Source: Diplonema papillatum (taxonomy: Eukaryota > Euglenozoa > Diplonemea > Diplonemida > Diplonemidae). From it: a DNA stretch of 64,000 nt. The notes below the pieces were generated by a model that worked only from the letters and a program-made list of their open reading frames with translations, had not been told where the DNA came from and searched no databases. The stretch covers positions 141,597 to 205,596 of the forward strand of contig JAPJBO010000381.1 of the NCBI GenBank assembly GCA_030068145.1. Direction: 5' to 3'. Position numbers and translations under genes: made by a program. Positions 1-64,000 of the stretch are shown here, in pieces (the first letter of the stretch is position 1; the number at the start of each line of letters is the position of its first letter).

Positions 1-668
<668 letters not shown>

Positions 669-1174
669 GTGAACAATACTAGACGGCCACGCTATCTGCC
701 CTCTCCTCTCGCCCCCTTCCCCCCCTGTTTTCCTTCAGACTGGGGGTTTTTCGTAAACCCGTTAACGGGGAAGCGAGGTTCCAAGAACAGATGGAGACGT
801 TTCGAATGTTTTTCGTTGTTTTCTTTTTTAGAATGTCCCCTCGTCCTTCCCTTCACACCACTCCCTCCCCCCCCAACACGAACTGTGCATCTCGTGTATG
901 TTTGATGACTAGCATCACGCATGCATGAGGCAACGTTCGAACAGTAAATAACGCTAGTACAGTGAGACTTGCGCGGAAATGGCACGTGTCCGTGACACAA
1001 AGCCATTCCGCGCACGTTCTTTTATTCCCACATGGAGAGTGATCGCGACTTGCAAAGGGGTCGAAAGCGAGGGAAAAGCAGCGAGGGTTCGCCCTCGGGC
1101 TCGTTTTCCTCTCTTGCGAAGTGTTGGGTCCGTCTTTTTCTTTTTCGAAGGGCGCCGACAGCGTTCGCCCACCC

Positions 1175-1382
1175 CCCGCCGCGAGGCGGGAACCAGCACC
1201 ATTGACAACGACCCCCGCCACGAGGCCGGATGTAGGTGACCCGAGTGTTCTGGTAGCACGGGTGGCCGCGAGCTACGAACAGCCGCCTCCCGGAACACGG
1301 CGCAGACGGGACCAGTGCGGTGCCGAGCACATAAACATTCCAAGCACGTTCTTGCCATCCCCCCCCCCCGCCGCGAGGCGGG
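1175..1382 (+). repeat. Two identical GNRA-type hairpins
   Basis: CCCGCC-GCGA-GGCGGG occurs at 1175-1190 and again at 1367-1382. Each has a six-base-pair GC stem and a GCGA loop, which fits the GNRA tetraloop rule. Both are preceded by a C-run, and a degenerate third version lies near 1210. The perfect repetition 192 bp apart suggests a duplicated structural element, possibly in the tubulin 3' UTR. The role is unknown. Confidence 0.55.
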
Positions 1383-1659
1383 ATGAAGGTGAACCGAGCA
1401 GATCGACGAACAAAATTGTCGGCGAGATTATGCGTCCCCTTTTTTTCTTGTTGTCGTGTTCCCGTCATCCTCCTGTCGTATCCGCTTCCCTTCGTTGTTC
1501 CGTGGCCCGAAGCGGCTTCCGAGCGCGGAAGACAGCAACCGATGCCGCGGTCGTCGTGTTAACGGTGCATTTTCGGCAGCGTACTACACGTAGCTTACCA
1601 AAGCAGGTGAGCTCCGCCAGTGCGCACTAACAAAAGAAAGCGCCGTAGCTTCGCGCGGA

Positions 1660-1720
1660 GGCCAGGGTTAACTACTGGTAATTCAAAAGGCTGACCCTGT
1701 CTTCGTGTGGTAGGGCGGCT
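1660..1720 (+). pseudogene. Degenerate 28S rRNA fragment
   Basis: The segment around CAGGGTTAACTA and CTTCGTGTGGTAGGG resembles the 28S copy at 63356-63410 (ACAGGGTTAACTATCC ... CTTCGTGTAGTAGGG), in the same orientation and at similar spacing. It covers a poorly conserved part of the rRNA, so the call rests only on comparison within this window. Confidence 0.4.
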
Positions 1721-1987
1721 TCGGCGCAGTGTTCTTGACTGAAACTGCGCGCGTCGCGGGAGGCCCTGCAAGCGTATCCGTTCCCGTCTCCCAACGGACC
1801 GAACCGAGGCGATAAACTCCCCTTCGTGTGATGCAGGCTGTCGCATACGAAGTACCCGGCGGGTGGGGGGTCTGCGCGAGCGTGCTTGCCAAAGAGAGAG
1901 GCATACACACTCATAGGGGGTGATAGGGCCACGCAACGTGCACAAATCGGGGTTCGGAAGTGCTTGAGGGGGCGACGGGTGAATCCA

Positions 1988-2719
1988 ATGTGTTGGTCGG
2001 CGCCGGTTTCGGCCGCGTTTGCGTGTCTGGACGCGTTGGCGGCCGTGATCCTGTGGCGGCGGAATGCGACGCGGCGTGACCGGTTTTACGCTGCGGCGAT
2101 GGTCCTCGTAGGGGGGCAAGAGTTCCTGCAGGGGTGTCTCTGGCACGCCATCAACACCTGCGACGCGGTGCACCACGGGCTGCTCCGCCTCCTGACCGCC
2201 GCCGTTTGGCTGATTCCGTTGGTGAACGTCGCGATGTTCTGCATGACGTCCGACGACCCGCCGCCCCGCTGGTTGCGTCCCTTTCTCCTCGCTGCCTTTG
2301 CTGGCACGGTTCTGCTCTGGCTCGTCCGCATGGCGCACGCCTTCGGGGACGCCGCTTGCGCGACAGTCGGCAAGCAAGGGCATCAAGTATGGCCCGCTGT
2401 CGACTACGGGTTCCTTTACTTTGCCCCGAATGCCGTCATCGGGATCCTCGCCCTCCCTTGGTACGAACCGCGCTTCGTCGTCCCGGCCACGGCGGGCATG
2501 GGCATCGCCTCCACTGCTGCCATCTTGGCCACGGTCCCGGAGGAAGAGTTCGCCAGCGTGTGGTGCTGGTCCTCGGCTTTCTTTGCCGTCTACTTCGTCC
2601 TCGAGCCGCGCATCGCCGACGCCCTCCGCCGAGCGCCTCGCCACGCAGCCGGAGTCGCTGCCGTAAGCAAATTTAGTCACGGGGGTGGGGCGGGCTCTGC
2701 CGCCGGCCGGTGTCGCTGA
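1988..2719 (+). CDS. MCWS-type seven-helix membrane protein of unknown function
   Basis: The open frame begins further upstream, but the ATG at 1988 gives the N-terminus MCWSAPVSAAFA. This MCWSA start is the hallmark of a group of uncharacterised multi-pass membrane proteins (DUF5765/DUF6629-like, from memory), so I chose it. The 243-residue product has about seven hydrophobic segments, roughly at residues 6-26, 35-55, 66-88, 98-118, 138-158, 168-188 and 193-213. A conserved-looking GGQEFLQGCLWHAIN follows the second segment. The C-terminal 30 residues are Gly/Ala/Arg-rich and may be disordered. No enzymatic motif is visible. It lies in line with its neighbours on the + strand, as expected in polycistronic euglenozoan arrays. 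Function unknown. Confidence 0.75.
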   Translation: MCWSAPVSAAFACLDALAAVILWRRNATRRDRFYAAAMVLVGGQEFLQGCLWHAINTCDAVHHGLLRLLTAAVWLIPLVNVAMFCMTSDDPPPRWLRPFLLAAFAGTVLLWLVRMAHAFGDAACATVGKQGHQVWPAVDYGFLYFAPNAVIGILALPWYEPRFVVPATAGMGIASTAAILATVPEEEFASVWCWSSAFFAVYFVLEPRIADALRRAPRHAAGVAAVSKFSHGGGAGSAAGRCR

Positions 2720-3149
2720 TGCCGGCCGACTGCGTCACCCACCCTCTATCCCAGGAATCGCTGACACGGCTGGCTGTCGGAGTGGCTAGAGTCGCTGAAG
2801 GCCGCACACGTCGCTGATTAGCTGATTACCGACCCGCTTTCTCAGCCGGAAATTTCTGGCACAACGGACCCTGCCATGCGGCCACCACAGCGTCGTGCCG
2901 AAAAAGGCTTTTCGTGGTCCTGAGTAGGACAAGTCATGCCGGTTATCTTTCTCAATGTCTGAGCAAAACTCCCGCGCCTGCGCGCCAGAGATCAGTACCG
3001 GTGTGGCTCTGCTGGCGTCTCATATCCTCATCCGTACATCTGGGTAACACCTGTGATGGTTTTCAACACTTCGGTGCCCTCTTCGGGAGGCAACTCCGGC
3101 AAACCTTTGACCACCCCCTGTCGACCGAACTCAAGGGAAGCCACCTGCA

Positions 3150-3350
3150 ACTCCTCTGTACACGACTACCTCAGCGCCTGCGGCGTCATAGATACCGAAA
3201 GAACTTCTGCGCCCCTCTTCGTCTTTTCGTGTTGCCAGGCTAAAACATTGACCGGCCCCTATCGACCGGTGTGAGCGAAGCCTGTACACGATCTCAGCGC
3301 TTGCGGCACCAGAGAATACAGAAGGAAGACTTCTGCGTCCAGGTTTTCTC
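3150..3350 (+). repeat. Imperfect tandem duplication, about 130-bp unit
   Basis: CTGTACACGACTACCTCAGC ... AAGAACTTCTGCG at about 3155-3212 recurs as CTGTACACGATCTCAGC ... AAGACTTCTGCG at about 3284-3340. The copies differ by substitutions and small indels, so the duplication is old. No coding frame runs through both copies. Confidence 0.6.
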
Positions 3351-3427
3351 GGGCACAGAACCCTATCGAGGAGCCGCTCGTACCCGACCCCTGAGCGCCC
3401 TGAGAAATTCGGCCACACCCACCGAAT

Positions 3428-3492
3428 GGTTGGCGTGAGCCTTGGTTGTAGTAGGGAATGTTCCTAGACCTTCCCCGCCTAAGTGGAGAAGG
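3428..3492 (+). pseudogene. Degenerate 28S rRNA fragment
   Basis: GTTGGCGTGAGCC, CTTGGTTGTAGTAG and AAGTGGAGAAGGT occur in the same order as in the 28S gene at 63021-63115. They match the conserved LSU segment that contains 'GATCTTGGTGGTAGTAGCAAATATTC'-type sequence. Intervening bases are shortened or altered, so this is a relic rather than a functional piece. Confidence 0.6.
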
Positions 3493-3755
3493 TGGGTATG
3501 ACGCTCTGAAGTAGTCATCCAATATGTGGCACCACGCAAATAAGAAGACTGAAAGGACGCACCAACTACTGTCCGTTCCTTGCCATCACCACCGTCGAAA
3601 ACGAGAGACACGTTCGAGAACACCGCCATCATGCACGTCCCCTGGCCGCAAACAGCCGCCTTAGTTTTCACCTTCAGTTTTCAACCTCTTTCGACGCACT
3701 GCAGGGCAGGTCAAGTTCTCAAAGGAAAGAAGGGGGCGGGGGAGGGAGGGACACG

Positions 3756-4184
3756 ATGCGGCCCGCGAAGAAGGAAGCGCTGGATTGGTCGGACCCGCAC
3801 CTTTTGGCGACGCTCGCGACGCTCGCGGTTTCGGTCCCGATCTTCGTGTACTTCCTCGTCCAGATGATCAAGAGCGCGAACGACTGGGACGTCGCCTTCG
3901 ACGAAGACGGCAAGACCTACAGCCAGAAAGCCAGGTTCCGAGAGAGGCTGGCACAGCACCGTGCCCAAGTCGCGACGCTGGACCCCGCTGCCCCGGAGGT
4001 GGTGCCCGAAGCGCCGCAAGCGGCTGCGAAGACACTCGCAGAGTCTGCGGTCCATCCTGCGCAACCGGGCGGCGAATTGCGACTCCGGAGACGCCTCTCG
4101 TCGTCAGGGCCCGGCGGTGCGTCTCCCGCTGTTCTGAGCGACTGTCCAGCTGAGCCGGCGTCTCGTAAAGAGAAGGACGACTAG
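3756..4184 (+). CDS. Small single-pass membrane protein, unknown
   Basis: The ATG at 3756 opens a 142-residue frame ending in TAG at 4182-4184. Residues about 17-38 (LLATLATLAVSVPIFVYFLV) form one strong hydrophobic helix, followed by a charged segment (DEDGKTYSQKARFRERLAQ) that could form a short amphipathic helix. The last 80 residues are Ala/Pro/Ser-rich and low in complexity. A short N-terminal segment, one helix and a soluble tail resemble small mitochondrial or ER membrane proteins, but I do not recognise a family. The frame could be shorter, or extended by splicing. It is collinear with its neighbours. Confidence 0.55.
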   Translation: MRPAKKEALDWSDPHLLATLATLAVSVPIFVYFLVQMIKSANDWDVAFDEDGKTYSQKARFRERLAQHRAQVATLDPAAPEVVPEAPQAAAKTLAESAVHPAQPGGELRLRRRLSSSGPGGASPAVLSDCPAEPASRKEKDD

Positions 4185-5354
4185 TCTGCTCGTTGGCAAG
4201 CTGCACATGCGCCAGCTCCGAACGAGTGCCATGGTCAGGAGGGGGTGACCGGCCTACGAACAATCTTACAGAACAGCAGGAGACGCACCGGCAGGCCCTG
4301 ACGAGTGACACCGCCGCCAAGTCGTATTTTTTGCCGGAGTGCGCAGGTGCTGTCTTCGCCTTGAATATACCTGTGTCAAGACGGCCGTCAAGCGTCAATT
4401 CGCGTCCCGCAAGGGCGGCAATTCCCTGGTGGGCAAACTGCGCAGGAGCGAAATACACGGAGGCGACCAATACCGAGTAAGGATAGACGCAAACAAATAC
4501 CGTATTTACACCAGGCACATGAACTCATCTTCCAGAGCGAAGGGAAATGGTGATTTGCACCGCAACATTCTCATTCGCATCGACTCGAACGAAAATGGTC
4601 AGTAAGCTGCATCATCATGGTCGAATCGAGAGGGAAAAAACCGTCTAACGCAGAACGACGAACCCAGCTCGTGCTCCTGCAAGTCCTATTGGATATCGCG
4701 TCTGGCCGCGGTCTTCATTGTTCCCAGCCCAATAACCGACGAAACAGCACGTTGCTTTCCCATTCCTGTCCTTAGCATGATCAGTGGAATCTGCGCGTTA
4801 GTCGGCCGAAGAACCCAGTACGAGTGCCGGCCTTTAGCTGAGCGCACGTACTATTATTGGCGCTGTTATACCGTGCTGTTAGGGAATCCCGGGGTGGTTT
4901 TGCATCCGCAGCAGCTCTCTGATGGAGTATGACTCCAAATTTGGTGAGAATGGCGCCCGGAATGACCAGCGAATGCAAAAAAGAGCAAAAGATAGGCACA
5001 CTGGGCGCTCCCTCAAACCGGGCAGAAATGGCCTATTTTCAGGCTGAGCAGAACCCCCTACACGTAACTCGTCTGACGAGTGCCCCACGTGTGGAAAAAA
5101 CAGGCGGCACAAAGAACCCCTGTACGTAGGAGGAGCAGACGTTCCGACGTATGAAAACGAAAAACGAAAACGAAAAAAACGGGGCAGCAAACCACAACCC
5201 GACAACCGAGAACGCCACAAATCCAACCCCTTCCTACCGTGGGTGACCGGTCTTCAAAATAGCGAAAAGGTATTACACACACAAGAGAAAAAGAGTCGAG
5301 AGATCCCTAGCGCTGAGCGTCTCCCGGGATCGTCGGTGTCGAAAGTAGAAGAAG
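4185..5354. other. Intergenic region, no gene seen
   Basis: Only short, biased frames occur, with no recognisable protein. The stretch separates the small membrane protein from the paraflagellar rod gene and presumably holds the processing signals of both. Short A-rich and C-rich runs near 5090-5210 are the only notable composition change. Confidence 0.5.
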
Positions 5355-8036
5355 ATGTCCGCGGCCGTTGCTGAACGCAACGCAATGGCCGTCTGCGGCC
5401 CCCCCACGTCGAAGCAGCTGGGATGCTCGGGAATGAAGGTGTGGGGCTTTCTCGAATTGTGTGAGCCATGCAAAGATGACGAGGACTTGTGCCACCCAGT
5501 TTTTCTGTTTCCGAAAAAGAAAGGTCGAAAGACACCATCGTATGCCCAAGAGGGATTGTCGGGAACACAAAAAGAGCTTGGAGGGTTTGCGATACGAACA
5601 TGCGTTGTAGTCCGAAGAAAGTGGGTTATGTCCAAATCAGACTTGTTAAGCTGTAGCCCAATAGGCTACATTGTGACAAGTTGTGGGTTGCTACTGCTTT
5701 CTCCCCCCGCTGCCTTTGCTGTTGTATCATGTGACTTTGAGTGGGTCGGATCCGTGGGGACGGATAGAGCTCGGGCGAGGAGGTTGTCAACTTCTCAGTA
5801 CTTGTGTTTTCATCTTGCGGTGTTAGCTGCCACCAACAACAACTACAGACGCACGAACTGCTCGCCAATCTGGATGCTGCGAAGAAGCAGAAGATCCAGA
5901 ATGAAAAGCTCCGTAACATGGTCCTGGACACGGAAGAGCTAGCGCTGAAGGTGCACCAGCAGAGCTTCAGCGCCAAGCCGCACGCCGAACTCTCGAAGCT
6001 GCACGCCCGGGCCGGCGACATGGTGAAAGACTACCGCTCGCACTTGTCTTACGCGGTGTGTACTTTCTTCGCTTGGTTGGGTTCTGCGGGGTTTGTAGCA
6101 AGAGTGCTATAAGAATCTCTCCTTTCCGGCAAACACGTCCAAGACACGACAGTATGCGCATTTAACGTGTCAGATTCCGCTGCCGCCCTAATCCCGCCAA
6201 TCGTGTCAGCTGATTCAATGAAGCAGGTGTCCTGTTAAAGCGGTTTCCTGGAAAACTTTTGCGGCCTTCACCTTCATGAAATAAACTCTGCCTTGTTTTC
6301 TCAGAGAGCTTGCACCGGCTTCTTGCAAGTCTGAAAAGCCCGAGGGTGTTTGTTCATTGGTGCACTGTTGGTCGTTATCAGTTTTTCATTGCGCGCTTCG
6401 CTTCAACGGAAATTATAGAGGCGCATCTCTGCAATGGAAACACCATGGAAGGAATGGAACGCCACACCCACCCTCGCAGCATCTCCGAAAGTTCAACGTG
6501 TCCCGCTACATGACGGCGTGCGCACAGGAGCTGCAGGTGCGTGAGCTGATGAACCCGGATGACGTGCCGGACCTGGACCCAGTCAACCGGCTACTGGAGC
6601 ACCTGCACGACCTGAAGAAACACCAAAGCCTGCGCGTCCTGCGCAGCGGCGACGGCGGCGCCGGCGATGCGAAGTGGGAATGGTACGTCCCCGTGCTTGA
6701 GCAAGGGATCCAAATCGTCGGCAAGGTGCAGACGCTGCTGGCCGACAGCAAGTTGAAAGGCGCCCAGTGGGCGGATCTGACCGCCCCGGTGCTCGGGCTG
6801 CTGAAGGACGTCATGACGCAGGACGTGGCGAGGAGCAGTTTGAGGACGTTGGAGGAGCAGATCAGACGCCTCGCATTCGAGATTGAAGAAGTCGCAGAGC
6901 AGCAGCAAGCCGCCGTCTCCGCCGGAGAGATGGCGCAGGCCGAAGCGCTGTATTACCGCAAGATCGCGATGCAGGAGGCTCTCGCAGACACAATCACTAA
7001 GCAGTTTGACGCGATTGACAGGTCCGCGGACGAAATCTTCCAAGCGCCGCTCCGTCGCGTGCATGAAGTGCATGCGAAGGCGAATCAAGAAATCCACGCC
7101 CTGCTGAGGGACAGGGAGGTCCTCAAAAAGCGGTGCGAGCTTGACCTCGCGTCGCTGACCACTGAAATCGAGCGGGTGAACCTCGACGACTACAACGTGG
7201 CGAAGGCGGCGTCGAACACGTTGGAGCGCCTGAACTGTCACATCAAGGAAAACGCGCTGGCGCAGGATGTCTGCTGGACGGAGATCCAGCGATTGGAGAA
7301 GGAACTGGCTCGGTTCGGCCAAGAGCGAGTCGAGCACATCAAGCAGCTGATGAAGACGCTGGAGCAGGAGGAGAAGCGGAAGATCGAGTACCAGCACTTC
7401 TCCGAATTTAGCTCGCAGCACAAGTCGCTCCTCGAGCTTACCATTCACAACTGCGAGCTCGGCGAGGAAGTCACCGACTCCGTCGACGAGTTCATCTCCG
7501 ACAACTGCAATGCTATCGAACGCCGTATGCGGGACACCGAGCGTGACCTCGAAGAGCTCCGCCTGGAAGTGCACCAGAAGTATCTCGAACACTTCCGCGA
7601 CATGTACTTAACCATCGGAGACCTGCAGTACAAGAAAGAAGCGAACGTCGCCGCTCTCGAGGAGAAGATCCAAGTCGCGCACATGCAGCAGGAGATGCAC
7701 ATGGAGTCACTCAATCCAAAGGCCAAGGAGTTCTCGCAGATGAAAAAGGATCTGTCGAAGAACAAGGACGACCTCGAGAAACAGATCAACACATTGCGCC
7801 AAAAGTCGACGCTGTACATCGAAGCCTTCAAACCCACCGAACAAGCACTGATCGAAGCAGGTCGGCCATTTGAGCACCCAGTCGAGACTCTACGCAAGAT
7901 GAACGAGTCGCGCAAAGTAAAGCTCATCGCATACCACCAACTCGTTTCCGGCGAAGAAGGAGAAGCTGAACTCAGCAACGAGCGCCGCGTGCTCCAACAG
8001 CTCCGCCTCACCCCCAAGCCGGACAGTCCCACGTAA
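5355..8036 (+). CDS. PFR: Paraflagellar rod protein (PFR family), cis-spliced gene
   Basis: This encodes a major component of the paraflagellar rod, the lattice alongside the flagellar axoneme of Euglenozoa. The large exon 6492-8036 gives about 514 coiled-coil-rich residues. They align without gaps in several places to trypanosome PFR proteins: VRELMNPDDVPDLDPVNRLL, GEMAQAEALYYRKIAMQEAL, EEKRKIEYQHFSEFSSQHKS, LLELTIHNCELGEE, LEELRLEVHQKYLEHFRDMY. An upstream exon ending at 6055 encodes LLANLDAAKKQKIQNEKLRN ... YRSHLSYA, matching the family's AARKQKIHNLKLK region. Joining 6055 to 6492 (intron GT at 6056, AG at 6490-6491, phase 0) restores the family alignment. A first coding exon from the ATG at 5355 (MSAAVAERNAMAV...) to 5438 or 5440 is plausible but less certain. 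The total of about 620 residues fits the family length of about 590-600. Confidence 0.93.
5439..5848 (+). other. Probable first intron of the PFR gene
   Basis: Two donor/acceptor pairs keep the frame. One is GT at 5441 with the AG at 5825-5826, which is preceded by a good pyrimidine tract (CTTGTGTTTTCATCTTG). The other is GT at 5439 with the AG at 5847-5848. There is no ATG in frame in the KKQKI exon, so an upstream exon or an unusual start is required. cDNA would decide between the pairs. Confidence 0.5.
6056..6491 (+). other. GT-AG intron of the PFR gene (436 nt)
   Basis: The donor is GTGTGTACTTT at 6056 and the acceptor is ...CTCCGAAAG at 6491, phase 0. Conceptual splicing gives an uninterrupted PFR alignment across the junction (HLSYA then FNVSRYMTAC). 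The intron contains in-frame stops (6111 onward). Conventional cis-introns are almost absent from trypanosomatids. Confidence 0.85.
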
Positions 8037-9534
8037 ACACAAACACGCGGGAGCTGCAGCGTTACCCTTCAAGCAGCGCTGTAGAGAGCGCTATCAAGAA
8101 GTCCATTTTACAAGACAAGCGGATTGCCGCCGCCTGCACAGAAGCGGCCCAAAGGAATGCTAGCACTCAGATTTGAGTGCTTACCGGTGACTTTCCTGTC
8201 CATCTTGTCTCTGTTCATCCTAGCTTTTCCGTTAGACTGTCCGTGTGTCCGAAGCATGGTGCAGACAGGACCGTAGGCAAACAACCCATCCCAAGCATGT
8301 TCTTGCAAACCCCCCCTAAGCATATCTGTGTGAGGAGGAAAAGAAGTGCGCCGCAACAGGATCGGCAAGGAAACAGAATGCGCTGTTCGACGTGTGCCAC
8401 CTTGGCCCGCTGGGGGCGAGTCTGGGGCGATTCTCCCGCCACCTATTCAACCTGCATCACTAAATTCGATTCTCGGCACCGTCACTAAATCGACCCGAGT
8501 TTTCTAAGTTAGACTCCTCTGGTTCGGCATGCAGTGTTCTTAAAACAAACAACAAAGGGCCGAAAGACACCCATCTGTACGTCCCACGGGATCGTCGGAA
8601 ACACAAACAGTAACTGAGATTCCCCCCTTGCACACGCAGCAGGATGATAGCCACAACCTCTATGCGGTTATATTCTTCGGAAAAAGAAGTCTCGTAGTTT
8701 CCTTTCGTTTGCCCGCGCAATTTGCACAAAGTTGCGTGGCGTTTACACATCGACAATGGCTGTCTGCCCAGTCTGTCCAAACTGTCCGGTTGGTTTACCT
8801 TTCTTGTGCGCTTTCGTTACTCGGTCTGATGGAATGAAGAAAAGTGAACTGTGGAGGTGCACGTACGTGTGAAATCGTCCAACAGAATACAAGACCCGAC
8901 TGACGGAAACCCCACCCCCTTTACTGCAGAAACTCTAGAAAGGGACCAGCCACTGGTCTGGACAGTCGCGGTCAATCAGCCGCAGAGTAAAAACAATCAA
9001 CCCACAACAAAAGCAAAAGGCAAAACAAAACGGGCATATTACACGCGCCGGAGAACGTCAGAAGGAAGCTTGTTTTGGTAACAAGTTCAAGCGCCAAAAT
9101 ACGCATAAGCACTGTTCCTCAGCCAGGTAGTAAGATCAATCAGTGGCTCCAGCACTAATGGGAAACTGAACCCACGACAGGCTCGTGGAAATGAACTTTC
9201 GGATTTCAAAAGCTAGACCAAGGCGTAAAATAAACCCGTGTCACGTTCTGAGTCCAACCCGACTGAGCGAGTGAGGGCTACAAGTCCCACAAAGTCTCAA
9301 TGACGGACCATTAGTACAAAGCCACAAAGCAACCTTTCGCCGAAGGCCGTGGTTTCCAGTGAACCACGCCTTTCGTTTGCTTCCCGTGTTTCAGAGCCGC
9401 AGCTGGTTCCGCTCGGCCCACAAGAACGGATCGATTGGCAAGCAGGCGACATTCTCCGTGCGCGACCTTCTATGTCACACGTGTACTGGAAGGTACGCGG
9501 GTGCGCTTGGACACGGAGTCCGTTCCCTTGACTG
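8037..9534. other. Region downstream of PFR, no gene seen
   Basis: It starts with the PFR 3' UTR. Short frames exist, but none has recognisable composition or motifs. The part from about 9300 to 9534 may continue the degenerate rRNA of the next entry on the minus strand, since it lies on the 3' side of that fragment, but I could not match it to a conserved LSU block. Confidence 0.45.
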
Positions 9535-9745
9535 CTGTTTCGCCAGATAGTAGGTAGGGACAGAAGGAATCTCATTGGTCCATTCATGCGCGTCTTTAAT
9601 TAGAAGACGAGGTATTTGGCTACCTTATGAGAGTCATAGTCACTCCCGCCGTTTACCCGCGCTTGACCTGATCTCCACTCGCCACCGCTGTGATGAAGCG
9701 AAATGTGGCAGTTACCAGTTGGATTCCTCTTGTTCGTAACAGTTC
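9535..9745 (-). pseudogene. Degenerate 28S rRNA fragment with internal deletion
   Basis: Read on the minus strand, this matches the end of the window (63725-63990): GAATCCAACTGGTAA, GCGCGGGTAAACGGCGGGAG, ACTATGACTCTC, GGTAGCCAAAT, TAATTAAAGACGCGCATGAA and CCTACCTACTATCTGGCGAA. About 39 bases (equivalent to about 63793-63831) are missing. Substitutions occur even in the near-universal block (CTCATAAGG for CTCTTAAGG and GTGACTATGAC for GTAACTATGAC). It is therefore an rRNA pseudogene fragment, inverted relative to the copy at 63.7 kb. Confidence 0.9.
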
Positions 9746-11279
9746 CTGTCCCATGTTGCCGCATGCAGTTTTGTCCAGGCAGGCCGCAGGTCACGACACC
9801 CAAACGTTCCATTTCTCGGGGTTTGTATCAGAGCTGCTACCGGGTTCGACCTGGGAAGCTCTAAAGCTAAAGAAGTGCAAAGGGGTTATGCGGTAGCTCA
9901 TTTGTGTTCTCTTTTTGTCTCCTGTCCCATGAATCCAGCAGTAGTCGGCCTTATTAAGAGTCCATTGCTTGCCTTCGCGATGAGCGCATCGTCACACGAA
10001 CGGGGGGACTTCGCTTCCGCGTTGCCATACCATCTTCTAGCATCCGCCTTCCCGCTGCATTCTGACTCTCCCCCTCTCGACTGTAAGTTTCCTTTAACCT
10101 GCGACTTGCTTCTTTTCCGTTCGCGCTTTGACCCCGAAATGACCGAGATGCCTTCGGTAAGACAGCTCCGTGTCGAGGAGAACACCCCCAAGAAAAGAGG
10201 GTTACCTGACGAGTTTGGGCGGGTGACGATGAACAACAGGCAATAAAAGGGACGAAGCGGGTCGAGCACGTTCACCATTCCATCGAACTGAGTTGGTGAG
10301 CAAGCGGGTGCGTGTACGATGTCGACCCTCACTCACCTTTTTCAACAAGGTCCAAGGCGTCTCCCGAGACAATGGCGGCGAGGGGTCATCGGCGTACCAC
10401 AAGGAACGCAGTCAAGCTTCAAGAGTTCCTTCGTCAGATCATCACTAAAGGCCAAGAAGAGGGGGGAGGCATGGGTCGAAATAAGCGGCCGAACGCCATA
10501 TCGGTCTTCCTTGGCGACTTTACTCCCCAACTCGTTCTGTGGCCCGCGCAGCGGCGTCATGGGGGGCCTTCACGTGACACTGTTGGCACCTTAATTGAGT
10601 CGCGGTCGCCGATCCCCCAACCGCCAACATCATGTACTTGATGCGACGTGGAACAAGTGCTGACAGCACCGCCCGGCGGATGAGGGCCGCAAAAGTGGCA
10701 AATCGACCGGTCGGGGGGTGCTTAGCAGCCAATGGCCTGATGGCTGAGTGCACACCTAAGCAGGGCTGCAGCCTCGACAAGACAGTAATACGAGCACCGC
10801 CTTCAACTCTAACTGCAACAACAACAACAACAACAACAAAGACGTCAACCCGAGCGAATCGAGCACCCCGCGTTTCTAACCCAGTCAATCAACCTGTTGA
10901 GAGATGAAAGCTCAACACCGAAGCGACCCTATTTCCCCTCCCGCACATTAACCCGAAGCATCATCCATCATGTAGTTCAACAGAATAGCATCAACGCCTT
11001 CTCAACCCTCCATTCCATCAGCACTACGCCAAGCGAGACATCCATAGCACCCGCATGGCGTCAAACCTCCCGATCCCAGCGACACCCTACCATCACCACT
11101 TTATCAACCGCCAGCTCCGTCATCACTGCACTCTACTTGCAGAGCCAAGCAGCAGATCAGCAGCGAATCTAAGCAACCTTTTTTGACTATTTAGCAGCAA
11201 TCAAAACGCCGTCACAGGCAACTGACTGCGCGATAATCGCCGGAAACACAAAACGATCGTGAAAAAAGTACATGTGCGC
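9746..11279. other. Gene-poor stretch with an (AAC)n microsatellite
   Basis: No supported gene. An (AAC)n run lies at about 10815-10840. A frame with a true ATG at 10319 (91 codons) has no recognisable features and I do not call it. Confidence 0.45.
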
Positions 11280-11410
11280 CGGTAAAGACCGGCGCCCAGC
11301 GCAGTGTGGCTCCTGGGGCCTGGCGCGTTTGGCGTGGCGCGGCGCGCGCCAAGCGCGCCAAGCCTGGCGCGTTTGGCGCGTTTGGCGCACCCTGTAGTCC
11401 CAAGGAAATT
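11280..11410. repeat. GC-rich palindromic repeat tract
   Basis: Repeated GTTTGGCGCG / GGCGCGCCAAGCGCGCC units make a strongly self-complementary block. No frame or family is recognised. It marks the left edge of the repeat-dense part of the window. Confidence 0.55.
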
Positions 11411-11990
11411 TAGGCTCCCTCGTCACATGCATGGGGCAAAAAGAGTACCTCGGGGGAATTGATAATTCTCCCGGGCCATTTTTCGATGCACAAACAGTGG
11501 AATCTGGTTTGGGCAAAAGTTGTGGTGATATTTTCCCGCTGGTCCACGCAACAGATCTTTTTCAACGACGTTTTGCTCGCCCTCAGCTCCGATGAAGAGA
11601 ACGGTTCAAAATAGACTCGGGGACCCGTACGTATGTGTGTGGTTCGTGACTCCTCATAAGATGCAGAGCACCGGGCGGCAGGTTTACCACGGGAAGGACA
11701 GGAATCGTCCTCAGGTAGGTGACAATTTCCCGCTGGTCCACGTAGCAACTTTTTCCCGACGACTTTTTGCTCGCTTTTTTCTCGGATGAAGATAACGGTG
11801 CCAAATAGACCCGGAACCGTAAGTGGATCCCTGTGGTTCGTCGGCCTTGCATTGCCACAGGGTACCATGGATTACCATGGCGAACACGTCAAAACCGGTC
11901 CAAAAAGGCTGCTTGCAGGGATCGATCCCCTGCAAAAAGCTTGTTTTTCAGTGGCTCTGGAAGGACAGGGGGTGTGGGAAGGCACCAGAA
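11410..11990 (+). repeat. Diverged copies of the 205-bp satellite unit
   Basis: Segments such as CGACTTTTTGCTCG followed by a 'GATGAAGA...ACGGT' block and 'AATAGACCCGGAACC' recur about every 190 bp (near 11570, 11770 and 11830). They resemble the tandem units in hAT-1 at 20540-21330 and 60065-61690. The copies here are more diverged and are probably a relic of a hAT-1-family end. Confidence 0.6.
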
Positions 11991-12026
11991 TAGGTTGACA
12001 CCCTCTGAGAACAGGTTCTCAGAGGG

Positions 12027-12125
12027 TCTGGGAGCCACTGGGAGCCACTGGGAGCCACTGGGAGCCACTGGTGGCTCAGCCACTGGTGGCTGGTGGCAGC
12101 CACCAGCCACCAGTGGCTGCCTGCC
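12027..12125. repeat. GGGAGCCACT tandem units followed by a GTGGCTGG palindrome
   Basis: About four 10-11-bp units (GGGAGCCACT) at 12030-12070 run into a self-complementary block rich in AGCCACCAGTGGCT. Similar AGCCACTAGTGGCT blocks lie near the ends of hAT-2 (41900-41940), so this may be a rearranged hAT-2 end. Confidence 0.5.
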
Positions 12126-12130
12126 ACACT

Positions 12131-13012
12131 GTTGAGTGTGAGCCAGTCAGTGAGGCGGCCGTTTTCGTTCGGCTTTTTTTGGAAAAGTCATGTTGGACCC
12201 AAAGCGGAGAAGAAATCTTAAAACGAGGTTTTGGTGTGCATTCCGAACCCGGGTCTTCAAAAGGTTTTGAGCATGATCATGGTGATGTCGCCGATGCCGT
12301 TGCTCGTGCCAAAGTCTTGGAGCTGGCTGTGTGCGGGGATCATGAAGCACAAACATGGCAATGGGCCGGCAATCGCAGTGTGGCGGTGGCTCCGGAGCTG
12401 CTGAGCCAGCTCCGGAGTTGAGCTTCGGAGCCAGCCGGAGACACTGCCAATCGTGACCGTGGCCCGGCATGGGGGTGATGGCCCATCGGATGGGACATCT
12501 TGTTATCCCCAGATTTATCAGTGGTGCCCGTCTGCCGCCAGCGCTCTCTGTCAAAAAGAGAAAGCAGTAAGTTCGTCGGACTGCGGTCGCCATGCTGTTG
12601 GAAACTCTGATACTGAGCAACCGCCCCAGAAAAAGTCAACCTCAGGCCCAAGTCAGGGTACTCTCTTGCCAAGAGTCTTGGCAGGAGTCGCCAGGTGTTG
12701 GTGGAAACACCCACGGCATACACCAGTTGGGTATTTCCGACCCGGTGCACGAGAAATCAGGGCTCGGAGTCCGAACTGCGGGCTCGAACCTTTCGCTTGT
12801 TGCGTGAAGGTTTTCCTTCAGTTTTTGCTCGGAGTTGCATTGTACTCACACTGTGTCATTTAGTCCCGACAACAACGTGTTTCTAACAGGCAAGCTGCAC
12901 TTCAATTGTACTACACTAGTGTTTTTGGGGGGGGTCTGCGACCCCCCAATTCCACGCCGTGTATCGTTATATTACAATTGAACTCAATTGTAATTGGCCC
13001 CCCCCCCAGTAG
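12131..13012 (+). mobile_element. Truncated copy of the CTACTGGGGGG-ended non-autonomous transposon
   Basis: This is a direct, roughly 95% identical copy of 24278-25169. It has the same right end: CAATTGTAATTGGCC, a C-run and AGTAG. The left terminal repeat seen at 24129 is absent, so the copy is 5'-truncated or rearranged against the repeats to its left. No coding capacity is evident. Confidence 0.8.
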
Positions 13013-13155
13013 CCCAGCGATCAAAATCTGACCCCCTCCTCGATGCAGAGAGAAAAAAAACCGATCTCCAGGACCCCATTTTTTCGGGTGCCGACCTCCA
13101 TTTCCGGGGGGGGGGGGGGGGGGGGGGGGGGGCAGCGCTCTTGTTAAGGATCAGC
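13013..13155 (-). repeat. Partial copy of the two-lobed inverted-repeat element
   Basis: On the minus strand this matches 62040-62150, part of the left lobe of the 965-bp element: GTCAGATTTTGATCGCTGGG and the block with CGGTTTTTTTTCTCTCTGCA. It ends in a G-run (about 13108-13131). A C-run at about 13185-13200 follows. Confidence 0.75.
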
Positions 13156-13228
13156 CACTTTGGCCGGATGGCCGGATAAACCAGACCCCCCCCCCCCCCC
13201 CCTCTACAGTGCAGTTGCCTTGGAGGCT

Positions 13229-16200
13229 GGGTGGTCAAATTCTCTAAGGTGAAATGGTCAAGATTTCCTGACAAAAATGGGCCCACACAATTTTTCCAAA
13301 GTGTGGTATTTGGGGTATTTGGGCCCAAAAAAAATAGCTATTTATTACGAGAAAATAACCCCCGAGGAATCGATTTTTCTCGAGACTCGCCCGGGAGTCT
13401 CACGAGCACATGTGTTTTCGTGTCCAAAAAAATATTGTTCCCAAAGGATTTGCCACGTATTTTGCAGTTTTGCCCCGAAGAAAAGTGTAAGTTTGTCGTA
13501 AAAACAGCAGACCGAAGAAGCAACTCTCAACCCGTCCGCGAACTCCTAACGCCAAAAGTCGTCTTCAAGCAAACTGTCCACTTTAACCGCTCTCGCTCCG
13601 GGGTTACCCGTGAGGTTTACACTGCCACTGGGTCGTCGCGCTTTTCGGCTCTTCCAAAGGTGAATGCCATCGCTGACGAAGTTCTCGAACTCCGTGACGT
13701 TATTTCGGTACAACGCTCCCCCCATCCAGTCGAGGAGCATTTCGTCCTCAAGTGAGGACACGGACAAGTTTCCCCGGTCGTCCCCAACGCGCTTCTTTAC
13801 GCGACTGAACATGCGTTCCATCACGTTGCTGTCGTGGCGCGCATGTACCATTACGGTGGCCATGAGAACGTGTATCTCCTCGCTCGCGCAATTTCTCAGC
13901 GCGCAGGCCAACACGGCAGCGTCGTCCTGTGCAGTGCTCCGAGCTGCTCTGAGCTGCTGCTTGAAAGTATCCCACTCTTCTTGACTGGGACACGGAACCA
14001 AAAACTGTTCGCTAAACAGCTGCAGCTCGTTGTAGCCGTAGGCTGGAGTGGTGCTGGCGGCGAGAGCGGCGAAGTTGCGAAGAATCAATATGGTTCTGTG
14101 CTTGGTTGTGTAGTCGGTGGCGAGCGTCTCTAATGCGGTGCCTACCTTCTTCACCCCTCTGAGCGCGTTCTTCCGAAGCTTTGCTCCAGTTGAGCGCATG
14201 ACGGCGACAACGTCAGAGACGGGTGTGCCTGCTGTTTGCGTCAGCAGCGAGAGCGCGGCCAAGTCGCAGACGGCCGGGTGCAGCAGCCGAACATTCTTTC
14301 GGTTGACCTTCGACTGCAATTCCGGCAGCAGCTCAGCTCTTGCTTCTGCCAAAGCGTCGTGTTGCAACGTCCGGTCGGCGCTCCGCCAGTGGTCGGGGTG
14401 ATCCTGCATGTGCTGCAACCAGGTCGGCCACATCTTAACACCCCGGTCTAAGAGCTGTTTGACTTTCGGCAGCCACCGGAGGCTCATATAGGTTGCCGGT
14501 GACAGCGCAGGTTTGCCCAACTGGTTTGCGAAATCCAGGAGCAGCCCAGTAAGCTTCCAGGACGATCTGTAATGTGTTTCCGTCTGCTCCACGATGGCAG
14601 GGAGCTTCTCCATCACGGTATCGGTCACCGCTTTACCAACTGCAGTCTCGAGGACGTGCGAGGCATCTGGCAGGTGCACGCACTTGGGATTGGCGTAAGA
14701 CTTCAAACGCCCGAGAAGCCCAGTTTGGTGCCCGGACAAGTTAGCCGCCTTGTCCGACACAACGGCAGTCACGCGAGCCACATGAACTCCCGCGTCACCC
14801 AGCTTCTGCGCGACACTTTCGTACAGAACGCGGCCAGTGCTGGTGTCTCCGTCTGAGAAGGAGAAGACTCCTAGCGGAAGCTCGTCAACCGCCATCAGTC
14901 TCCGGCTAAAGAACCGGGCCACGACAGAGTAAATCTCTGTTTTACGCATTCCCTTCACGTTCGTTCCGTCCAGAACGATGACGAGCGAGGAGGCGTTGTT
15001 ACTCTGAAGCTCACAGGCAATCTTGACCCGCATGAGATCTGCCCACACTCCCATCATCTCGTGCAAATGGTGGTCTGTGGTGTACTTCTGGGGCCGCATC
15101 TGCCCCACCAAATCCAGAACGCGTATATTGTGCAGCGCCTGCTGCCGCGAGCCGCCATTGAGTAAGCACACCAGCTCGGCCATGTGCATGTTATACAGCT
15201 GGCTCGAGAGGGCCTCGTCCGTCACGATCTTTCTTGCTCCCGCCACCTCGTCTCGCAGCTGGTTGGGGTCGCGGACAACGATGCTGGGAACTACTGTGTC
15301 GCCCAGTTTGGCGGCGGCAACCCGTTCAGCAGCAATTTGAGACAATCTTGCTGCCCCAAGAACCACGCTGGCGTACGTCACATGTAGCCAGCCGTCGACT
15401 ACTAACCGGCGTGACAGGACATGCCTCCAGCCGGACACGTGTTCCGCGAAGCTGCGTTTCAGGTTCGCAGGTTCGCTGAAAACGCCAGCCCCTTTCCAGC
15501 ACCATCTTTCTCCCAACACGGGGGCACCTACCAATTCCCCACGCTGCCGGCAGAGCCTGCAAACGAACCGACCAGGGTCAACTTCCACGTAGCCTGAAGC
15601 TGCCGCAGCCCATGACGTGTTTTGTGACACGACCGGTTTAACAGGGGCCGTACGAAGGCGAGCAAAGAACGGGTGCAACTCTTTGTTGGTGGGTGCCGGC
15701 AAGGCAGTGGACGCTGCCTGTCTAGGCAAAAACTGCAGCACGAAGAAGTGTCCAACCGCGTCGTAGCTTTCTGCAACGAAAGCGATGCACACTTCGTTCG
15801 GGGTGATACCGTGAATCCTGGGGACACACGTTTCATGTTGGCCCCGAGAGATGTAGCGCATCTTGTGATGGGAACAGAAAGCGGCCACCTCGTTTGTCGT
15901 CAACCCCAGGAAGATCTCACTGGTTAGGGCATCCGTCACTGCAGAGTGTCTCGCCTTCGTCATGTGGAGCATGGAAGGGGTGGCAACATCCCTCCAAAAC
16001 TGCTGCAGCTGTAGTACAGTCGGCAGGTGGGCTGGCCCGCACTGATTGCGCTGCAGAGCCGAAGCCACGTACAGCGTTACGTACGAGCAACTCATATTGT
16101 ATTGAGTTGTCGTCGTTGTCGCGAGGTCGATCGTAAACCCTTGCGACTCTAACGATTCGAGGAACAGGCGCTTCGGGCTTTCCACCAGGGCCCATCCGTG

Positions 16201-17832
16201 GTCGATGACGCGGGCCTCAAACCTCGCTTCTTGATCGCCAGAGGGCACATCCCCCGTCGCCTGGGCCAGCCTCGATTCCAGTTCGGCCCGCGTGCCCGTC
16301 GTCGCAAGGTTTTGCGCCCTCAACAGGGCCTGGATATCGGCAACCATTTTCCTTCGCTTCTTAGGCGGCTCAGCAACCGTATCAGCGGTGCTTGTGTCGT
16401 CTGTTTCCGCGTCAACAACTTCTTCGTCGACCTTGGTAGCGCCCTCGTCAATGTGCTCAGCCCCCTCCATAGCCGCGCACTCGTCCACTGATTCGTCTCC
16501 GATATCGTCTGCAACGACAGCCTGCAATCTGGCACGAGCCTCTGCCTCAGCAGCAGCCAGGTCACTGAACTGCTCCTTCCAAATGCTGGTCAGACACGCT
16601 GTTACGGCGGTGGAACTATCCTCGTTCCAGGCGCTACCGAGGCACCGCTTTGCAAATGCCTGCAAGTCGCCGTACTTGCCAGCGTACAGCTCCTTCCCTG
16701 TCTTCGAACGAGAAGGGCTGGGTTCTGGTACCTGCAGTGCTTGCAGGGCGTCGAGAGCTGCTTGCAGCGTCGGAAAGTCTTGCTTCCAAAGCGTCTTCAA
16801 CTCCTCCATGGGTGCACCGGGACGTTTGCCCACAAATGACTGCCAGTCGTTCTTGAACCACGCCTTGGCAGTCCGTTCCTTTTGCGACAGGGGAAGCTCG
16901 TTCGTCATGCGCACTACAGCACTCATGACAGCGGCAGTGTCCGCGAACTTCTCGTGCTTCCAGATGCTGCCCAAGTTGCAATTCGCAGCATTCCAGTCGG
17001 TTGGTGACCAAATCAAGCTCGCCGGAGTCGACTTGATGACAGCCAAAGCCTGCTTATAGAAGTCAGGGTGCCCGACAGGGAACAGTTGCTTGCAAGTGCG
17101 CAGACCGGACATTTTGGAGACGAGAAGAATTTAGGTAAGGTGTTGATTTCGACAAGAAAAATTTGAATAGTCCTGGATTGGTGTTGTGCTGATGTCTTGC
17201 GGTCGTTCGGGTCACTCGATGATACTCAGGGCACTCATCAGTGGTGGTACTCGGGGCCGGCCTCTTTGTGGCAAACGACAAACGACAAACGCAAGTGAGA
17301 AACCGTCGCACTGTGTCGGGGCTAGTTCTTCTTGGCCAGAAACAAAAAGCGAAAAAACTCCCACCGACTGGGCAGGCAGATTCGTACAAGGTGAAAAGGT
17401 CAAGGTCAAGATCCCCTGCAAAAATGGGCCCACAAAAACTTTTCCGAAGTGTGGTATTTGGGGTATTTGGGCCCCATAATACTCTCCTCCTCGCCCGTCT
17501 CGCTGCTCCGTACTCGCTGCTCTCGTCCTTGCTGCTGCGTGATGTCAGATTGATGGTGCGTAACAAACGTAGAAAGGTCATGCAGAGATTCTCGTGTGTA
17601 TGCCACGAACTTCTTCGTGACGCCTCAGGACACTGGACTAGAAGATAAAAATGGGCAAGGGTGGGTGGGCAAGCGAGGGGTAAAATTACGGTGTTCTTCT
17701 CGAGAGCGACGGGGTAATAACCTTTGTACAAGTGTTAGTTCTCGTCGGAATAGTATTAATCTTCTAAGATCTTCGATCTTATACGACAAAAAAAAATTTT
17801 TTTTTGACCATTCACCGTGGCGACCACCTTAG
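13229..17832 (-). mobile_element. DNA transposon with a large SAP-containing transposase (boundaries tentative)
   Basis: The 1188-residue transposase gene sits between two blocks that look like imperfect inverted ends: GGTGGTC ... AAGGTGAAATGGTCAAG at 13229-13262, and the complement of 17797-17832 (GGTGGTC ... GTGAATGGTCAAA). An imperfect direct repeat of about 80 bp flanks the gene: 13250-13328 and 17391-17475, sharing AAAAATGGGCCCACA and GTGTGGTATTTGGGGTATTT. I could not find a clear target duplication, so the borders are approximate. Confidence 0.5.
13546..17112 (-). CDS. RNase H-fold transposase with SAP and protease-like segments
   Basis: The ATG at 17112 starts a 1188-residue intact frame. 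Residues 1-230 hold three degenerate repeats with the core L.(S/T).WK..F..L.AA (LGSIWKHEKFAD, LKTLWKQDFPTLQAA, LTSIWKEQFSDLAAA). An acidic segment and a likely nuclear signal (PPKKRRKM, about 250-257) follow. Residues about 257-290 look like a SAP DNA-binding helix pair (DIQALLRAQNLATTGTRAEL). Residues about 330-470 contain QYNMSCSYVTLY and later AVGHFFVLQFLP, spaced like a Cys-His protease. A zinc-finger-like CRLC ... H ... H segment lies at about 525-580. The C-terminal half has the RNase H-like transposase pattern: LVIVLDGTNVKG, AVVSDKAANLSGHQ, then HARHDSNVMERMFSRVKKR. I infer a hAT-like DDE transposase. The protease reading rests on motif appearance only. Confidence 0.72.
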   Translation of the reverse strand: MSGLRTCKQLFPVGHPDFYKQALAVIKSTPASLIWSPTDWNAANCNLGSIWKHEKFADTAAVMSAVVRMTNELPLSQKERTAKAWFKNDWQSFVGKRPGAPMEELKTLWKQDFPTLQAALDALQALQVPEPSPSRSKTGKELYAGKYGDLQAFAKRCLGSAWNEDSSTAVTACLTSIWKEQFSDLAAAEAEARARLQAVVADDIGDESVDECAAMEGAEHIDEGATKVDEEVVDAETDDTSTADTVAEPPKKRRKMVADIQALLRAQNLATTGTRAELESRLAQATGDVPSGDQEARFEARVIDHGWALVESPKRLFLESLESQGFTIDLATTTTTQYNMSCSYVTLYVASALQRNQCGPAHLPTVLQLQQFWRDVATPSMLHMTKARHSAVTDALTSEIFLGLTTNEVAAFCSHHKMRYISRGQHETCVPRIHGITPNEVCIAFVAESYDAVGHFFVLQFLPRQAASTALPAPTNKELHPFFARLRTAPVKPVVSQNTSWAAAASGYVEVDPGRFVCRLCRQRGELVGAPVLGERWCWKGAGVFSEPANLKRSFAEHVSGWRHVLSRRLVVDGWLHVTYASVVLGAARLSQIAAERVAAAKLGDTVVPSIVVRDPNQLRDEVAGARKIVTDEALSSQLYNMHMAELVCLLNGGSRQQALHNIRVLDLVGQMRPQKYTTDHHLHEMMGVWADLMRVKIACELQSNNASSLVIVLDGTNVKGMRKTEIYSVVARFFSRRLMAVDELPLGVFSFSDGDTSTGRVLYESVAQKLGDAGVHVARVTAVVSDKAANLSGHQTGLLGRLKSYANPKCVHLPDASHVLETAVGKAVTDTVMEKLPAIVEQTETHYRSSWKLTGLLLDFANQLGKPALSPATYMSLRWLPKVKQLLDRGVKMWPTWLQHMQDHPDHWRSADRTLQHDALAEARAELLPELQSKVNRKNVRLLHPAVCDLAALSLLTQTAGTPVSDVVAVMRSTGAKLRKNALRGVKKVGTALETLATDYTTKHRTILILRNFAALAASTTPAYGYNELQLFSEQFLVPCPSQEEWDTFKQQLRAARSTAQDDAAVLACALRNCASEEIHVLMATVMVHARHDSNVMERMFSRVKKRVGDDRGNLSVSSLEDEMLLDWMGGALYRNNVTEFENFVSDGIHLWKSRKARRPSGSVNLTGNPGARAVKVDSLLEDDFWR

Positions 17833-18072
17833 AGCGTGACAGGTACGGTCCACCTCCACAGTGCCAATACCAAGGGGGGGGGGGTCAGCCGGCTGATGGA
17901 TGGATGGATGGTTCTTAACAAGATGCCTGGGGGGGGGTCTGGGGGGTCGACAAACACGTGCTCGGCACCCCGGTGCAAAAGACGGGTACCCGTCCATCTA
18001 CATGGACTATTGCTCTAGGCCGAAATCTTCTTATAAATCCCTGCCCGCGCTCCAAAAAAAAAAAAAAAAAAA
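17833..18072 (+). other. Short repeat stretch ending in a poly(A) tail
   Basis: It contains G-runs, a (GATG)n tract at about 17898-17911, and the sequence CCCGCGCTCC followed by 19 A (18054-18072). All RLE elements here end in CCCGCGCTCC-A(n), so this is probably the 3' tail of an older RLE-family copy into which RLE1 was inserted. Confidence 0.55.
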
Positions 18073-20038
18073 TGTCGTTGTTCCGCCGAGCCCCGAGGAA
18101 CAGCCGCCCGTCCCCGCGGCCCTCGCTTCGTCGCAGGCGCCCGCCGATTCTGCCCTCGCGACGCCCGCACGGGACTCCGGTCAGCCGGAGCCTCCCGACG
18201 CCATCGGGGGGCAGCCCACCCCTTCAGTGCCGGCACAGGCCCCAGGCTCGGGGGACCCAGCAGCGTCGCCGCCACCGGCAGAGTCCTCGGCAACCCGGGG
18301 CGCCCCTGAGGGGGCGCTGGGTCAGGCGGAGCTTGACCTCCTGACGTTCTTCCTCGACGACGGAGCGGCCGGGGGGGAGCTCGACTCCCTCGGCCGCTGG
18401 CTGCGGGACTTCGAGGACAGAGCAACAGCGGTCGGGCTCAGCCTGAACCGGGGAAAATGCAGGCTGTCCGTCGGCCCCGGCGCCACAATCCCCGAGGCCC
18501 TGCAAGGCATCGAGACTTGTCCGCTGGACGAGATTCAGCACCTTGGCGTCCCCTGCGGGTCCCCCGAGAAGATGCGCGTCTTCGTCGAAGAAGCGGCCAA
18601 AGGCGCCGAGAGGAAGATGCGGATGATCGCCTCCCTCCCGGATGCGCATGTGGCGTTGACACTGCTGAAGTTCTGCGCCGGCTTCGTCAGCGTCGTTCAC
18701 CTCATGCGCGCAGTGGGGGCCGTCTTCGACTTCGCTGGCATCGATCTAGCCACGCAGTCTTGCCTGGCGACGATCACGGGCATCGAGACGGACGCATCCG
18801 CCTGGGCCCTGGCTTCCCTTCCCGTCAGGCTGGGCGGCCTGGGCCTGCACTCCTGTGCAGACACAGCGGCGATCGCGCACATCGCGGCCACCTTTGACGG
18901 CGAGGCTTGCCTGTCGTCCCTGGTGACCCCCTACGTCCTGCCGCACGCCATGCTTCTCGACGAGGACGACACCTTTCTAGCGTCCCTTGAAGACCCGCGC
19001 CTTGCACCCTTTGATTCCGTCCTGGAGAAGATCCAGAACGTTCTGCAGGCACGGGATAACTACGGGGGGCGTGGACAGAAAGTGTGGTCCGCGACGGTTC
19101 ATGACGAGCGGCGCAAGGCCCTCATCATCTCGATGACTGAGGAGCTGGGCAGGTCAGGCCAGCTCCAAGGGTCGGCGCTGGCCCTGAAGCAGGTCCAAAT
19201 CCGGGCGCGGATCCAAAGCTGCTCCGGCCAACATGCGTCCGCGTGGCTTTACGGCAACGCTGAAGCAGACCCCAGGCTGTGGCTATCCCCCGCGGAGCTC
19301 GCGGTGGCCATCCGGCTTCGGCTCGGGTTGCCCATCGCCCCCACGCCGAGCATCTGTCGCCTCTGCGGGACAGGCTCGGCAGACGTCGACGGAGTGCACG
19401 CGCGTAGTTGCTTCTCCGGCGGCCGCCGGACGAGAATGCACAATGCACTCCGCGACGTCATCGCTGACTTCGCCCGCCGCGGGCTGCTGGCCCCGGCGGT
19501 CGAGCGCCCCGTGTTTTCGAACACGGAGCGGAAGCGCCCGGACATCAGCTATGTCCGGGACGGCACCACCGTTGTGTTAGATGTCGCCGTCACCTTCCCC
19601 CTGCAGCCATCGAATCCCCAGTACGCTAAAAGGGCAGCGGAGAAGCCAGGGGGGGCGGCGACAGCCTACGCAACAGCTGTCAAAGAAGGGAAGTACCGCG
19701 GCATCATCGACAACGAGCCAAACCCTCGGGAATGGCTCGCTGTCCCGCTAGTCGTGGACACCTTCGGAGCGTGGTGTCCTGGAGCACTCACGGAGTTGCG
19801 GCAAATAGCCCGCAAAAGCGCCCTCCGTGAAGACCGGACCGCTTCGGCCGCCTGCCAGGACTTCTTCCACCAATTGAGCTTTCAGGTAGCCCAAGGGGTG
19901 GCAAGAATAGTCATTTCATCTGGCGGGGCGCGACCGGACGAAGCGGTCCACCCTGTTGCAGGGGGTAGTGTCACTGCATCGCGGGTTTTTTTACCTGGTC
20001 GGACCTGCTCGCTAGCAGGCCAGCCCAGGTCGCAGTGA
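18073..20038 (+). CDS. RLE1 polyprotein, N-terminally truncated
   Basis: About 655 residues remain, with no internal stop. Order: a proline/alanine-rich block (about 90 residues); LLTFFLDDGAAGG, the catalytic Y/F-x-DD motif of the reverse transcriptase; LNRGKCRL of the palm end; a long thumb/linker; a zinc knuckle CRLCGTGSADVDGVHARSC; and the endonuclease signature RKRPDISYVRDG ... VVLDVAVTFP (PD and D residues, R2-like restriction-like endonuclease). The RT motifs before FLDDG are missing, so the product cannot act alone. Sequence in frame upstream of 18073 belongs to the neighbouring tail and is not part of the protein. Confidence 0.85.
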
Positions 20039-20160
20039 GACTGGCGTTCACTGTGTGCTGAAGAAGCATTTTTTTGGACTACCGCTCCGGAAGCAACCGG
20101 ATACCGGCAGCCCCGCTGTATCAACATGGCTTGTACAGTGTCCCGCGCTCCAAAAAAAAA
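18073..20160 (+). mobile_element. RLE1: 5'-truncated non-LTR retrotransposon with restriction-like endonuclease
   Basis: The element starts abruptly after the A19 tail, inside a proline-rich part of its protein. It continues through the end of the reverse transcriptase, the zinc knuckle and the endonuclease, then a 110-bp 3' UTR, and ends in CCCGCGCTCC plus 9 A (20152-20160). It is about 95% identical to RLE2 at 25170-26173. Confidence 0.85.
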
Positions 20161-20285
20161 GAAATTAGAAGAAAGGGGAAAAAGTTGGGTGTGCGGGTGG
20201 ATAAGCTCGTGGTAGGTTGTTCGGAAATAAGTACAACCTAAAACTACGCCTAGCACAGGGCCAGGCGGGATATGCGTGCCTTCAT
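20161..20285. other. Spacer with a small hairpin between RLE1 and hAT-1
   Basis: It contains TAGGTTGT ... ACAACCTA (about 20211-20239), an 8-bp stem. Nothing else is recognised. Confidence 0.4.
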
Positions 20286-20539
20286 CAGTGTGAGACTTAG
20301 CTAGCTATTTGGCCAGCTAGCTATTTTTAGCTATTTATAGCTAAAAATAGCTAAAATAGCTGCCCAGACGACTGAAAATATGTTCACGTCTTTTTCGTCA
20401 GAAAACCTCAGGTAGGTACCCAAAAATGCAAAAAAATTGCGACGAAACCAGAGTTTCTGCCTCGTTCTCGTTTTCAGAGTCGCCCAACCCCCCCCTGGTA
20501 CCCCCCCCCGCCCTCTCCGGGCCGTGTCACGGCGTGTGC

Positions 20540-21330
20540 AGGGTATCGATTTCCTGGCTGGTGACATTTTCCCGCTGGTCCATGTAGCAAACCTTTTTCG
20601 ACGAGTTTTTGCTCGTTTTCAGCTCCGATGAAGAGATCCGTGAAAAATAGACCCGGAGACGAAAAACTATGTGCGTGGTTCGGGGCCCTTTACAAGTTGC
20701 AGGGCGCCGGGCGTGGAAGCCGCCAGGTGTGGATTGAGAAGGACGGGAATCGATCCCCTGGGTGGTGGCATTTTCCCGCCGGACCACGCGGCAGGCCTTT
20801 TTCGACGAATTTTAGCTCGCGATCAGCTGCAATGAAGAGATCCGTGAAAAATAGACCCGGGAATCAAACACTACGTGCGTGGTCCGTGGGTTCTTACAGG
20901 ATGCAGAGCACCGGGCTTGGAAACCACCCGGTGTGCATTGAGCAGGACGGGTATCGATCCCCTGGTGGTGGCATTATGTTGCTGGTTCACCCTTTTTCGA
21001 CGACTTTTTGCTCGCGATCAGCTCTGATGAAGAGATCCGTGAAAAATAGACCAGGGACCATCCAGTATGTGCGTGGTTCGGGGGTCCTTACAAGATGCAG
21101 GCACCGGGCGTGGAAACCACACCAGGTTTGCAGTGGGAAGGACAGGAATCAATCCCTGGCTGGTGACATTTCTTGGCTGGTCCACCGTGACTCCACGTGG
21201 CAGACTTTTTTCGAATTCCTGCTCGCGATCAGCTCCGATGCGAGAAATGGACCCGGAAATGAAAAGGATTGTTTGTGGTGCGTCGGGTTTTCCCCCAGGC
21301 CCTACGATACAAGTCTACCAGCATTGTTAG
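20540..21330 (+). repeat. About four 205-bp tandem units within hAT-1
   Basis: ATGAAGAGATCCGTGAAAAA recurs near 20628, 20832 and 21027, a spacing of about 200 bp. Each unit also has a TTTTTGCTCG block and a near-palindromic CACCGGGC ... CCCGGTG hairpin in some units. One frame stays open through about three units (the peptide start MKRSVKNRPG repeats), because the unit is close to 68 codons. I regard this as a satellite, not a gene. Confidence 0.8.
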
Positions 21331-21513
21331 CAGAGACTGCCAGAGTGCAGCAAGCCAGACCCAGGTCCAGTCCTACTGTGCATTAGTCTACAGGGGGGAA
21401 GCCCGAGAGGGGGGGGGGGGCCAGTGATGATAAAATTCCAAATTTTTTTCAAAAAAATCAAAAAAATCAAAAAAATTCAAAAAATTCAAAAAATTCAAAG
21501 TGTCACCAATACC

Positions 21514-23514
21514 TCAGTGCCAAGATGATTGGCTTGAGGAATCACTGCCGTCATCGCCGCCCAAAACGTCGGTGGCTACATCATCAACTTCGATCGGTGA
21601 CTGGGAACTTCCAGGACCCGGTGTCCGTCTTGCTTCCTCTGCCAGCTTCTCCTCATCCCACCAACAGTTTTCCGGAGGTGTGCGCGGGTGCAAGTTAGTG
21701 TGCACAACACACATTTGGTGCATTTTCTGAGCCAGGAGGCGGTTGCGGCGACCGTGGGAAAGCCACTGCATACTAGAGAATGCGCGTTCCACGTCCGCAG
21801 AACTCGCTGTGATGGCGGTCACCTCTGATGCAACTTTGGCAAGATTGGACGTCCTTGTTCCCGCTACGACTTTCCACCATGCTTCGGGAGACCTCGTGCA
21901 GGCAAGGAGTTCCAGTTCTTCCTTGTCATCGGCGAAGACGCCAGTACCACTCGAAAACTCCAGCAGCTCGGAAGCTGCAGCCACCCCAGCAACCGACTTG
22001 ATGTAGGCCTTCGCGATCTTTCGCGTTTCAGGTTCGATGGCGTAGTCCGTGAGGATTCTGAGGGGTGACTTCTCATCTGGTGGCTGCGATGGCTTTCCAA
22101 GTGTCGACCCCATGCGCGGCGTGAGCACAGTTGCGGCACTGATCCAGCCCCCTTCGTGCTTCCGGTATTTTGCGATCCTGTCCTCGATTTTCGCCTTTAC
22201 TGCCTGCATTTTCGTCCTCGTGAGTGCGGTAGGCATCGTTCCGGCACTTTCGTCACATGAGGCCTTCACAAACATGAGAGCAGGAATGATGTAGGCCGCT
22301 CGAGCGTTCGTTGACTGCAGCAAACTAACTGCCAGCCCGATAGCTTGCATGAAGGGTTGAAGTGCGACGAATTGGGTCCACATGTTGCCTTCTAGCAGGG
22401 TAGCGATACCAGGGCAGAGAAGACACGCATGCTTGTCTTCTTTCATCAAGAGAAGCGTTACGCGCTCTTCGGCGACTTGCGCCCACGTTTCTGACATGGT
22501 AGTCCAGCGGGTTACCGCAGGAAGCACAAGCTTCTTGGACCGCGTCGACTTCTCTTCGTACAGTTTCGACAGATACTCCGTGTTTCGAATGCTTGCAACA
22601 ACACTTGTTACCTGAGCAGCGACAGGATGGAATTCGTTCGGTGATTCCTTTCCCTTCGACTTGCGAGTGCCAACGCAGTCGTTGGTGCAGCGAGCGACGC
22701 TGTGCGGACCACAGACGAGCGTCTTCATCTTCGGAAAGTTTACTGCAAGTTTCTTTGCTGATGCCACTGCTGTCGAATCGCCGTCCGTCACAACGCAGAT
22801 TGTCTTCTTCAGCAGGTCTTCGTCGCACTGGCGGAGGTGCGAACACAATTCATCCGAAGTGTGGCTCTTGCGGGTCAGTACACCTGCGTCAATTATCAGG
22901 CTCTGCATCTTGTTGGTTCCGGCAGTTGCCGCGAGAATGGCAAAGACCTTCTCCTTCCGTGCACTCTGCCAAGCGTCGCACTGAATGATGAGTTGTTCAG
23001 CACTGCTCAGCGAAGCGATGAGTGGGTCGGCAACCTCCTTGTAGACTTCGTTTAGGACACGAGTACCGAGTGTGTGCCGGCTTGGCAAGTCAGATTTCTT
23101 CAGATTCGGCCGTATACTTTGCAGGAGCTGAAGCAATAGCGGATCTTCAACCGTGCTGAACGCGTGTCCGCTGGCGAAGACAAATCTTCCAATCGCTTTC
23201 TCGAGGTGTGTCTTTTCGCATGCTGTGACGCCGGGAAGGGCTTCTATCCTCCGCTGCTTTGGATCAACAACGCTAGCCCCTGCTGTCGATGCTGCAGCAG
23301 TCGGTAGCTTCCTCTTCTGGCCACACGTGGTGTCGCCTGCTTTGGTTCGCACCTCCGGGGTTGCTTTCGTGCACTGTGCCAGATGGGCCCGCATCCGAGT
23401 TCCGGTCACACAGAAGATGTCCTCTCTGCAGTGATGGCACTTCGCAGCGTCTTTTCCACCCTCGGAAAACGACGTGAAGTGTGCGCGACTCCAGCATTGT
23501 TGACGGCCAGGCAT
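21514..23514 (-). CDS. hAT transposase (BED finger, hAT dimerisation domain)
   Basis: An uninterrupted 666-residue frame begins at the ATG at 23514. Residues about 8-48 form a BED-type zinc finger (CHHC ... HLAQC). The RNase H-like catalytic core shows IQCDAWQSARKEKVF (first Asp), CVVTDGDSTAVASAKK (second Asp) and CGPHSVARCTN. The C-terminus holds the hAT dimerisation motif with the catalytic Glu region: SADVERAFSSMQWLSHGRRN, RLLAQKMHQMCVVHTNL. Length and order fit hAT family transposases (about 600-700 residues). It would cut and paste elements with CAGTGTGAG ends, and could in principle mobilise the derivative at 59762-62897. Identification is secure. Confidence 0.92.
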   Translation of the reverse strand: MPGRQQCWSRAHFTSFSEGGKDAAKCHHCREDIFCVTGTRMRAHLAQCTKATPEVRTKAGDTTCGQKRKLPTAAASTAGASVVDPKQRRIEALPGVTACEKTHLEKAIGRFVFASGHAFSTVEDPLLLQLLQSIRPNLKKSDLPSRHTLGTRVLNEVYKEVADPLIASLSSAEQLIIQCDAWQSARKEKVFAILAATAGTNKMQSLIIDAGVLTRKSHTSDELCSHLRQCDEDLLKKTICVVTDGDSTAVASAKKLAVNFPKMKTLVCGPHSVARCTNDCVGTRKSKGKESPNEFHPVAAQVTSVVASIRNTEYLSKLYEEKSTRSKKLVLPAVTRWTTMSETWAQVAEERVTLLLMKEDKHACLLCPGIATLLEGNMWTQFVALQPFMQAIGLAVSLLQSTNARAAYIIPALMFVKASCDESAGTMPTALTRTKMQAVKAKIEDRIAKYRKHEGGWISAATVLTPRMGSTLGKPSQPPDEKSPLRILTDYAIEPETRKIAKAYIKSVAGVAAASELLEFSSGTGVFADDKEELELLACTRSPEAWWKVVAGTRTSNLAKVASEVTAITASSADVERAFSSMQWLSHGRRNRLLAQKMHQMCVVHTNLHPRTPPENCWWDEEKLAEEARRTPGPGSSQSPIEVDDVATDVLGGDDGSDSSSQSSWH

Positions 23515-24128
23515 GTTAAGTGAGTTTGTGATGTGTGACTTATAGTGTGTTCCTGGGTGGTGGGAGCAGGGTAGATGCAGGCACAGATCCTATACCATGC
23601 AGGGTCAAAACCTTGTGTCTTTTTGAAAATGGCAAAAAAAAAAAAATTCCAGAAAAAAATTGGGTTTTTTGAATTTTAAAAGTTTGGAACAAACTCTGCA
23701 GTAATTTTTGAGGAAATTGAGCAAAAATTTTTTTTTCCAAAAAAATTTTTAGGGCTCCATCGGCCCCGCGGGAGCGTTTTAAAACGACACAAGGTTCTGA
23801 CCCTGCATGATACCTGGCCGTTGTAGTTGGTCACTGTGGCATGCTGATTTTTTTGAATTTTTTCACCTTCAAAAAAATCAAAAAAATCAAGGTCAAAAAA
23901 ATCAAAAAAATCCAAGGCCTCACAACACTGGGGGGGGGGGGTAGCACGGTGCACATGTGAACCTCATGCTGATCATCTGCCTGAAAAATCCCGGTAAACT
24001 GTGGAAAACGGCACAAAATCCGAGAAAATAGTCGGAATAGTGACATTTCCGTTGAAAATGCTCAGTCAGCTATTTTAGCTATTTTAGCTATTTTCAGCTA
24101 TAGCTAGCTAGCTATAGCTAGCTATCAG
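23515..24128. other. hAT-1 subterminal region
   Basis: AT-rich, with A/T homopolymers, AAAAAATCAAAAAAATC repeats (about 23866-23912), a G-run at about 23930-23941 and TAGC-rich repeats. No gene. Probably the promoter and end-binding region of the element. Confidence 0.6.
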
Positions 24129-25169
24129 CTACTGGGGGGGCTAATTACTATTGAACCGTATATTACAATTGAACCGTATAATACAATTGAACTTTTTTTT
24201 CGGGGAATCGGCGCATCCCAACCGTATAATACAATTGAATTGTAATGTTACTGTACGGCTGACACTTTCGCACTGCCGTTGAGTGTGAGCCAGCCAGTGA
24301 GGCGGTTTCAGGGCCGTTTTCGTTTCGGCTTTTTTTTGGAAAAGTCATGTTGGACCTCCAAAGCGGAGAAGAAATCTTAAAACGAGGTTTTGGCGTGCAT
24401 TCCGAACCCGGGTCTTCCAAAGGTTTTGAGCATGATCATGATGATGTCGCTGATGCCGTTGCTCGTGCCAAAGTCTTGGAGCTGGCTGTGTGCGGGGATC
24501 ATGAAGCACAAACATGGCAATGGGTCGGCAATCGCAGTGTGGGTGGCTCCGGAGCTGCTGAGCCAGCTCCGGAGTTGAGCTTCGGAGCCAGCCGGAGACA
24601 CTGCCAATCGTGACCGTGGCCCGGAATGGGGGCGATCCGTCGGGTGGGACATCTTGTTATCCCCAGATTTATCGGTGGTGCCTGTCTGCCGCCAGCGCTC
24701 TCTGTCAAAAAGAGAAAGCAGTAAGTGCGTCGGACTGCGGTCGCCATGCTGTTGGAAACTCTGATACTGAGCAACCGCCAGAAAGTGACCATAGCCTAAG
24801 GCTTAGGCCCAAGTTAGGGTACTCTCTTGCCAAGAGTTCTTGGCAGGAGTCTTGCCAGGTGTTGGTGGAAACACCACGGCATGCACCAGTTGGGTATTTC
24901 CGACCCGGTGCACGAAATCAGGGCTCGGAGTCCGAACTGCGGGCTCGAACCTTTCACTTGTTTTGTGAAGGTTTTTCCTTCAGTTTTTGCTCGGAGTTGC
25001 ACTGTACTCAGACTGTCATTAGTCCCGACAACAACGTGTTTCCAACAGGCAAGCTGCACTTCAATTGTAATACACTAGTGTTTTTGGGGGGGGTCTGCGA
25101 CCCCCCAATTCCACGCCGTGTATCGTTATATTACAATTGAACTCAATTGTAATTGGCCCCCCCCAGTAG
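24129..25169 (+). mobile_element. Non-autonomous transposon with CTACTGGGGGGGC inverted ends (1.04 kb)
   Basis: The left end CTACTGGGGGGGCTAATTAC mirrors the right end (complement CTACTGGGGGGGGCCAATTAC), giving inverted repeats of about 25 bp with a few differences. Short inverted CAATTGTAAT motifs lie near both ends. No transposase is encoded. The right flank continues directly into RLE2 sequence and the left flank is hAT-1, so a target duplication cannot be read. A truncated relative lies at 12131-13012. Confidence 0.75.
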
Positions 25170-26049
25170 CCACGCAGTCTTGCCTGGCGACGATCACGGG
25201 CATCGAGACGGACGCATCCGCCTGGGCCCTGGCTTCCCTTCCCGTCAGGCTGGGCGGCCTGGGCCTGCACTCCTGTGCAGACACAGCGGCGATCGCGCAC
25301 ATCGCGGCCACCTTTGACGGCGAGGCTTGCCTGTCGTCCCTGGTGACCCCCTACGTCCTGCCGCACGCCATGCTTCTCGACGAGGACGACACCTTTCTAG
25401 CGTCCCTTGAAGACCCACGCCTTGCACCCTTTGATTCCGTCCTGGAGAAGATTCAGGACGTTCTGCAGGCACGGGATAACTACGGGGGGCGTGGACAGAA
25501 AGTGTGGTCCGCGACGGCTCACGACGAGCGGCGCAAGGCCCTCATTGACGCGATGACCGATATGTCCGGGACGGCACCACCGTTGTGTTAGATGTCGCCG
25601 TCACCTTCCCCCTGCAGCCATCGAATCCCCAGTACGCTAAAAGGGCAGCGGAGAAGCCAGGGGGGGCGGCGACAGCCTACGCAACAGCTGTCAAAGAAGG
25701 CAAGTACCGCGGCATCATCGACAACGAGCCAAACCCCCGGGTATGGCTCGCTGTCCCGCTAGTCGTGGACACCTTCGGAGCGTGGTGTCCTGGAGCACTC
25801 ACGGAGTTGCGGCAAATAGCCCGCAAAAGCGCCCTCCGTGAAGACCGGACCGCTTCGGCCGCCTGCCAGGACTTCTTCCACCAATTGAGCTTTCAGGTAG
25901 CCCAAGGGGTGGCAAGAATAGTCATTTCATCTGGCGGGGCGCGACCGGACGAAGCGGTCCACCCTGTTGCAGGGGGTAGTGTCACTGCATCGCGGGTTTT
26001 TTTACCTGGTCGGACCTGCTCGCTAGCAGGCCAGCCCAGGTCGCAGTGA
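25170..26049 (+). pseudogene. RLE2 protein remnant, deleted for zinc knuckle and part of the endonuclease
   Basis: Two frames survive: 25170-25591, the thumb/linker region ending in a premature stop after the deletion joint at about 25557, and 25585-26049, which keeps the C-terminal part starting LDVAVTFPLQPSNPQYAKRA. The zinc knuckle and the RPDISYV endonuclease signature are lost. The copy is dead. Confidence 0.85.
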
Positions 26050-26173
26050 GACTGGCGTTCACTGTGTGCTGAAGAAGCATTTTTTTGGACTACCGCTCGG
26101 GAAGCAACCGGATACCGGCAGCCCCGCTGTATCAACATGGCTTGTACAGTGTCCCGCGCTCCCAAAAAAAAAA
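25170..26173 (+). mobile_element. RLE2: second, internally deleted RLE copy
   Basis: It is nearly identical to 18752-20160 of RLE1 but lacks about 410 bp (equivalent to about 19140-19548). It ends in the same 3' UTR and 10 A (26164-26173), immediately followed by 10 T that start element A. Confidence 0.85.
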
Positions 26174-26208
26174 TTTTTTTTTTGTCTTCGAAACCAGTAG
26201 GAGAATGA

Positions 26209-26814
26209 GACAACGAAGCCTCAGCTGGCACTACCCCGGACCGAGTGGCCGAGCCCGACTGCCCTCACCAGCTGGATGCCAATGCACCGCCTTCGGCCGG
26301 ACGTCCCGAACCGCTTCTGCAGGAGCAACATGCGCCGTCAACGCCACCTTCTACCACTCCTCCGCCCCCCGATCAGCAACCTCCGTGCTCGCAGGGCCAA
26401 CCCGACAAGGACCGCCGCGCCAAGCCTCGTCGTCGCCCCCTTGCCGAACCCCAGACAAAGCCGACCTCCGAGGCACAAGACACCCCGTTGCCTCAGGCCG
26501 AGCCCCCTCACGCTGCAGCACCGCAATGTGGGAACCAAGCAACTGCGGCACCGGCCCATACCGCTCCCGCCCCGCGGGCCGTAGGGGGAGGACGCGGAGC
26601 CACGCGGATGGTGTACCCCCCACCCCGCTCCCACAGCGCGGACCTTCCACGTGCCAGGGGAGCCGGTCAACCCCCACCAAATGGTCCCCTCCCCCCTGAC
26701 ACTCTCTCAAGACCAGGGGCTACGCCTCTGCCCACGGGACCGTCGATACCAGACCACCTGGGCTTCGACGGGTCTCCCTCAGAAGGAAGCCCTCCGCTTC
26801 TTTCACAGCATTGA
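26209..26814 (+). CDS. Element A ORF1 fragment (proline-rich C-terminal part)
   Basis: About 201 codons remain, ending in TGA at 26812-26814. The C-terminus matches element B ORF1: PPPRSHSADLPRARGAGQPP, DGSPSEGSPPLLSQH. The rest is proline-rich and low in complexity. The N-terminal RNA-binding-like region seen in B is absent because the element is 5'-truncated. The frame continues without interruption after the TGA into ORF2. Confidence 0.75.
   Translation, partial: DNEASAGTTPDRVAEPDCPHQLDANAPPSAGRPEPLLQEQHAPSTPPSTTPPPPDQQPPCSQGQPDKDRRAKPRRRPLAEPQTKPTSEAQDTPLPQAEPPHAAAPQCGNQATAAPAHTAPAPRAVGGGRGATRMVYPPPRSHSADLPRARGAGQPPPNGPLPPDTLSRPGATPLPTGPSIPDHLGFDGSPSEGSPPLLSQH
26812..26814 (+). promoter_or_regulatory. 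In-frame UGA between ORF1 and ORF2 (candidate readthrough site), element A
   Basis: Context CAG CAT TGA GGG TTA CCC. I checked the 100 codons after it: there is no further stop and no ATG. The same arrangement occurs in element B at 36258. Readthrough is inferred from this conservation and is not shown. Confidence 0.6.
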
Positions 26815-29800
26815 GGGTTACCCCCGCGCCCGGGAGATCCCCCCCTCGGCGCCCCCCTCCTCGCCAGCTCAACCCCAGAGAGCGGCGCCCAAACCCTCCA
26901 AAATCCGGCACCTGCACCAGTCACCAACACCCGGAGACAGGCTCCCCCGGGACAACCCTCGGCTCCTCGCCGAGCCCAGCAGGCCGGCGTTCAACCACCG
27001 CGTAGCGCCGCACTCCCCCCAGCGGCCAATCGCAGACGTCCCGAGCGCGGTTGGGGCGAGCTCTCTACCCTGAAGTTCATCTCGTTCAACTGCAACTCCT
27101 TCTTCGCTCGCGAGAAGTTGTCTCGGGGGCTAGATAGCATCAGCCGAGGAATCGCCGCCTACATGCCGGACATTCTCCTCCTGCAGGAGACAAAGCTGTC
27201 GAGCAAGTCTCCTCCTCCAGTTCTCAACGGTTACAGGGTGTTTCGGCGGGACCGAGGTGGCCTAGGCGGTGGGGTCGCCACGTTTGTGAGGTCCAACCTG
27301 CACGTAAAAGAGATCCCTGTCCCCGCGGGATTATGTAATTCTACGACGGAATGCGTGGCAATCGAGATCACCCGCATCGGTCTCCCAGCACTGCAGGTCT
27401 ACAACGTATACCACCCACCGTCGAAATCCTCCCACACAAACCTCGACATGGAGCCCTTTCCGATGGACGACACCGTCGTCATCGCCGGTGACCTAAACGC
27501 CCACCACCCGGACTGGTCCCACGGGGCTATTAACGCATGCGGACGGAACCTGAAGGACTGGCTCGTCGAGGTGTCGGCAGTGGTTAGCAACAACCCCGCA
27601 GTCCACACCATGCCGCCGAGGCCGGGTATCAGAAACTCATCCCCGGATGTAGCCATCTCCTCCCGCATCCCCGGCTTCATACGCAACTGGAGGAGACTGG
27701 ACTCCTGGGAGTCCGACCACTACCCTGTCGCCTTCGAGGTTCCGAGGGGGTACAGGCAGCCTCGGCCCCCCAGGCTTACATGGTTCTCCTGGAAACGGGC
27801 AGACTGGGAAGAGATGATGCTTCGGTTGGATGAGGAGAGCGCGACCCTTCTCGCCAAAAGACCGGCCACCAACACCCAGTTCGCCAAACGCATTGCCTCC
27901 TGCTTCCGCCGTGCCATCCATGATTTTGTCCCGAAGTACACCCAGGGCCGTGCGTACAAGGCGTGGTGGACCCCTGAGCTCACCACCCTCGAACGTGAAA
28001 AAGCCGCCGCTTTCGCGGAGCTGCAGGCGGAGCCCGACTCCTCGGACAAGATCTGTGCACACCTCGAGAAGATATGCGAGTTCAAGGAGGCCGCCACGCA
28101 GGCCAAAACCTGCTACTGGGACAGGATAGCGGGCCGCATTAACAGGTGCACTGGCATTGCCCTCCTTTTCCGCCAGGTCCGCATGCTGGACGGTAGGCGC
28201 AACCACCTTTCTATCCCTCCGCTGCGGAACGGCGAAGGTTTCTGCGTCGAAGCCGAAGTCAAAGCCGAAATCCTCGGACGGCATCTCGAGTCCGTCTGTG
28301 GGGGCGCAAACACTGATCCCCCCCGCCGATGGGCTCCGAAAAATCGCCCGTCCGATGACGACGTTGGCTGTGGGCGTATAACCGAGGACGAGCTTGATCG
28401 TGCTCTCAAGGATCTCGACCCGAAGACATCCCTGGACCCCGACGGCATCTGCACCGAGTTCCTGTCCAGGCTGGATGGAGGCGCCAAGCAGCTGATCCTC
28501 GAGCTCCTGAACATCTCTTGGGGTGAAGGGTTTGTCCCGGACACCTGGCGTGATGCCCACGTCATACCTGTCGCGAAGCCAGGCAGAGACCACTCCCTCC
28601 CTGAGGGTTACCGCCCTATCTCTCTGACGAGCGTTACCTCCAAGCTGATGGAAGTGATCGTCAAGAACCGGCTGGTTTTCCTGACGGAGAACGAGGAAGT
28701 CACCCAGGTCCTACCTTTCTGCACTCGGCAGGGCGGCTTCCGTAAGCAGCGAGGTACTGAGGAGCAGCTTTACTCCGTCATGACCACGATCGACTGCGCG
28801 GTACCTACCCGGCGACGCGTCTGCCTCCTCTCGTTCGACCTGGCCAACGCCTTTGACACCGTCGACCACGCCCTCCTACTCGACGCTATGCAGAGTAAGG
28901 GAGTCCCCCCTAAGTTTCTCGTGTGGCTTGAGTCCTTCTTGAGGAACAGAAGGGCGGCTTTCAAGGTCGATGGGGCCACCGGAAGCAAGTTCCACCTGAA
29001 GCACGGCGTGCCCCAGGGTACCGTCCTCGGGCCGATACTCTTCTTGTATCACATCGACGGCCTCGGCACCTCACTGGAAGCTCTCAACAAGCGAATTGTT
29101 GAAGAGACCCAAGGGGGTTCCTGGATCACGTTCTCACTCTTCGCCGACGATGACGGCGTCGTAGTCTCTTCCCCAAGCCGCGCCCCACTTGAGAAGTACA
29201 CCCAAATGGTTGTGGACGTGGTCGAGGACTGGACGATCGAAGCCAAAATGCACCTGTCAAAGCTGAAGACGGAAGCAGTCTTGTTTCGGGATCCTGGTGC
29301 CCCCGAACCTGTACCTCTGAGGACGAGATTCAACGCCACAGCCGTCGACGTCACGGTGCCCGCCGATTACGCCGCGACGCTGAAGTCGAGATCGGCCTGG
29401 AAGTTCCTGGAGCCGGAGAAGGACTCGCCCTGGCACCAGCACCACGGCAAAATCATCATCTCGCTTGAAGTCGTGGAAGGCGGCCGCATGGTTACCATAC
29501 GCGTCGCCGATGGGCTGCGCTGGGTAGGCAAGACCAAACTTCTTGGCCTGACCATCGACTCGGAACTCACGTTCCACCACCACATGCAGCGTGTAGTCGA
29601 CAACTTCTCTCTGAAGATGAACTTCCTGCGGCACCTTTCCGGGAAATCGTTCGGTTGCAACACGTGCACGCTGCGCACTCTGTACCTGACGTACGTCCTA
29701 CCGACATACACGTACGCCCTGTCGGTCTACGGCCCGTACCTCCTTCGTTCCACATCTCCCCTGGTGGCAACACTTGAGCGGCTGCACAACCGTGCCCTTA

Positions 29801-31365
29801 TTCTCCTCCTCGGATGCAGGAAGAACACCTCCGAATTCTCAGCGCAACAAGAATCCGGGATCTTGCCGCTCCGTGCGATAGCAAGGCTCCGTATCGCCGC
29901 TTTGCGAGAGAGAATGCGGCGCCGCGGCACGCTCTGGCGAAAGGAGCTCGCCATGCACTCGACGATGAGGCGAGACTACGTTGACTTGTGCGAAAAGGCC
30001 GATACGGACGGGTGCAAGCGCGAGGAATTTGTTTTCAACCCGTTTGCCCCCTGGACGCCCAGCCCTAGGGTGTCTATAGTCGCCACCCTGCCAGGGAAGA
30101 AGGGCGACTCGCCTGCGGCCAAGAAGCGTATCGTCGTAGCCCGGCTGAATGAGCTTGACCCGACGGACTGCTCAGCCTGGGTGGACGGCTCGGTGCTCAA
30201 AGGTGAACCGCCGCCCCAGCCGCCGCCCTCGATAGCCGACAATTGGGACGAACGTCATCTCCCGTGGCTGAAGCGCTACAACGATAAGACGACATGGGGC
30301 GGGGCCGGACTGTACTTCGTGTTCGAGCCGTCTATCACCGACAGCCTGCGCAACGTCGCTGGTATGAAGCTCACCGCCGCCGGGGATCGGCGCACGACAA
30401 CCCGGTCGTTCCCGGTCGGGAAATACGCGCACAGCTACCGCGCGGAGCAGGTAGCCCTGTACTCGGCCCTGGTGTTCTACAGTCAGCATCTCGCGCCGAC
30501 GACTCGCCCGCTCCACATCCTCATCCTGAGCGACTCCCAATCGTTTCTCAAAACGTTGAGTGCCGGCCCGCATGCCCAAGTCGAGCCTCTCGCCATAGAG
30601 TGCTGGAAGATCCTGTCGGATCTGGAAGCAAGGGGTTATCTAGCCACCTTGCAGTTCGTCTACGGGCACTGCGGGCTTGAAGGCAACGACGTGGCGGACA
30701 ACCTCGCAAAAACTGCGGCCCTCGCACACCGTCAGGCTGCGGAAGACTCTTCCGCGATTCACCCTGAGCCCTACCCGCTGACCGTCGCTGATGCAATCTG
30801 CCGCTATCGACGGTACCTACGACTGGATAGCAGCGAATTAGGTGCCAAGGGTGCGTTCGAGCGTGCAGACGAGCACGGGAACATCTCGCCGTTCGCCCGT
30901 ATTGTTCACGGGCGGCCGATACCTCGACGCCGTCACCTCACGGCGCGGGCGGAGCGAGAGATTCGCCAGCTGAGGACCGGACACCACCGCCTGATCATGA
31001 CGCTTTATTCTGCGTCGTACGTATCCCTCGGTTCGGATGAGCGGCGGTGGCACTTCCTTCCGTGCCCGATCTGCGGGGCTCGCTCGCCCAGCCCCCTGCT
31101 GCACTTATTCGTGCACTGCCGAGCCTTCGTTACAGCTCCCCTCAGGACCACGCTGCGGCTTGAGGTAACAAGGCGGATAAAGAAGGACCCAGGCGGACCC
31201 ATCGACTCCCTCTGGTACTTCTTATTCGTCCACCCCGAGCTCGCCCTTTTTTACTTACAGAGAGCTGGCGCCCTTCCACCCTTCCAAGTCCTTGTGGCGT
31301 CCAGCCCTGACGATACCCCGGACACGACCGAAGAACACGAGTACGGGCTTGTGCCCATACTGTAG
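26815..31365 (+). CDS. Element A ORF2: AP endonuclease, reverse transcriptase, RNase H, CCHC
   Basis: The frame is the same as ORF1 and runs from directly after the UGA to 31365 (about 1516 codons). There is no ATG before the endonuclease; the first Met is in YMPDILLLQ. Domains: apurinic-type endonuclease at about 85-310 (SFNCNSFFAREK, LLQETKLSS, AGDLNAHHPDWS, SDHYPVAFE); reverse transcriptase at about 590-800 (SFDLANAFDTVDHALLL, GVPQGTVLGPILFLY, FADDDG); RNase H at about 1120-1300 (WVDGSVLKG, HSYRAEQVALYSA, ILSDSQSFLK, YGHCGLEGNDVADNLAK); and a zinc knuckle at about 1417 (CPICGARSPSPLLHLFVHC). This order is that of the Ingi/L1Tc clade. All catalytic residues that I can check are present, so ORF2 looks functional apart from how it is initiated. 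Confidence 0.9.
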   Translation, partial: GLPPRPGDPPLGAPLLASSTPESGAQTLQNPAPAPVTNTRRQAPPGQPSAPRRAQQAGVQPPRSAALPPAANRRRPERGWGELSTLKFISFNCNSFFAREKLSRGLDSISRGIAAYMPDILLLQETKLSSKSPPPVLNGYRVFRRDRGGLGGGVATFVRSNLHVKEIPVPAGLCNSTTECVAIEITRIGLPALQVYNVYHPPSKSSHTNLDMEPFPMDDTVVIAGDLNAHHPDWSHGAINACGRNLKDWLVEVSAVVSNNPAVHTMPPRPGIRNSSPDVAISSRIPGFIRNWRRLDSWESDHYPVAFEVPRGYRQPRPPRLTWFSWKRADWEEMMLRLDEESATLLAKRPATNTQFAKRIASCFRRAIHDFVPKYTQGRAYKAWWTPELTTLEREKAAAFAELQAEPDSSDKICAHLEKICEFKEAATQAKTCYWDRIAGRINRCTGIALLFRQVRMLDGRRNHLSIPPLRNGEGFCVEAEVKAEILGRHLESVCGGANTDPPRRWAPKNRPSDDDVGCGRITEDELDRALKDLDPKTSLDPDGICTEFLSRLDGGAKQLILELLNISWGEGFVPDTWRDAHVIPVAKPGRDHSLPEGYRPISLTSVTSKLMEVIVKNRLVFLTENEEVTQVLPFCTRQGGFRKQRGTEEQLYSVMTTIDCAVPTRRRVCLLSFDLANAFDTVDHALLLDAMQSKGVPPKFLVWLESFLRNRRAAFKVDGATGSKFHLKHGVPQGTVLGPILFLYHIDGLGTSLEALNKRIVEETQGGSWITFSLFADDDGVVVSSPSRAPLEKYTQMVVDVVEDWTIEAKMHLSKLKTEAVLFRDPGAPEPVPLRTRFNATAVDVTVPADYAATLKSRSAWKFLEPEKDSPWHQHHGKIIISLEVVEGGRMVTIRVADGLRWVGKTKLLGLTIDSELTFHHHMQRVVDNFSLKMNFLRHLSGKSFGCNTCTLRTLYLTYVLPTYTYALSVYGPYLLRSTSPLVATLERLHNRALILLLGCRKNTSEFSAQQESGILPLRAIARLRIAALRERMRRRGTLWRKELAMHSTMRRDYVDLCEKADTDGCKREEFVFNPFAPWTPSPRVSIVATLPGKKGDSPAAKKRIVVARLNELDPTDCSAWVDGSVLKGEPPPQPPPSIADNWDERHLPWLKRYNDKTTWGGAGLYFVFEPSITDSLRNVAGMKLTAAGDRRTTTRSFPVGKYAHSYRAEQVALYSALVFYSQHLAPTTRPLHILILSDSQSFLKTLSAGPHAQVEPLAIECWKILSDLEARGYLATLQFVYGHCGLEGNDVADNLAKTAALAHRQAAEDSSAIHPEPYPLTVADAICRYRRYLRLDSSELGAKGAFERADEHGNISPFARIVHGRPIPRRRHLTARAEREIRQLRTGHHRLIMTLYSASYVSLGSDERRWHFLPCPICGARSPSPLLHLFVHCRAFVTAPLRTTLRLEVTRRIKKDPGGPIDSLWYFLFVHPELALFYLQRAGALPPFQVLVASSPDDTPDTTEEHEYGLVPIL

Positions 31366-32640
31366 AGGCAAACCCGCGTGCTCTCCCGCTAACGGCGGTC
31401 GCAGTGTTCGCGGAACGCGGTACGCCGACGGCGCGACGCATGCTCGAAGCTGCGCCGCTGGAGATCCGCGTCCGCTCCGCGCACGCACAAGTTGGTTGGA
31501 GTTGGCTGTGCATTCGTCTCCTTTTTTTTTTTTGTTCTTTTGTATGCGTTGGCAAACCGCAGCCCCACATCAGGACAACAGTGAGTGCAGAACAAACTGT
31601 CACAACCACGCAGCCGCCAGCAGGGAGGCACCACACAGAACCCGGCTGAGTGACAGGAAGGGGAGAAGAAGGGTAAACCGCGGCACGGTACTGCACGGGG
31701 ACGCGCCTCGCATACAACGGACTCTCTTTCCCCCCCGCCCCTTCAATTACAAGTTGAAACGTGTGACCGCCTTCATATTGGCAAACGTTGGCAATACCAC
31801 AGTAGTGGTATAGCCCAAGAAACAGCCCCGGCTGCGCCAGGCACAGAGGCCAGAGGGAAAAAAGGGCAACCGTCTCGCGCAACAGCGCAGGCCGACACGC
31901 CCGCACAGCTGCTAACAGGGAAGCAACAGGAAAGCACCACACGGAACCCGGCTGGAAGGCCCCAAAGGGGAGTTGTCGGTGCTTTACCAAAGCTGCCCTT
32001 GGTCAAACGCCGCCCAGGCCACCCAAACAACCAACTATTCTGTACCAGCCGGAGCGGCTCGGTGGAGCATCACTGGATGCAGGACTGCAAGTCGCTGGCT
32101 CCCGACCAACGGAACGCAATCACCAACGCCACGGCAACGATCGACAACCGTACCCGCCACACAACGGGGAAGCTCGACCGCAAACAGCGCGGCACATAAC
32201 ACTCATTCCACGAAAACGTGTCACAGATTTTTGCTTCCTCATATCCGACATGTACAGGTCAAATATTGAGCAAATTCGGTTTTCGGGCTGCACCGGCAAG
32301 TCGTAGCGCAGGCGAACCCGAGCGACGTTACCGTCACCGTGGGGGCAAAAGGCCCGGCCGAGAGGCCGACGGCACAAACGCAGCCCAGGCGCACAACGGT
32401 CCTCGGGGACATGCCACGCTAGCGAAACACTTCTTTCTTTCTTTCTTTATTTCTTTACTTATTTCCGTCTTCTTTCTTATTTCCCTCGTCGACCCCCCCC
32501 TTCCTATCCCCTAACCTGTGGACCTGTCACTCGTGCGCGTGTCTCTTGGCGCAAACGGGCTAGTAACGCCTGACCGTTCCGGATGCTGCTCTTCTGAGCG
32601 GCTGAAGGAACGGTGCTTGTTTTTCATTCATTCATTCATT
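31366..32640 (+). other. Element A 3' UTR with (CATT)4 tail
   Basis: It is non-coding, with a T13 run near 31512 and a (TTTC)n stretch at about 32430-32475. The terminal 190 bp contain GGCGCAAACGGGCTAGTAAC and GCGGCTGAAGGAACGGTGC, then CATT repeats. A second copy of this 3' end is at 45149-45331. The tail type differs from the poly(A) tails of the other elements. Confidence 0.7.
32200..32230 (+). repeat. Solo terminal repeat of the 31-bp inverted-repeat element
   Basis: It matches the perfect 31-bp terminal repeat at 61880-61910 with two differences (CACTCATTCC and GAAAACGTG). It is preceded by ATAA (32196-32199), the same 4-bp target found at the intact element. I did not find the partner end nearby. 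Confidence 0.65.
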
Positions 32641-33263
32641 CTGGCAACTGGAGGCTGATGAGGGTGCTCGCTTCCCTCCCCCATATTCGTGTGCACGTGA
32701 TGTGGGTCCCGGCACACTGTGGTTTGGTCGGAAACGAGAAGGCGGACGACCTTGCGAAGCGCGGCGTCACTTCGGGCACGGCACTACAGGTCCTCGACTA
32801 CTGGGCTGCCTCCGACCTGCTGAAACAAGCGGTCAACTGCCCCGTGCTCACTCGGGACTACATGTCTCATCCGCATTACCGTTGCACTGGTGGTCACCGA
32901 CCTCTCGTGGACAATCGGTGGAATCGGCTCACTCAGGTAGCGGTTTCGCTGCTTCGAGTCAACCAGTCCCCAAGCGTTCACCTGAGAATGCAAGATTTCT
33001 GCGGGCACCTCTGCGCTGAGTCATTTGTCCCCGGACTGTCGGCATCCAATAAAGGGCACTGCTGGGCTTGTGGCTCCGGCTTCTCCTACGAACACCTATT
33101 CACAAAATGCCGGGTCACAGCCAGATACCTCGACCTTCTCCGTTGGCCGAGGCAGAAATGGACCTTGCGGGACATACTGGGTAGGTATCCCCTGACCGCT
33201 CTCCTGATTCTGCGCTTCCATCAGCTTTACGTTGGTGGATCCTTCTACAAACTTACTCAGTGA
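32641..33263 (+). pseudogene. Element D ORF2 C-terminal fragment (RNase H end and zinc knuckle)
   Basis: About 207 codons survive. RNase H end: HVMWVPAHCGLVGNEKADDL. Zinc knuckle: CWACGSGFSYEHLFTKC. The tail then runs RYLDLLRWPRQKWTLRDIL to the stop. The endonuclease, reverse transcriptase and most of RNase H are absent. The sequence differs clearly from A, B and C, so D is a separate family of the same type. Confidence 0.8.
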
Positions 33264-33796
33264 TTGGATATTTTACAATGTTCTCAGTGATCGGATTACT
33301 GTTAGTTCGCCGCTTGTACTCACGAAACGGATTCTGTTAATGGATTGGTCACAATCTGGTACTGTCTGAATGCTCCTTCTCCCCCTACGTTGTAGACTCA
33401 GTTCTGGGCAACACCCCTTCTCTGGCTGACCTAAGTTCTAGTCCCTCCACATGTCCTCCCAGCCTGCGTTCCATCAACTTTTCGTTGGTGGTCCTTCTAC
33501 ATAACACTAAGAGATTGAATTGATGATTGTCGCTGCCACTACAATGTTCGAATCTGATTCGACTGACGATCTTTACCGACAGACAATTTAGCAGCCTAAG
33601 GGTAAGCTATCCTAACAACGACTATCTGGCGATGGTGGCATGAGTCACGGTCGGAGTTCTACTCCATGCACAGGAAGAGTCCGTCCTTCTTCTTTCCTTG
33701 TTTGACAAAAGGAACAAAAGAACGACTTGCCCGTACAAGTAAATGCAGTTCTCGCCCCCTGCATGTCTTCCGTAGTTGCTTACTCAAAAAAAAAAA
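32641..33796 (+). mobile_element. Element D: 5'-truncated retrotransposon 3' fragment
   Basis: It starts exactly after the (CATT)4 tail of element A, with the end of an RNase H domain. It has a 0.5-kb 3' UTR and a poly(A) of 11 (33786-33796). Its last 100 bp recur inverted at 58662-58765, also ending in the homopolymer, which fixes the 3' end. Confidence 0.75.
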
Positions 33797-33887
33797 GGCT
33801 TTTTTTTTTGGCATTCGGGTGATCGGCGGCCGGGGCGCGCCCCTCTCGAGAGACCTCTCGCTTGGAGAGAATGGGTTCGAGGCCGGC
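33264..33887 (+). other. Element D 3' UTR, A11-GGC-T10 junction and element B 5' UTR
   Basis: D's UTR runs to the A-run at 33786-33796. GGC and T10 (33800-33809) follow. Element B's leader (33810-33887) contains the self-complementary CCCCTCTCGAGAGACCTCTCG. Confidence 0.6.
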
Positions 33888-36260
33888 ATGTCCCCGTCGA
33901 TCAGCATACTCCCGTCGGTTCTCGGTGGAGATCCATCGCGAGGCAGGGGTCGTGGCTCAAACGGCCGCCCGAGTGAACCATCGAGGCAGGTGGGCACCTC
34001 GCGAGGCGCGGGGGTCCAGGTCGTGTCCCACGAAGTATGCGACTCGAGGAGAAGGCGGCGCCGGGGAGGCGGCAGGGGACGTAAACCGTTAGAACGAGAC
34101 GCGAACGACTCCAGCGGTCCCGCCCCCTCTGCCCCCCGGGCCGCCGCACCTAGCTCTGATGACGGGCTGTATCCTGGTTGGGAAGCTCCGGAGGCCCGTT
34201 TCCGGGTCACCATCCTGGTGCACGACCTCTCCTGGAGCGAAGTGCAAGAACTCAAGCAGGCTCTGGTCCGTTCCCACCTGCACAAGTCCATTGATCGCCA
34301 GATCATCAATGGGATATGGGACGTGTCAGCGGACCGGGAGCTAGCCAAGCACGAACTGTACGTATCGGTGCGGGCGGCTTTCGCGGTCCCGAAGGATCAA
34401 GGGGAGAACGTTCTCCGGTCCAGTGGTTTTTCCACTGCCTTTTTCGAGCCCCTCTACGACGAAGCGAAATACCGCATCTTGTACCTGGGCGTGGACACGA
34501 TCGATGAGGCCCAGGAGCTCGCATCCCTCATTCCGGACCTACACAGGGGCCTCTCCTTCTGTCGCGGCACTTTTGGCATCCGCGTCAAGGCCGGGGACTA
34601 CAATCGCGCCAAGGCCCTACTCCCCCCCCTGCCCCCGCCAATCGGCTACTTCGAGGTGCAGGGGGTGCCGAGCCGCACCAATGGCGACCTGCTCCGGAGG
34701 AACCTTTGCGACCATGGCTGGGAGACAACCCCACTCTTCCGGACGCAGAAGGGCGGGCGTCACCTCACATGGATCGTCAAATCCGAGACGCTCCCCGGAA
34801 AGAACGTTCTTCTGACCGCCCAGGGCTTGACGCTTAAATTCAAGCGAATCCTCCGATGCCCCCTCGAACCTCTCGAGACTAGAGGGTCCCCCCCTCTCTC
34901 GGACGCATTCCGCGCCCCCGCCCCAGCTGCCCCCGCCGATAACGAGACCCCCCAGCTCCCGTCGCGTGCTGATCTCATCAAACAGCACGGACCCGCCCTG
35001 GCCGAGAAGATCCTCGCGGGTCTCCACCTCCTCGGCGATCGCTCTGGCCCAGCTCCTGCAGGTAAACCACTGGCCGGAGGTCTCACCATCGCCGCTGTGG
35101 ACCATCCCGAGGATGAGTCAGTCATGGACGTAGATGTTGCCGTCAGCGCGGAGGAAGAAGAAGACGCGGCCAGCGACACCCCCTCCGAACACCCCCCCCC
35201 TCAACCCGCAGACCCGCCATGTGCCCAACCGGACGCCCTTGCAGCCGCGGTCAGCCAGGTAATGGCCCTGTCGGAACAACTACGGTCCAACTACAAGGAC
35301 GCAGTAGCGAAGACAGAGACGGATCTCTGCTCTGGATTCCGCTCCATCACGGAGGGGATGAACGCGAAGTTCGACAACCTCGCAGCGGAAATCCGCGCAC
35401 AGAGTGTGGCACTCGCGAACACCCGCTCTGAGCTGTCCGCAGACATCCAAAGGCGTGGCACAGAGGCGGAGAACTCCCACCGTGAGCTGTCTGAAGCTGT
35501 GAAGCACCAGAGTGTCGCCTTAGAGCTGACACGGGACAAGCTGACAACGTTCGAGCACGACCGTGACCGCCGTTCTAAGAGACCCTCTGGGAGGGAGCGT
35601 GGCCGGTCCCTGGACCGCGGTGAAGCGCCCAGCCGAACAGACGCTGACTTGACGCATCAGTCGATGCCATCTGCGGGCCAGACTCCCCCAGCCCAGGAGA
35701 CTGTGCCGATCGAGGTGCAGCCGCAGCTGGAGAGCCAGACGACAGCTCCACCTACCCCGCCCCCCGTCCAACAACCCGTAAAACCCCCCCCTGCCCAACC
35801 CCGGACTGCCCGATCTGCCTTAAAGACCTCAAAGGGGCCCAGCACTAAAGACACGGCACAGCGCGCGGCTCGAGAGAGGTCGCAACAACGGGCACTTTCG
35901 GCTCGTCCCCCTGCCGTGACAAAGCCGTCCCCTGAAGCGCAGGACGCTCCAATGCCGCAGGCAGAGTCCCCCCAGGCCGCTGCAGCAGTGGCTCCCGCAC
36001 CGATCGCACCCGCTCCGAGGGCCGCTGGGCGAGGGCGCGGAGTGGAGTCTGTACGAATGGCATACCCACCTCCCCGCTCCCACAGCGCGGACCTTCCACG
36101 CGCCAGGGGGGCCGGGCAACCCCCTACCAAAGGTCTCCTCCCCTCCGACGCTCTCCCGGGGCCAGAGGCGACTCCACTGCCTACAGGAACAGCGTTACCG
36201 GAGCTGGACTTTGATGGGTCTCCCTCTGACGGAAGCCCCCCGCTTCTTTCGCAGCATTGA
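33888..36260 (+). CDS. Element B ORF1 (nucleic-acid-binding-like, coiled coil, Pro-rich)
   Basis: The ATG at 33888 (MSPSISILPSVLGG) is the first Met within the element; the open frame upstream belongs to element D's tail. The 790-residue product has an Arg/Gly-rich basic start (RRRRRRGGGRGRK); a folded region of about 220 residues (HDLSWSEVQELKQALVRS, YVSVRAAFAVPKDQGENV, YFEVQGVPSRTNGDLLRRN); an acidic linker; a helical segment likely to form a coiled coil (AEIRAQSVALANTRSELSAD); and a long proline/alanine-rich tail with PPPRSHSADLPRARGAGQPP. This fits the ORF1 role of RNA binding in non-LTR elements. It ends with TGA at 36258-36260, in frame with ORF2. Confidence 0.8.
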   Translation: MSPSISILPSVLGGDPSRGRGRGSNGRPSEPSRQVGTSRGAGVQVVSHEVCDSRRRRRRGGGRGRKPLERDANDSSGPAPSAPRAAAPSSDDGLYPGWEAPEARFRVTILVHDLSWSEVQELKQALVRSHLHKSIDRQIINGIWDVSADRELAKHELYVSVRAAFAVPKDQGENVLRSSGFSTAFFEPLYDEAKYRILYLGVDTIDEAQELASLIPDLHRGLSFCRGTFGIRVKAGDYNRAKALLPPLPPPIGYFEVQGVPSRTNGDLLRRNLCDHGWETTPLFRTQKGGRHLTWIVKSETLPGKNVLLTAQGLTLKFKRILRCPLEPLETRGSPPLSDAFRAPAPAAPADNETPQLPSRADLIKQHGPALAEKILAGLHLLGDRSGPAPAGKPLAGGLTIAAVDHPEDESVMDVDVAVSAEEEEDAASDTPSEHPPPQPADPPCAQPDALAAAVSQVMALSEQLRSNYKDAVAKTETDLCSGFRSITEGMNAKFDNLAAEIRAQSVALANTRSELSADIQRRGTEAENSHRELSEAVKHQSVALELTRDKLTTFEHDRDRRSKRPSGRERGRSLDRGEAPSRTDADLTHQSMPSAGQTPPAQETVPIEVQPQLESQTTAPPTPPPVQQPVKPPPAQPRTARSALKTSKGPSTKDTAQRAARERSQQRALSARPPAVTKPSPEAQDAPMPQAESPQAAAAVAPAPIAPAPRAAGRGRGVESVRMAYPPPRSHSADLPRARGAGQPPTKGLLPSDALPGPEATPLPTGTALPELDFDGSPSDGSPPLLSQH
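36258..36260 (+). promoter_or_regulatory. In-frame UGA between ORF1 and ORF2 (candidate readthrough site), element B
   Basis: Context CAG CAT TGA GGG CTA CCG, almost the same as element A at 26812. The 69 codons from here to the endonuclease start are open and lack ATG. The first Met (SLMECL) is well inside the endonuclease. Confidence 0.6.
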
Positions 36261-39200
36261 GGGCTACCGCCCCCACGCCCTGGGGAAACCCCCCCCGGCG
36301 CCCCACACCGCGCCAGCAAGAACCCAGTATGCGGCGCCCAAACCCCTCAGAACCACGCACCGGCGCCTGCCGCCGGCTCGGCCGCGCGCAGAGGACAGGT
36401 TCCTTCGGGGCGCAGCCAGCTTCCGGCGAGTGTCGATACGCCGAACCCCGAACGCACGCTCACCTTTGTGTCGTTCAATTGCCGGTCCTTCTGGGCGAGG
36501 GAGTACTTCCCCGGAGGTCTCGACGGTATCAGCCGCCTTGTCGACAGCTTCTTCCCGAACCTGCCGGACGTCATACTCCTGCAGGAGACTTGGCTCTCAA
36601 GCAAGTCCCTTCCCCCCCTCCTCAACGGTTACCAGACGTTCCGACGCGACCGCCCCGAAGGGCATGGAGGAGGCGTCCTGATTTTCGTGCGCACAAGTCT
36701 GCTAGCCACGGAAATCCGACCTCCGGTCTTTGGCGCAGACTCACTCATGGAGTGCCTCGCGGTAAGGATCACCCGCATCGGCCTTCCCCCACTGCGCGTC
36801 TACAACGTGTACCGCCCCCCGCGTGGCCACGCCACACTCTGCATGACGCCATTCCCGATGGACGACAACGTCATCATCGCCGGCGACCTTAACGCTCACC
36901 ATCCGGACTGGTCCACGGGGGCCGAGAACGTGGGCGGCCGGATCCTCCGAGACTGGCTCCTCGAGACGTCCGCCATCACCTGGAACGACCCGACGGTTTC
37001 CACAATGGTCCACCGCTCTCACGCCCGATACTCCTCGCCGGACGTGGTTATCTCCACCCCGACTCCAGGGAACATCCTCAACTGGAGACCTCTCGCTTCC
37101 TGGGGCTCCGACCACCTCCCAATCGCCTTCGAAGTACCTCGGGGGTACTCGCAGCCGCGCGTTCCCCGCCTCTCATGGTTTTCCTGGAGACGCGCTGATT
37201 GGGATGGTATGATGGAGTACCTTGATGAGGAGAGTTCTGCCCTGCTCGGGAAGCGGCCTGCCACGAACACGCAGTTCGCGAAGCGGGTCGCTTCGACGTT
37301 CCGCCGCGCGATCCACCAGTTCGTTCCGCGATATCGACCGGGACGACCTCAGAAAGATTGGTGGACACCGGAGCTCACCGTCCTGGAACGCCTCAAAAAA
37401 GCGGCCCTCTCTGACCTGCGCAGCGACCCTGACGCCCCGCAGGCCCAACGTGCATACTCCGACGCGGCGGCCGGTTTCACGCATGCAGCTAAGCTGGCGA
37501 AAGCTGCGCACTGGTGCTCCTTCGCCTCCCGCATCAATCGATGCACCGACATCGGCCTGCTCTTCCGGTTCGTCCGGAAGATCGACGGCCGTGCCCTACG
37601 CAGGGACATCCCCCCAATTCGGCACGGGGACACTTTTTGTGTCACAGCGGACGGGAAGACGGAACTGTTCGGCGACCACCTTCGTCGGGTGTGCGGCGGC
37701 CCGGCAACATCGACCACCTCTCCGCAGTGGGTACCGAGATGCCGACCCTCCTCCGACGACGCTGGCTGCGGGCCCATCACCGCTGCCGAACTCGACCGGG
37801 CCCTTAGCAACCTCGACGCGAAAACCTCCCTCGACCCAGATGGTCTCTGCTGCGAGTTCCTCCGCCGACTTACCGGCAGTGCAACGGACCTCGTTCTCGA
37901 GCTCCTGAACATCTCCTGGGAGGAGGGCTTTGTCCCTGACTCCTGGCACAACGCCCATGTCGTCCCCGTCCAGAAACCTGGCCGGGACCGTTCCCTGCCG
38001 GAAGGTTATCGACCGATTTCCCTCACCAGCATCATTTCCAAACTGATGGAAGTGATCGTGAAGAATCGACTCGAGTTCCTTACCGAGAGCCCCGACTACC
38101 CGCAAATCCTCCCCTTCTGCGCACGCCAGGGCGGCTTCCGCAAGGGACGAGGGACGGAGGAGCAGCTGTTTTCGGTCGTATCAGCCCTCGACTGGGCCAA
38201 GACCCGGCTTCAACACTTCTGCCTGCTCTCGTTCGACTTGGCGAACGCATTTGACACGGTCGATCACCAACGTCTCCTTTGCATTCTGGAGCGGAGAGGG
38301 ATCCCCGCGAAATTCCTGCGCTGGATTGAGGCCTTCCTACGCAACAGGAAAGCCGCGTACAAACTCGACGGAGCCACTGGTCGCTACTTCGACCTGAAGA
38401 CGGGCGTCCCCCAAGGAACAGTGCTCGGACCTCTCCTGTTCCTCTACTACATCGATGATCTCGGTACGGAGCTTGAACAACTCCGCTGCCACATCCACGA
38501 GGACAACGTTCTCGTTGTACGCCGATGACGATGGAGTAGCTGTCGAGGCTCGGACTTTCGCCGCCCTCGAGCGGTATACCCAAGATGTCGTCGACGTGGT
38601 GGAGCGCTGGACGGAGAACGCGCTGATGGTCCTCTCTAAAAGGAAGACCAAGGGTGTCCACTTTCTTGGAAGGAACGCGGTCCCCGGTCCCCCGCCGAAG
38701 ATTGTGTTCAAGTCGACGCAGCTGGACATCCCCGTCCCCGCTGAGGATGTCCGGCGACTGGTGTCGGAAGAGCGAAAGGTAGTGGGACTCGGGGCGCCAC
38801 ACGACGGCAAGACGGTGGTCAGCGTCGTACGTAAGGCCTCCGGTGGCACCCTGCTCAGGGTGGTGGAAGAGCTGCAGTGGGTCGAAAGCGTAAGGCTGCT
38901 CGGCCTAACCATCGACCGCGAGCTTACCTTCCACCCCCACCTCCGCCGGGTCATCGAGGTGTTCTCTCTGAGACTCAACTTCCTCCGGCACCTGGCCGGC
39001 AAGGACTACTGCTTCAACGGCACGATCCTCCGCACCCTCTATCTCACATACGTGCTCCCCACTTTCACGTACGCGCTCGGCATTTACGGACCTTACATCC
39101 TCTTCGCAGCCGGCCTTCTTGCAACACTCGGACGCCTCCATCGCCGTGCACTCGCCCTCATCCTGGGCTGCCGTAAAGGCATCTCCAATTTTGCCGCTCA

Positions 39201-42200
39201 ACAAGAGTCCGGCATCCTCCCTATCCGGTCCCTTGTTGAATACAAGATCGCGGCCCTCCGGGAGAGGCTGCGGCACAACAGGGCCCTTTGGACGCGCGAA
39301 CTATCACTCGACACGCGACTGAAGACGACGTACGACCGGGTCACAGTCAAGGCGGGCACAGACCAGTGTATCCGGCAGGCTCGTATTCCCAACCGTTTCG
39401 CCCCGTGGACTCCATGCCCCGGCGTCACGATCAACACCGCCCTGAAGGTGCGCAAGAATGCTGGCGCTGCTGAGAAGAAGCGAGCCGCAGAGGTACAACT
39501 CGCGACGCTCCCGCACCCACACTGCACCGCCTGGTCGGACGGCTCTGTTGTGAGCGGCAACCCTCCGCCGCCCTCCATTTGCGACGCCAACGCCAGTGCC
39601 ACCCTTCGTTCGTGGTTACGCAGCACCAACGACCGGTCTACCTGGGGTGGCTCCGGCTTGTACATTGAACTGGAGCCTTCGGTTCCCATAAAGGCAGACC
39701 ACGGCCTGGGTCAGCACCTGACCACTACTACGGACAACTGCCGCACTGTCGAAGCCGGATTCCCGGCCGGTCGTCACCCGCACAGCTACCGCGCCGAGGA
39801 GATGGCTCTCGTCATCTGCGTGAACGTCCTCAAGCGCCTGCTCCCTCTGACCACCACGCCCCTCAACATCCTCATCATCAGTGATTCGCAGTCGCTCCTG
39901 CAAACGCTGAGCCACGGCCCGCTCTGCCAGACGCAACCCGGGCCAATCCACATCTGGCAATCGCTGGCCGAACTCGAAGCGCGGGGCTACACCATCACCC
40001 TGCAGTTCGTTTTTGGCCATTGCGGTCTTGCCGGCAACGAGAGGGCTGACGGAATCGCCAGACGGGCCGCTGAGACATACATGCGGGAAGCGGTTGCGGC
40101 TATGGCGAGGAACCTCCCCCTCCCTTATGCGCCTAAAGTCTGCACCACGACCGTTAACGCCCGCCACCGTGCCGTCCTGTGGATGGAGAGCAGCGAAGCT
40201 GGAGCTCGGGAAGCCGTGAGTAGAGCCGCCCGCCTACAAAACCCGTCGTCTTTCTCGAGGTTGGTTTTCGGCCGCCGCATCCCACGACCCAAGCACCTCA
40301 CACCGCGGGCCGAAAGGGAAGTGCGGCAAATTCGCACCGGCCACCACCACCTCGTGATGACGATGTATGCTACCAACATAGCTGTCAGCCACAAGGTTGC
40401 CACATTGTGGCCCCATTTAGCCACAAAGTAGCCACAAACCTTGTGGCTACCTTTGTGGCTAATTATGCAAAATTTTGGTATCACGGAAAACCGCGTGGAA
40501 CTAGCTTTTTCGGCCAGAAAATGCATCTGAAACACAATTTCTGATGATTTTGACAGGTTTTAGGGCCAGCATTTTGGTGAGCTGCTTCACCCTGGGCTCG
40601 GCATCCCCTGGGGTACCATTGGTAAACGGTTTACTAAAACCCTACTGCTACTAAAGTAGTAGTAGGCATTATGCACACAGAATCGTGCATAATTCAGGTT
40701 GGCGAGAGTGACAGACCCGTTCTACTTGCAAAGCGCTTACCATTTCTGTCCTAAAACCCTCTGAGAAGGCCTCTCAACCAGCGACCGGCGCTCTCCGAGC
40801 CTCTTCAATGACCCCAGAGGAGGAGTGGGAGAGAGCGGCAACCAATACCGCCGCAGCCAATCAGATTTGAATGATGCTAGAAAGCTGCAAAGAAAAGTGT
40901 CAGATAATAGTCAGGAGCTGGCGGATGGTGACTGAGCTTGAGCTCCCTGCCGCGGGCGTGCGGCCCGTGCTGCCCGGCAGGCTGGGACCGGTATTGTCGG
41001 CAAGTCAGCCACCAGAAGCCATTTCCCTTGTGCCCTGGCTGGGGTGCTACAGGAGCCCGCGAGGAATTTCCAAGACGTGTGAGAGATTGCCCCCGCTACT
41101 TTTCTCGGATACTTTTTCATGGCTCCTTCTTGAACTCTTTCTGCCGTGTAGTTGCGCTCAACGGCCGCGCACTGCGCACTTTGCAAGCAAGCAAGCAAAC
41201 TCGCTGGTGACGGGGTAGCTTGCACACCGAGCAGAAGAGCTGTCGTAATTGTGAAATGCTCTGCCGTTTGCTGGGTCGTTGCTGTCCTCCTGCGTATCCC
41301 AGAATATCAGCGTGCTTTGTCGTCGTTACTAGTAACCTTAGACCACGGTTGTCACCACCTGCGTGGTTTGGTCCTTTGGCAGGAAAAGTTGGAGACTATG
41401 AACCCCGCAACTGAAACGGGTTTGCGGACAAGAGACCCTTTGAACTAAATTGATTCCTTGCCTGCTCCAAAACCTGTCAACAGAAGCATTGGCAGGTTCG
41501 TACTGACTGCTGTCTGAACTATCAACTTCGCTTTCGACGGGTTCGTCTTCCTCCGGTGCACTCTCCGACTCAAAATGTACTAGAATTATGGTATTAGCAT
41601 TAGTTTTGCGACCGTGTTGGCACGATGCAGCAGTTTGTTGTTGTTTTCTGAACTTTTCAAGCCTTGAATTACTGATAGAGTTGCCAACGTTGCCGCTGAC
41701 TCGCGGCTGAGGATACCGAGGCCAGGGCGAAGCAGCTTATCCAAATTCTGGCTCAAAACCCTGTCAAAATCGTCAGAAATTGTGTTTCAGATGCATTTTC
41801 TGGCCGAAAAAGCTAGTTTCACGTGGTTTTCCTGGGTATCAAAATTTTGCATAATTAGCCACAAAGGTAGCCACAAGGTTTGTGGCTACTTTGTGGCTCC
41901 CAATTAGCCACTAGTGGCTGTCTTGTGGCTGACAGCTATGCTACCAACTGGCCAACCCTCACGAGAGCAGACCGCAGGGAACCGCACCTCCCCTGTCCCA
42001 TGTGCGGCACGAGGTCGCTGGCCCCGCTCGTTCACCTCTTCATCGGCTGTGACGCCCCCGCTGCTCAGACCTCTCGGCTAGAAATGACGAACGGCCTCGA
42101 GGTCAGGAATCGTCTCGGTAGGAGGTCGCCGCCCGTGGACGCCATGGAGTTTCTCTGGGCCGTCCTGTTCGTGTTCCCGGAGCTCGCTCTCGCCTATCTG

Positions 42201-42344
42201 CAGGGGAGCGGCGCTCTCCCGAAGTACACCATCCTCGCCGATGAGACGGCCAGTTCGCATCCCGCCACTGCAGCCGTCGACCACCCACGCACCTCCGAAG
42301 TCTCCTCGCGGTCCGCCGACTCAGAGGATGCCGTACCTCTATAA
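36261..42344 (+). pseudogene. Element B ORF2, broken by a frameshift and a hAT-2 insertion
   Basis: Domains in order: endonuclease (SFNCRSFWAREYF, LLQETWLSSKS, AGDLNAHHPDWS, SDHLPIAFE); reverse transcriptase (SFDLANAFDTVDHQRLL, GVPQGTVLGPLLFLYY, LYADDDG); RNase H (WSDGSVVSG, HSYRAEEMALVI, IISDSQSLLQ, FGHCGLAGNERADGIA); zinc knuckle (CPMCGTRSLAPLVHLFIGC). Frame 1 ends at 38528. The reading shifts by one base near 38495-38510, just before YADD. Frame 2 runs to 40377 and is interrupted by 1563 bp of hAT-2 plus the 8-bp duplication. The protein resumes at 41949 (WPTLTRADRR) and stops at 42344. Confidence 0.88.
40378..41940 (+). mobile_element. hAT-2 non-autonomous copy inserted in element B ORF2
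   Basis: The ends are ATAGCTGTCAGCCACAAG and CTTGTGGCTGACAGCTATG. Subterminal AGCCACAAAG/CTTTGTGGCT repeats are inverted at both sides. The 8-bp target duplication CTACCAAC is at 40370-40377 and 41941-41948. The interior has no transposase. Parts at 40600-40920 recur inverted at 59400-59750. Confidence 0.92.
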
Positions 42345-43135
42345 GCGATCGTACGGAGATTCGAAGCAGGGGTCGCCCCCCTTCCAAGAAGTCCTCGACG
42401 CTGCTGTTAGCATCGCGCTCGGCCCTCGGCCACCGCTAACGTAACTTGGCTAGATCTTCGAGAAGAAGAAACAGAACCCCGATACTTTGCAGTGTAGTTG
42501 TGTTTCGGCACCCGGTCTTTACTTCGGTAAAGCCCTACGGGAATAAGCCTGATCATCCACATTGTGAACCACAAGAAGTACTGCTACGGAGCCGGACCCG
42601 TCCCCTATTTTGAACTGTATTTGAGCATCGTCGCGACAACATTGAACATACGTTATTGTATCATAACCGTGCTTACTGCACGAGCTCCCAACGTCATGTG
42701 GCCCGCGAAACTGCGGCCTCACTTCGGGTCTTCCCCCTTGCGGGCATGCGGAAGGTTCATGCCCAAGTCCAACCCTCTCGGAGTTGGACCATTATACGAG
42801 CCAACGTCGCGATGCTTCCCGGCCGACAAATAGGCCAGAAGGGGCGAAGTCACGCCTTATGTGTCACCCAACGTCTCGAGGCCTTGCGCCCGCAACGGGT
42901 CTTCCACCAGGCCTCACTCGATCGCCACCTGGCAGATCGAGTGAAAGGCTCAAAAACTGGACACCCACTCACTTATCCTTGTTCCATAGTCCATCCCTAT
43001 CTCTCTTACCTGTGTCTTGTGTCTCTGTGGCCTGCCTTCCGGCGCGAATAGGCCTGTACCGCCTAACCCGAAAACTCGACGTGCTCTCCCGAGCGCGTAA
43101 AGAAAGTGGTGCCTCTTGCAAAAAAAAAAAAAAAA
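42345..43135 (+). other. Element B 3' UTR and poly(A)
   Basis: Non-coding. It ends GTGGTGCCTCTTGC then A16 (43120-43135), TTGGC and T18 (43141-43158), the first of three A-TTGG-T junctions in this window. Confidence 0.7.
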
Positions 43136-43170
43136 TTGGCTTTTTTTTTTTTTTTTTTCAGGCCACCAGG
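43111..43170 (+). repeat. Poly(A)-TTGGC-poly(T) palindrome 1
   Basis: GGTGCCTCTTGC, A16, TTGGC, T18, CAGGCCACC. The outer arms (GGTGCCT / AGGCCACC) are partly complementary, so the whole could fold into one long hairpin. Confidence 0.65.
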
Positions 43171-43172
43171 GC

Positions 43173-45028
43173 ATAGCTGTCAGCCACAAGGTTGCCACAT
43201 TGTGGCTCCATTTAGCCACAAAGTCGCCACAAACCTTGTGGCTACCTTTGTGGCTAATTATGCAAAATTTTGGTATCAAGGAAAACCACGTAAAACTAGC
43301 TTTTTTGGCCAGAAAACGCATCTGAAACACATTTTCTGATGATTTTGGTGAGTTTTTGGCCACGATTTTGGGTAGCTGCTACGTTCTGAGTTCGGTATCC
43401 TGGTTGCGTGCTCAGCGATAGCCCTGTCGTAGTAGGCTGCAGCATTTGGTGCAATACCAAAACAATTTCAGGTTCTAAACAAAAGAAACGTTGTTAGCGC
43501 ACACAAGTGTCAGATGGAACAGCTACTTTGATTCCATGAGAAGGCACTTGGCACTGAGACAGTATGTCGACCCTAAAAATTTGTTGGGCGACGAGTACTG
43601 GGCCGACCTCAAAGCTTTGGGATCTGCGTGTGAGCCCTTTGCTGTGGCTACTGATGTTGTCCAATCAGACAAGATGAGTCTGGAAGGGATGTTGGGGGTT
43701 CTGGCTTACCTTGATGAACACGCGCAGAAACTAAAGACAGAGGGACCCGCTCGAAACAAGCGCGTATCCGCCATTTGGAAGGAACGCAAAGAAAAAAACT
43801 TTTCGTTTGCAGCCATTTCACTTTTTGAGGGGTTGAACCCAAAAGAAAACCACGCAGCGTGGCCACAAGACAAAGCGGCGACAATGCGCGCTGAAATTTT
43901 TAAATACGTAGGAGCGTATGCAGACAGGAAGCAACGACCCTTGGGTAATTTTCCAGACAGGGTGTCCCAAGTTGCTCACGAGCTGCAGGAATTCTGGTGC
44001 CATGCGCAGGTCCCAGCAAATGGCGGAGCATTTCACAAATACTGGACCTCTTCTACTCGGCGTGTGAGCTACCCCGCCATCAGCGAGTTTGCTTGTTCGC
44101 TTGCAAAGTGCGCGACCACGGAGGCGGCCGTTGAGCGAAATTTCAAGGTGCTTTCCCGCCAGCTTACGCGTTACAGAAGCAGCTTGCAACCTGAAACAGT
44201 GACTGCTGTTACATTTGTTGCAATAAATGTGCCGAAGCTGCTTCCGGAAGAGTTCAAGGAGGAGACAAAGAACCGAGAAAAAAAGGAGGGACAAGTGCTC
44301 ACACGTCTTGCTGCGAAATTCTCCCAGATTCCTGTACTTGCCCCCTGGGCCCAAGAGTGGGGAATTGGCTCCCCTCGTCGACAGCAGTCGCAGTCTTCTT
44401 CGGCAGGGAGCCCTAGCATCAGTCAGTCCCCCGCTTCATCCGCCAGCTCATGACTTTTTTCATCGGGCTGACACTTTTTTCCTTTCGGCTTTCTAGCACC
44501 ACTCAACTTTGTTTGGCTGCGGCGGTACTTTCCGCCCTCTCCCGCTCCTCCTCTGTGGGCTCGTCCACACCGATCGCTGCTTGTCGAATGCCTTCGTTCT
44601 CCGTTCATTTGTAAGTGATCAAGCTGGCAGCTGGCAGCCGAAGGGTTCAGAAGACCAAAATAGAAGCGCTTTGCAATTAGAACGGTTCTGAATCTGATAG
44701 GTTCAGTACGATGCTATCATTTTGACTTGATTCAAGTGACATGAATTCGAGTTACTGTCAAGGGGCCATGTATGCCCACGGTACGGGGCCAACTTCTATC
44801 CGAGACATGCCTGAGTTAGCAGAAGGGGGTCGTGACAGGTCAAATTTTGCCAAAAAAACATCAAAAAAGGTGTTTCAGACCCATTTTCCGGCCAGAAAAA
44901 GTAATTTTACGTGGTTTTCCTGGGTACCAAAATTTTGCATAATTAGCCACAAAGGTAGCCACAAGGTTTGTGGCTACTTTGTGGCTCCCAATTAGCCACT
45001 AGTGGCTATCTTGTGGCTGACAGCTATG
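43173..45028 (+). mobile_element. hAT-2 copy with partial transposase
   Basis: It has the same ends as the copy at 40378 (ATAGCTGTCAGCC ... GGCTGACAGCTATG). The 8-bp target duplication ACCAGGGC is at 43165-43172 and 45029-45036. It carries the C-terminal half of a hAT transposase (43491-44453). It interrupts the T-run-led fragment that continues at 45037. Confidence 0.92.
43491..44453 (+). pseudogene. hAT transposase, C-terminal half (hAT-2)
   Basis: The frame has no Met at its natural start, and begins with TSVRWNSYFDSMRRHLALR, the post-catalytic RWNS region of hAT transposases. It continues to the dimerisation domain (YPAISEFACSLAKCATTEAA, VERNFKVLSRQLTRYRSSL). A Ser/Gln-rich tail follows. 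The BED finger and both catalytic aspartates are missing, so the copy is internally deleted. It is clearly distinct from the hAT-1 transposase. Confidence 0.85.
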
Positions 45029-45679
45029 ACCAGGGCACCTTACTCCACTCCTTTGAGGTCCCCTTGATGGGGATGGTTGGGAAACCATACTAGGTATGGA
45101 AGCCATCCTTTCGCGGACCAGTTTCCGCTCGGCTATTGAACTAGGGCTTATTTCTTTACTTATTTCCGTCTTCTTTCTTATTTCCCTCCCCTTCCTATCC
45201 CCTAACCTGTGGACCTGTCACTCGTGCGCGTGTCTCTTGGCGCAAACGGGCTAGTAACGCCTGACCGTTCCGGATGCTGCTCTTCTGAGCGGCTGAAGGA
45301 ACGGTGCTTGTTTTTCATTCATTCATTCATTGAAACGAGTGCGGGACACGGCCCAAGCCACTCTGACAGCCCCCCAAACGCAAACGCCCTGACTCAAACT
45401 CAGGGCTCGAGCCAAAAACCACCGGAAGAAGGGGCTGCAGGGCAGGCTAACCCTATGTTATCATAGCCTTCCATACCCCCCTTGTCTTTTCGTTACCCCC
45501 CCCTACCCTCCCACGCACCTATTTTTCTCTTATTTTCCTCGGCACAAGCAGCCCAGTAAAGCTGGCCTCTTCCTCTCCTTTCCTTTTTTGGTTTCTTCCT
45601 TTGATGACGGCACCACCGTTTGCGTTTGTGTGTTCTCATGTCTTCAATTTGTTTCCAAAAAAGAAAGGATAGAAGGAAA

Positions 45680-45735
45680 AGGTGCCTCATCCAAAAAAAA
45701 AAAAAATTGGTTTTTTTTTTTTGAACTCAGGAACC
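45680..45735 (+). repeat. Poly(A)-TTGG-poly(T) palindrome 2
   Basis: GGTGCCTCATCC, A14 (45693-45706), TTGG, T12 (45711-45722), GAACTCAGGAACC. The outer arms are partly complementary (GGTGCCTCA with the complement of TCAGGAACC). Confidence 0.65.
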
Positions 45736-46720
45736 AGTTTGGAAGCAGAAGCAGCGAACTAACGGGGCCTAAGCTAGAAAACTGGCGGCCAGGGGGGAAA
45801 CCAATCTACATTGGCAGTCTCCAGTCGACTCAAAGCGTGCTGGACGCCGCCTCAGACATCTCGTCACAGGCGGAAGACATGTCGGACGAGCAGACAGTTG
45901 AATCGCAGCAACCGGAAGGCGATCTGGTTATGGTGGCCGAAGCGGACGACTGGCGGCTCTAGAAGCTTCTACTCTGGCTGACTTTTACTCCTTTCCCTCC
46001 TTCCCAACACCCCTCCCACCTCTACCAAGGCCCCGCACAGCCCCGTGATAGAGTCACGGAGTGAGCCGCTTATCGAAGTAACAACCCCACACCGACGGAC
46101 GAGAACCCGGAACGCCAGACCGGTGACCGGCAACCACAAACACAGCCGCCAGCCAGGGCGACAACAGTGAACCGGTTGTTACTTCGAGCTGAAGGAATGC
46201 CCACTCCTCACCAAACGACTAACAACTGTGTCGGAAACAAGGCCGGGGAGGCTGGTGAGAACCACTGTCACCAAACAACCAAACAGTTTTCTTTTGCCGC
46301 GGCGGCACCACGGATTCGTCACCCGGCCGTACAGGCCCCGATGGGGAGAAGCCGCGCAGGTGCTGGCGGCAACCTAGAAAAGCCCACCCGCAGCGACGCG
46401 AACGTAGTGGGAGGAAAGGCACCCCGAGCAATCGGAAGGAGCCACCCACGAGCACCCACAGACACGCAACCACCTACACAAGTACGCCGAAGTCCAAAAA
46501 CTTGAAGACATGCATGATGGAACCTCCGCTCAACTGAACCTAGTGGGCGCAGGGAAGCCACCGAGCGAAAAACGTACAATCAAGCAAACACTCTTTTCTT
46601 TCTGCTTTCACCCAAACCGGCAAACAAGCGGCCCAGTACAGCCGGCCTAACCTCGAAGCCGGCTCACAGAGCGGCTGTTCTTTTCTTAGAATCGCGGTCC
46701 ATTGGGCCGGTGGAAAGGAA

Positions 46721-46778
46721 GGTGCCTGATGGAAAAAAAAAAAAGAAATTGGTTTTTTTTTTTTTCAATTCCGGACCA
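46721..46778 (+). repeat. Poly(A)-TTGG-poly(T) palindrome 3
   Basis: GGTGCCTGATGG, A12 (46733-46744), GAAATTGG, T13 (46753-46765), CAATTCCGGACC. It has the same layout as the two upstream copies. Confidence 0.65.
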
Positions 46779-47410
46779 ACTTGGCTACTGAAGCAACGAA
46801 CGAACGGAGTCTCAGCTGGAAAGCTGGCGACCAGGTGGGAAACCAATCTAGATTGGCACCGTCCTCGTCATAACAAGGTTGTCATTGTATGCGTACACGT
46901 TTGTTCCGGCAACTTAGCCTTCTTTCGTCGGCTAGTCGGATCGGGGGTGTGAACGGTGGCTCAGGTCTGCACTGTGACTTTCGACAACGGCCCTGCCGTT
47001 ACTGCCATATTCTCGTACTTATGTGCAACGCGCATGCACGTATGCATCGAAGCATGTACACATTCAGCCGTGTACCATGTGTACATTCGCTCAGTCTCGC
47101 TAGTCAGTGCACAAGTCCCAGTGATAAGGGCTCGAACAGCAAGTTGTCAAGGCATTAGCGTAACAGGCTACAGAATAGGTCTAAGCCTACACTGTCTAGC
47201 TGCATCTGTCAGTCACGGGCGCTCCACCTGACCTACCCGGCCGTCACTAGTAAGGCCTACATGGGGGGATCAGTTTGCAGGAAGCCCCGACAATCGAATT
47301 CCTCCCCGTTTCCATTTTTCTTTCAGTATCAGTTCAGTTTCTAACCCGACGTTAAATCCGGCCCAGTGAAGCCGTTGCCTACGGGCGTCGACATGTTAAA
47401 AAAAAAAAAA

Positions 47411-49942
47411 TCGGCGGCGGCCAGGCCATACCTCTACGGGGCCAAGCTGGTCCCACTGGTGAAAAGAGGGGGAGGCATCCGACCCATCGCCTGCGGCGAG
47501 ATTCTGCGGAGGGTGGCCGGAAAGGTCCTCGCGTCCGACCGGGTGGTAAAGGAGCTCGGGCAAAGCGTGCTCCTGCGAAGCGGGCAGGTCGGTGTCGGGG
47601 TGAAGGCCGGAGCGGACGCGGGAATTCTCGCCGTCCGTAGGGTGGCGGCCATGTACCGCAGGGAAGGCGGGGCGGGCAAGGGCATCCTCCAGATCGACCT
47701 GGCGAACGCATTCAACTCCCTGCAGAGGGAGGCGATCATTCAAAGCGCCAGCAGGCATGCCCCCCAGGTCTTGGCGTACACCATGGCGGCATACGGGAAG
47801 CACTCCATACTGCAAGTTGGAGACCAAACGCTCACTTCCGAGCGTGGGGTGCAACAGGGGGACCCCTTGGGGCCTCTCCTCTTCAGCCTGGCGCTGCAGG
47901 ACGTCATCGCGCCGCCGCCGCCGCCGGCCGAGGCTGCGGCAGCGCCACAGGTCGGCCCGGCAGTCCAGCCGGCGCCGGAAGAGGCCCCGGGGGCGGGCGC
48001 TCAGGCTCCGCGGCCGGAGGAGCCCGCGGACCCCGCAGGAGCCGTGGAAGGCGGAGAGGGCCCTCCTGAGCAGGGGCCACCGCCACCGCACGAGCCGGGG
48101 CCAGCGCAACCGCCACCCGAGGACCCAGCCCACGGGGGCCCGGCGGAGCCCGGAGAGCCGGCCCTCGCGCTCCCGGGCCCGATTCCGCCGGCGCCGGTGG
48201 CCCAGATACCGCGAGGCGCCCCCGAGGATCCGGAGGGCGCCGGGCCAGTAGCACAGGAGCCGGCACCTCAGGAGCAGCCGGAGGCCGCGCCCAACCACTC
48301 AGCGCTGAGCCGGGCCAGCCTCGAGCTCCTGACGTTCTACCTCGACGACGGGGTAACGGGCGGGGAACTCGACTCGATCGCGCGATGGCTGTGCGAGTTC
48401 GAGCGGCGAGCCGCAGCAGTCGGTCTGAGCCTCAATAGGGGCAAGTGCAGACTGGCGATTGCCCCGGGTGCCGAGGTACCGGCGGGCCTAGACGGCATCG
48501 AGACGTGCTCCCTCGACGAGATCGAGCACCTGGGTGTGCCGTGCGGATCGCCGGAGAAGATCCGCGCGTTCGTTGAGCGGGTGGCACAGGGCGCCGAGAG
48601 GAAGCTGAGGGTGATCGCGTCCCTACCTGACGCGCACGTGGCGCTCACGCTGACGAAGTTCTGTGCCGGCTTCGTTGGAGTGGTGCACCTCATGCGCGCG
48701 ACAGGGCCCGTCTTCGACTACGCGGGCATCGACCGCGTCACCCAGTCCTGTCTCGCGACGATCACCGGGATCGAAACCGATGACGCGTCGTGGACACAGG
48801 CGTCACTACCCGTCAGGATGGGCGGCCTCGGCCTCCACAGCTGTGCGGACGTGAGCGGGATTGCCCACATCGCCGCGGCGCTGGACGGGGGGCCGCATCT
48901 CCCCGCCCTCGTGGCCCCGGCCCTGCTGCCACACCTCACGTGGCAGCAGGACGACACCGTCCAAGCGTCCCTCGTCGACCCGCGCCTTGCAACCTATGAA
49001 TCCGTCCTGGAGAAGATCCAGGACGTCATGCAGGCACGAGCCGAGTACGAGGGGCGAGGACAGAAGGCATGGTCGTCCGCCTTGGCCACCGAGAAGAGGA
49101 AGAACCTTCTCGAGTCGCTGACGGAGGAGCTCGGCCACTCCGGCCAACTGCAGGGTCAGGCCCTGACCCGGGCTCAAGACCGGATCCGGGCGCGGATCCA
49201 AAGCGGCTCCGGCAAGCACGCTTCGGCGTGGTTGTACGGCAACCCTGAGGCGGATACCACAATGTGGTTGTCTCCGGCCGAGCTGGCGGTGGCAGTCCGG
49301 CTTCGGTTGGGGCTTCCAATTGCGGCCGCGCCGGGGGAGTGCCGCCTTTGCGGGCACGGTGCGACCGACGTCAACGGATCGCACGCCCAGACGTGTTTCG
49401 GCAGCGGCCGCCGAACGCGCCTTCACAACGCGCTGCGTGACATCGTCGCCGACTTCGCTCGACGAGGACTGCTCGGTCCTTCCATCGAGCGAGCCGTGTT
49501 CGCTAACGCGCGGCGCAAGCGCCCGGACATCAGCTACGTCCGGGATGGCACCACCGTCCTACTTGACGTCGCTGTCACGTACCCCCTACAACTCTCGCAG
49601 CCGCACTACGCAGCCCGGGCGGCGGCGGAGCCAGGGGGCGCAGCAGCCGCGTACGCTGTGGCCGTCAAGGAGCGTGTCTACAACGCAATCATTGCCAATG
49701 AGCCAGACCCGCGGGAATGGAAGGCGGTGCCGCTAGTTGTAGACACGTTCGGGGCCTGGTGCCCAGGAGCAATCACGGAGCTGCGGCACATTGCCCGCGC
49801 CAACGCCCTCCGTGAAGACCGGACCGTTTCGGCCGCCTGCCAGGACCTCTTCCACCGCTTGAGCTTTTCTATAGCCCGAGGGGTGGCAAGGATCGTCATT
49901 GCATCTGGTGGGGCGCGACCGGACGAAGCGGATCCACCCTGA
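47411..49942 (+). CDS. RLE3 polyprotein: reverse transcriptase with proline-rich insert, zinc knuckle, endonuclease
   Basis: About 843 open codons. Reverse transcriptase: GGGIRPIACGEILRRVAGK (fingers), LQIDLANAFNSLQREAI (motif A), RGVQQGDPLGPLLFSLALQ (motif B), then about 150 residues, of which roughly 120 are very Pro/Ala/Glu/Gly-rich, then LLTFYLDDGVTGGELDS (motif C) and LNRGKCRLAI. In related enzymes motifs B and C are only about 20-40 residues apart. After a long linker come the zinc knuckle CRLCGHGATDVNGSHAQTC and the R2-type restriction-like endonuclease RKRPDISYVRDG ... LLDVAVTYP. The N-terminal DNA-binding part is missing by truncation. RLE elements usually insert site-specifically; a target is not evident from one copy. 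Confidence 0.88.
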   Translation, partial: SAAARPYLYGAKLVPLVKRGGGIRPIACGEILRRVAGKVLASDRVVKELGQSVLLRSGQVGVGVKAGADAGILAVRRVAAMYRREGGAGKGILQIDLANAFNSLQREAIIQSASRHAPQVLAYTMAAYGKHSILQVGDQTLTSERGVQQGDPLGPLLFSLALQDVIAPPPPPAEAAAAPQVGPAVQPAPEEAPGAGAQAPRPEEPADPAGAVEGGEGPPEQGPPPPHEPGPAQPPPEDPAHGGPAEPGEPALALPGPIPPAPVAQIPRGAPEDPEGAGPVAQEPAPQEQPEAAPNHSALSRASLELLTFYLDDGVTGGELDSIARWLCEFERRAAAVGLSLNRGKCRLAIAPGAEVPAGLDGIETCSLDEIEHLGVPCGSPEKIRAFVERVAQGAERKLRVIASLPDAHVALTLTKFCAGFVGVVHLMRATGPVFDYAGIDRVTQSCLATITGIETDDASWTQASLPVRMGGLGLHSCADVSGIAHIAAALDGGPHLPALVAPALLPHLTWQQDDTVQASLVDPRLATYESVLEKIQDVMQARAEYEGRGQKAWSSALATEKRKNLLESLTEELGHSGQLQGQALTRAQDRIRARIQSGSGKHASAWLYGNPEADTTMWLSPAELAVAVRLRLGLPIAAAPGECRLCGHGATDVNGSHAQTCFGSGRRTRLHNALRDIVADFARRGLLGPSIERAVFANARRKRPDISYVRDGTTVLLDVAVTYPLQLSQPHYAARAAAEPGGAAAAYAVAVKERVYNAIIANEPDPREWKAVPLVVDTFGAWCPGAITELRHIARANALREDRTVSAACQDLFHRLSFSIARGVARIVIASGGARPDEADPP

Positions 49943-50153
49943 TGCAGGGGGTAGAGTCACTGCATCGCGGGTTTTTTTACCGGGTCGGACCTGTTAGCAG
50001 TCACGCGCAGGCCAGTCCCGTGTCGCTGTGAGACAGGCGTTCACAGTGTGCTGAAGAAGCATTTCTTTGGACTACCGCTCCGGAAGCAACCGGATACCGG
50101 CAGCCCCGCTGTACCAACATGTCGAGTACAGTGTCCCGCGCTCCAAAAAAAAG
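47411..50153 (+). mobile_element. RLE3: 5'-truncated RLE retrotransposon with most of its reverse transcriptase
   Basis: It starts directly after an A13 run and ends in CCCGCGCTCC and 9 A (50145-50153). The last 700 bp are repeated inverted, almost base for base, at 51081-51791 (RLE4). It is about 70% similar to RLE1 in the protein. Confidence 0.88.
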
Positions 50154-51000
50154 TACGTGCGCTCGGCTAAGGCCGGCGCGTGGCGAGACTGGAGGCAGCA
50201 GTTAAAGTTCGGGGAACAGTAAAGTTCGGGCGAAGCTAAGTTCGGGCAATGCTGGTGAAGCTAAGCTTAGTTCGGGCGTTGCTAAGCGCTCAGGCTGCGC
50301 TGGTACTAAAAAACAGTTCGGGCACGAAGCGAAGTTCGGCCAGGGTGTAAAGTCCGGGTGAAGCCAAGGTCGGTGCTCGTACCCGGGGGGGGACACCCCC
50401 CCCCGACCCACCGAGTGCGGAAAAAGTTTGGCGCTGGTACCCGGGTGGGCGCCCCCCCCGCCGCCCCCCGGCGAAGCAAAAGTTCGTTTGTTTGTGCGAT
50501 TTTTCCCTGTATGTGATTTGGTAAACCGCTGCCAACGTTCTTTTTAGCGGTAACAAATACTGTCTCCAGGGAAGCAGAAATTGGTTGTCGCAGCTAAGTT
50601 CTGGTGAAGCTCAGTTCGGACGATAATGAGTTCGAGTGATCCTAAGTTCGGGTGGAGCTAAGTTCTGGTGAAGCAAAGTTCGGGCGCAGCTGAGTTCGGG
50701 CGAAGCAACGCTCGGGCGAAGTTAAGTTCTGGCGAAGCAAAGTTCGGGCGATGCTAAATTCTGGTACGGGCGCAGCTGAGTTCGGACGAAGCAAAGTTCG
50801 CACGAAGCTGAGTTCTGGTGAAGCAAAGTTCGGTTCTCGTAGCAAGTTTGGCCTGTGATGGCAAGCTCGGCCGCCGACTCCGTTTCCCGGGGTGACCCAA
50901 ATACCGCGAGATACTGAGAAACTCCGCCAAAAACGCAATTTTCGGGCACATTTGACCCCGAAACGCAACAAACCTCGAAAACAATCTTCGACCGGAAAAA
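50154..51000. repeat. Degenerate AAGTTCGGGCGAAGC tandem repeats
   Basis: Units of about 15 bp (AAGTTCGGGCGAAGC, AAGTTCTGGTGAAGC and variants) fill about 50200-50345 and 50580-50835. G- and C-runs lie between (50381-50480). The minus-strand translation gives repetitive peptides, which I do not regard as protein. The region separates the inverted RLE3/RLE4 pair. Confidence 0.7.
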
Positions 51001-51002
51001 TG

Positions 51003-51072
51003 TCATGGGCGGGGTTCGAACTCGGACTCACCGGCCTGAAGGCCGGCGCCCGGTCACTCTGCCACCCGCATA
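51003..51072 (-). ncRNA. tRNA-like sequence (SINE head or tRNA relic)
   Basis: The minus strand reads GCGGGTGGCAGAGTGACCGG (A-box-like), an anticodon-arm-like GCCGGCCTTCAGGCCGG, and GAGTTCGAACCCCGCCCA (B-box-like). The acceptor and T stems do not pair fully, so it is not a good tRNA gene. This pattern is common in tRNA-derived SINE heads. The poly(A) of RLE4 ends about 8 bp from its 5' side. Confidence 0.55.
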
Positions 51073-51080
51073 CCTTCTGC

Positions 51081-51791
51081 TTTTTTTTTTTTTTTTTTTG
51101 GAGCGCGGGACACTGTACTCGACATGTTGGTACAGCGGGGCTGCCGGTATCCGGTTGCTTCCGGAGCGGTAGTCCAAAGAAATGCTTCTTCAGCACACTG
51201 TGAACGCCTGTCTCACAGCGACACGGGACTGGCCTGCGCGTGACTGCTAACAGGTCCGACCCGGTAAAAAAACCCGCGATGCAGTGACTCTACCCCCTGC
51301 ATCAGGGTGGATCCGCTTCGTCCGGTCGCGCCCCACCAGATGCAATGACGATCCTTGCCACCCCTCGGGCTATAGAAAAGCTCAAGCGGTGGAAGAGGTC
51401 CTGGCAGGCGGCCGAAACGGTCCGGTCTTCACGGAGGGCGTTGGCGCGGGCAATGTGCCGCAGCTCCGTGATTGCTCCTGGGCACCAGGCCCCGAACGTG
51501 TCTACAACTAGCGGCACCGCCTTCCATTCCCGCGGGTCTGGCTCATTGGCAATGATTGCGTTGTAGACACGCTCCTTGACGGCTACAGCGTACGCGGCTG
51601 CTGCGCCCCCTGGCTCCGCCGCCGCCCGGGCTGCGTAGTGCGGCTGCGAGAGTTGTAGGGGGTACGTGACAGCGACGTCAAGTAGGACGGTGGTGCCATC
51701 CCGGACGTAGCTGATGTCCGGGCGCTTGCGCCGCGCGTTAGCGAACACGGCTCGCTCGATGGAAGGACCGAGCAGTCCTCGTCGAGCGAAG
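51081..51791 (-). mobile_element. RLE4: short 5'-truncated RLE copy, inverted relative to RLE3
   Basis: On the minus strand it starts at CTTCGCTCGACGAGGACTGC (equivalent to 49455) and ends in the same 3' UTR with 19 A (51081-51099 as T). It is nearly identical to 49455-50153, so one was formed recently, or the pair is an inverted duplication. Confidence 0.88.
51302..51791 (-). pseudogene. RLE4 endonuclease C-terminal fragment
   Basis: About 160 codons containing RRKRPDISYVRDGTTVLLDV and the C-terminus to ARPDEADPP, apparently identical to RLE3. The zinc knuckle and reverse transcriptase are absent. Confidence 0.88.
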
Positions 51792-52258
51792 TTTTTTTTT
51801 TTTTTTTGTTGACACCCGACACGGCGGGAACGGCTTTACTGGGCCGTGTTACTGTCAAGTAACATGCCACGTAGGTTAGACACAGTGTGCCGCACAAGGC
51901 ACAGGCTAGGTTGAGGTGGGCTAGGTTGCTTGTGGTAGGCTAGGGGGGTGCTTTACCGCGTCTATTGTTTCAGTTTAGCGCAATTATTTCTTTCCCAGGG
52001 TTGCAGTGGGTCGTTCCCGAACTCTCTGGGGTTGTCATTGTTTCATTTCTCATATGCTGTTGTTTCGGGTGTTTTTCCTTCAAGTTGCACGGCCGCAAAG
52101 GCTCGTGCTAGGTTGGTGCTTCTTATCTGATTGTATTCAGGACGAAGGGGGGGGCGGTGGCAGGAGTCGCTAACAACTAATTGCACACATCAGTTGACGG
52201 TCAAATGCGTTAGTTATTGGTGCACAGGTCATGGAGTACTTAGGGTTTAACAGCAGAA

Positions 52259-52592
52259 GGCGCAGTGTTGACAGAGCTTTGGTAGTTTGTGCAACAGTTG
52301 GTGGTAAATTCGTAGCTGGTGCCACGGTTGGAGGCGCAGTTGATGAAGCAACAGTTTACGGTACACTTGCTGCCTTATGCATAATAAAAACACTGCATTG
52401 GTAGCTGGCGCGACAGTCGTTTGAACACTATTAGCAGGCGTCACAGCAGGGGGCGCAACAGTTGGCGCAACAGTTGATGGAACACTTGAGCACCATCGTC
52501 GGAGGCACAGCTGCTGACGGTGCAGTGGTGGCTGGTGCAACTGTCGATGGAGTAGTTGTAGCAGATCCACGGCTTGAGGCACAGCAGTAGAT
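52259..52592 (-). repeat. Low-complexity 3' UTR part of element C
   Basis: Degenerate GGCGCAACAGTT / GTGGCTGGTGCAACTG units on the + strand. The minus-strand translation is Thr/Val/Pro-rich. It is probably a decayed minisatellite in the UTR; no gene is called. Confidence 0.5.
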
Positions 52593-52746
52593 GTCACTCT
52601 TACCATGGGTGCAGCTCGGTCGGTCACTGTCCGTCAGGCGTGCACAGGCGGGCGTTACTGTGTGCAGACGTCACTCTTACCATGGGTGCAGCTCGGTCGG
52701 TCACTGTCCGTCAGGCGTGCACAGGCGGGCGTTACTGTGTGCAGAC
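52593..52746. repeat. Perfect tandem duplication, 77-bp unit, in element C 3' UTR
   Basis: Units at 52593-52669 and 52670-52746 appear identical (each starts GTCACTCTTACCATGG and ends GTGTGCAGAC). Perfect identity indicates a recent duplication. Confidence 0.85.
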
Positions 52747-52852
52747 AAGCCGCATCTACCGCAAGAGCGCATCGTCCCGGCTCCAGTTTCCAGCTACCGG
52801 CCGCGGCGCCGACGATGTCCTGCTTCAGGCTGATGAGACGGCCAGCCTACGG

Positions 52853-55800
52853 TCAGGCCCAGTCACTCGCGCTATCATCAGAGGGGAGCGCATCGGCAAA
52901 ACTCAGCCCGCCTGCCGCCACTGACTCAAGGTCGGGCGTGTCCGGTCTGTCACCAGGCAACGTTTCGTCGACGTGCCCAGATACAACCTCGCTCGCCTCC
53001 GAGTCAACAGGTTCTCTGCTGAAGCCCTCTGGCTGGCTACTCGCTGCGACACTCACGAGTGCACTTATCTGCGAGGTGACTGTCTGAGAGCTCCAGACTG
53101 ACCTACCGTCGCATATGCAGTCGCTTGTGGGCAGCGATTCCCCGTGGCCGGACTTTACCACGGCGAAACGGGGTATCAGCCCCGTGTCCTGCAAGTACTC
53201 AAGCGCCATTTCAGGGTGCTTGAACAGGACGTGCCACAGCTTGTCGGCGTTTGTTGCGCCCGACGGGAGGCGTGCCGCCGGATCGGGCCCTTTTCCTCTG
53301 GCCGCTTTAGCCCACAAACTCATGCGGTGAGCTTGGCTCGAGGCTTCGACACATCCGATGAACATATGCTCCAGGACGTTCGGGTGGTAGCTTTTGCAGA
53401 ACGCGCAGCTCCGATAAGCCCGCCTCCTCTCAAGCATATCCAGGTCCGCATAATCTGCAGCGTACATCGTCATTACGAGCGGGTGGTGTCCGGTCCGGAT
53501 CTGCCGGATCTCCCGCTCCGCCCGCACCGTAAGGTGGCAAGGGCGCTTGACGCTTCGCCCGTCTACAATTCTGGCGTATGGCATTGAGACGCGGTGTCGC
53601 TCAGCCCTGATGAACGCCGCGCGTGCCATCGGCTCGGTTGAGGCGAGGGTCGTATACGCTTTATACCGTGTGACTGCATCTTCTGCCGCTAACGGGGGCT
53701 CCCCGGGTGCGTTGCCTCTCGTCACCTCTCTGAAATGGTGGAAGGCCGCACGTTTCGCGAGGCTGTCAGTTACCTCGTTGCCGCGTAGGCCACAGTGCCC
53801 GTACACGAACTGCAGCGTTGTTGTGTAGCCCTTCTGGGAGATTGCGCTGAGCGCAGACCAGATGTACACGAGCAGCGGTTGCTTCTGCACTTGCGGGCCA
53901 CCAGCCAGTAGACGAAGGAGCGACTGCGAGTCAGACAGGATGAGGATCCGCCGGGATTCGGGTGTGGGTGCGAGGATTTCCAATAGCGCCCTCATGGCTG
54001 CGGCCAGCGCTAGCGTCTCGGCTTTGAGGCTGGAAGGGAAACGGCCAGCTGTGTGGGCGAGGTGTGTCGACCGAAGGTTGCCAAGTTGACGGATCGAGTA
54101 GTCATGGCCGTTGGCGATGGTGATCGTTGGTGCACACTCTATCAGGGCGGCAGCCCCACCCCAGGTTCTGGTGTCTGCGTACTGTGTGGTCCATGGTTGC
54201 ATGATGCGTTCAATGCGAGATCCAGGAGGTGGCGCCGGTGGTTGTTCTCTTAGTACGGACCCATCAGTCCACACTGTGCAGTCGGGCACGGGAAGCTTGA
54301 GGAGGTATTGTTCGACGATCCGTTTCTTCTCAGCCGGACTACGCTTTTTCCCCTCAGGCAGGAAGGGATTGATATCGACTGCCGGTCGAGGGAGCCAAGG
54401 TGCGAACGGGTTGAACGTGAGGCGTTCCCTCGGCTGCTTGTGGGTTCCGGACTTCACCGTCAGCTCTGCGTACCGACGATTCAGCGTCGACGGCCATCCG
54501 AAGGTGTCTGGCCACAGGTGCTTGCGGGGCATCATTCTCTCGCACAGGCTGCCGAGGCGCACGTCAATGTATGTTGCAATTGGGGGGATTCCGGCCTCGC
54601 GTGTTGCCACAAAATCAGATATGCCTTTACGGCAGCCAAGGACGTGAGCGATCGTGTTTGTATGAAGGCGTTCGAGGATGCCAATATATTTACTCGCCGA
54701 GAGTAACAGAAAGGGCCCGTAGACTGACAAGCAGTAAGTGACCGAGGGGATCACATACGTCAGATACATGCTACGCAGTGTAGCAGTGCTGCACCCCCAC
54801 GCTTTTCCAGACAGGTGGCGTAGTAGGTTAGCTCTCTGCGACATGCGCTTGACGGCACGTTCAGCATGCGGGTGGAACGTGAGCTCATCGTCAATTATTA
54901 GGCCAAGAAATTTTGTCTGCTTGACCCAGCGCACGTTCACCGTCAGCTCGAGGATGACCCTTCGGTCGCGCGACTCTCTGTGGACGTCCAGTATGTCCTG
55001 GTTGGAGAATCCACTGCGGCCGTCGACCGTTTCAATGTGCTTCCCGTCGTGTTCAGCATATTCGGGTTCGTTGGCCACGAAGTTGTGGTTCCAGCGCGTT
55101 ATCCACGCAGGCAGCTGCGCACCGGGAACACTGATGGTCTGCCTCGTACCCATAAAGCGCAATGGCGGCGGGACTGTCCTTTTGTCCCGCGGGCATAGGA
55201 AGATGGCTTCGGTTTTGTGATGAGCCAGTCGCATTTTAGCTTTCGTCACCCATTCTTCAACCGCATCAACCACTTTCTGCGCCTTAGTCCCCAGTTCTGC
55301 TACCGAGGCCGCTGAGACGACCACCCCCACGTCATCAGCAAAAAGTGAAGGGGTTATGGTGTTGGGACCGGCAGTCGTGCTCCCGAGAGAGCAGCGGAGA
55401 TCTTCAAGCTTCAGGCCCAACCCGTCAATACAGAACAGGAATAATAATGGGCCGAGGACTGTGCCCTGGGGGACGCCACGCCCCAAGGAAACCTTCTTCC
55501 CAATCGTGCCGTCGATTTTGTATGCGGCTGTTCGTCCCTGCAGAAAAGCGTGCAACCATTGCAAGTAACGTGGTGGTACTCCACGCTTTTCCATCGCATT
55601 GAGCAGGAAGTCGTGGTCTACCGTGTCGAATGCGTTTGCAAGGTCAAACGACAGTAGGCACGAGAAATCTCCTCTACTGCGAGCCTGGTCCATGGCTGTG
55701 ACTATGCTCATGGCCTGCTCTTCCGTGCCGCGTCCTTTTCGGAATCCGCCCTGTGAGTCACAAAAGGGTCGGACGGATTTGTCCATCGGGTTATCGGTGG

Positions 55801-57694
55801 TAAAGATTAAACGGTTCTTTACCATGACCTCCAACAGCTTCGCGATCACACTCGTCAGTGAGATCGGCCTGTACCCCTCAGGTGTACTGTGGTCCCTGTT
55901 AGGCTTGGGGACAGGTATGACGTGGGCCTGCCTCCAGCTTGGGGGGACCACTGCTGTCGTCCACGAGATGTTGTACACCTCAAGGAGGAGCCTTTTGGTG
56001 TCGTCACCTACGTGTGCCAATACCGTCGAGCATAGGCCGTCGGGATCCAGTGACGTTGTTTTGCGGAGCTCGGTGATTGCCCGGTTGAGCTCCAACTCTG
56101 TGAACAGTGTCTCCGCCACTTCGATCTCGCCACTGAGCTGTAAGCTAGGTTTCCACTGCTTGGACAGCTGGGGACTATTCAAATCAAGTCGGCATATATC
56201 CGACAGGTGCTCCCCAAAGATGTCAGCCTTTTCCTTGGCATCCACCACTCGCGTGTTACCGACCTTGATTGGTGGGACGGAGTACCTTTGTGACCTGCCG
56301 TCAATCCTCCGTATTTGCCGGTAAAGAAGGCCGATATCCGAGAACAGATTAATCTTGGATACTATCGTGTCCCAATACCCAGCTTTCGCCCTCGTTGCCG
56401 CGGAGGTGAAGGACTCCTTTAACTTCTCGTAGGCGCTTGTCTTTTCCTCGTTCTGAGGGTCGGCCGTAGCTTCCGCATGCGCCGTCGCCTTCTCCTTCTC
56501 CAAGCGGCTGAGTTCAGGCGTCCACCAAGCTTTGTGCACCCGACCGGATGAGGATGCAGGCACGAATTTACGCAGACCAGCTTGGAGAATGGTCGTTGCC
56601 TTTTCAGCGAGTTCAGCGTTAACAGACAGCCTCCCTGCGAGAAGTCTCCTACTCTGCTCGTCAAGGAACGATGCCATCTCCTCCCAGTCAGCTTTCGCCC
56701 AGGAGTACCCTTTGCGGGTTTGCGTTTTAGATAGCCGGTAACCTCTCGGTAGCTCAAAGTAGACCGGCCTGTGGTCGGAGCCCCATGGTTCTAGGGCCCT
56801 CCAGTTGACGACAGCATCCGGTATTGCGGCTGATATGACAACGTCAGGAGAGGAGGCCCTTGCATGTCTCCTGTGGCACATTGTCGATGTTGCAGGGTCG
56901 TTCCAAGTTTTGGCCGAGTTCAGCTGGAGCCAGTCATGGAGGGTTTCGCCCCCCGGGTTTACAGTGCCCCGTGACCAATCCGTGTGGTGGACATTGAGGT
57001 CGCCGGCTATTATCACCGTGTCGTCCATTGGGAAGGGGTGCATGTTAATCTTCCTGGATTCTACGGCTGTTGGCTGTGGGGGTCTATAAACGTTGTAGAC
57101 CTTTATCGGAGGTAGGCCTATGCGTTCGACTGCTACAGCAATGCATTCCATCGCTGTGTCATCATCGAAGGAGTCCACTGGTAGCAAGCTGGCTGCTAGA
57201 TTGGACTTGACGAACGTTGCTACACCTCCGTACCCACCACCCCCAGGCCTGTCACGTCGGTACACCCGATATCCAGGAAGCTCGGGGGGCAGGGACCTGT
57301 CACTAAGCCAGGTCTCCTGCAACAGGAGAATATCGGGCTTGTAACGCTCGGTTAGGCGGCTGATTTCGTCCCTGCTGTTTGGCGGATACTCACGTGCCTT
57401 GAATGATCTGCAGTTGAAGCTGATTACTCGCAGCGTCGACTCCGGACTGTGAAGGCCTGTCTTCTCCCGTCTCACGCCGTTTTGTTTCCCGAGTGGCGGG
57501 CCTCGTTTTCCGCGTAGGCTGCGCTGCTCGGTGCCGACCCGCGCGTTTTTCGGACCGAGCGGGCCTGCTGTAGGACTACCTTCGTCCCTAAGAACGAAAG
57601 GAATGGGGCATGTTCCTTCCCTTACCTGTGTGCGGCGAGGCTCTAGAGCCGCCGGGGAGCCTGCCGGTAGGCGTGCTGGGGGCCCCCCTACCAC
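52853..57694 (-). CDS. Element C ORF2: AP endonuclease, reverse transcriptase, RNase H, CCHC
   Basis: About 1613 open codons; the frame actually opens at 57739 and no ATG precedes the endonuclease. Endonuclease at about 87-310: ISFNCRSFKAREY, LLQETWLSDRS, AGDLNVHHTDWS, SDHRPVYFE. Reverse transcriptase: SFDLANAFDTVDHDFLL at about 685, GVPQGTVLGPLLFLF, SLFADDVGVVVS at about 783. RNase H: TVWTDGSVLRE at about 1145, SSLKAETLALAAAM, ILSDSQSLLRL, YGHCGLRGNEVTDSLAKR. Zinc knuckle: CAFCKSYHPNVLEHMFIGC at about 1433. The acidic C-terminal tail ends SDDSASDWA. It is intact and, of the ORF2s here, the best candidate for a source of active enzyme. Confidence 0.92.
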   Translation of the reverse strand: MVGGPPARLPAGSPAALEPRRTQVREGTCPIPFVLRDEGSPTAGPLGPKNARVGTEQRSLRGKRGPPLGKQNGVRREKTGLHSPESTLRVISFNCRSFKAREYPPNSRDEISRLTERYKPDILLLQETWLSDRSLPPELPGYRVYRRDRPGGGGYGGVATFVKSNLAASLLPVDSFDDDTAMECIAVAVERIGLPPIKVYNVYRPPQPTAVESRKINMHPFPMDDTVIIAGDLNVHHTDWSRGTVNPGGETLHDWLQLNSAKTWNDPATSTMCHRRHARASSPDVVISAAIPDAVVNWRALEPWGSDHRPVYFELPRGYRLSKTQTRKGYSWAKADWEEMASFLDEQSRRLLAGRLSVNAELAEKATTILQAGLRKFVPASSSGRVHKAWWTPELSRLEKEKATAHAEATADPQNEEKTSAYEKLKESFTSAATRAKAGYWDTIVSKINLFSDIGLLYRQIRRIDGRSQRYSVPPIKVGNTRVVDAKEKADIFGEHLSDICRLDLNSPQLSKQWKPSLQLSGEIEVAETLFTELELNRAITELRKTTSLDPDGLCSTVLAHVGDDTKRLLLEVYNISWTTAVVPPSWRQAHVIPVPKPNRDHSTPEGYRPISLTSVIAKLLEVMVKNRLIFTTDNPMDKSVRPFCDSQGGFRKGRGTEEQAMSIVTAMDQARSRGDFSCLLSFDLANAFDTVDHDFLLNAMEKRGVPPRYLQWLHAFLQGRTAAYKIDGTIGKKVSLGRGVPQGTVLGPLLFLFCIDGLGLKLEDLRCSLGSTTAGPNTITPSLFADDVGVVVSAASVAELGTKAQKVVDAVEEWVTKAKMRLAHHKTEAIFLCPRDKRTVPPPLRFMGTRQTISVPGAQLPAWITRWNHNFVANEPEYAEHDGKHIETVDGRSGFSNQDILDVHRESRDRRVILELTVNVRWVKQTKFLGLIIDDELTFHPHAERAVKRMSQRANLLRHLSGKAWGCSTATLRSMYLTYVIPSVTYCLSVYGPFLLLSASKYIGILERLHTNTIAHVLGCRKGISDFVATREAGIPPIATYIDVRLGSLCERMMPRKHLWPDTFGWPSTLNRRYAELTVKSGTHKQPRERLTFNPFAPWLPRPAVDINPFLPEGKKRSPAEKKRIVEQYLLKLPVPDCTVWTDGSVLREQPPAPPPGSRIERIMQPWTTQYADTRTWGGAAALIECAPTITIANGHDYSIRQLGNLRSTHLAHTAGRFPSSLKAETLALAAAMRALLEILAPTPESRRILILSDSQSLLRLLAGGPQVQKQPLLVYIWSALSAISQKGYTTTLQFVYGHCGLRGNEVTDSLAKRAAFHHFREVTRGNAPGEPPLAAEDAVTRYKAYTTLASTEPMARAAFIRAERHRVSMPYARIVDGRSVKRPCHLTVRAEREIRQIRTGHHPLVMTMYAADYADLDMLERRRAYRSCAFCKSYHPNVLEHMFIGCVEASSQAHRMSLWAKAARGKGPDPAARLPSGATNADKLWHVLFKHPEMALEYLQDTGLIPRFAVVKSGHGESLPTSDCICDGRSVWSSQTVTSQISALVSVAASSQPEGFSREPVDSEASEVVSGHVDETLPGDRPDTPDLESVAAGGLSFADALPSDDSASDWA

Positions 57695-58172
57695 ACGGGT
57701 GTGGCGATTCGCAGCGCCTCGGCGTTGGGGTCTGCGCTCTCACTGACGAGTATGGCTGGAACTTCTGGCGCTGAATCGCGGCCGTTTCCGACTCGTCGCA
57801 TTTGTTTCCCGGTTTACACATCTCTCCGTCACCCACTGCCTGTTTCTCCACAACCTGCGAGGATACAGACTGCTCGGTCGCAGCGACAGGTACGTGCGGC
57901 TCCCGCACTATGCCTTGGGGGCAGTGTGTCGCGTCCAACGTGCAGACCGCCTGCTGTTCGTCCCGGTTTTCACTACAGTGGTTTGTCGGCTGGTACGAGG
58001 GGCCCGGGGGGGCCTCGGTGGCTTGCGCTACGTGGGTCATAGTTCGAGGGTCGTCGATACTCGTTCCAGGACAGACTGGTGGTCCCCGAGGCCGGCAAGC
58101 AGCTGAGTCCCTCTCCCTTCGTGGCGCTGACTCCGCGTCGCTTGGGGGGGTTTCCCCCCGGCGCCCTTCTGC
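57588..58172 (-). CDS. Element C ORF1-like frame
   Basis: About 194 codons within the element; the frame runs through the A-tail of C' upstream. It is rich in Pro, Ser, Arg and Glu, with no recognised domain and no good initiator Met at the element's edge, so it may be the C-terminal part of a truncated ORF1. It overlaps the ORF2 frame by about 150 nt, in a frame shifted by one base, and stops at 57588. Confidence 0.45.
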   Translation of the reverse strand, partial: AEGRRGETPPSDAESAPRRERDSAACRPRGPPVCPGTSIDDPRTMTHVAQATEAPPGPSYQPTNHCSENRDEQQAVCTLDATHCPQGIVREPHVPVAATEQSVSSQVVEKQAVGDGEMCKPGNKCDESETAAIQRQKFQPYSSVRAQTPTPRRCESPHPCGRGAPSTPTGRLPGGSRASPHTGKGRNMPHSFRS

Positions 58173-58638
58173 TTTTTTTTTTTTTTTTGTTGACGCCCGC
58201 TCGGCGGGAACGGCTTTACTGGGCCGTGTTACTGTCAAGTAACATGCCACGTAGGTTAGACACAGTGTGCCGCACAAGGCACAGGCTAGGTTGAGGTGGG
58301 CTAGGTTGCTTGTGGTAGGCTAGGGGGGTGCTTTACCGCGTCTATTGTTTCAGTTTAGCGCAATTATTTCTTTCCCAGGGTTGCAGTGGGTCGTTCCCGA
58401 ACTCTCTGGGGTTGTCATTGTTTCATTTCTCATATGCTGTTGTTTCGGGTGTTTTTCCTTCAAGTTGCACGGCCGCAAAGGCTCGTGCTAGGTTGGTGCT
58501 TCTTATCTGATTGTATTCAGGACGAAGGGGGGGGCGGTGGCAGGAGTCGCTAACAACTAATTGCACACATCAGTTGACGGTCAAATGCGTTAGTTATTGG
58601 TGCACAGGTCATGGAGTACTTAGGGTTTAACAGCAGAA
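58173..58638 (-). mobile_element. C': 5'-truncated copy of element C (3' UTR only)
   Basis: 58189-58638 is almost identical to 51807-52258, differing only at a few bases next to the tail, and carries its own A16 (as T 58173-58188). Loss of homology at 52258/58638 is the 5' truncation point. The two copies are in the same orientation, head to tail. Confidence 0.88.
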
Positions 58639-58661
58639 CTTTTCAATTTCAATTTCAATAA

Positions 58662-58765
58662 TTTTTTTTTTTGAGTAAGCAACTACGGAAGACATGCAGG
58701 GGGCGAGAACTGCATTTACTTGTACGGGCAAGTCGTTCTTTTGTTCCTTTTGTCAAACTAGGAAA
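58662..58765 (-). mobile_element. 3' end fragment of an element D relative
   Basis: Inverted copy of 33690-33796, including the 3' terminal CGTAGTTGCTTACTC next to the homopolymer. Coding sequence is absent. Confidence 0.8.
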
Positions 58766-58958
58766 GAAGAAGTTCTGCGAGGGAAAAAAAAAGCTTGCCC
58801 GGCTCTTTCCAAAAACAATACACTTTTTTCATGAAGAAAAGCCGGGTTGGCTCGAATAGAGGCTATTCACATTGCATGTTCATAGGACCTCCAGTCTCGA
58901 AAAATTGGCCCGGGTGCGGTTTCCAAATGTTGAAATTGAAATTGAATTGGCAATTTTC

Positions 58959-59031
58959 AGCAGAGTGGCGCAGTGGTCAGCGCGGTGGGCTCATAACCCA
59001 CAGGTCGTAGGATCGAAACCTACCTCTGCTA
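58959..59031 (+). tRNA. Initiator tRNA-Met (CAT)
   Basis: A full cloverleaf of 73 nt: acceptor AGCAGAG pairs with CTCTGCT, discriminator A at 59031, D stem GCGC/GCGC, anticodon stem GTGGG/CCCAC with loop CTCATAA (anticodon CAT), and T stem GTAGG/CCTAC with loop ATCGAAA. The A1-U72 pair and the AUCGAAA T loop (A in place of T54) are hallmarks of eukaryotic initiator tRNA, as opposed to elongator tRNA-Met. A T5 run at 59033-59037 is a good Pol III terminator. No intron. All stems pair perfectly, so it is probably functional despite the surrounding repeats. Confidence 0.96.
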
Positions 59032-59105
59032 CTTTTTCCCTCAGAAGTTTCCCTCGCAGGTGCCGCGCAGAGATGCCCTTCGGCATCCTCTTCAGCGGGC
59101 TGGTG

Positions 59106-59252
59106 CCCATTACAGCACGGTTTTGTTAGATTTACCATTACAGCACGGTCTTCCTTAGATTTGCCCATTCGGTGTTTTCGAGGGGAGATTTTGCCATTAT
59201 AGTCCGTGTTTCCTTAGATCTTTCCATTATAGTCCGTGTTTCCTTAGATCTT
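59106..59252 (+). repeat. About 30-bp tandem units downstream of the tRNA
   Basis: Two CCATTACAGCACGGT ... TTAGATT units (about 59107-59163) and two CCATTATAGTCCGTGTTTCC units (59194-59223 and 59224-59253). The second pair is perfect. Function unknown. Confidence 0.75.
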
Positions 59253-59289
59253 GTGGGTCCAATTTTTTTGGTCAATTTTTTTTCAGAGT

Positions 59290-59750
59290 TGAAGTGGCGG
59301 TTACACTTGGCACATGGCTGCATGATGGCAGGAGAAATGGCTCCTGCCATGCGCCCTGGCGGCTCGCCGGCAATTCCAGTCTCTCTCTCAGCCTGCCAGC
59401 CTGCGGCAGGGAGGACAAGATCCAGTCACCATCCGCCAGCTCCTGATTATTTTCAGACGACTGGCACTTTTTCTTTGCAGCTTCTACTGTAAGAGTAGCA
59501 TCACTCAAATCTTGATTGGCTGCGGCGTTACTTACCGCTCTGAGTCTCTCCCGCTCCTCCTCTGGAGTCATTCGTGACGTCGCGCCCGTCGCTGGTTACT
59601 ACTCGTGGTAAAACAGTGGCTCTGATTCTGAAGAGGTTTCGGCACAGAATTAGGAAGCGCTACAAGTAGAACGGGCTGGTCACTCGTGCATACCTGAATT
59701 ATGCACGAATCTGTGTTTAGAAAACCGTTTACCCGTAGTCTGCCCGTACT
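59290..59750 (-). mobile_element. Truncated hAT-2-family fragment
   Basis: On the minus strand it matches 40600-40920 of the hAT-2 copy: AACCGTTTACC, AAGTAGAACGGG, GGAGCTGGCGGATGGTGACT, ACCCCAGAGGAGGAG-type blocks. Neither hAT-2 terminus is present. Confidence 0.7.
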
Positions 59751-60064
59751 CACCTGCCAGGCAGTGTGAGACTTAGCTATAGCTAGCTGATAGCTAGCTA
59801 TAGCTAGCTAGCTATAGCTGAAAATAGCTAAAATAGCTAAAATAGCTGACTGAGCATTTTCAACGGAAATGTCACTATTCCGACTATTTTCTCGGATTTT
59901 GTGCCGTTTTCCACAGTTTACCGGGATTTTTCAGGCAGATGATCAGCATGAGGTTCACCGTGCTACCCCCCCCCCCTTCATCGGGCTTCCCCCCTGTAGA
60001 CTACTGCACAGTAGGACTGGACCTGGGTCTGGCTTGCTGCACTCTGGCAGTCTCTGCTAACAAT

Positions 60065-61690
60065 GCTGGTAGACTTGTATCGTAGTGCCTGGGGGGAAAC
60101 CCGACGCACCACAAACAATCCTTTTCATTTCCGGGTCCATTTCTCGCATCGGAGCTGATCGCGAGCAGGAATTCGAAAAAAGTCTGCCACGTGGAGTCAC
60201 GGTGGACCAGCCAAGAAATGTCACCAGCCAGGGATCGATTCCTGTCCTTCCCACTGCAAACCTGTGGTTTCCAAGCCCGGTGCCTGCATCTTGTAAGGGC
60301 CCCCGAACCACGCACATACTGGATGGTCCCTGGTCTATTTTTCACGGATCTCTTCATCAGAGCTCATCGCGAGCAAAAAGTCGTCGAAAAAGGTCTGCTG
60401 CGTGAACCAGTAACATAATGCCACCACCAGGGGATCGATACCCGTCCTGCTCAATGCACACCGGGTGGTTTCTACGCCCGGTGCTCTGCATCCTATAAGA
60501 ACCCACGGACCACGCACGTAGTGTTTGATTCCCGGGTCTATTTTTCACGGATCTCTTCATCGAAGCTCATCGCGAGCAAAAAGTCGTCGAAAAAGGTCTG
60601 CTGCGTGAACCAGTAACATAATGCCACCACCAGGGGATCGATACCCGTCCTGCTCAATGCACACCGGGTGGTCTCCAAGCCCGGTGCTCTGCATCCTGTA
60701 AGAACCCACGGACCACGCACGTAGTGTTTGATTCCCGGGTCTATTTTTCACGGATCTCTTCATCGAAGCTGATCGCGAGCAAAACTTTGTCGACAAAGGT
60801 CTGCTACGCGGACCAGCAACAGAATGCCACCAGCCAGGGGATCGATACCGTCCGTGTTCAATGCACACCTGATCAGGCTGGTGGTTTCTACGCCCGGTGC
60901 CCTGCAAATTGTAAAAACTACTGACCACGCACATAGTTTTCTGTCTCCGGGTCTATTTTTCACGGATCTCTTCATCGGAGCTGTTCGCAAGCAAAAATTC
61001 GTCGGAAAAGGTCTGCTATGTGGACCAGCGGGAAAATGTCGCCAACCAGGGGATCGAAACCCGTTCTTCCCAGTGCACACCGGTGGTTTCCACGCCCGGT
61101 GCCCTGCATCTTGCACGGACCCACGAACAATGCACATACTTTTTCGTTTCCGGGTCTATTTTTCACAGTTCTTTTCATCGGAGCTGATTGCGAGCAAAAA
61201 TTCGTCGAAAAAGGTCAGCTACATGGACCAGCGGGAAAAAGTTACCAACCAGGGGGTCGATACCCGTCTTGCTCGATGCCCACCTGGTGGTTTCCACACC
61301 CGGTGCCCTGCATCATGCACGGACCCACGAACCACGCGCATACTTTTTCGTTTTCGGGTCTATTTTTCACGGATCTCTTCATTGCAGCTGATCGCGAGCT
61401 AAAATTCGTCGAAAAAGACCTGCCGCGTGGTCCGGCGGGAAAATGCCACCACCCAGGGGATCGATTCCCGTCCTTCTCAATCCACACGTGGCGGCTTCCA
61501 CGCCCGGCGCCCTGCAACTTGTAAAGGGCCCCGAACCACGCACATAGTTTTTCGTCTCCGGGTCTATTCTTCACGGATCTCTTCATCGGAGCTGAAAACG
61601 AGCAAAAACTCGTCGAAAAAGGTTTGCTACATGGACCAGCGGGAAAATGTCACCAGCCAGGAAATCGATACCCTGCACACGCCGTGACAC
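60065..61690 (-). repeat. About eight 205-bp tandem units
   Basis: TTTTTCACGGATCTCTTCAT recurs near 60338, 60541, 60745, 60955, 61365 and, with changes, at 61158 and 61567, giving a period of about 205 bp. These are inverted relative to the units in hAT-1 at 20540-21330. Units at 60421-60600 and 60601-60790 are almost identical, so the array has expanded recently. Confidence 0.88.
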
Positions 61691-62281
61691 GGCCCGGAGA
61701 GGGCGGGGGGGGGGTACCAGGGGGGGGTTGGGCGACTCTGAAAACGAGAACGAGGCAGAAAATCTGGTTTCGTCGCAATTTTTTTGCATTTTTGGGCACC
61801 TACCTGAGGTTTTCTGACGAAAAAGACGTGAACATATTTTCAGTCGTCTGGGCAGCTATTTTAGCTATTTTAGCTATAACACCCATTCCACGAAAAAGTG
61901 TCACAGATTTCGGCTTTTTTCGGATTTCTGCCGAAAATTTCCATCTGCAGGTCCGAAAATGGTCGGTTTCGAGATTTTGAGGACACGTTTGAATCCGTTG
62001 AGGACAGGGCTTTCCGAATATTTGGTCGGATAAAATTTTTGACCGACCCCCCCCCCGGAAATGGAGGTCGGCACCCGAAAAAATGGGGTCCTGGAGATCG
62101 GTTTTTTTTCTCTCTGCATCCAGGAGGGGGTCAGATTTTGATCGCTGGGCTAGCTGGCAGCTTGCCCATAATCGCGCATCCCAGAACTATCTCGAAAACC
62201 AAAAGATTTCCCCCTTCCCACCCAACCATCCCGAAAATAATTTCCAGACGGCTGCTTTTCAACCGAAAAATGCAAAAAAAA

Positions 62282-62356
62282 AAAATCGGACCGGGGGAAT
62301 CGAACCATGGCCTACAGGGGCCCAGGAGGGTGCGGTAACCGTTAGGCTATGTTGCC
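62282..62356 (-). ncRNA. tRNA-like unit 1 inside the 965-bp element
   Basis: The minus strand reads CATAGCCTAACGGTTACCGC (A-box-like), GGTTCGATTCCCCC (B-box-like), then a T-run of about ten. Stems pair poorly, so it is a tRNA-like relic with internal Pol III promoter boxes, not a functional tRNA. Confidence 0.5.
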
Positions 62357-62561
62357 AAACCTCGGGCCAAAATTCGCTTTTAGCGCCTGCTCAGTTGGAA
62401 TTCTTATCGGAAAGTGCGAGATCGTCATTTACTCGTTTCCAGTGTCCCAGGACGGTATTTCTGCTCTCTCAGAGCTTATTTCGCCCGGTTTGCGAAATAC
62501 TCAAAATGAGTCCAAAAATTCTCACTCGGTAGTGAACAAAAAACTTTCCGCCGTTTTTTTA

Positions 62562-62640
62562 GCCCATGGTCCAGAGGTTACCACACCCACACAGGGGTTT
62601 GAGGGTCGGTGGTTCGATTCCCGCCGGAAATCGTTTTTTT
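62562..62640 (+). ncRNA. tRNA-like unit 2 inside the 965-bp element
   Basis: The + strand reads CATGGTCCAGAGGTTACCAC (A-box-like) and GGTGGTTCGATTCCCGCC (B-box-like), followed by T7 at about 62633-62640. It is divergently oriented to unit 1. Stems are imperfect. Confidence 0.5.
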
Positions 62641-62897
62641 GGGTTTTTGAAACAGCCCCAAAACCGACCTTTTGTCCATCTGCACGCCAGATTTTGGTCG
62701 CCACGCGAGCTGATTGCTTGCCCATAATCGCCAGGGATAGCTCTTTCCATCCCAAAAAAAATTTCCCAAAAATTCCAAAATTTTGACCCAAAACGGGCTG
62801 CTTTTCAGACGGAAAATCTGTGACACTTTTTCGTGGAATGGGTGATAAATAGCTAAAAATAGCTAGCTGGCCAAATAGCTAGCTAAGTCTCACACTG

Positions 62898-63841
62898 CAC
62901 CTGCCGAACGCACCGGTCCCGAAAATGGATGATGCTCAAGCGATCCACCCATAGTTGGCCGCGTACTGGTATCACAAAGCCAGGCGTGCGTAGGAGTGCG
63001 TGGTCCACGCCGCGAAGTCGTTGGCGTGAGCCTCGATGGAGCGTGGATGAGTGCAGATCTTGGTTGTAGTAGCGAATATTCAATGGAGAACATTGAAGGC
63101 CGAAGTGGAGAAGGTTTCCGATGGGTCAGTCGGTCCTAAGGCAAGGTGTAATTGCTCGCCTCAAAGCTGCCACTGACGAGCTTGCTCGGACGTGCAGGAT
63201 TGCCGAAAGGGAATGCGTGAACATTCCGCAACCCGGATGCAGAGATCTGAAGTGGTGACACATTGACGATCCTGTTGACCATGTCCACAGGCCCCGGATG
63301 ATGCAGTCGTCTCTTTTTGAAGGAAGGGTTGACCCTTGAAACGCTTCACGCGGGGACAGGGTTAACTATCCTGGAAAGCTGCACTTTCTTCGTGTAGTAG
63401 GGTGTCTTGTGGATGTGCATGGAAAAAACAGGGGAGATCTCATTCTCTTGCATCGGGCCGTACCGTTAACCGCAATAGGTCTCCTAGGCTAAAAGCCTCT
63501 GGCCGACAGAACAATGTAGGTAAGGGAAGTCGGCAAACTGGATCCGTAACTTCGGGAAAAGGATTGGCTCTGAGGACACATGCGGGATTGTCAGTGCGGG
63601 TCAGGTCTGGGCTCAGATTGAAGGTGCTGTGAGTGGCGCTCTCGGGTGCTACCCGCGGCTCCTGATTTCTTCCAGGCCTTCTTGCATGTTGTGCCCGCAA
63701 TGAAGTGTCAGCTTGGAACTGTTACGAACAAGAGGAATCCAACTGGTTAATTAAACCACAGCATTTCGCTTCATCACAGCGGTGGCGAGTGGAATGTGAC
63801 TTCTGCCCAGTGCCCTGAATGTCAACGCTGAGAGATCAGGT

Positions 63842-63901
<60 letters not shown>

Positions 63902-64000
63902 TTCTAATTAAAGACGCGCATGAATGGACCAATGAGATTCCTTCTGTCCCTACCTACTATCTGGCGAAACAGCAGTCAAGGGAACGGACTTGAAACTGTC
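62898..64000 (+). rRNA. 28S rRNA gene, 5'-truncated at the transposon edge, continuing past the window
   Basis: Conserved LSU blocks occur in order: CACCTGCCGAACGC, CCGAAAATGGATG.TGCTCAAG, GCAGATCTTGGTTGTAGTAG, GAACATTGAAGGCCGAAGTG, TGGGTCAGTCGGTCCTAAG, CAGAACAATGTAGGTAAGGG, AAGTCGGCAAACTGGATCCG, TAACTTCGGGAAAAGGATTG, TTCTGCCCAGTGCCCTGAAT, CAAGCGCGGGTAAACGGCGG, CTATGACTCTCTTAAGGTAG, GACGCGCATGAATGGACCAA and CCTACCTACTATCTGGCGAA. Variable parts are short and divergent. The universal blocks look intact, so the copy was functional or recently so. All LSU sequence upstream of CACCTGCC is missing; the hAT-1 derivative ends there. Euglenozoan LSU rRNA is often processed into several pieces, so this may correspond to more than one mature fragment. 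Confidence 0.95.

Follow-up and report, generated by a model that had tools for sequence, protein, structure and literature searches.

Two non-LTR retrotransposons (LINEs) of Diplonema papillatum, A and B, lie in the 64,000-nucleotide stretch of DNA analysed here (the window) and keep their two ORFs in one frame, separated by a single UGA. We propose, with a probability of roughly three in four, that recoding yields ORF2 fused to the end of ORF1. In A and B the event would be readthrough of the UGA; in related families, among them a third element of the window, C, it would be a +1 frameshift. The majority of ribosomes would terminate at the ORF1 UGA and release the ORF1 protein; in a minority a near-cognate tRNA would decode the UGA and the ribosome would move on into ORF2, as in gag-pol readthrough. 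ORF2, with its endonuclease, reverse transcriptase (RT) and RNase H, would then be a C-terminal extension of ORF1. The core signal is probably CAR CAY UGA GGG, to which a stem-loop 12-16 nt further on may contribute; in the related families the same fusion would arise by a +1 frameshift at UUU_CGN shortly upstream of the ORF1 stop. The layout, its conservation, the codon-level selection between A and B and the shift motif are seen in the sequences; from these we infer the decoding event, its efficiency, the amino acid inserted and the role of the hairpin. How is ORF2 of a two-ORF LINE translated? This is an old and partly open question, to which the answers known to us are reinitiation (SART1, and as proposed for L1) or a single ORF. 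Stop readthrough, or a one-base forward slip, is a rarely described way for LINEs to set the amount of enzyme. In the present case ten junction types in one genome split cleanly into a readthrough layout and a +1 frameshift layout, each with a short signal. If the proposal is true, there are LINEs with a gag-pol-like control of enzyme dose, whose recoding signals are exchanged as modules.

The features of the three elements in the window are as follows.
26230..26811, plus strand: 3' part of the ORF1 of A, in a copy 5'-truncated near 26230; homology to other A copies ends 582 nt before the UGA, and codon-position bias against B marks it as coding
26812..26814, plus strand: in-frame UGA ending the ORF1 of A, in the context CAG CAT TGA GGG (sequence and copy survey)
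26815..31365, plus strand: ORF2 frame of A, with linker, APE-type endonuclease, RT and a sub-threshold RNase H, ending at TAG (frames, Pfam)
26826..26852, plus strand: possible stem-loop of A, 12 nt after the UGA (shuffle p 0.149, not significant alone)
33606..36257, plus strand: ORF1 frame of B, stop to stop, an open frame of 884 codons
36258..36260, plus strand: in-frame UGA ending the ORF1 of B, in the context CAG CAT TGA GGG (sequence and copy survey)
36261..40431, plus strand: ORF2 of B, with linker, endonuclease and RT, interrupted, the second open part being 38398-40431 (frames, Pfam)
36276..36300, plus strand: possible stem-loop of B, 16 nt after the UGA (shuffle p 0.204, not significant alone)
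52853..57739, minus strand: ORF2 frame of C, 1,628 aa, +1 relative to the ORF1 of C (frames, RT search, Pfam)
57588..58319, minus strand: end of the ORF1 of C, 243 codons open, with the stop TAG at 57588-57590 (frames)
57594..57599, minus strand: proposed +1 shift site UUU_CGU of C, three codons before the ORF1 stop (match to the D-type 30-mer at G000:C381:199179-199208)

An earlier note on this DNA had read both UGAs as the sole interruption between ORFs that share a frame, and most of that description holds. The UGA positions and their context are as it gave them. The stop-to-stop frames 26209-26814 and 26815-31365 of A, and 33606-36260 and 36261-38528 of B, are in register. From the UGA to the Asn-Cys motif of the endonuclease there is neither stop nor Met over 90 codons in A and 71 codons in B, and in both elements the first Met of ORF2 falls inside the endonuclease. 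Position 26209, where the interval given in the note begins, is not the start of ORF1; the A copy of the window is a 5'-truncated one that begins near 26230, about 582 nt upstream of its UGA. ORF1 is longer in other A copies: those at L001, L002 and L012, which were translated, remain open to the edge of the stretch retrieved, over 577 codons at L001. For B, the first ATG of the ORF1 frame (33666) probably lies in flanking DNA, and 33888 would be a likelier start. Pr77 or a 5' HDV-like ribozyme is a mark of Ingi clade LINEs; a search of 33780-34080 at the 5' end of B (301 nt, E up to 5) gave no ribozyme match. In the window copy of B the ORF2 frame breaks near 38.4-38.5 kb; an open frame of 1,509 aa is found in at least five other B copies among the matches scored. 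In Pfam searches all three elements of the window match endonuclease and RT, and A and C also show RNase H below its curated cut-off (19.1 and 25.3 versus 25.8). A and C thus have the succession expected of an Ingi clade LINE, with an APE-type endonuclease first, then RT, then RNase H, and on this domain order they are putative members of the clade.

Open frames are weak evidence on their own here, because the region is very C-rich; at the A junction the other two frames are open as well, for 162 aa and about 100 aa. The strong evidence for the junction, in our reading of these sequences, is conservation between families. Chance opening of a frame in C-rich DNA was considered as a full explanation and is ruled out by the codon-position bias together with a stop context common to diverged families.

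Is the UGA a peculiarity of the two copies in the window? The assembly searched comprises 271,365,524 bases in 2,910 contigs. The best 40 of 63 candidates were scored for a DNA query from the A junction, and the best 40 of 61 for one from the B junction; of these last 40, 27 are copies of A and 13 are copies or fragments of B. TGA stands at the junction in 59 of the 60 loci L001-L060, and the remaining locus, L042, is a B fragment without the junction; these loci partly overlap, as the A copies from the B query repeat those from the A query. A pattern search that left the stop as NNN and allowed at most one mismatch gave 126 sites for the A/B/F junction (the reversed-pattern controls for A/B/F gave 2 and 2), with TGA in all 100 listed, and 43 sites for the junction of family E (control 0), 42 with TGA and one with TTA. 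The sole TTA site sits in a 5'-truncated E copy. The earlier note had named a sense codon, or several stops, in most copies as the finding that would speak against it; what is found is TGA in 142 of the 143 sites listed, from 169 in all. Since the copies of one family hardly differ from each other, the weight of these counts is small next to that of the comparison between families.

That comparison is the more telling one. One in-frame UGA in the context CAR CAY UGA GGG is found in four of the ten junction types read, those of families A, B, E and F, and the claim that the layout persists despite divergence is borne out, as the synonymous sites of the endonuclease are heavily diverged between the four (pS 0.55-0.84). 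Between A and B, the 102 codons of ORF1 before the UGA differ at codon positions one, two and three 16, 9 and 46 times (pN/pS 0.27), the 65 linker codons after it 21, 20 and 31 times (pN/pS 0.51), and 163 codons of the endonuclease 41, 41 and 84 times (pN/pS 0.40). By this comparison both sides of the UGA look translated in the shared frame. The linker signal appears to fade beyond A and B: pN/pS is 0.71 for A-F and B-F and about 0.9 for pairs with E (0.92 the highest), and such distant pairs would say little on selection in the linker. The linkers of E and its relative E2 differ by an indel of 9 nt; E2 is left out of the upstream alignment because the E2 copy is 5'-truncated. In the four UGA types, the part of ORF1 that was read holds no UUU_CGN. 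A point against readthrough is that the context has neither the CUA nor the CGG triplet of classic UGA readthrough.

In the other six junction types (C/D, C', G, H, I and J) ORF2 lies in the +1 frame; none of the ten types read uses the -1 frame. The further families came from RT searches with C (best 143 of 3,248 candidates) and A (best 150 of 2,788), and from an endonuclease search with I (best 150 of 669 candidates scored). RT identity to A is 92% for G, 71% for B, and 70% for F and H; identity to C is 74% for D, 66% for E and about 59% for F. In all six +1 types UUU_CGN occurs in the ORF1 frame 3-17 codons before the ORF1 stop (D 3, C' 7, G 13, H 17, I 11, J 12), and a +1 shift at TTT CGN leads into the ORF2 frame; the stop itself is TAG, TAA or TGA. 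Outside the last 20 codons TTT CGN was seen three times in 8,240 codon pairs examined, and H has a second TTT CGN 75 codons before its stop. Codon permutation places the motif within the last 20 codons by chance in 0.2-1.5% of cases, depending on the type. The ORF1s of G and H, of I and J, and of D and C' seem to be related by descent, which would leave at least three independent cases, and the larger chance value of each pair, multiplied, gives about 5e-7. The motif was first noticed in D and C', then in G, H and I; for J it was predicted in writing ahead of fetching the sequence, and it is there. TTT is kept at the shift site in 29 of 29 D-type, 23 of 23 G and 29 of 29 H sites; for the I-type there are 26 sites, from a pattern in which TTT was fixed and two mismatches were allowed. 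Families or copies that break the rule may exist, as complete reading outside A and B covered a handful of junctions in each family.

Are the junctions bound to the ORF2 they precede? Element C of the window has a D-type junction, with the same 30-mer, yet its RT is 99% identical to that of C' and 74% to that of D. At five loci (L071, L082, L083, L086, L087) an I-type ORF1 end is joined to the F linker, and the F endonuclease follows wherever the stretch reaches, while L084, L085 and L088 carry the I-type junction with I's own ORF2. Thus the same ORF2 follows a UGA in family F and a UUU_CGN site in the chimera. We think it fairly probable that this group of diplonemid LINEs sets its ORF1:ORF2 ratio by interchangeable recoding junctions, UGA-GGG or UUU_CGN, which would move with ORF1 and be exchanged when recombination falls on the border of ORF1 and ORF2 (F acquiring the I-type, C' the D-type), so that related ORF2s have different signals. 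The exchange of modules itself is something we infer from these junction sequences.

The search for RNA structure 3' of the UGA, proposed in the earlier note, gave a hairpin in A, B, E and F, but a weak one statistically. Its best start lies at +12 in A, +16 in B, +15 in E and +15 in F. The shuffle p values are those listed above for A and B, 0.095 for E and 0.025 for F (Fisher 0.014), and an equally stable hairpin occurs at 22% (A), 21% (B), 1.4% (E) and 17% (F) of nearby codon positions. Energy z-scores over +9 to +56 are -0.24 for A, -2.40 for B, -1.48 for E and -3.40 for F, and in E2 no hairpin is evident by the same score (0.06). In the outer stems the sequence varies and pairing holds in each family; the most stable fold of B differs from the shared hairpin. 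Readthrough structures are described as usually starting about 8 nt away (PMC3542737). The modelled hairpin is suggestive at most.

Could ribosomes instead terminate at the UGA and reinitiate at an adjacent non-AUG codon, so that ORF2 is a separate protein? The earlier note offered this alongside readthrough. Termination-reinitiation has been reported or proposed for SART1 and L1, in SART1 with structure downstream of the stop (PMC5972666), and the conserved context and possible 3' hairpin of the Diplonema junctions would fit as well. The F chimera even has TAA A ATG at its junction, which we considered as a sign of reinitiation and dropped: the AUG is missing in the ORF1 parent, family I, where ACG stands in its place, and the parent's ORF1 end and the chimera junction both carry UUU_CGC. 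A, B and F have no AUG at or near the stop, and the +1 shift motif preserved in six related types is not required for reinitiation. Nor does non-AUG reinitiation account for the pairing seen across the ten types, of a UGA with an ORF2 in frame 0 and of UUU_CGN with an ORF2 in +1. We regard it as unlikely, and the fusion by readthrough is the part of the earlier note's proposal favoured by the near-universal TGA and the six UUU_CGN types. An ordinary two-protein LINE, in which ORF2 is read from an internal AUG or from a shorter trans-spliced mRNA and C-rich sequence gives the shared frame by chance, would be compatible with the openness of the other frames at the A junction. AUGs near the junction in E, C', I and the F chimera would also suit it. 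The linkers of A, B, F, D, G, H, I and J have no AUG, and those of E and C' have one each, 33 and 10 codons after the stop. The E linker AUG is missing from E2, the AUG upstream of the I shift site has no counterpart in J, and overall these AUGs are not kept in the relatives E2, D, J and I. With the first Met of A and B inside the endonuclease, and no ORF2 in the -1 frame among the ten types, we give this reading hardly any weight.

A fusion might also be made without recoding, if cis- or trans-splicing or RNA editing removed the UGA from the mRNA. A 17-mer of the spliced leader has 677 matches in the genome versus 0 for the reversed control, so that spliced-leader sequence is abundant, and a 38-base sequence at L075 matches the Diplonema spliced leader. 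Introns are reported in Diplonema (PMC10161547). LINE copies derive from element RNA, however, so that most should have lost a UGA that is removed before translation; the near-universal TGA in young copies, at 142 of the 143 sites listed, argues against this, as does the codon structure preserved on both sides of the UGA between A and B, and we consider such removal very improbable. Finally, the UGA is conserved as though coding, and might be a sense codon, for selenocysteine or under a reassigned or ambiguous code. A stop-to-stop frame is without TGA by construction, and the point is that the entire ORF2s of A (1,516 codons) and C (1,628) are open without one, with TGG used 29 and 31 times; UGA is therefore not a common sense codon here. 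The ORF1s of the +1 types end at TGA as well as at TAG and TAA. Among the curated Rfam families, no SECIS match was found in the window at the gathering score, nor in 31360-32400 at E up to 5. A sense-codon UGA is thus very improbable.

How does recoding of the kind proposed compare with known systems? The earlier note knew of no Ingi-clade element described in this way, and none was found in the open-licence literature searched, but similar LINEs have been predicted in Paramecium (PMC5405496). There ORF2 is predicted to be expressed by same-frame readthrough in Group 3, and by +1 frameshift or reinitiation in Groups 1-2, so that both layouts occur in one genome. The Paramecium elements differ in having a ciliate host and a clade of their own, and the remark in PMC5405496 is made from consensus sequences and names no motif, whereas the ten junction types of Diplonema are united by a stop context or by a known shift motif. 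Since recoded LINEs have already been predicted in Paramecium, the Diplonema case is a variant of that kind. Trypanosomatid INGI elements share the order APE-type endonuclease, RT, RNase H (PMC12278014); the main text of that paper mentions no ORF1, stop codon or readthrough, whereas A and B have two ORFs and a junction that is probably recoded. In their treatment of frameshifting and reinitiation, two reviews (PMC5009743, PMC5972666) say that the HeT-A gag needs a frameshift, cover TART, SART1 and L1 also, and describe no LINE with UGA readthrough. The Candida LTR element Tca2 is a caution by analogy for the readthrough predicted in A and B: readthrough of its gag stop was proposed, and a later reporter study found none (PMC7175516).

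Among viruses, enamoviruses appear with UGA-GGG in a table of readthrough contexts (PMC3542737, Table 5), and the extension is likewise in frame; the product there is a virus coat protein, and in PEMV1 a long-distance RNA interaction drives readthrough (PMC9553062). Gammaretroviral gag-pol resembles A and B in its in-frame stop between gag-like and polymerase ORFs and the G after the stop, and differs in using UAG-G and a compact pseudoknot, and in being an LTR retrovirus (PMC3542737, Table 5). UUU_CGN is an established shift motif in influenza A PA-X and a proposed one in plant amalgaviruses, where overlapping ORFs are likewise joined in the +1 frame, and the D-type site UCC_UUU_CGU is as in PA-X (PMC5052127). 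Those are RNA viruses, whereas the Diplonema motif occurs in LINE families of one genome; one scan with the RT of A found no relatives in viral contigs. The D. papillatum genome is described as carrying many transposable elements, and fragments of 28S that lie scattered (PMC10161547), and the window itself also holds a paraflagellar rod gene and pieces of 28S.

A chimeric LINE family, in which the end of ORF1 comes from family I (one of the families with ORF2 in the +1 frame) while the linker and ORF2 come from family F (one of those with a single in-frame UGA between the ORFs), occurs in at least five genomic places, with the breakpoint at the ORF1-ORF2 border. The loci that carry the chimera are L071, L082, L083, L086 and L087; for comparison, L084, L085 and L088 carry family I's own ORF2. 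At locus L074 (contig C785, reverse complement) an F copy is 5'-truncated, beginning shortly before the UGA, and is preceded by an antisense piece of spliced leader, possibly a 5' inversion.

Further features of the window:
9565-9735, large-subunit rRNA match
13546-17130, minus strand, long frame, SAP-containing by eye
17897-20038, LINE-like repeat, restriction-enzyme-like endonuclease by protein inspection
20541-21171, tandem array, unit about 204 bp
21514-23589, minus strand, long frame, BED finger/hAT-like by eye
47345-49942, LINE-like repeat, RT by Pfam, restriction-enzyme-like endonuclease by protein inspection
60202-61673, tandem array, unit about 204 bp, orientation opposite to 20541-21171
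62706-64000, large-subunit rRNA match

Judged from the protein sequence, the two LINE-like repeats probably belong to the LINEs that have a restriction-enzyme-like endonuclease, Pfam support being limited to the RT of the one at 47345-49942. The same repeat is also present as a partial copy at about 25167-26171, immediately upstream of element A, a LINE in the window. The two minus-strand frames look, by eye, like putative transposase-type proteins, and the two arrays are related to each other. One of the rRNA matches is a small fragment, like the scattered 28S fragments described for Diplonema (PMC10161547).
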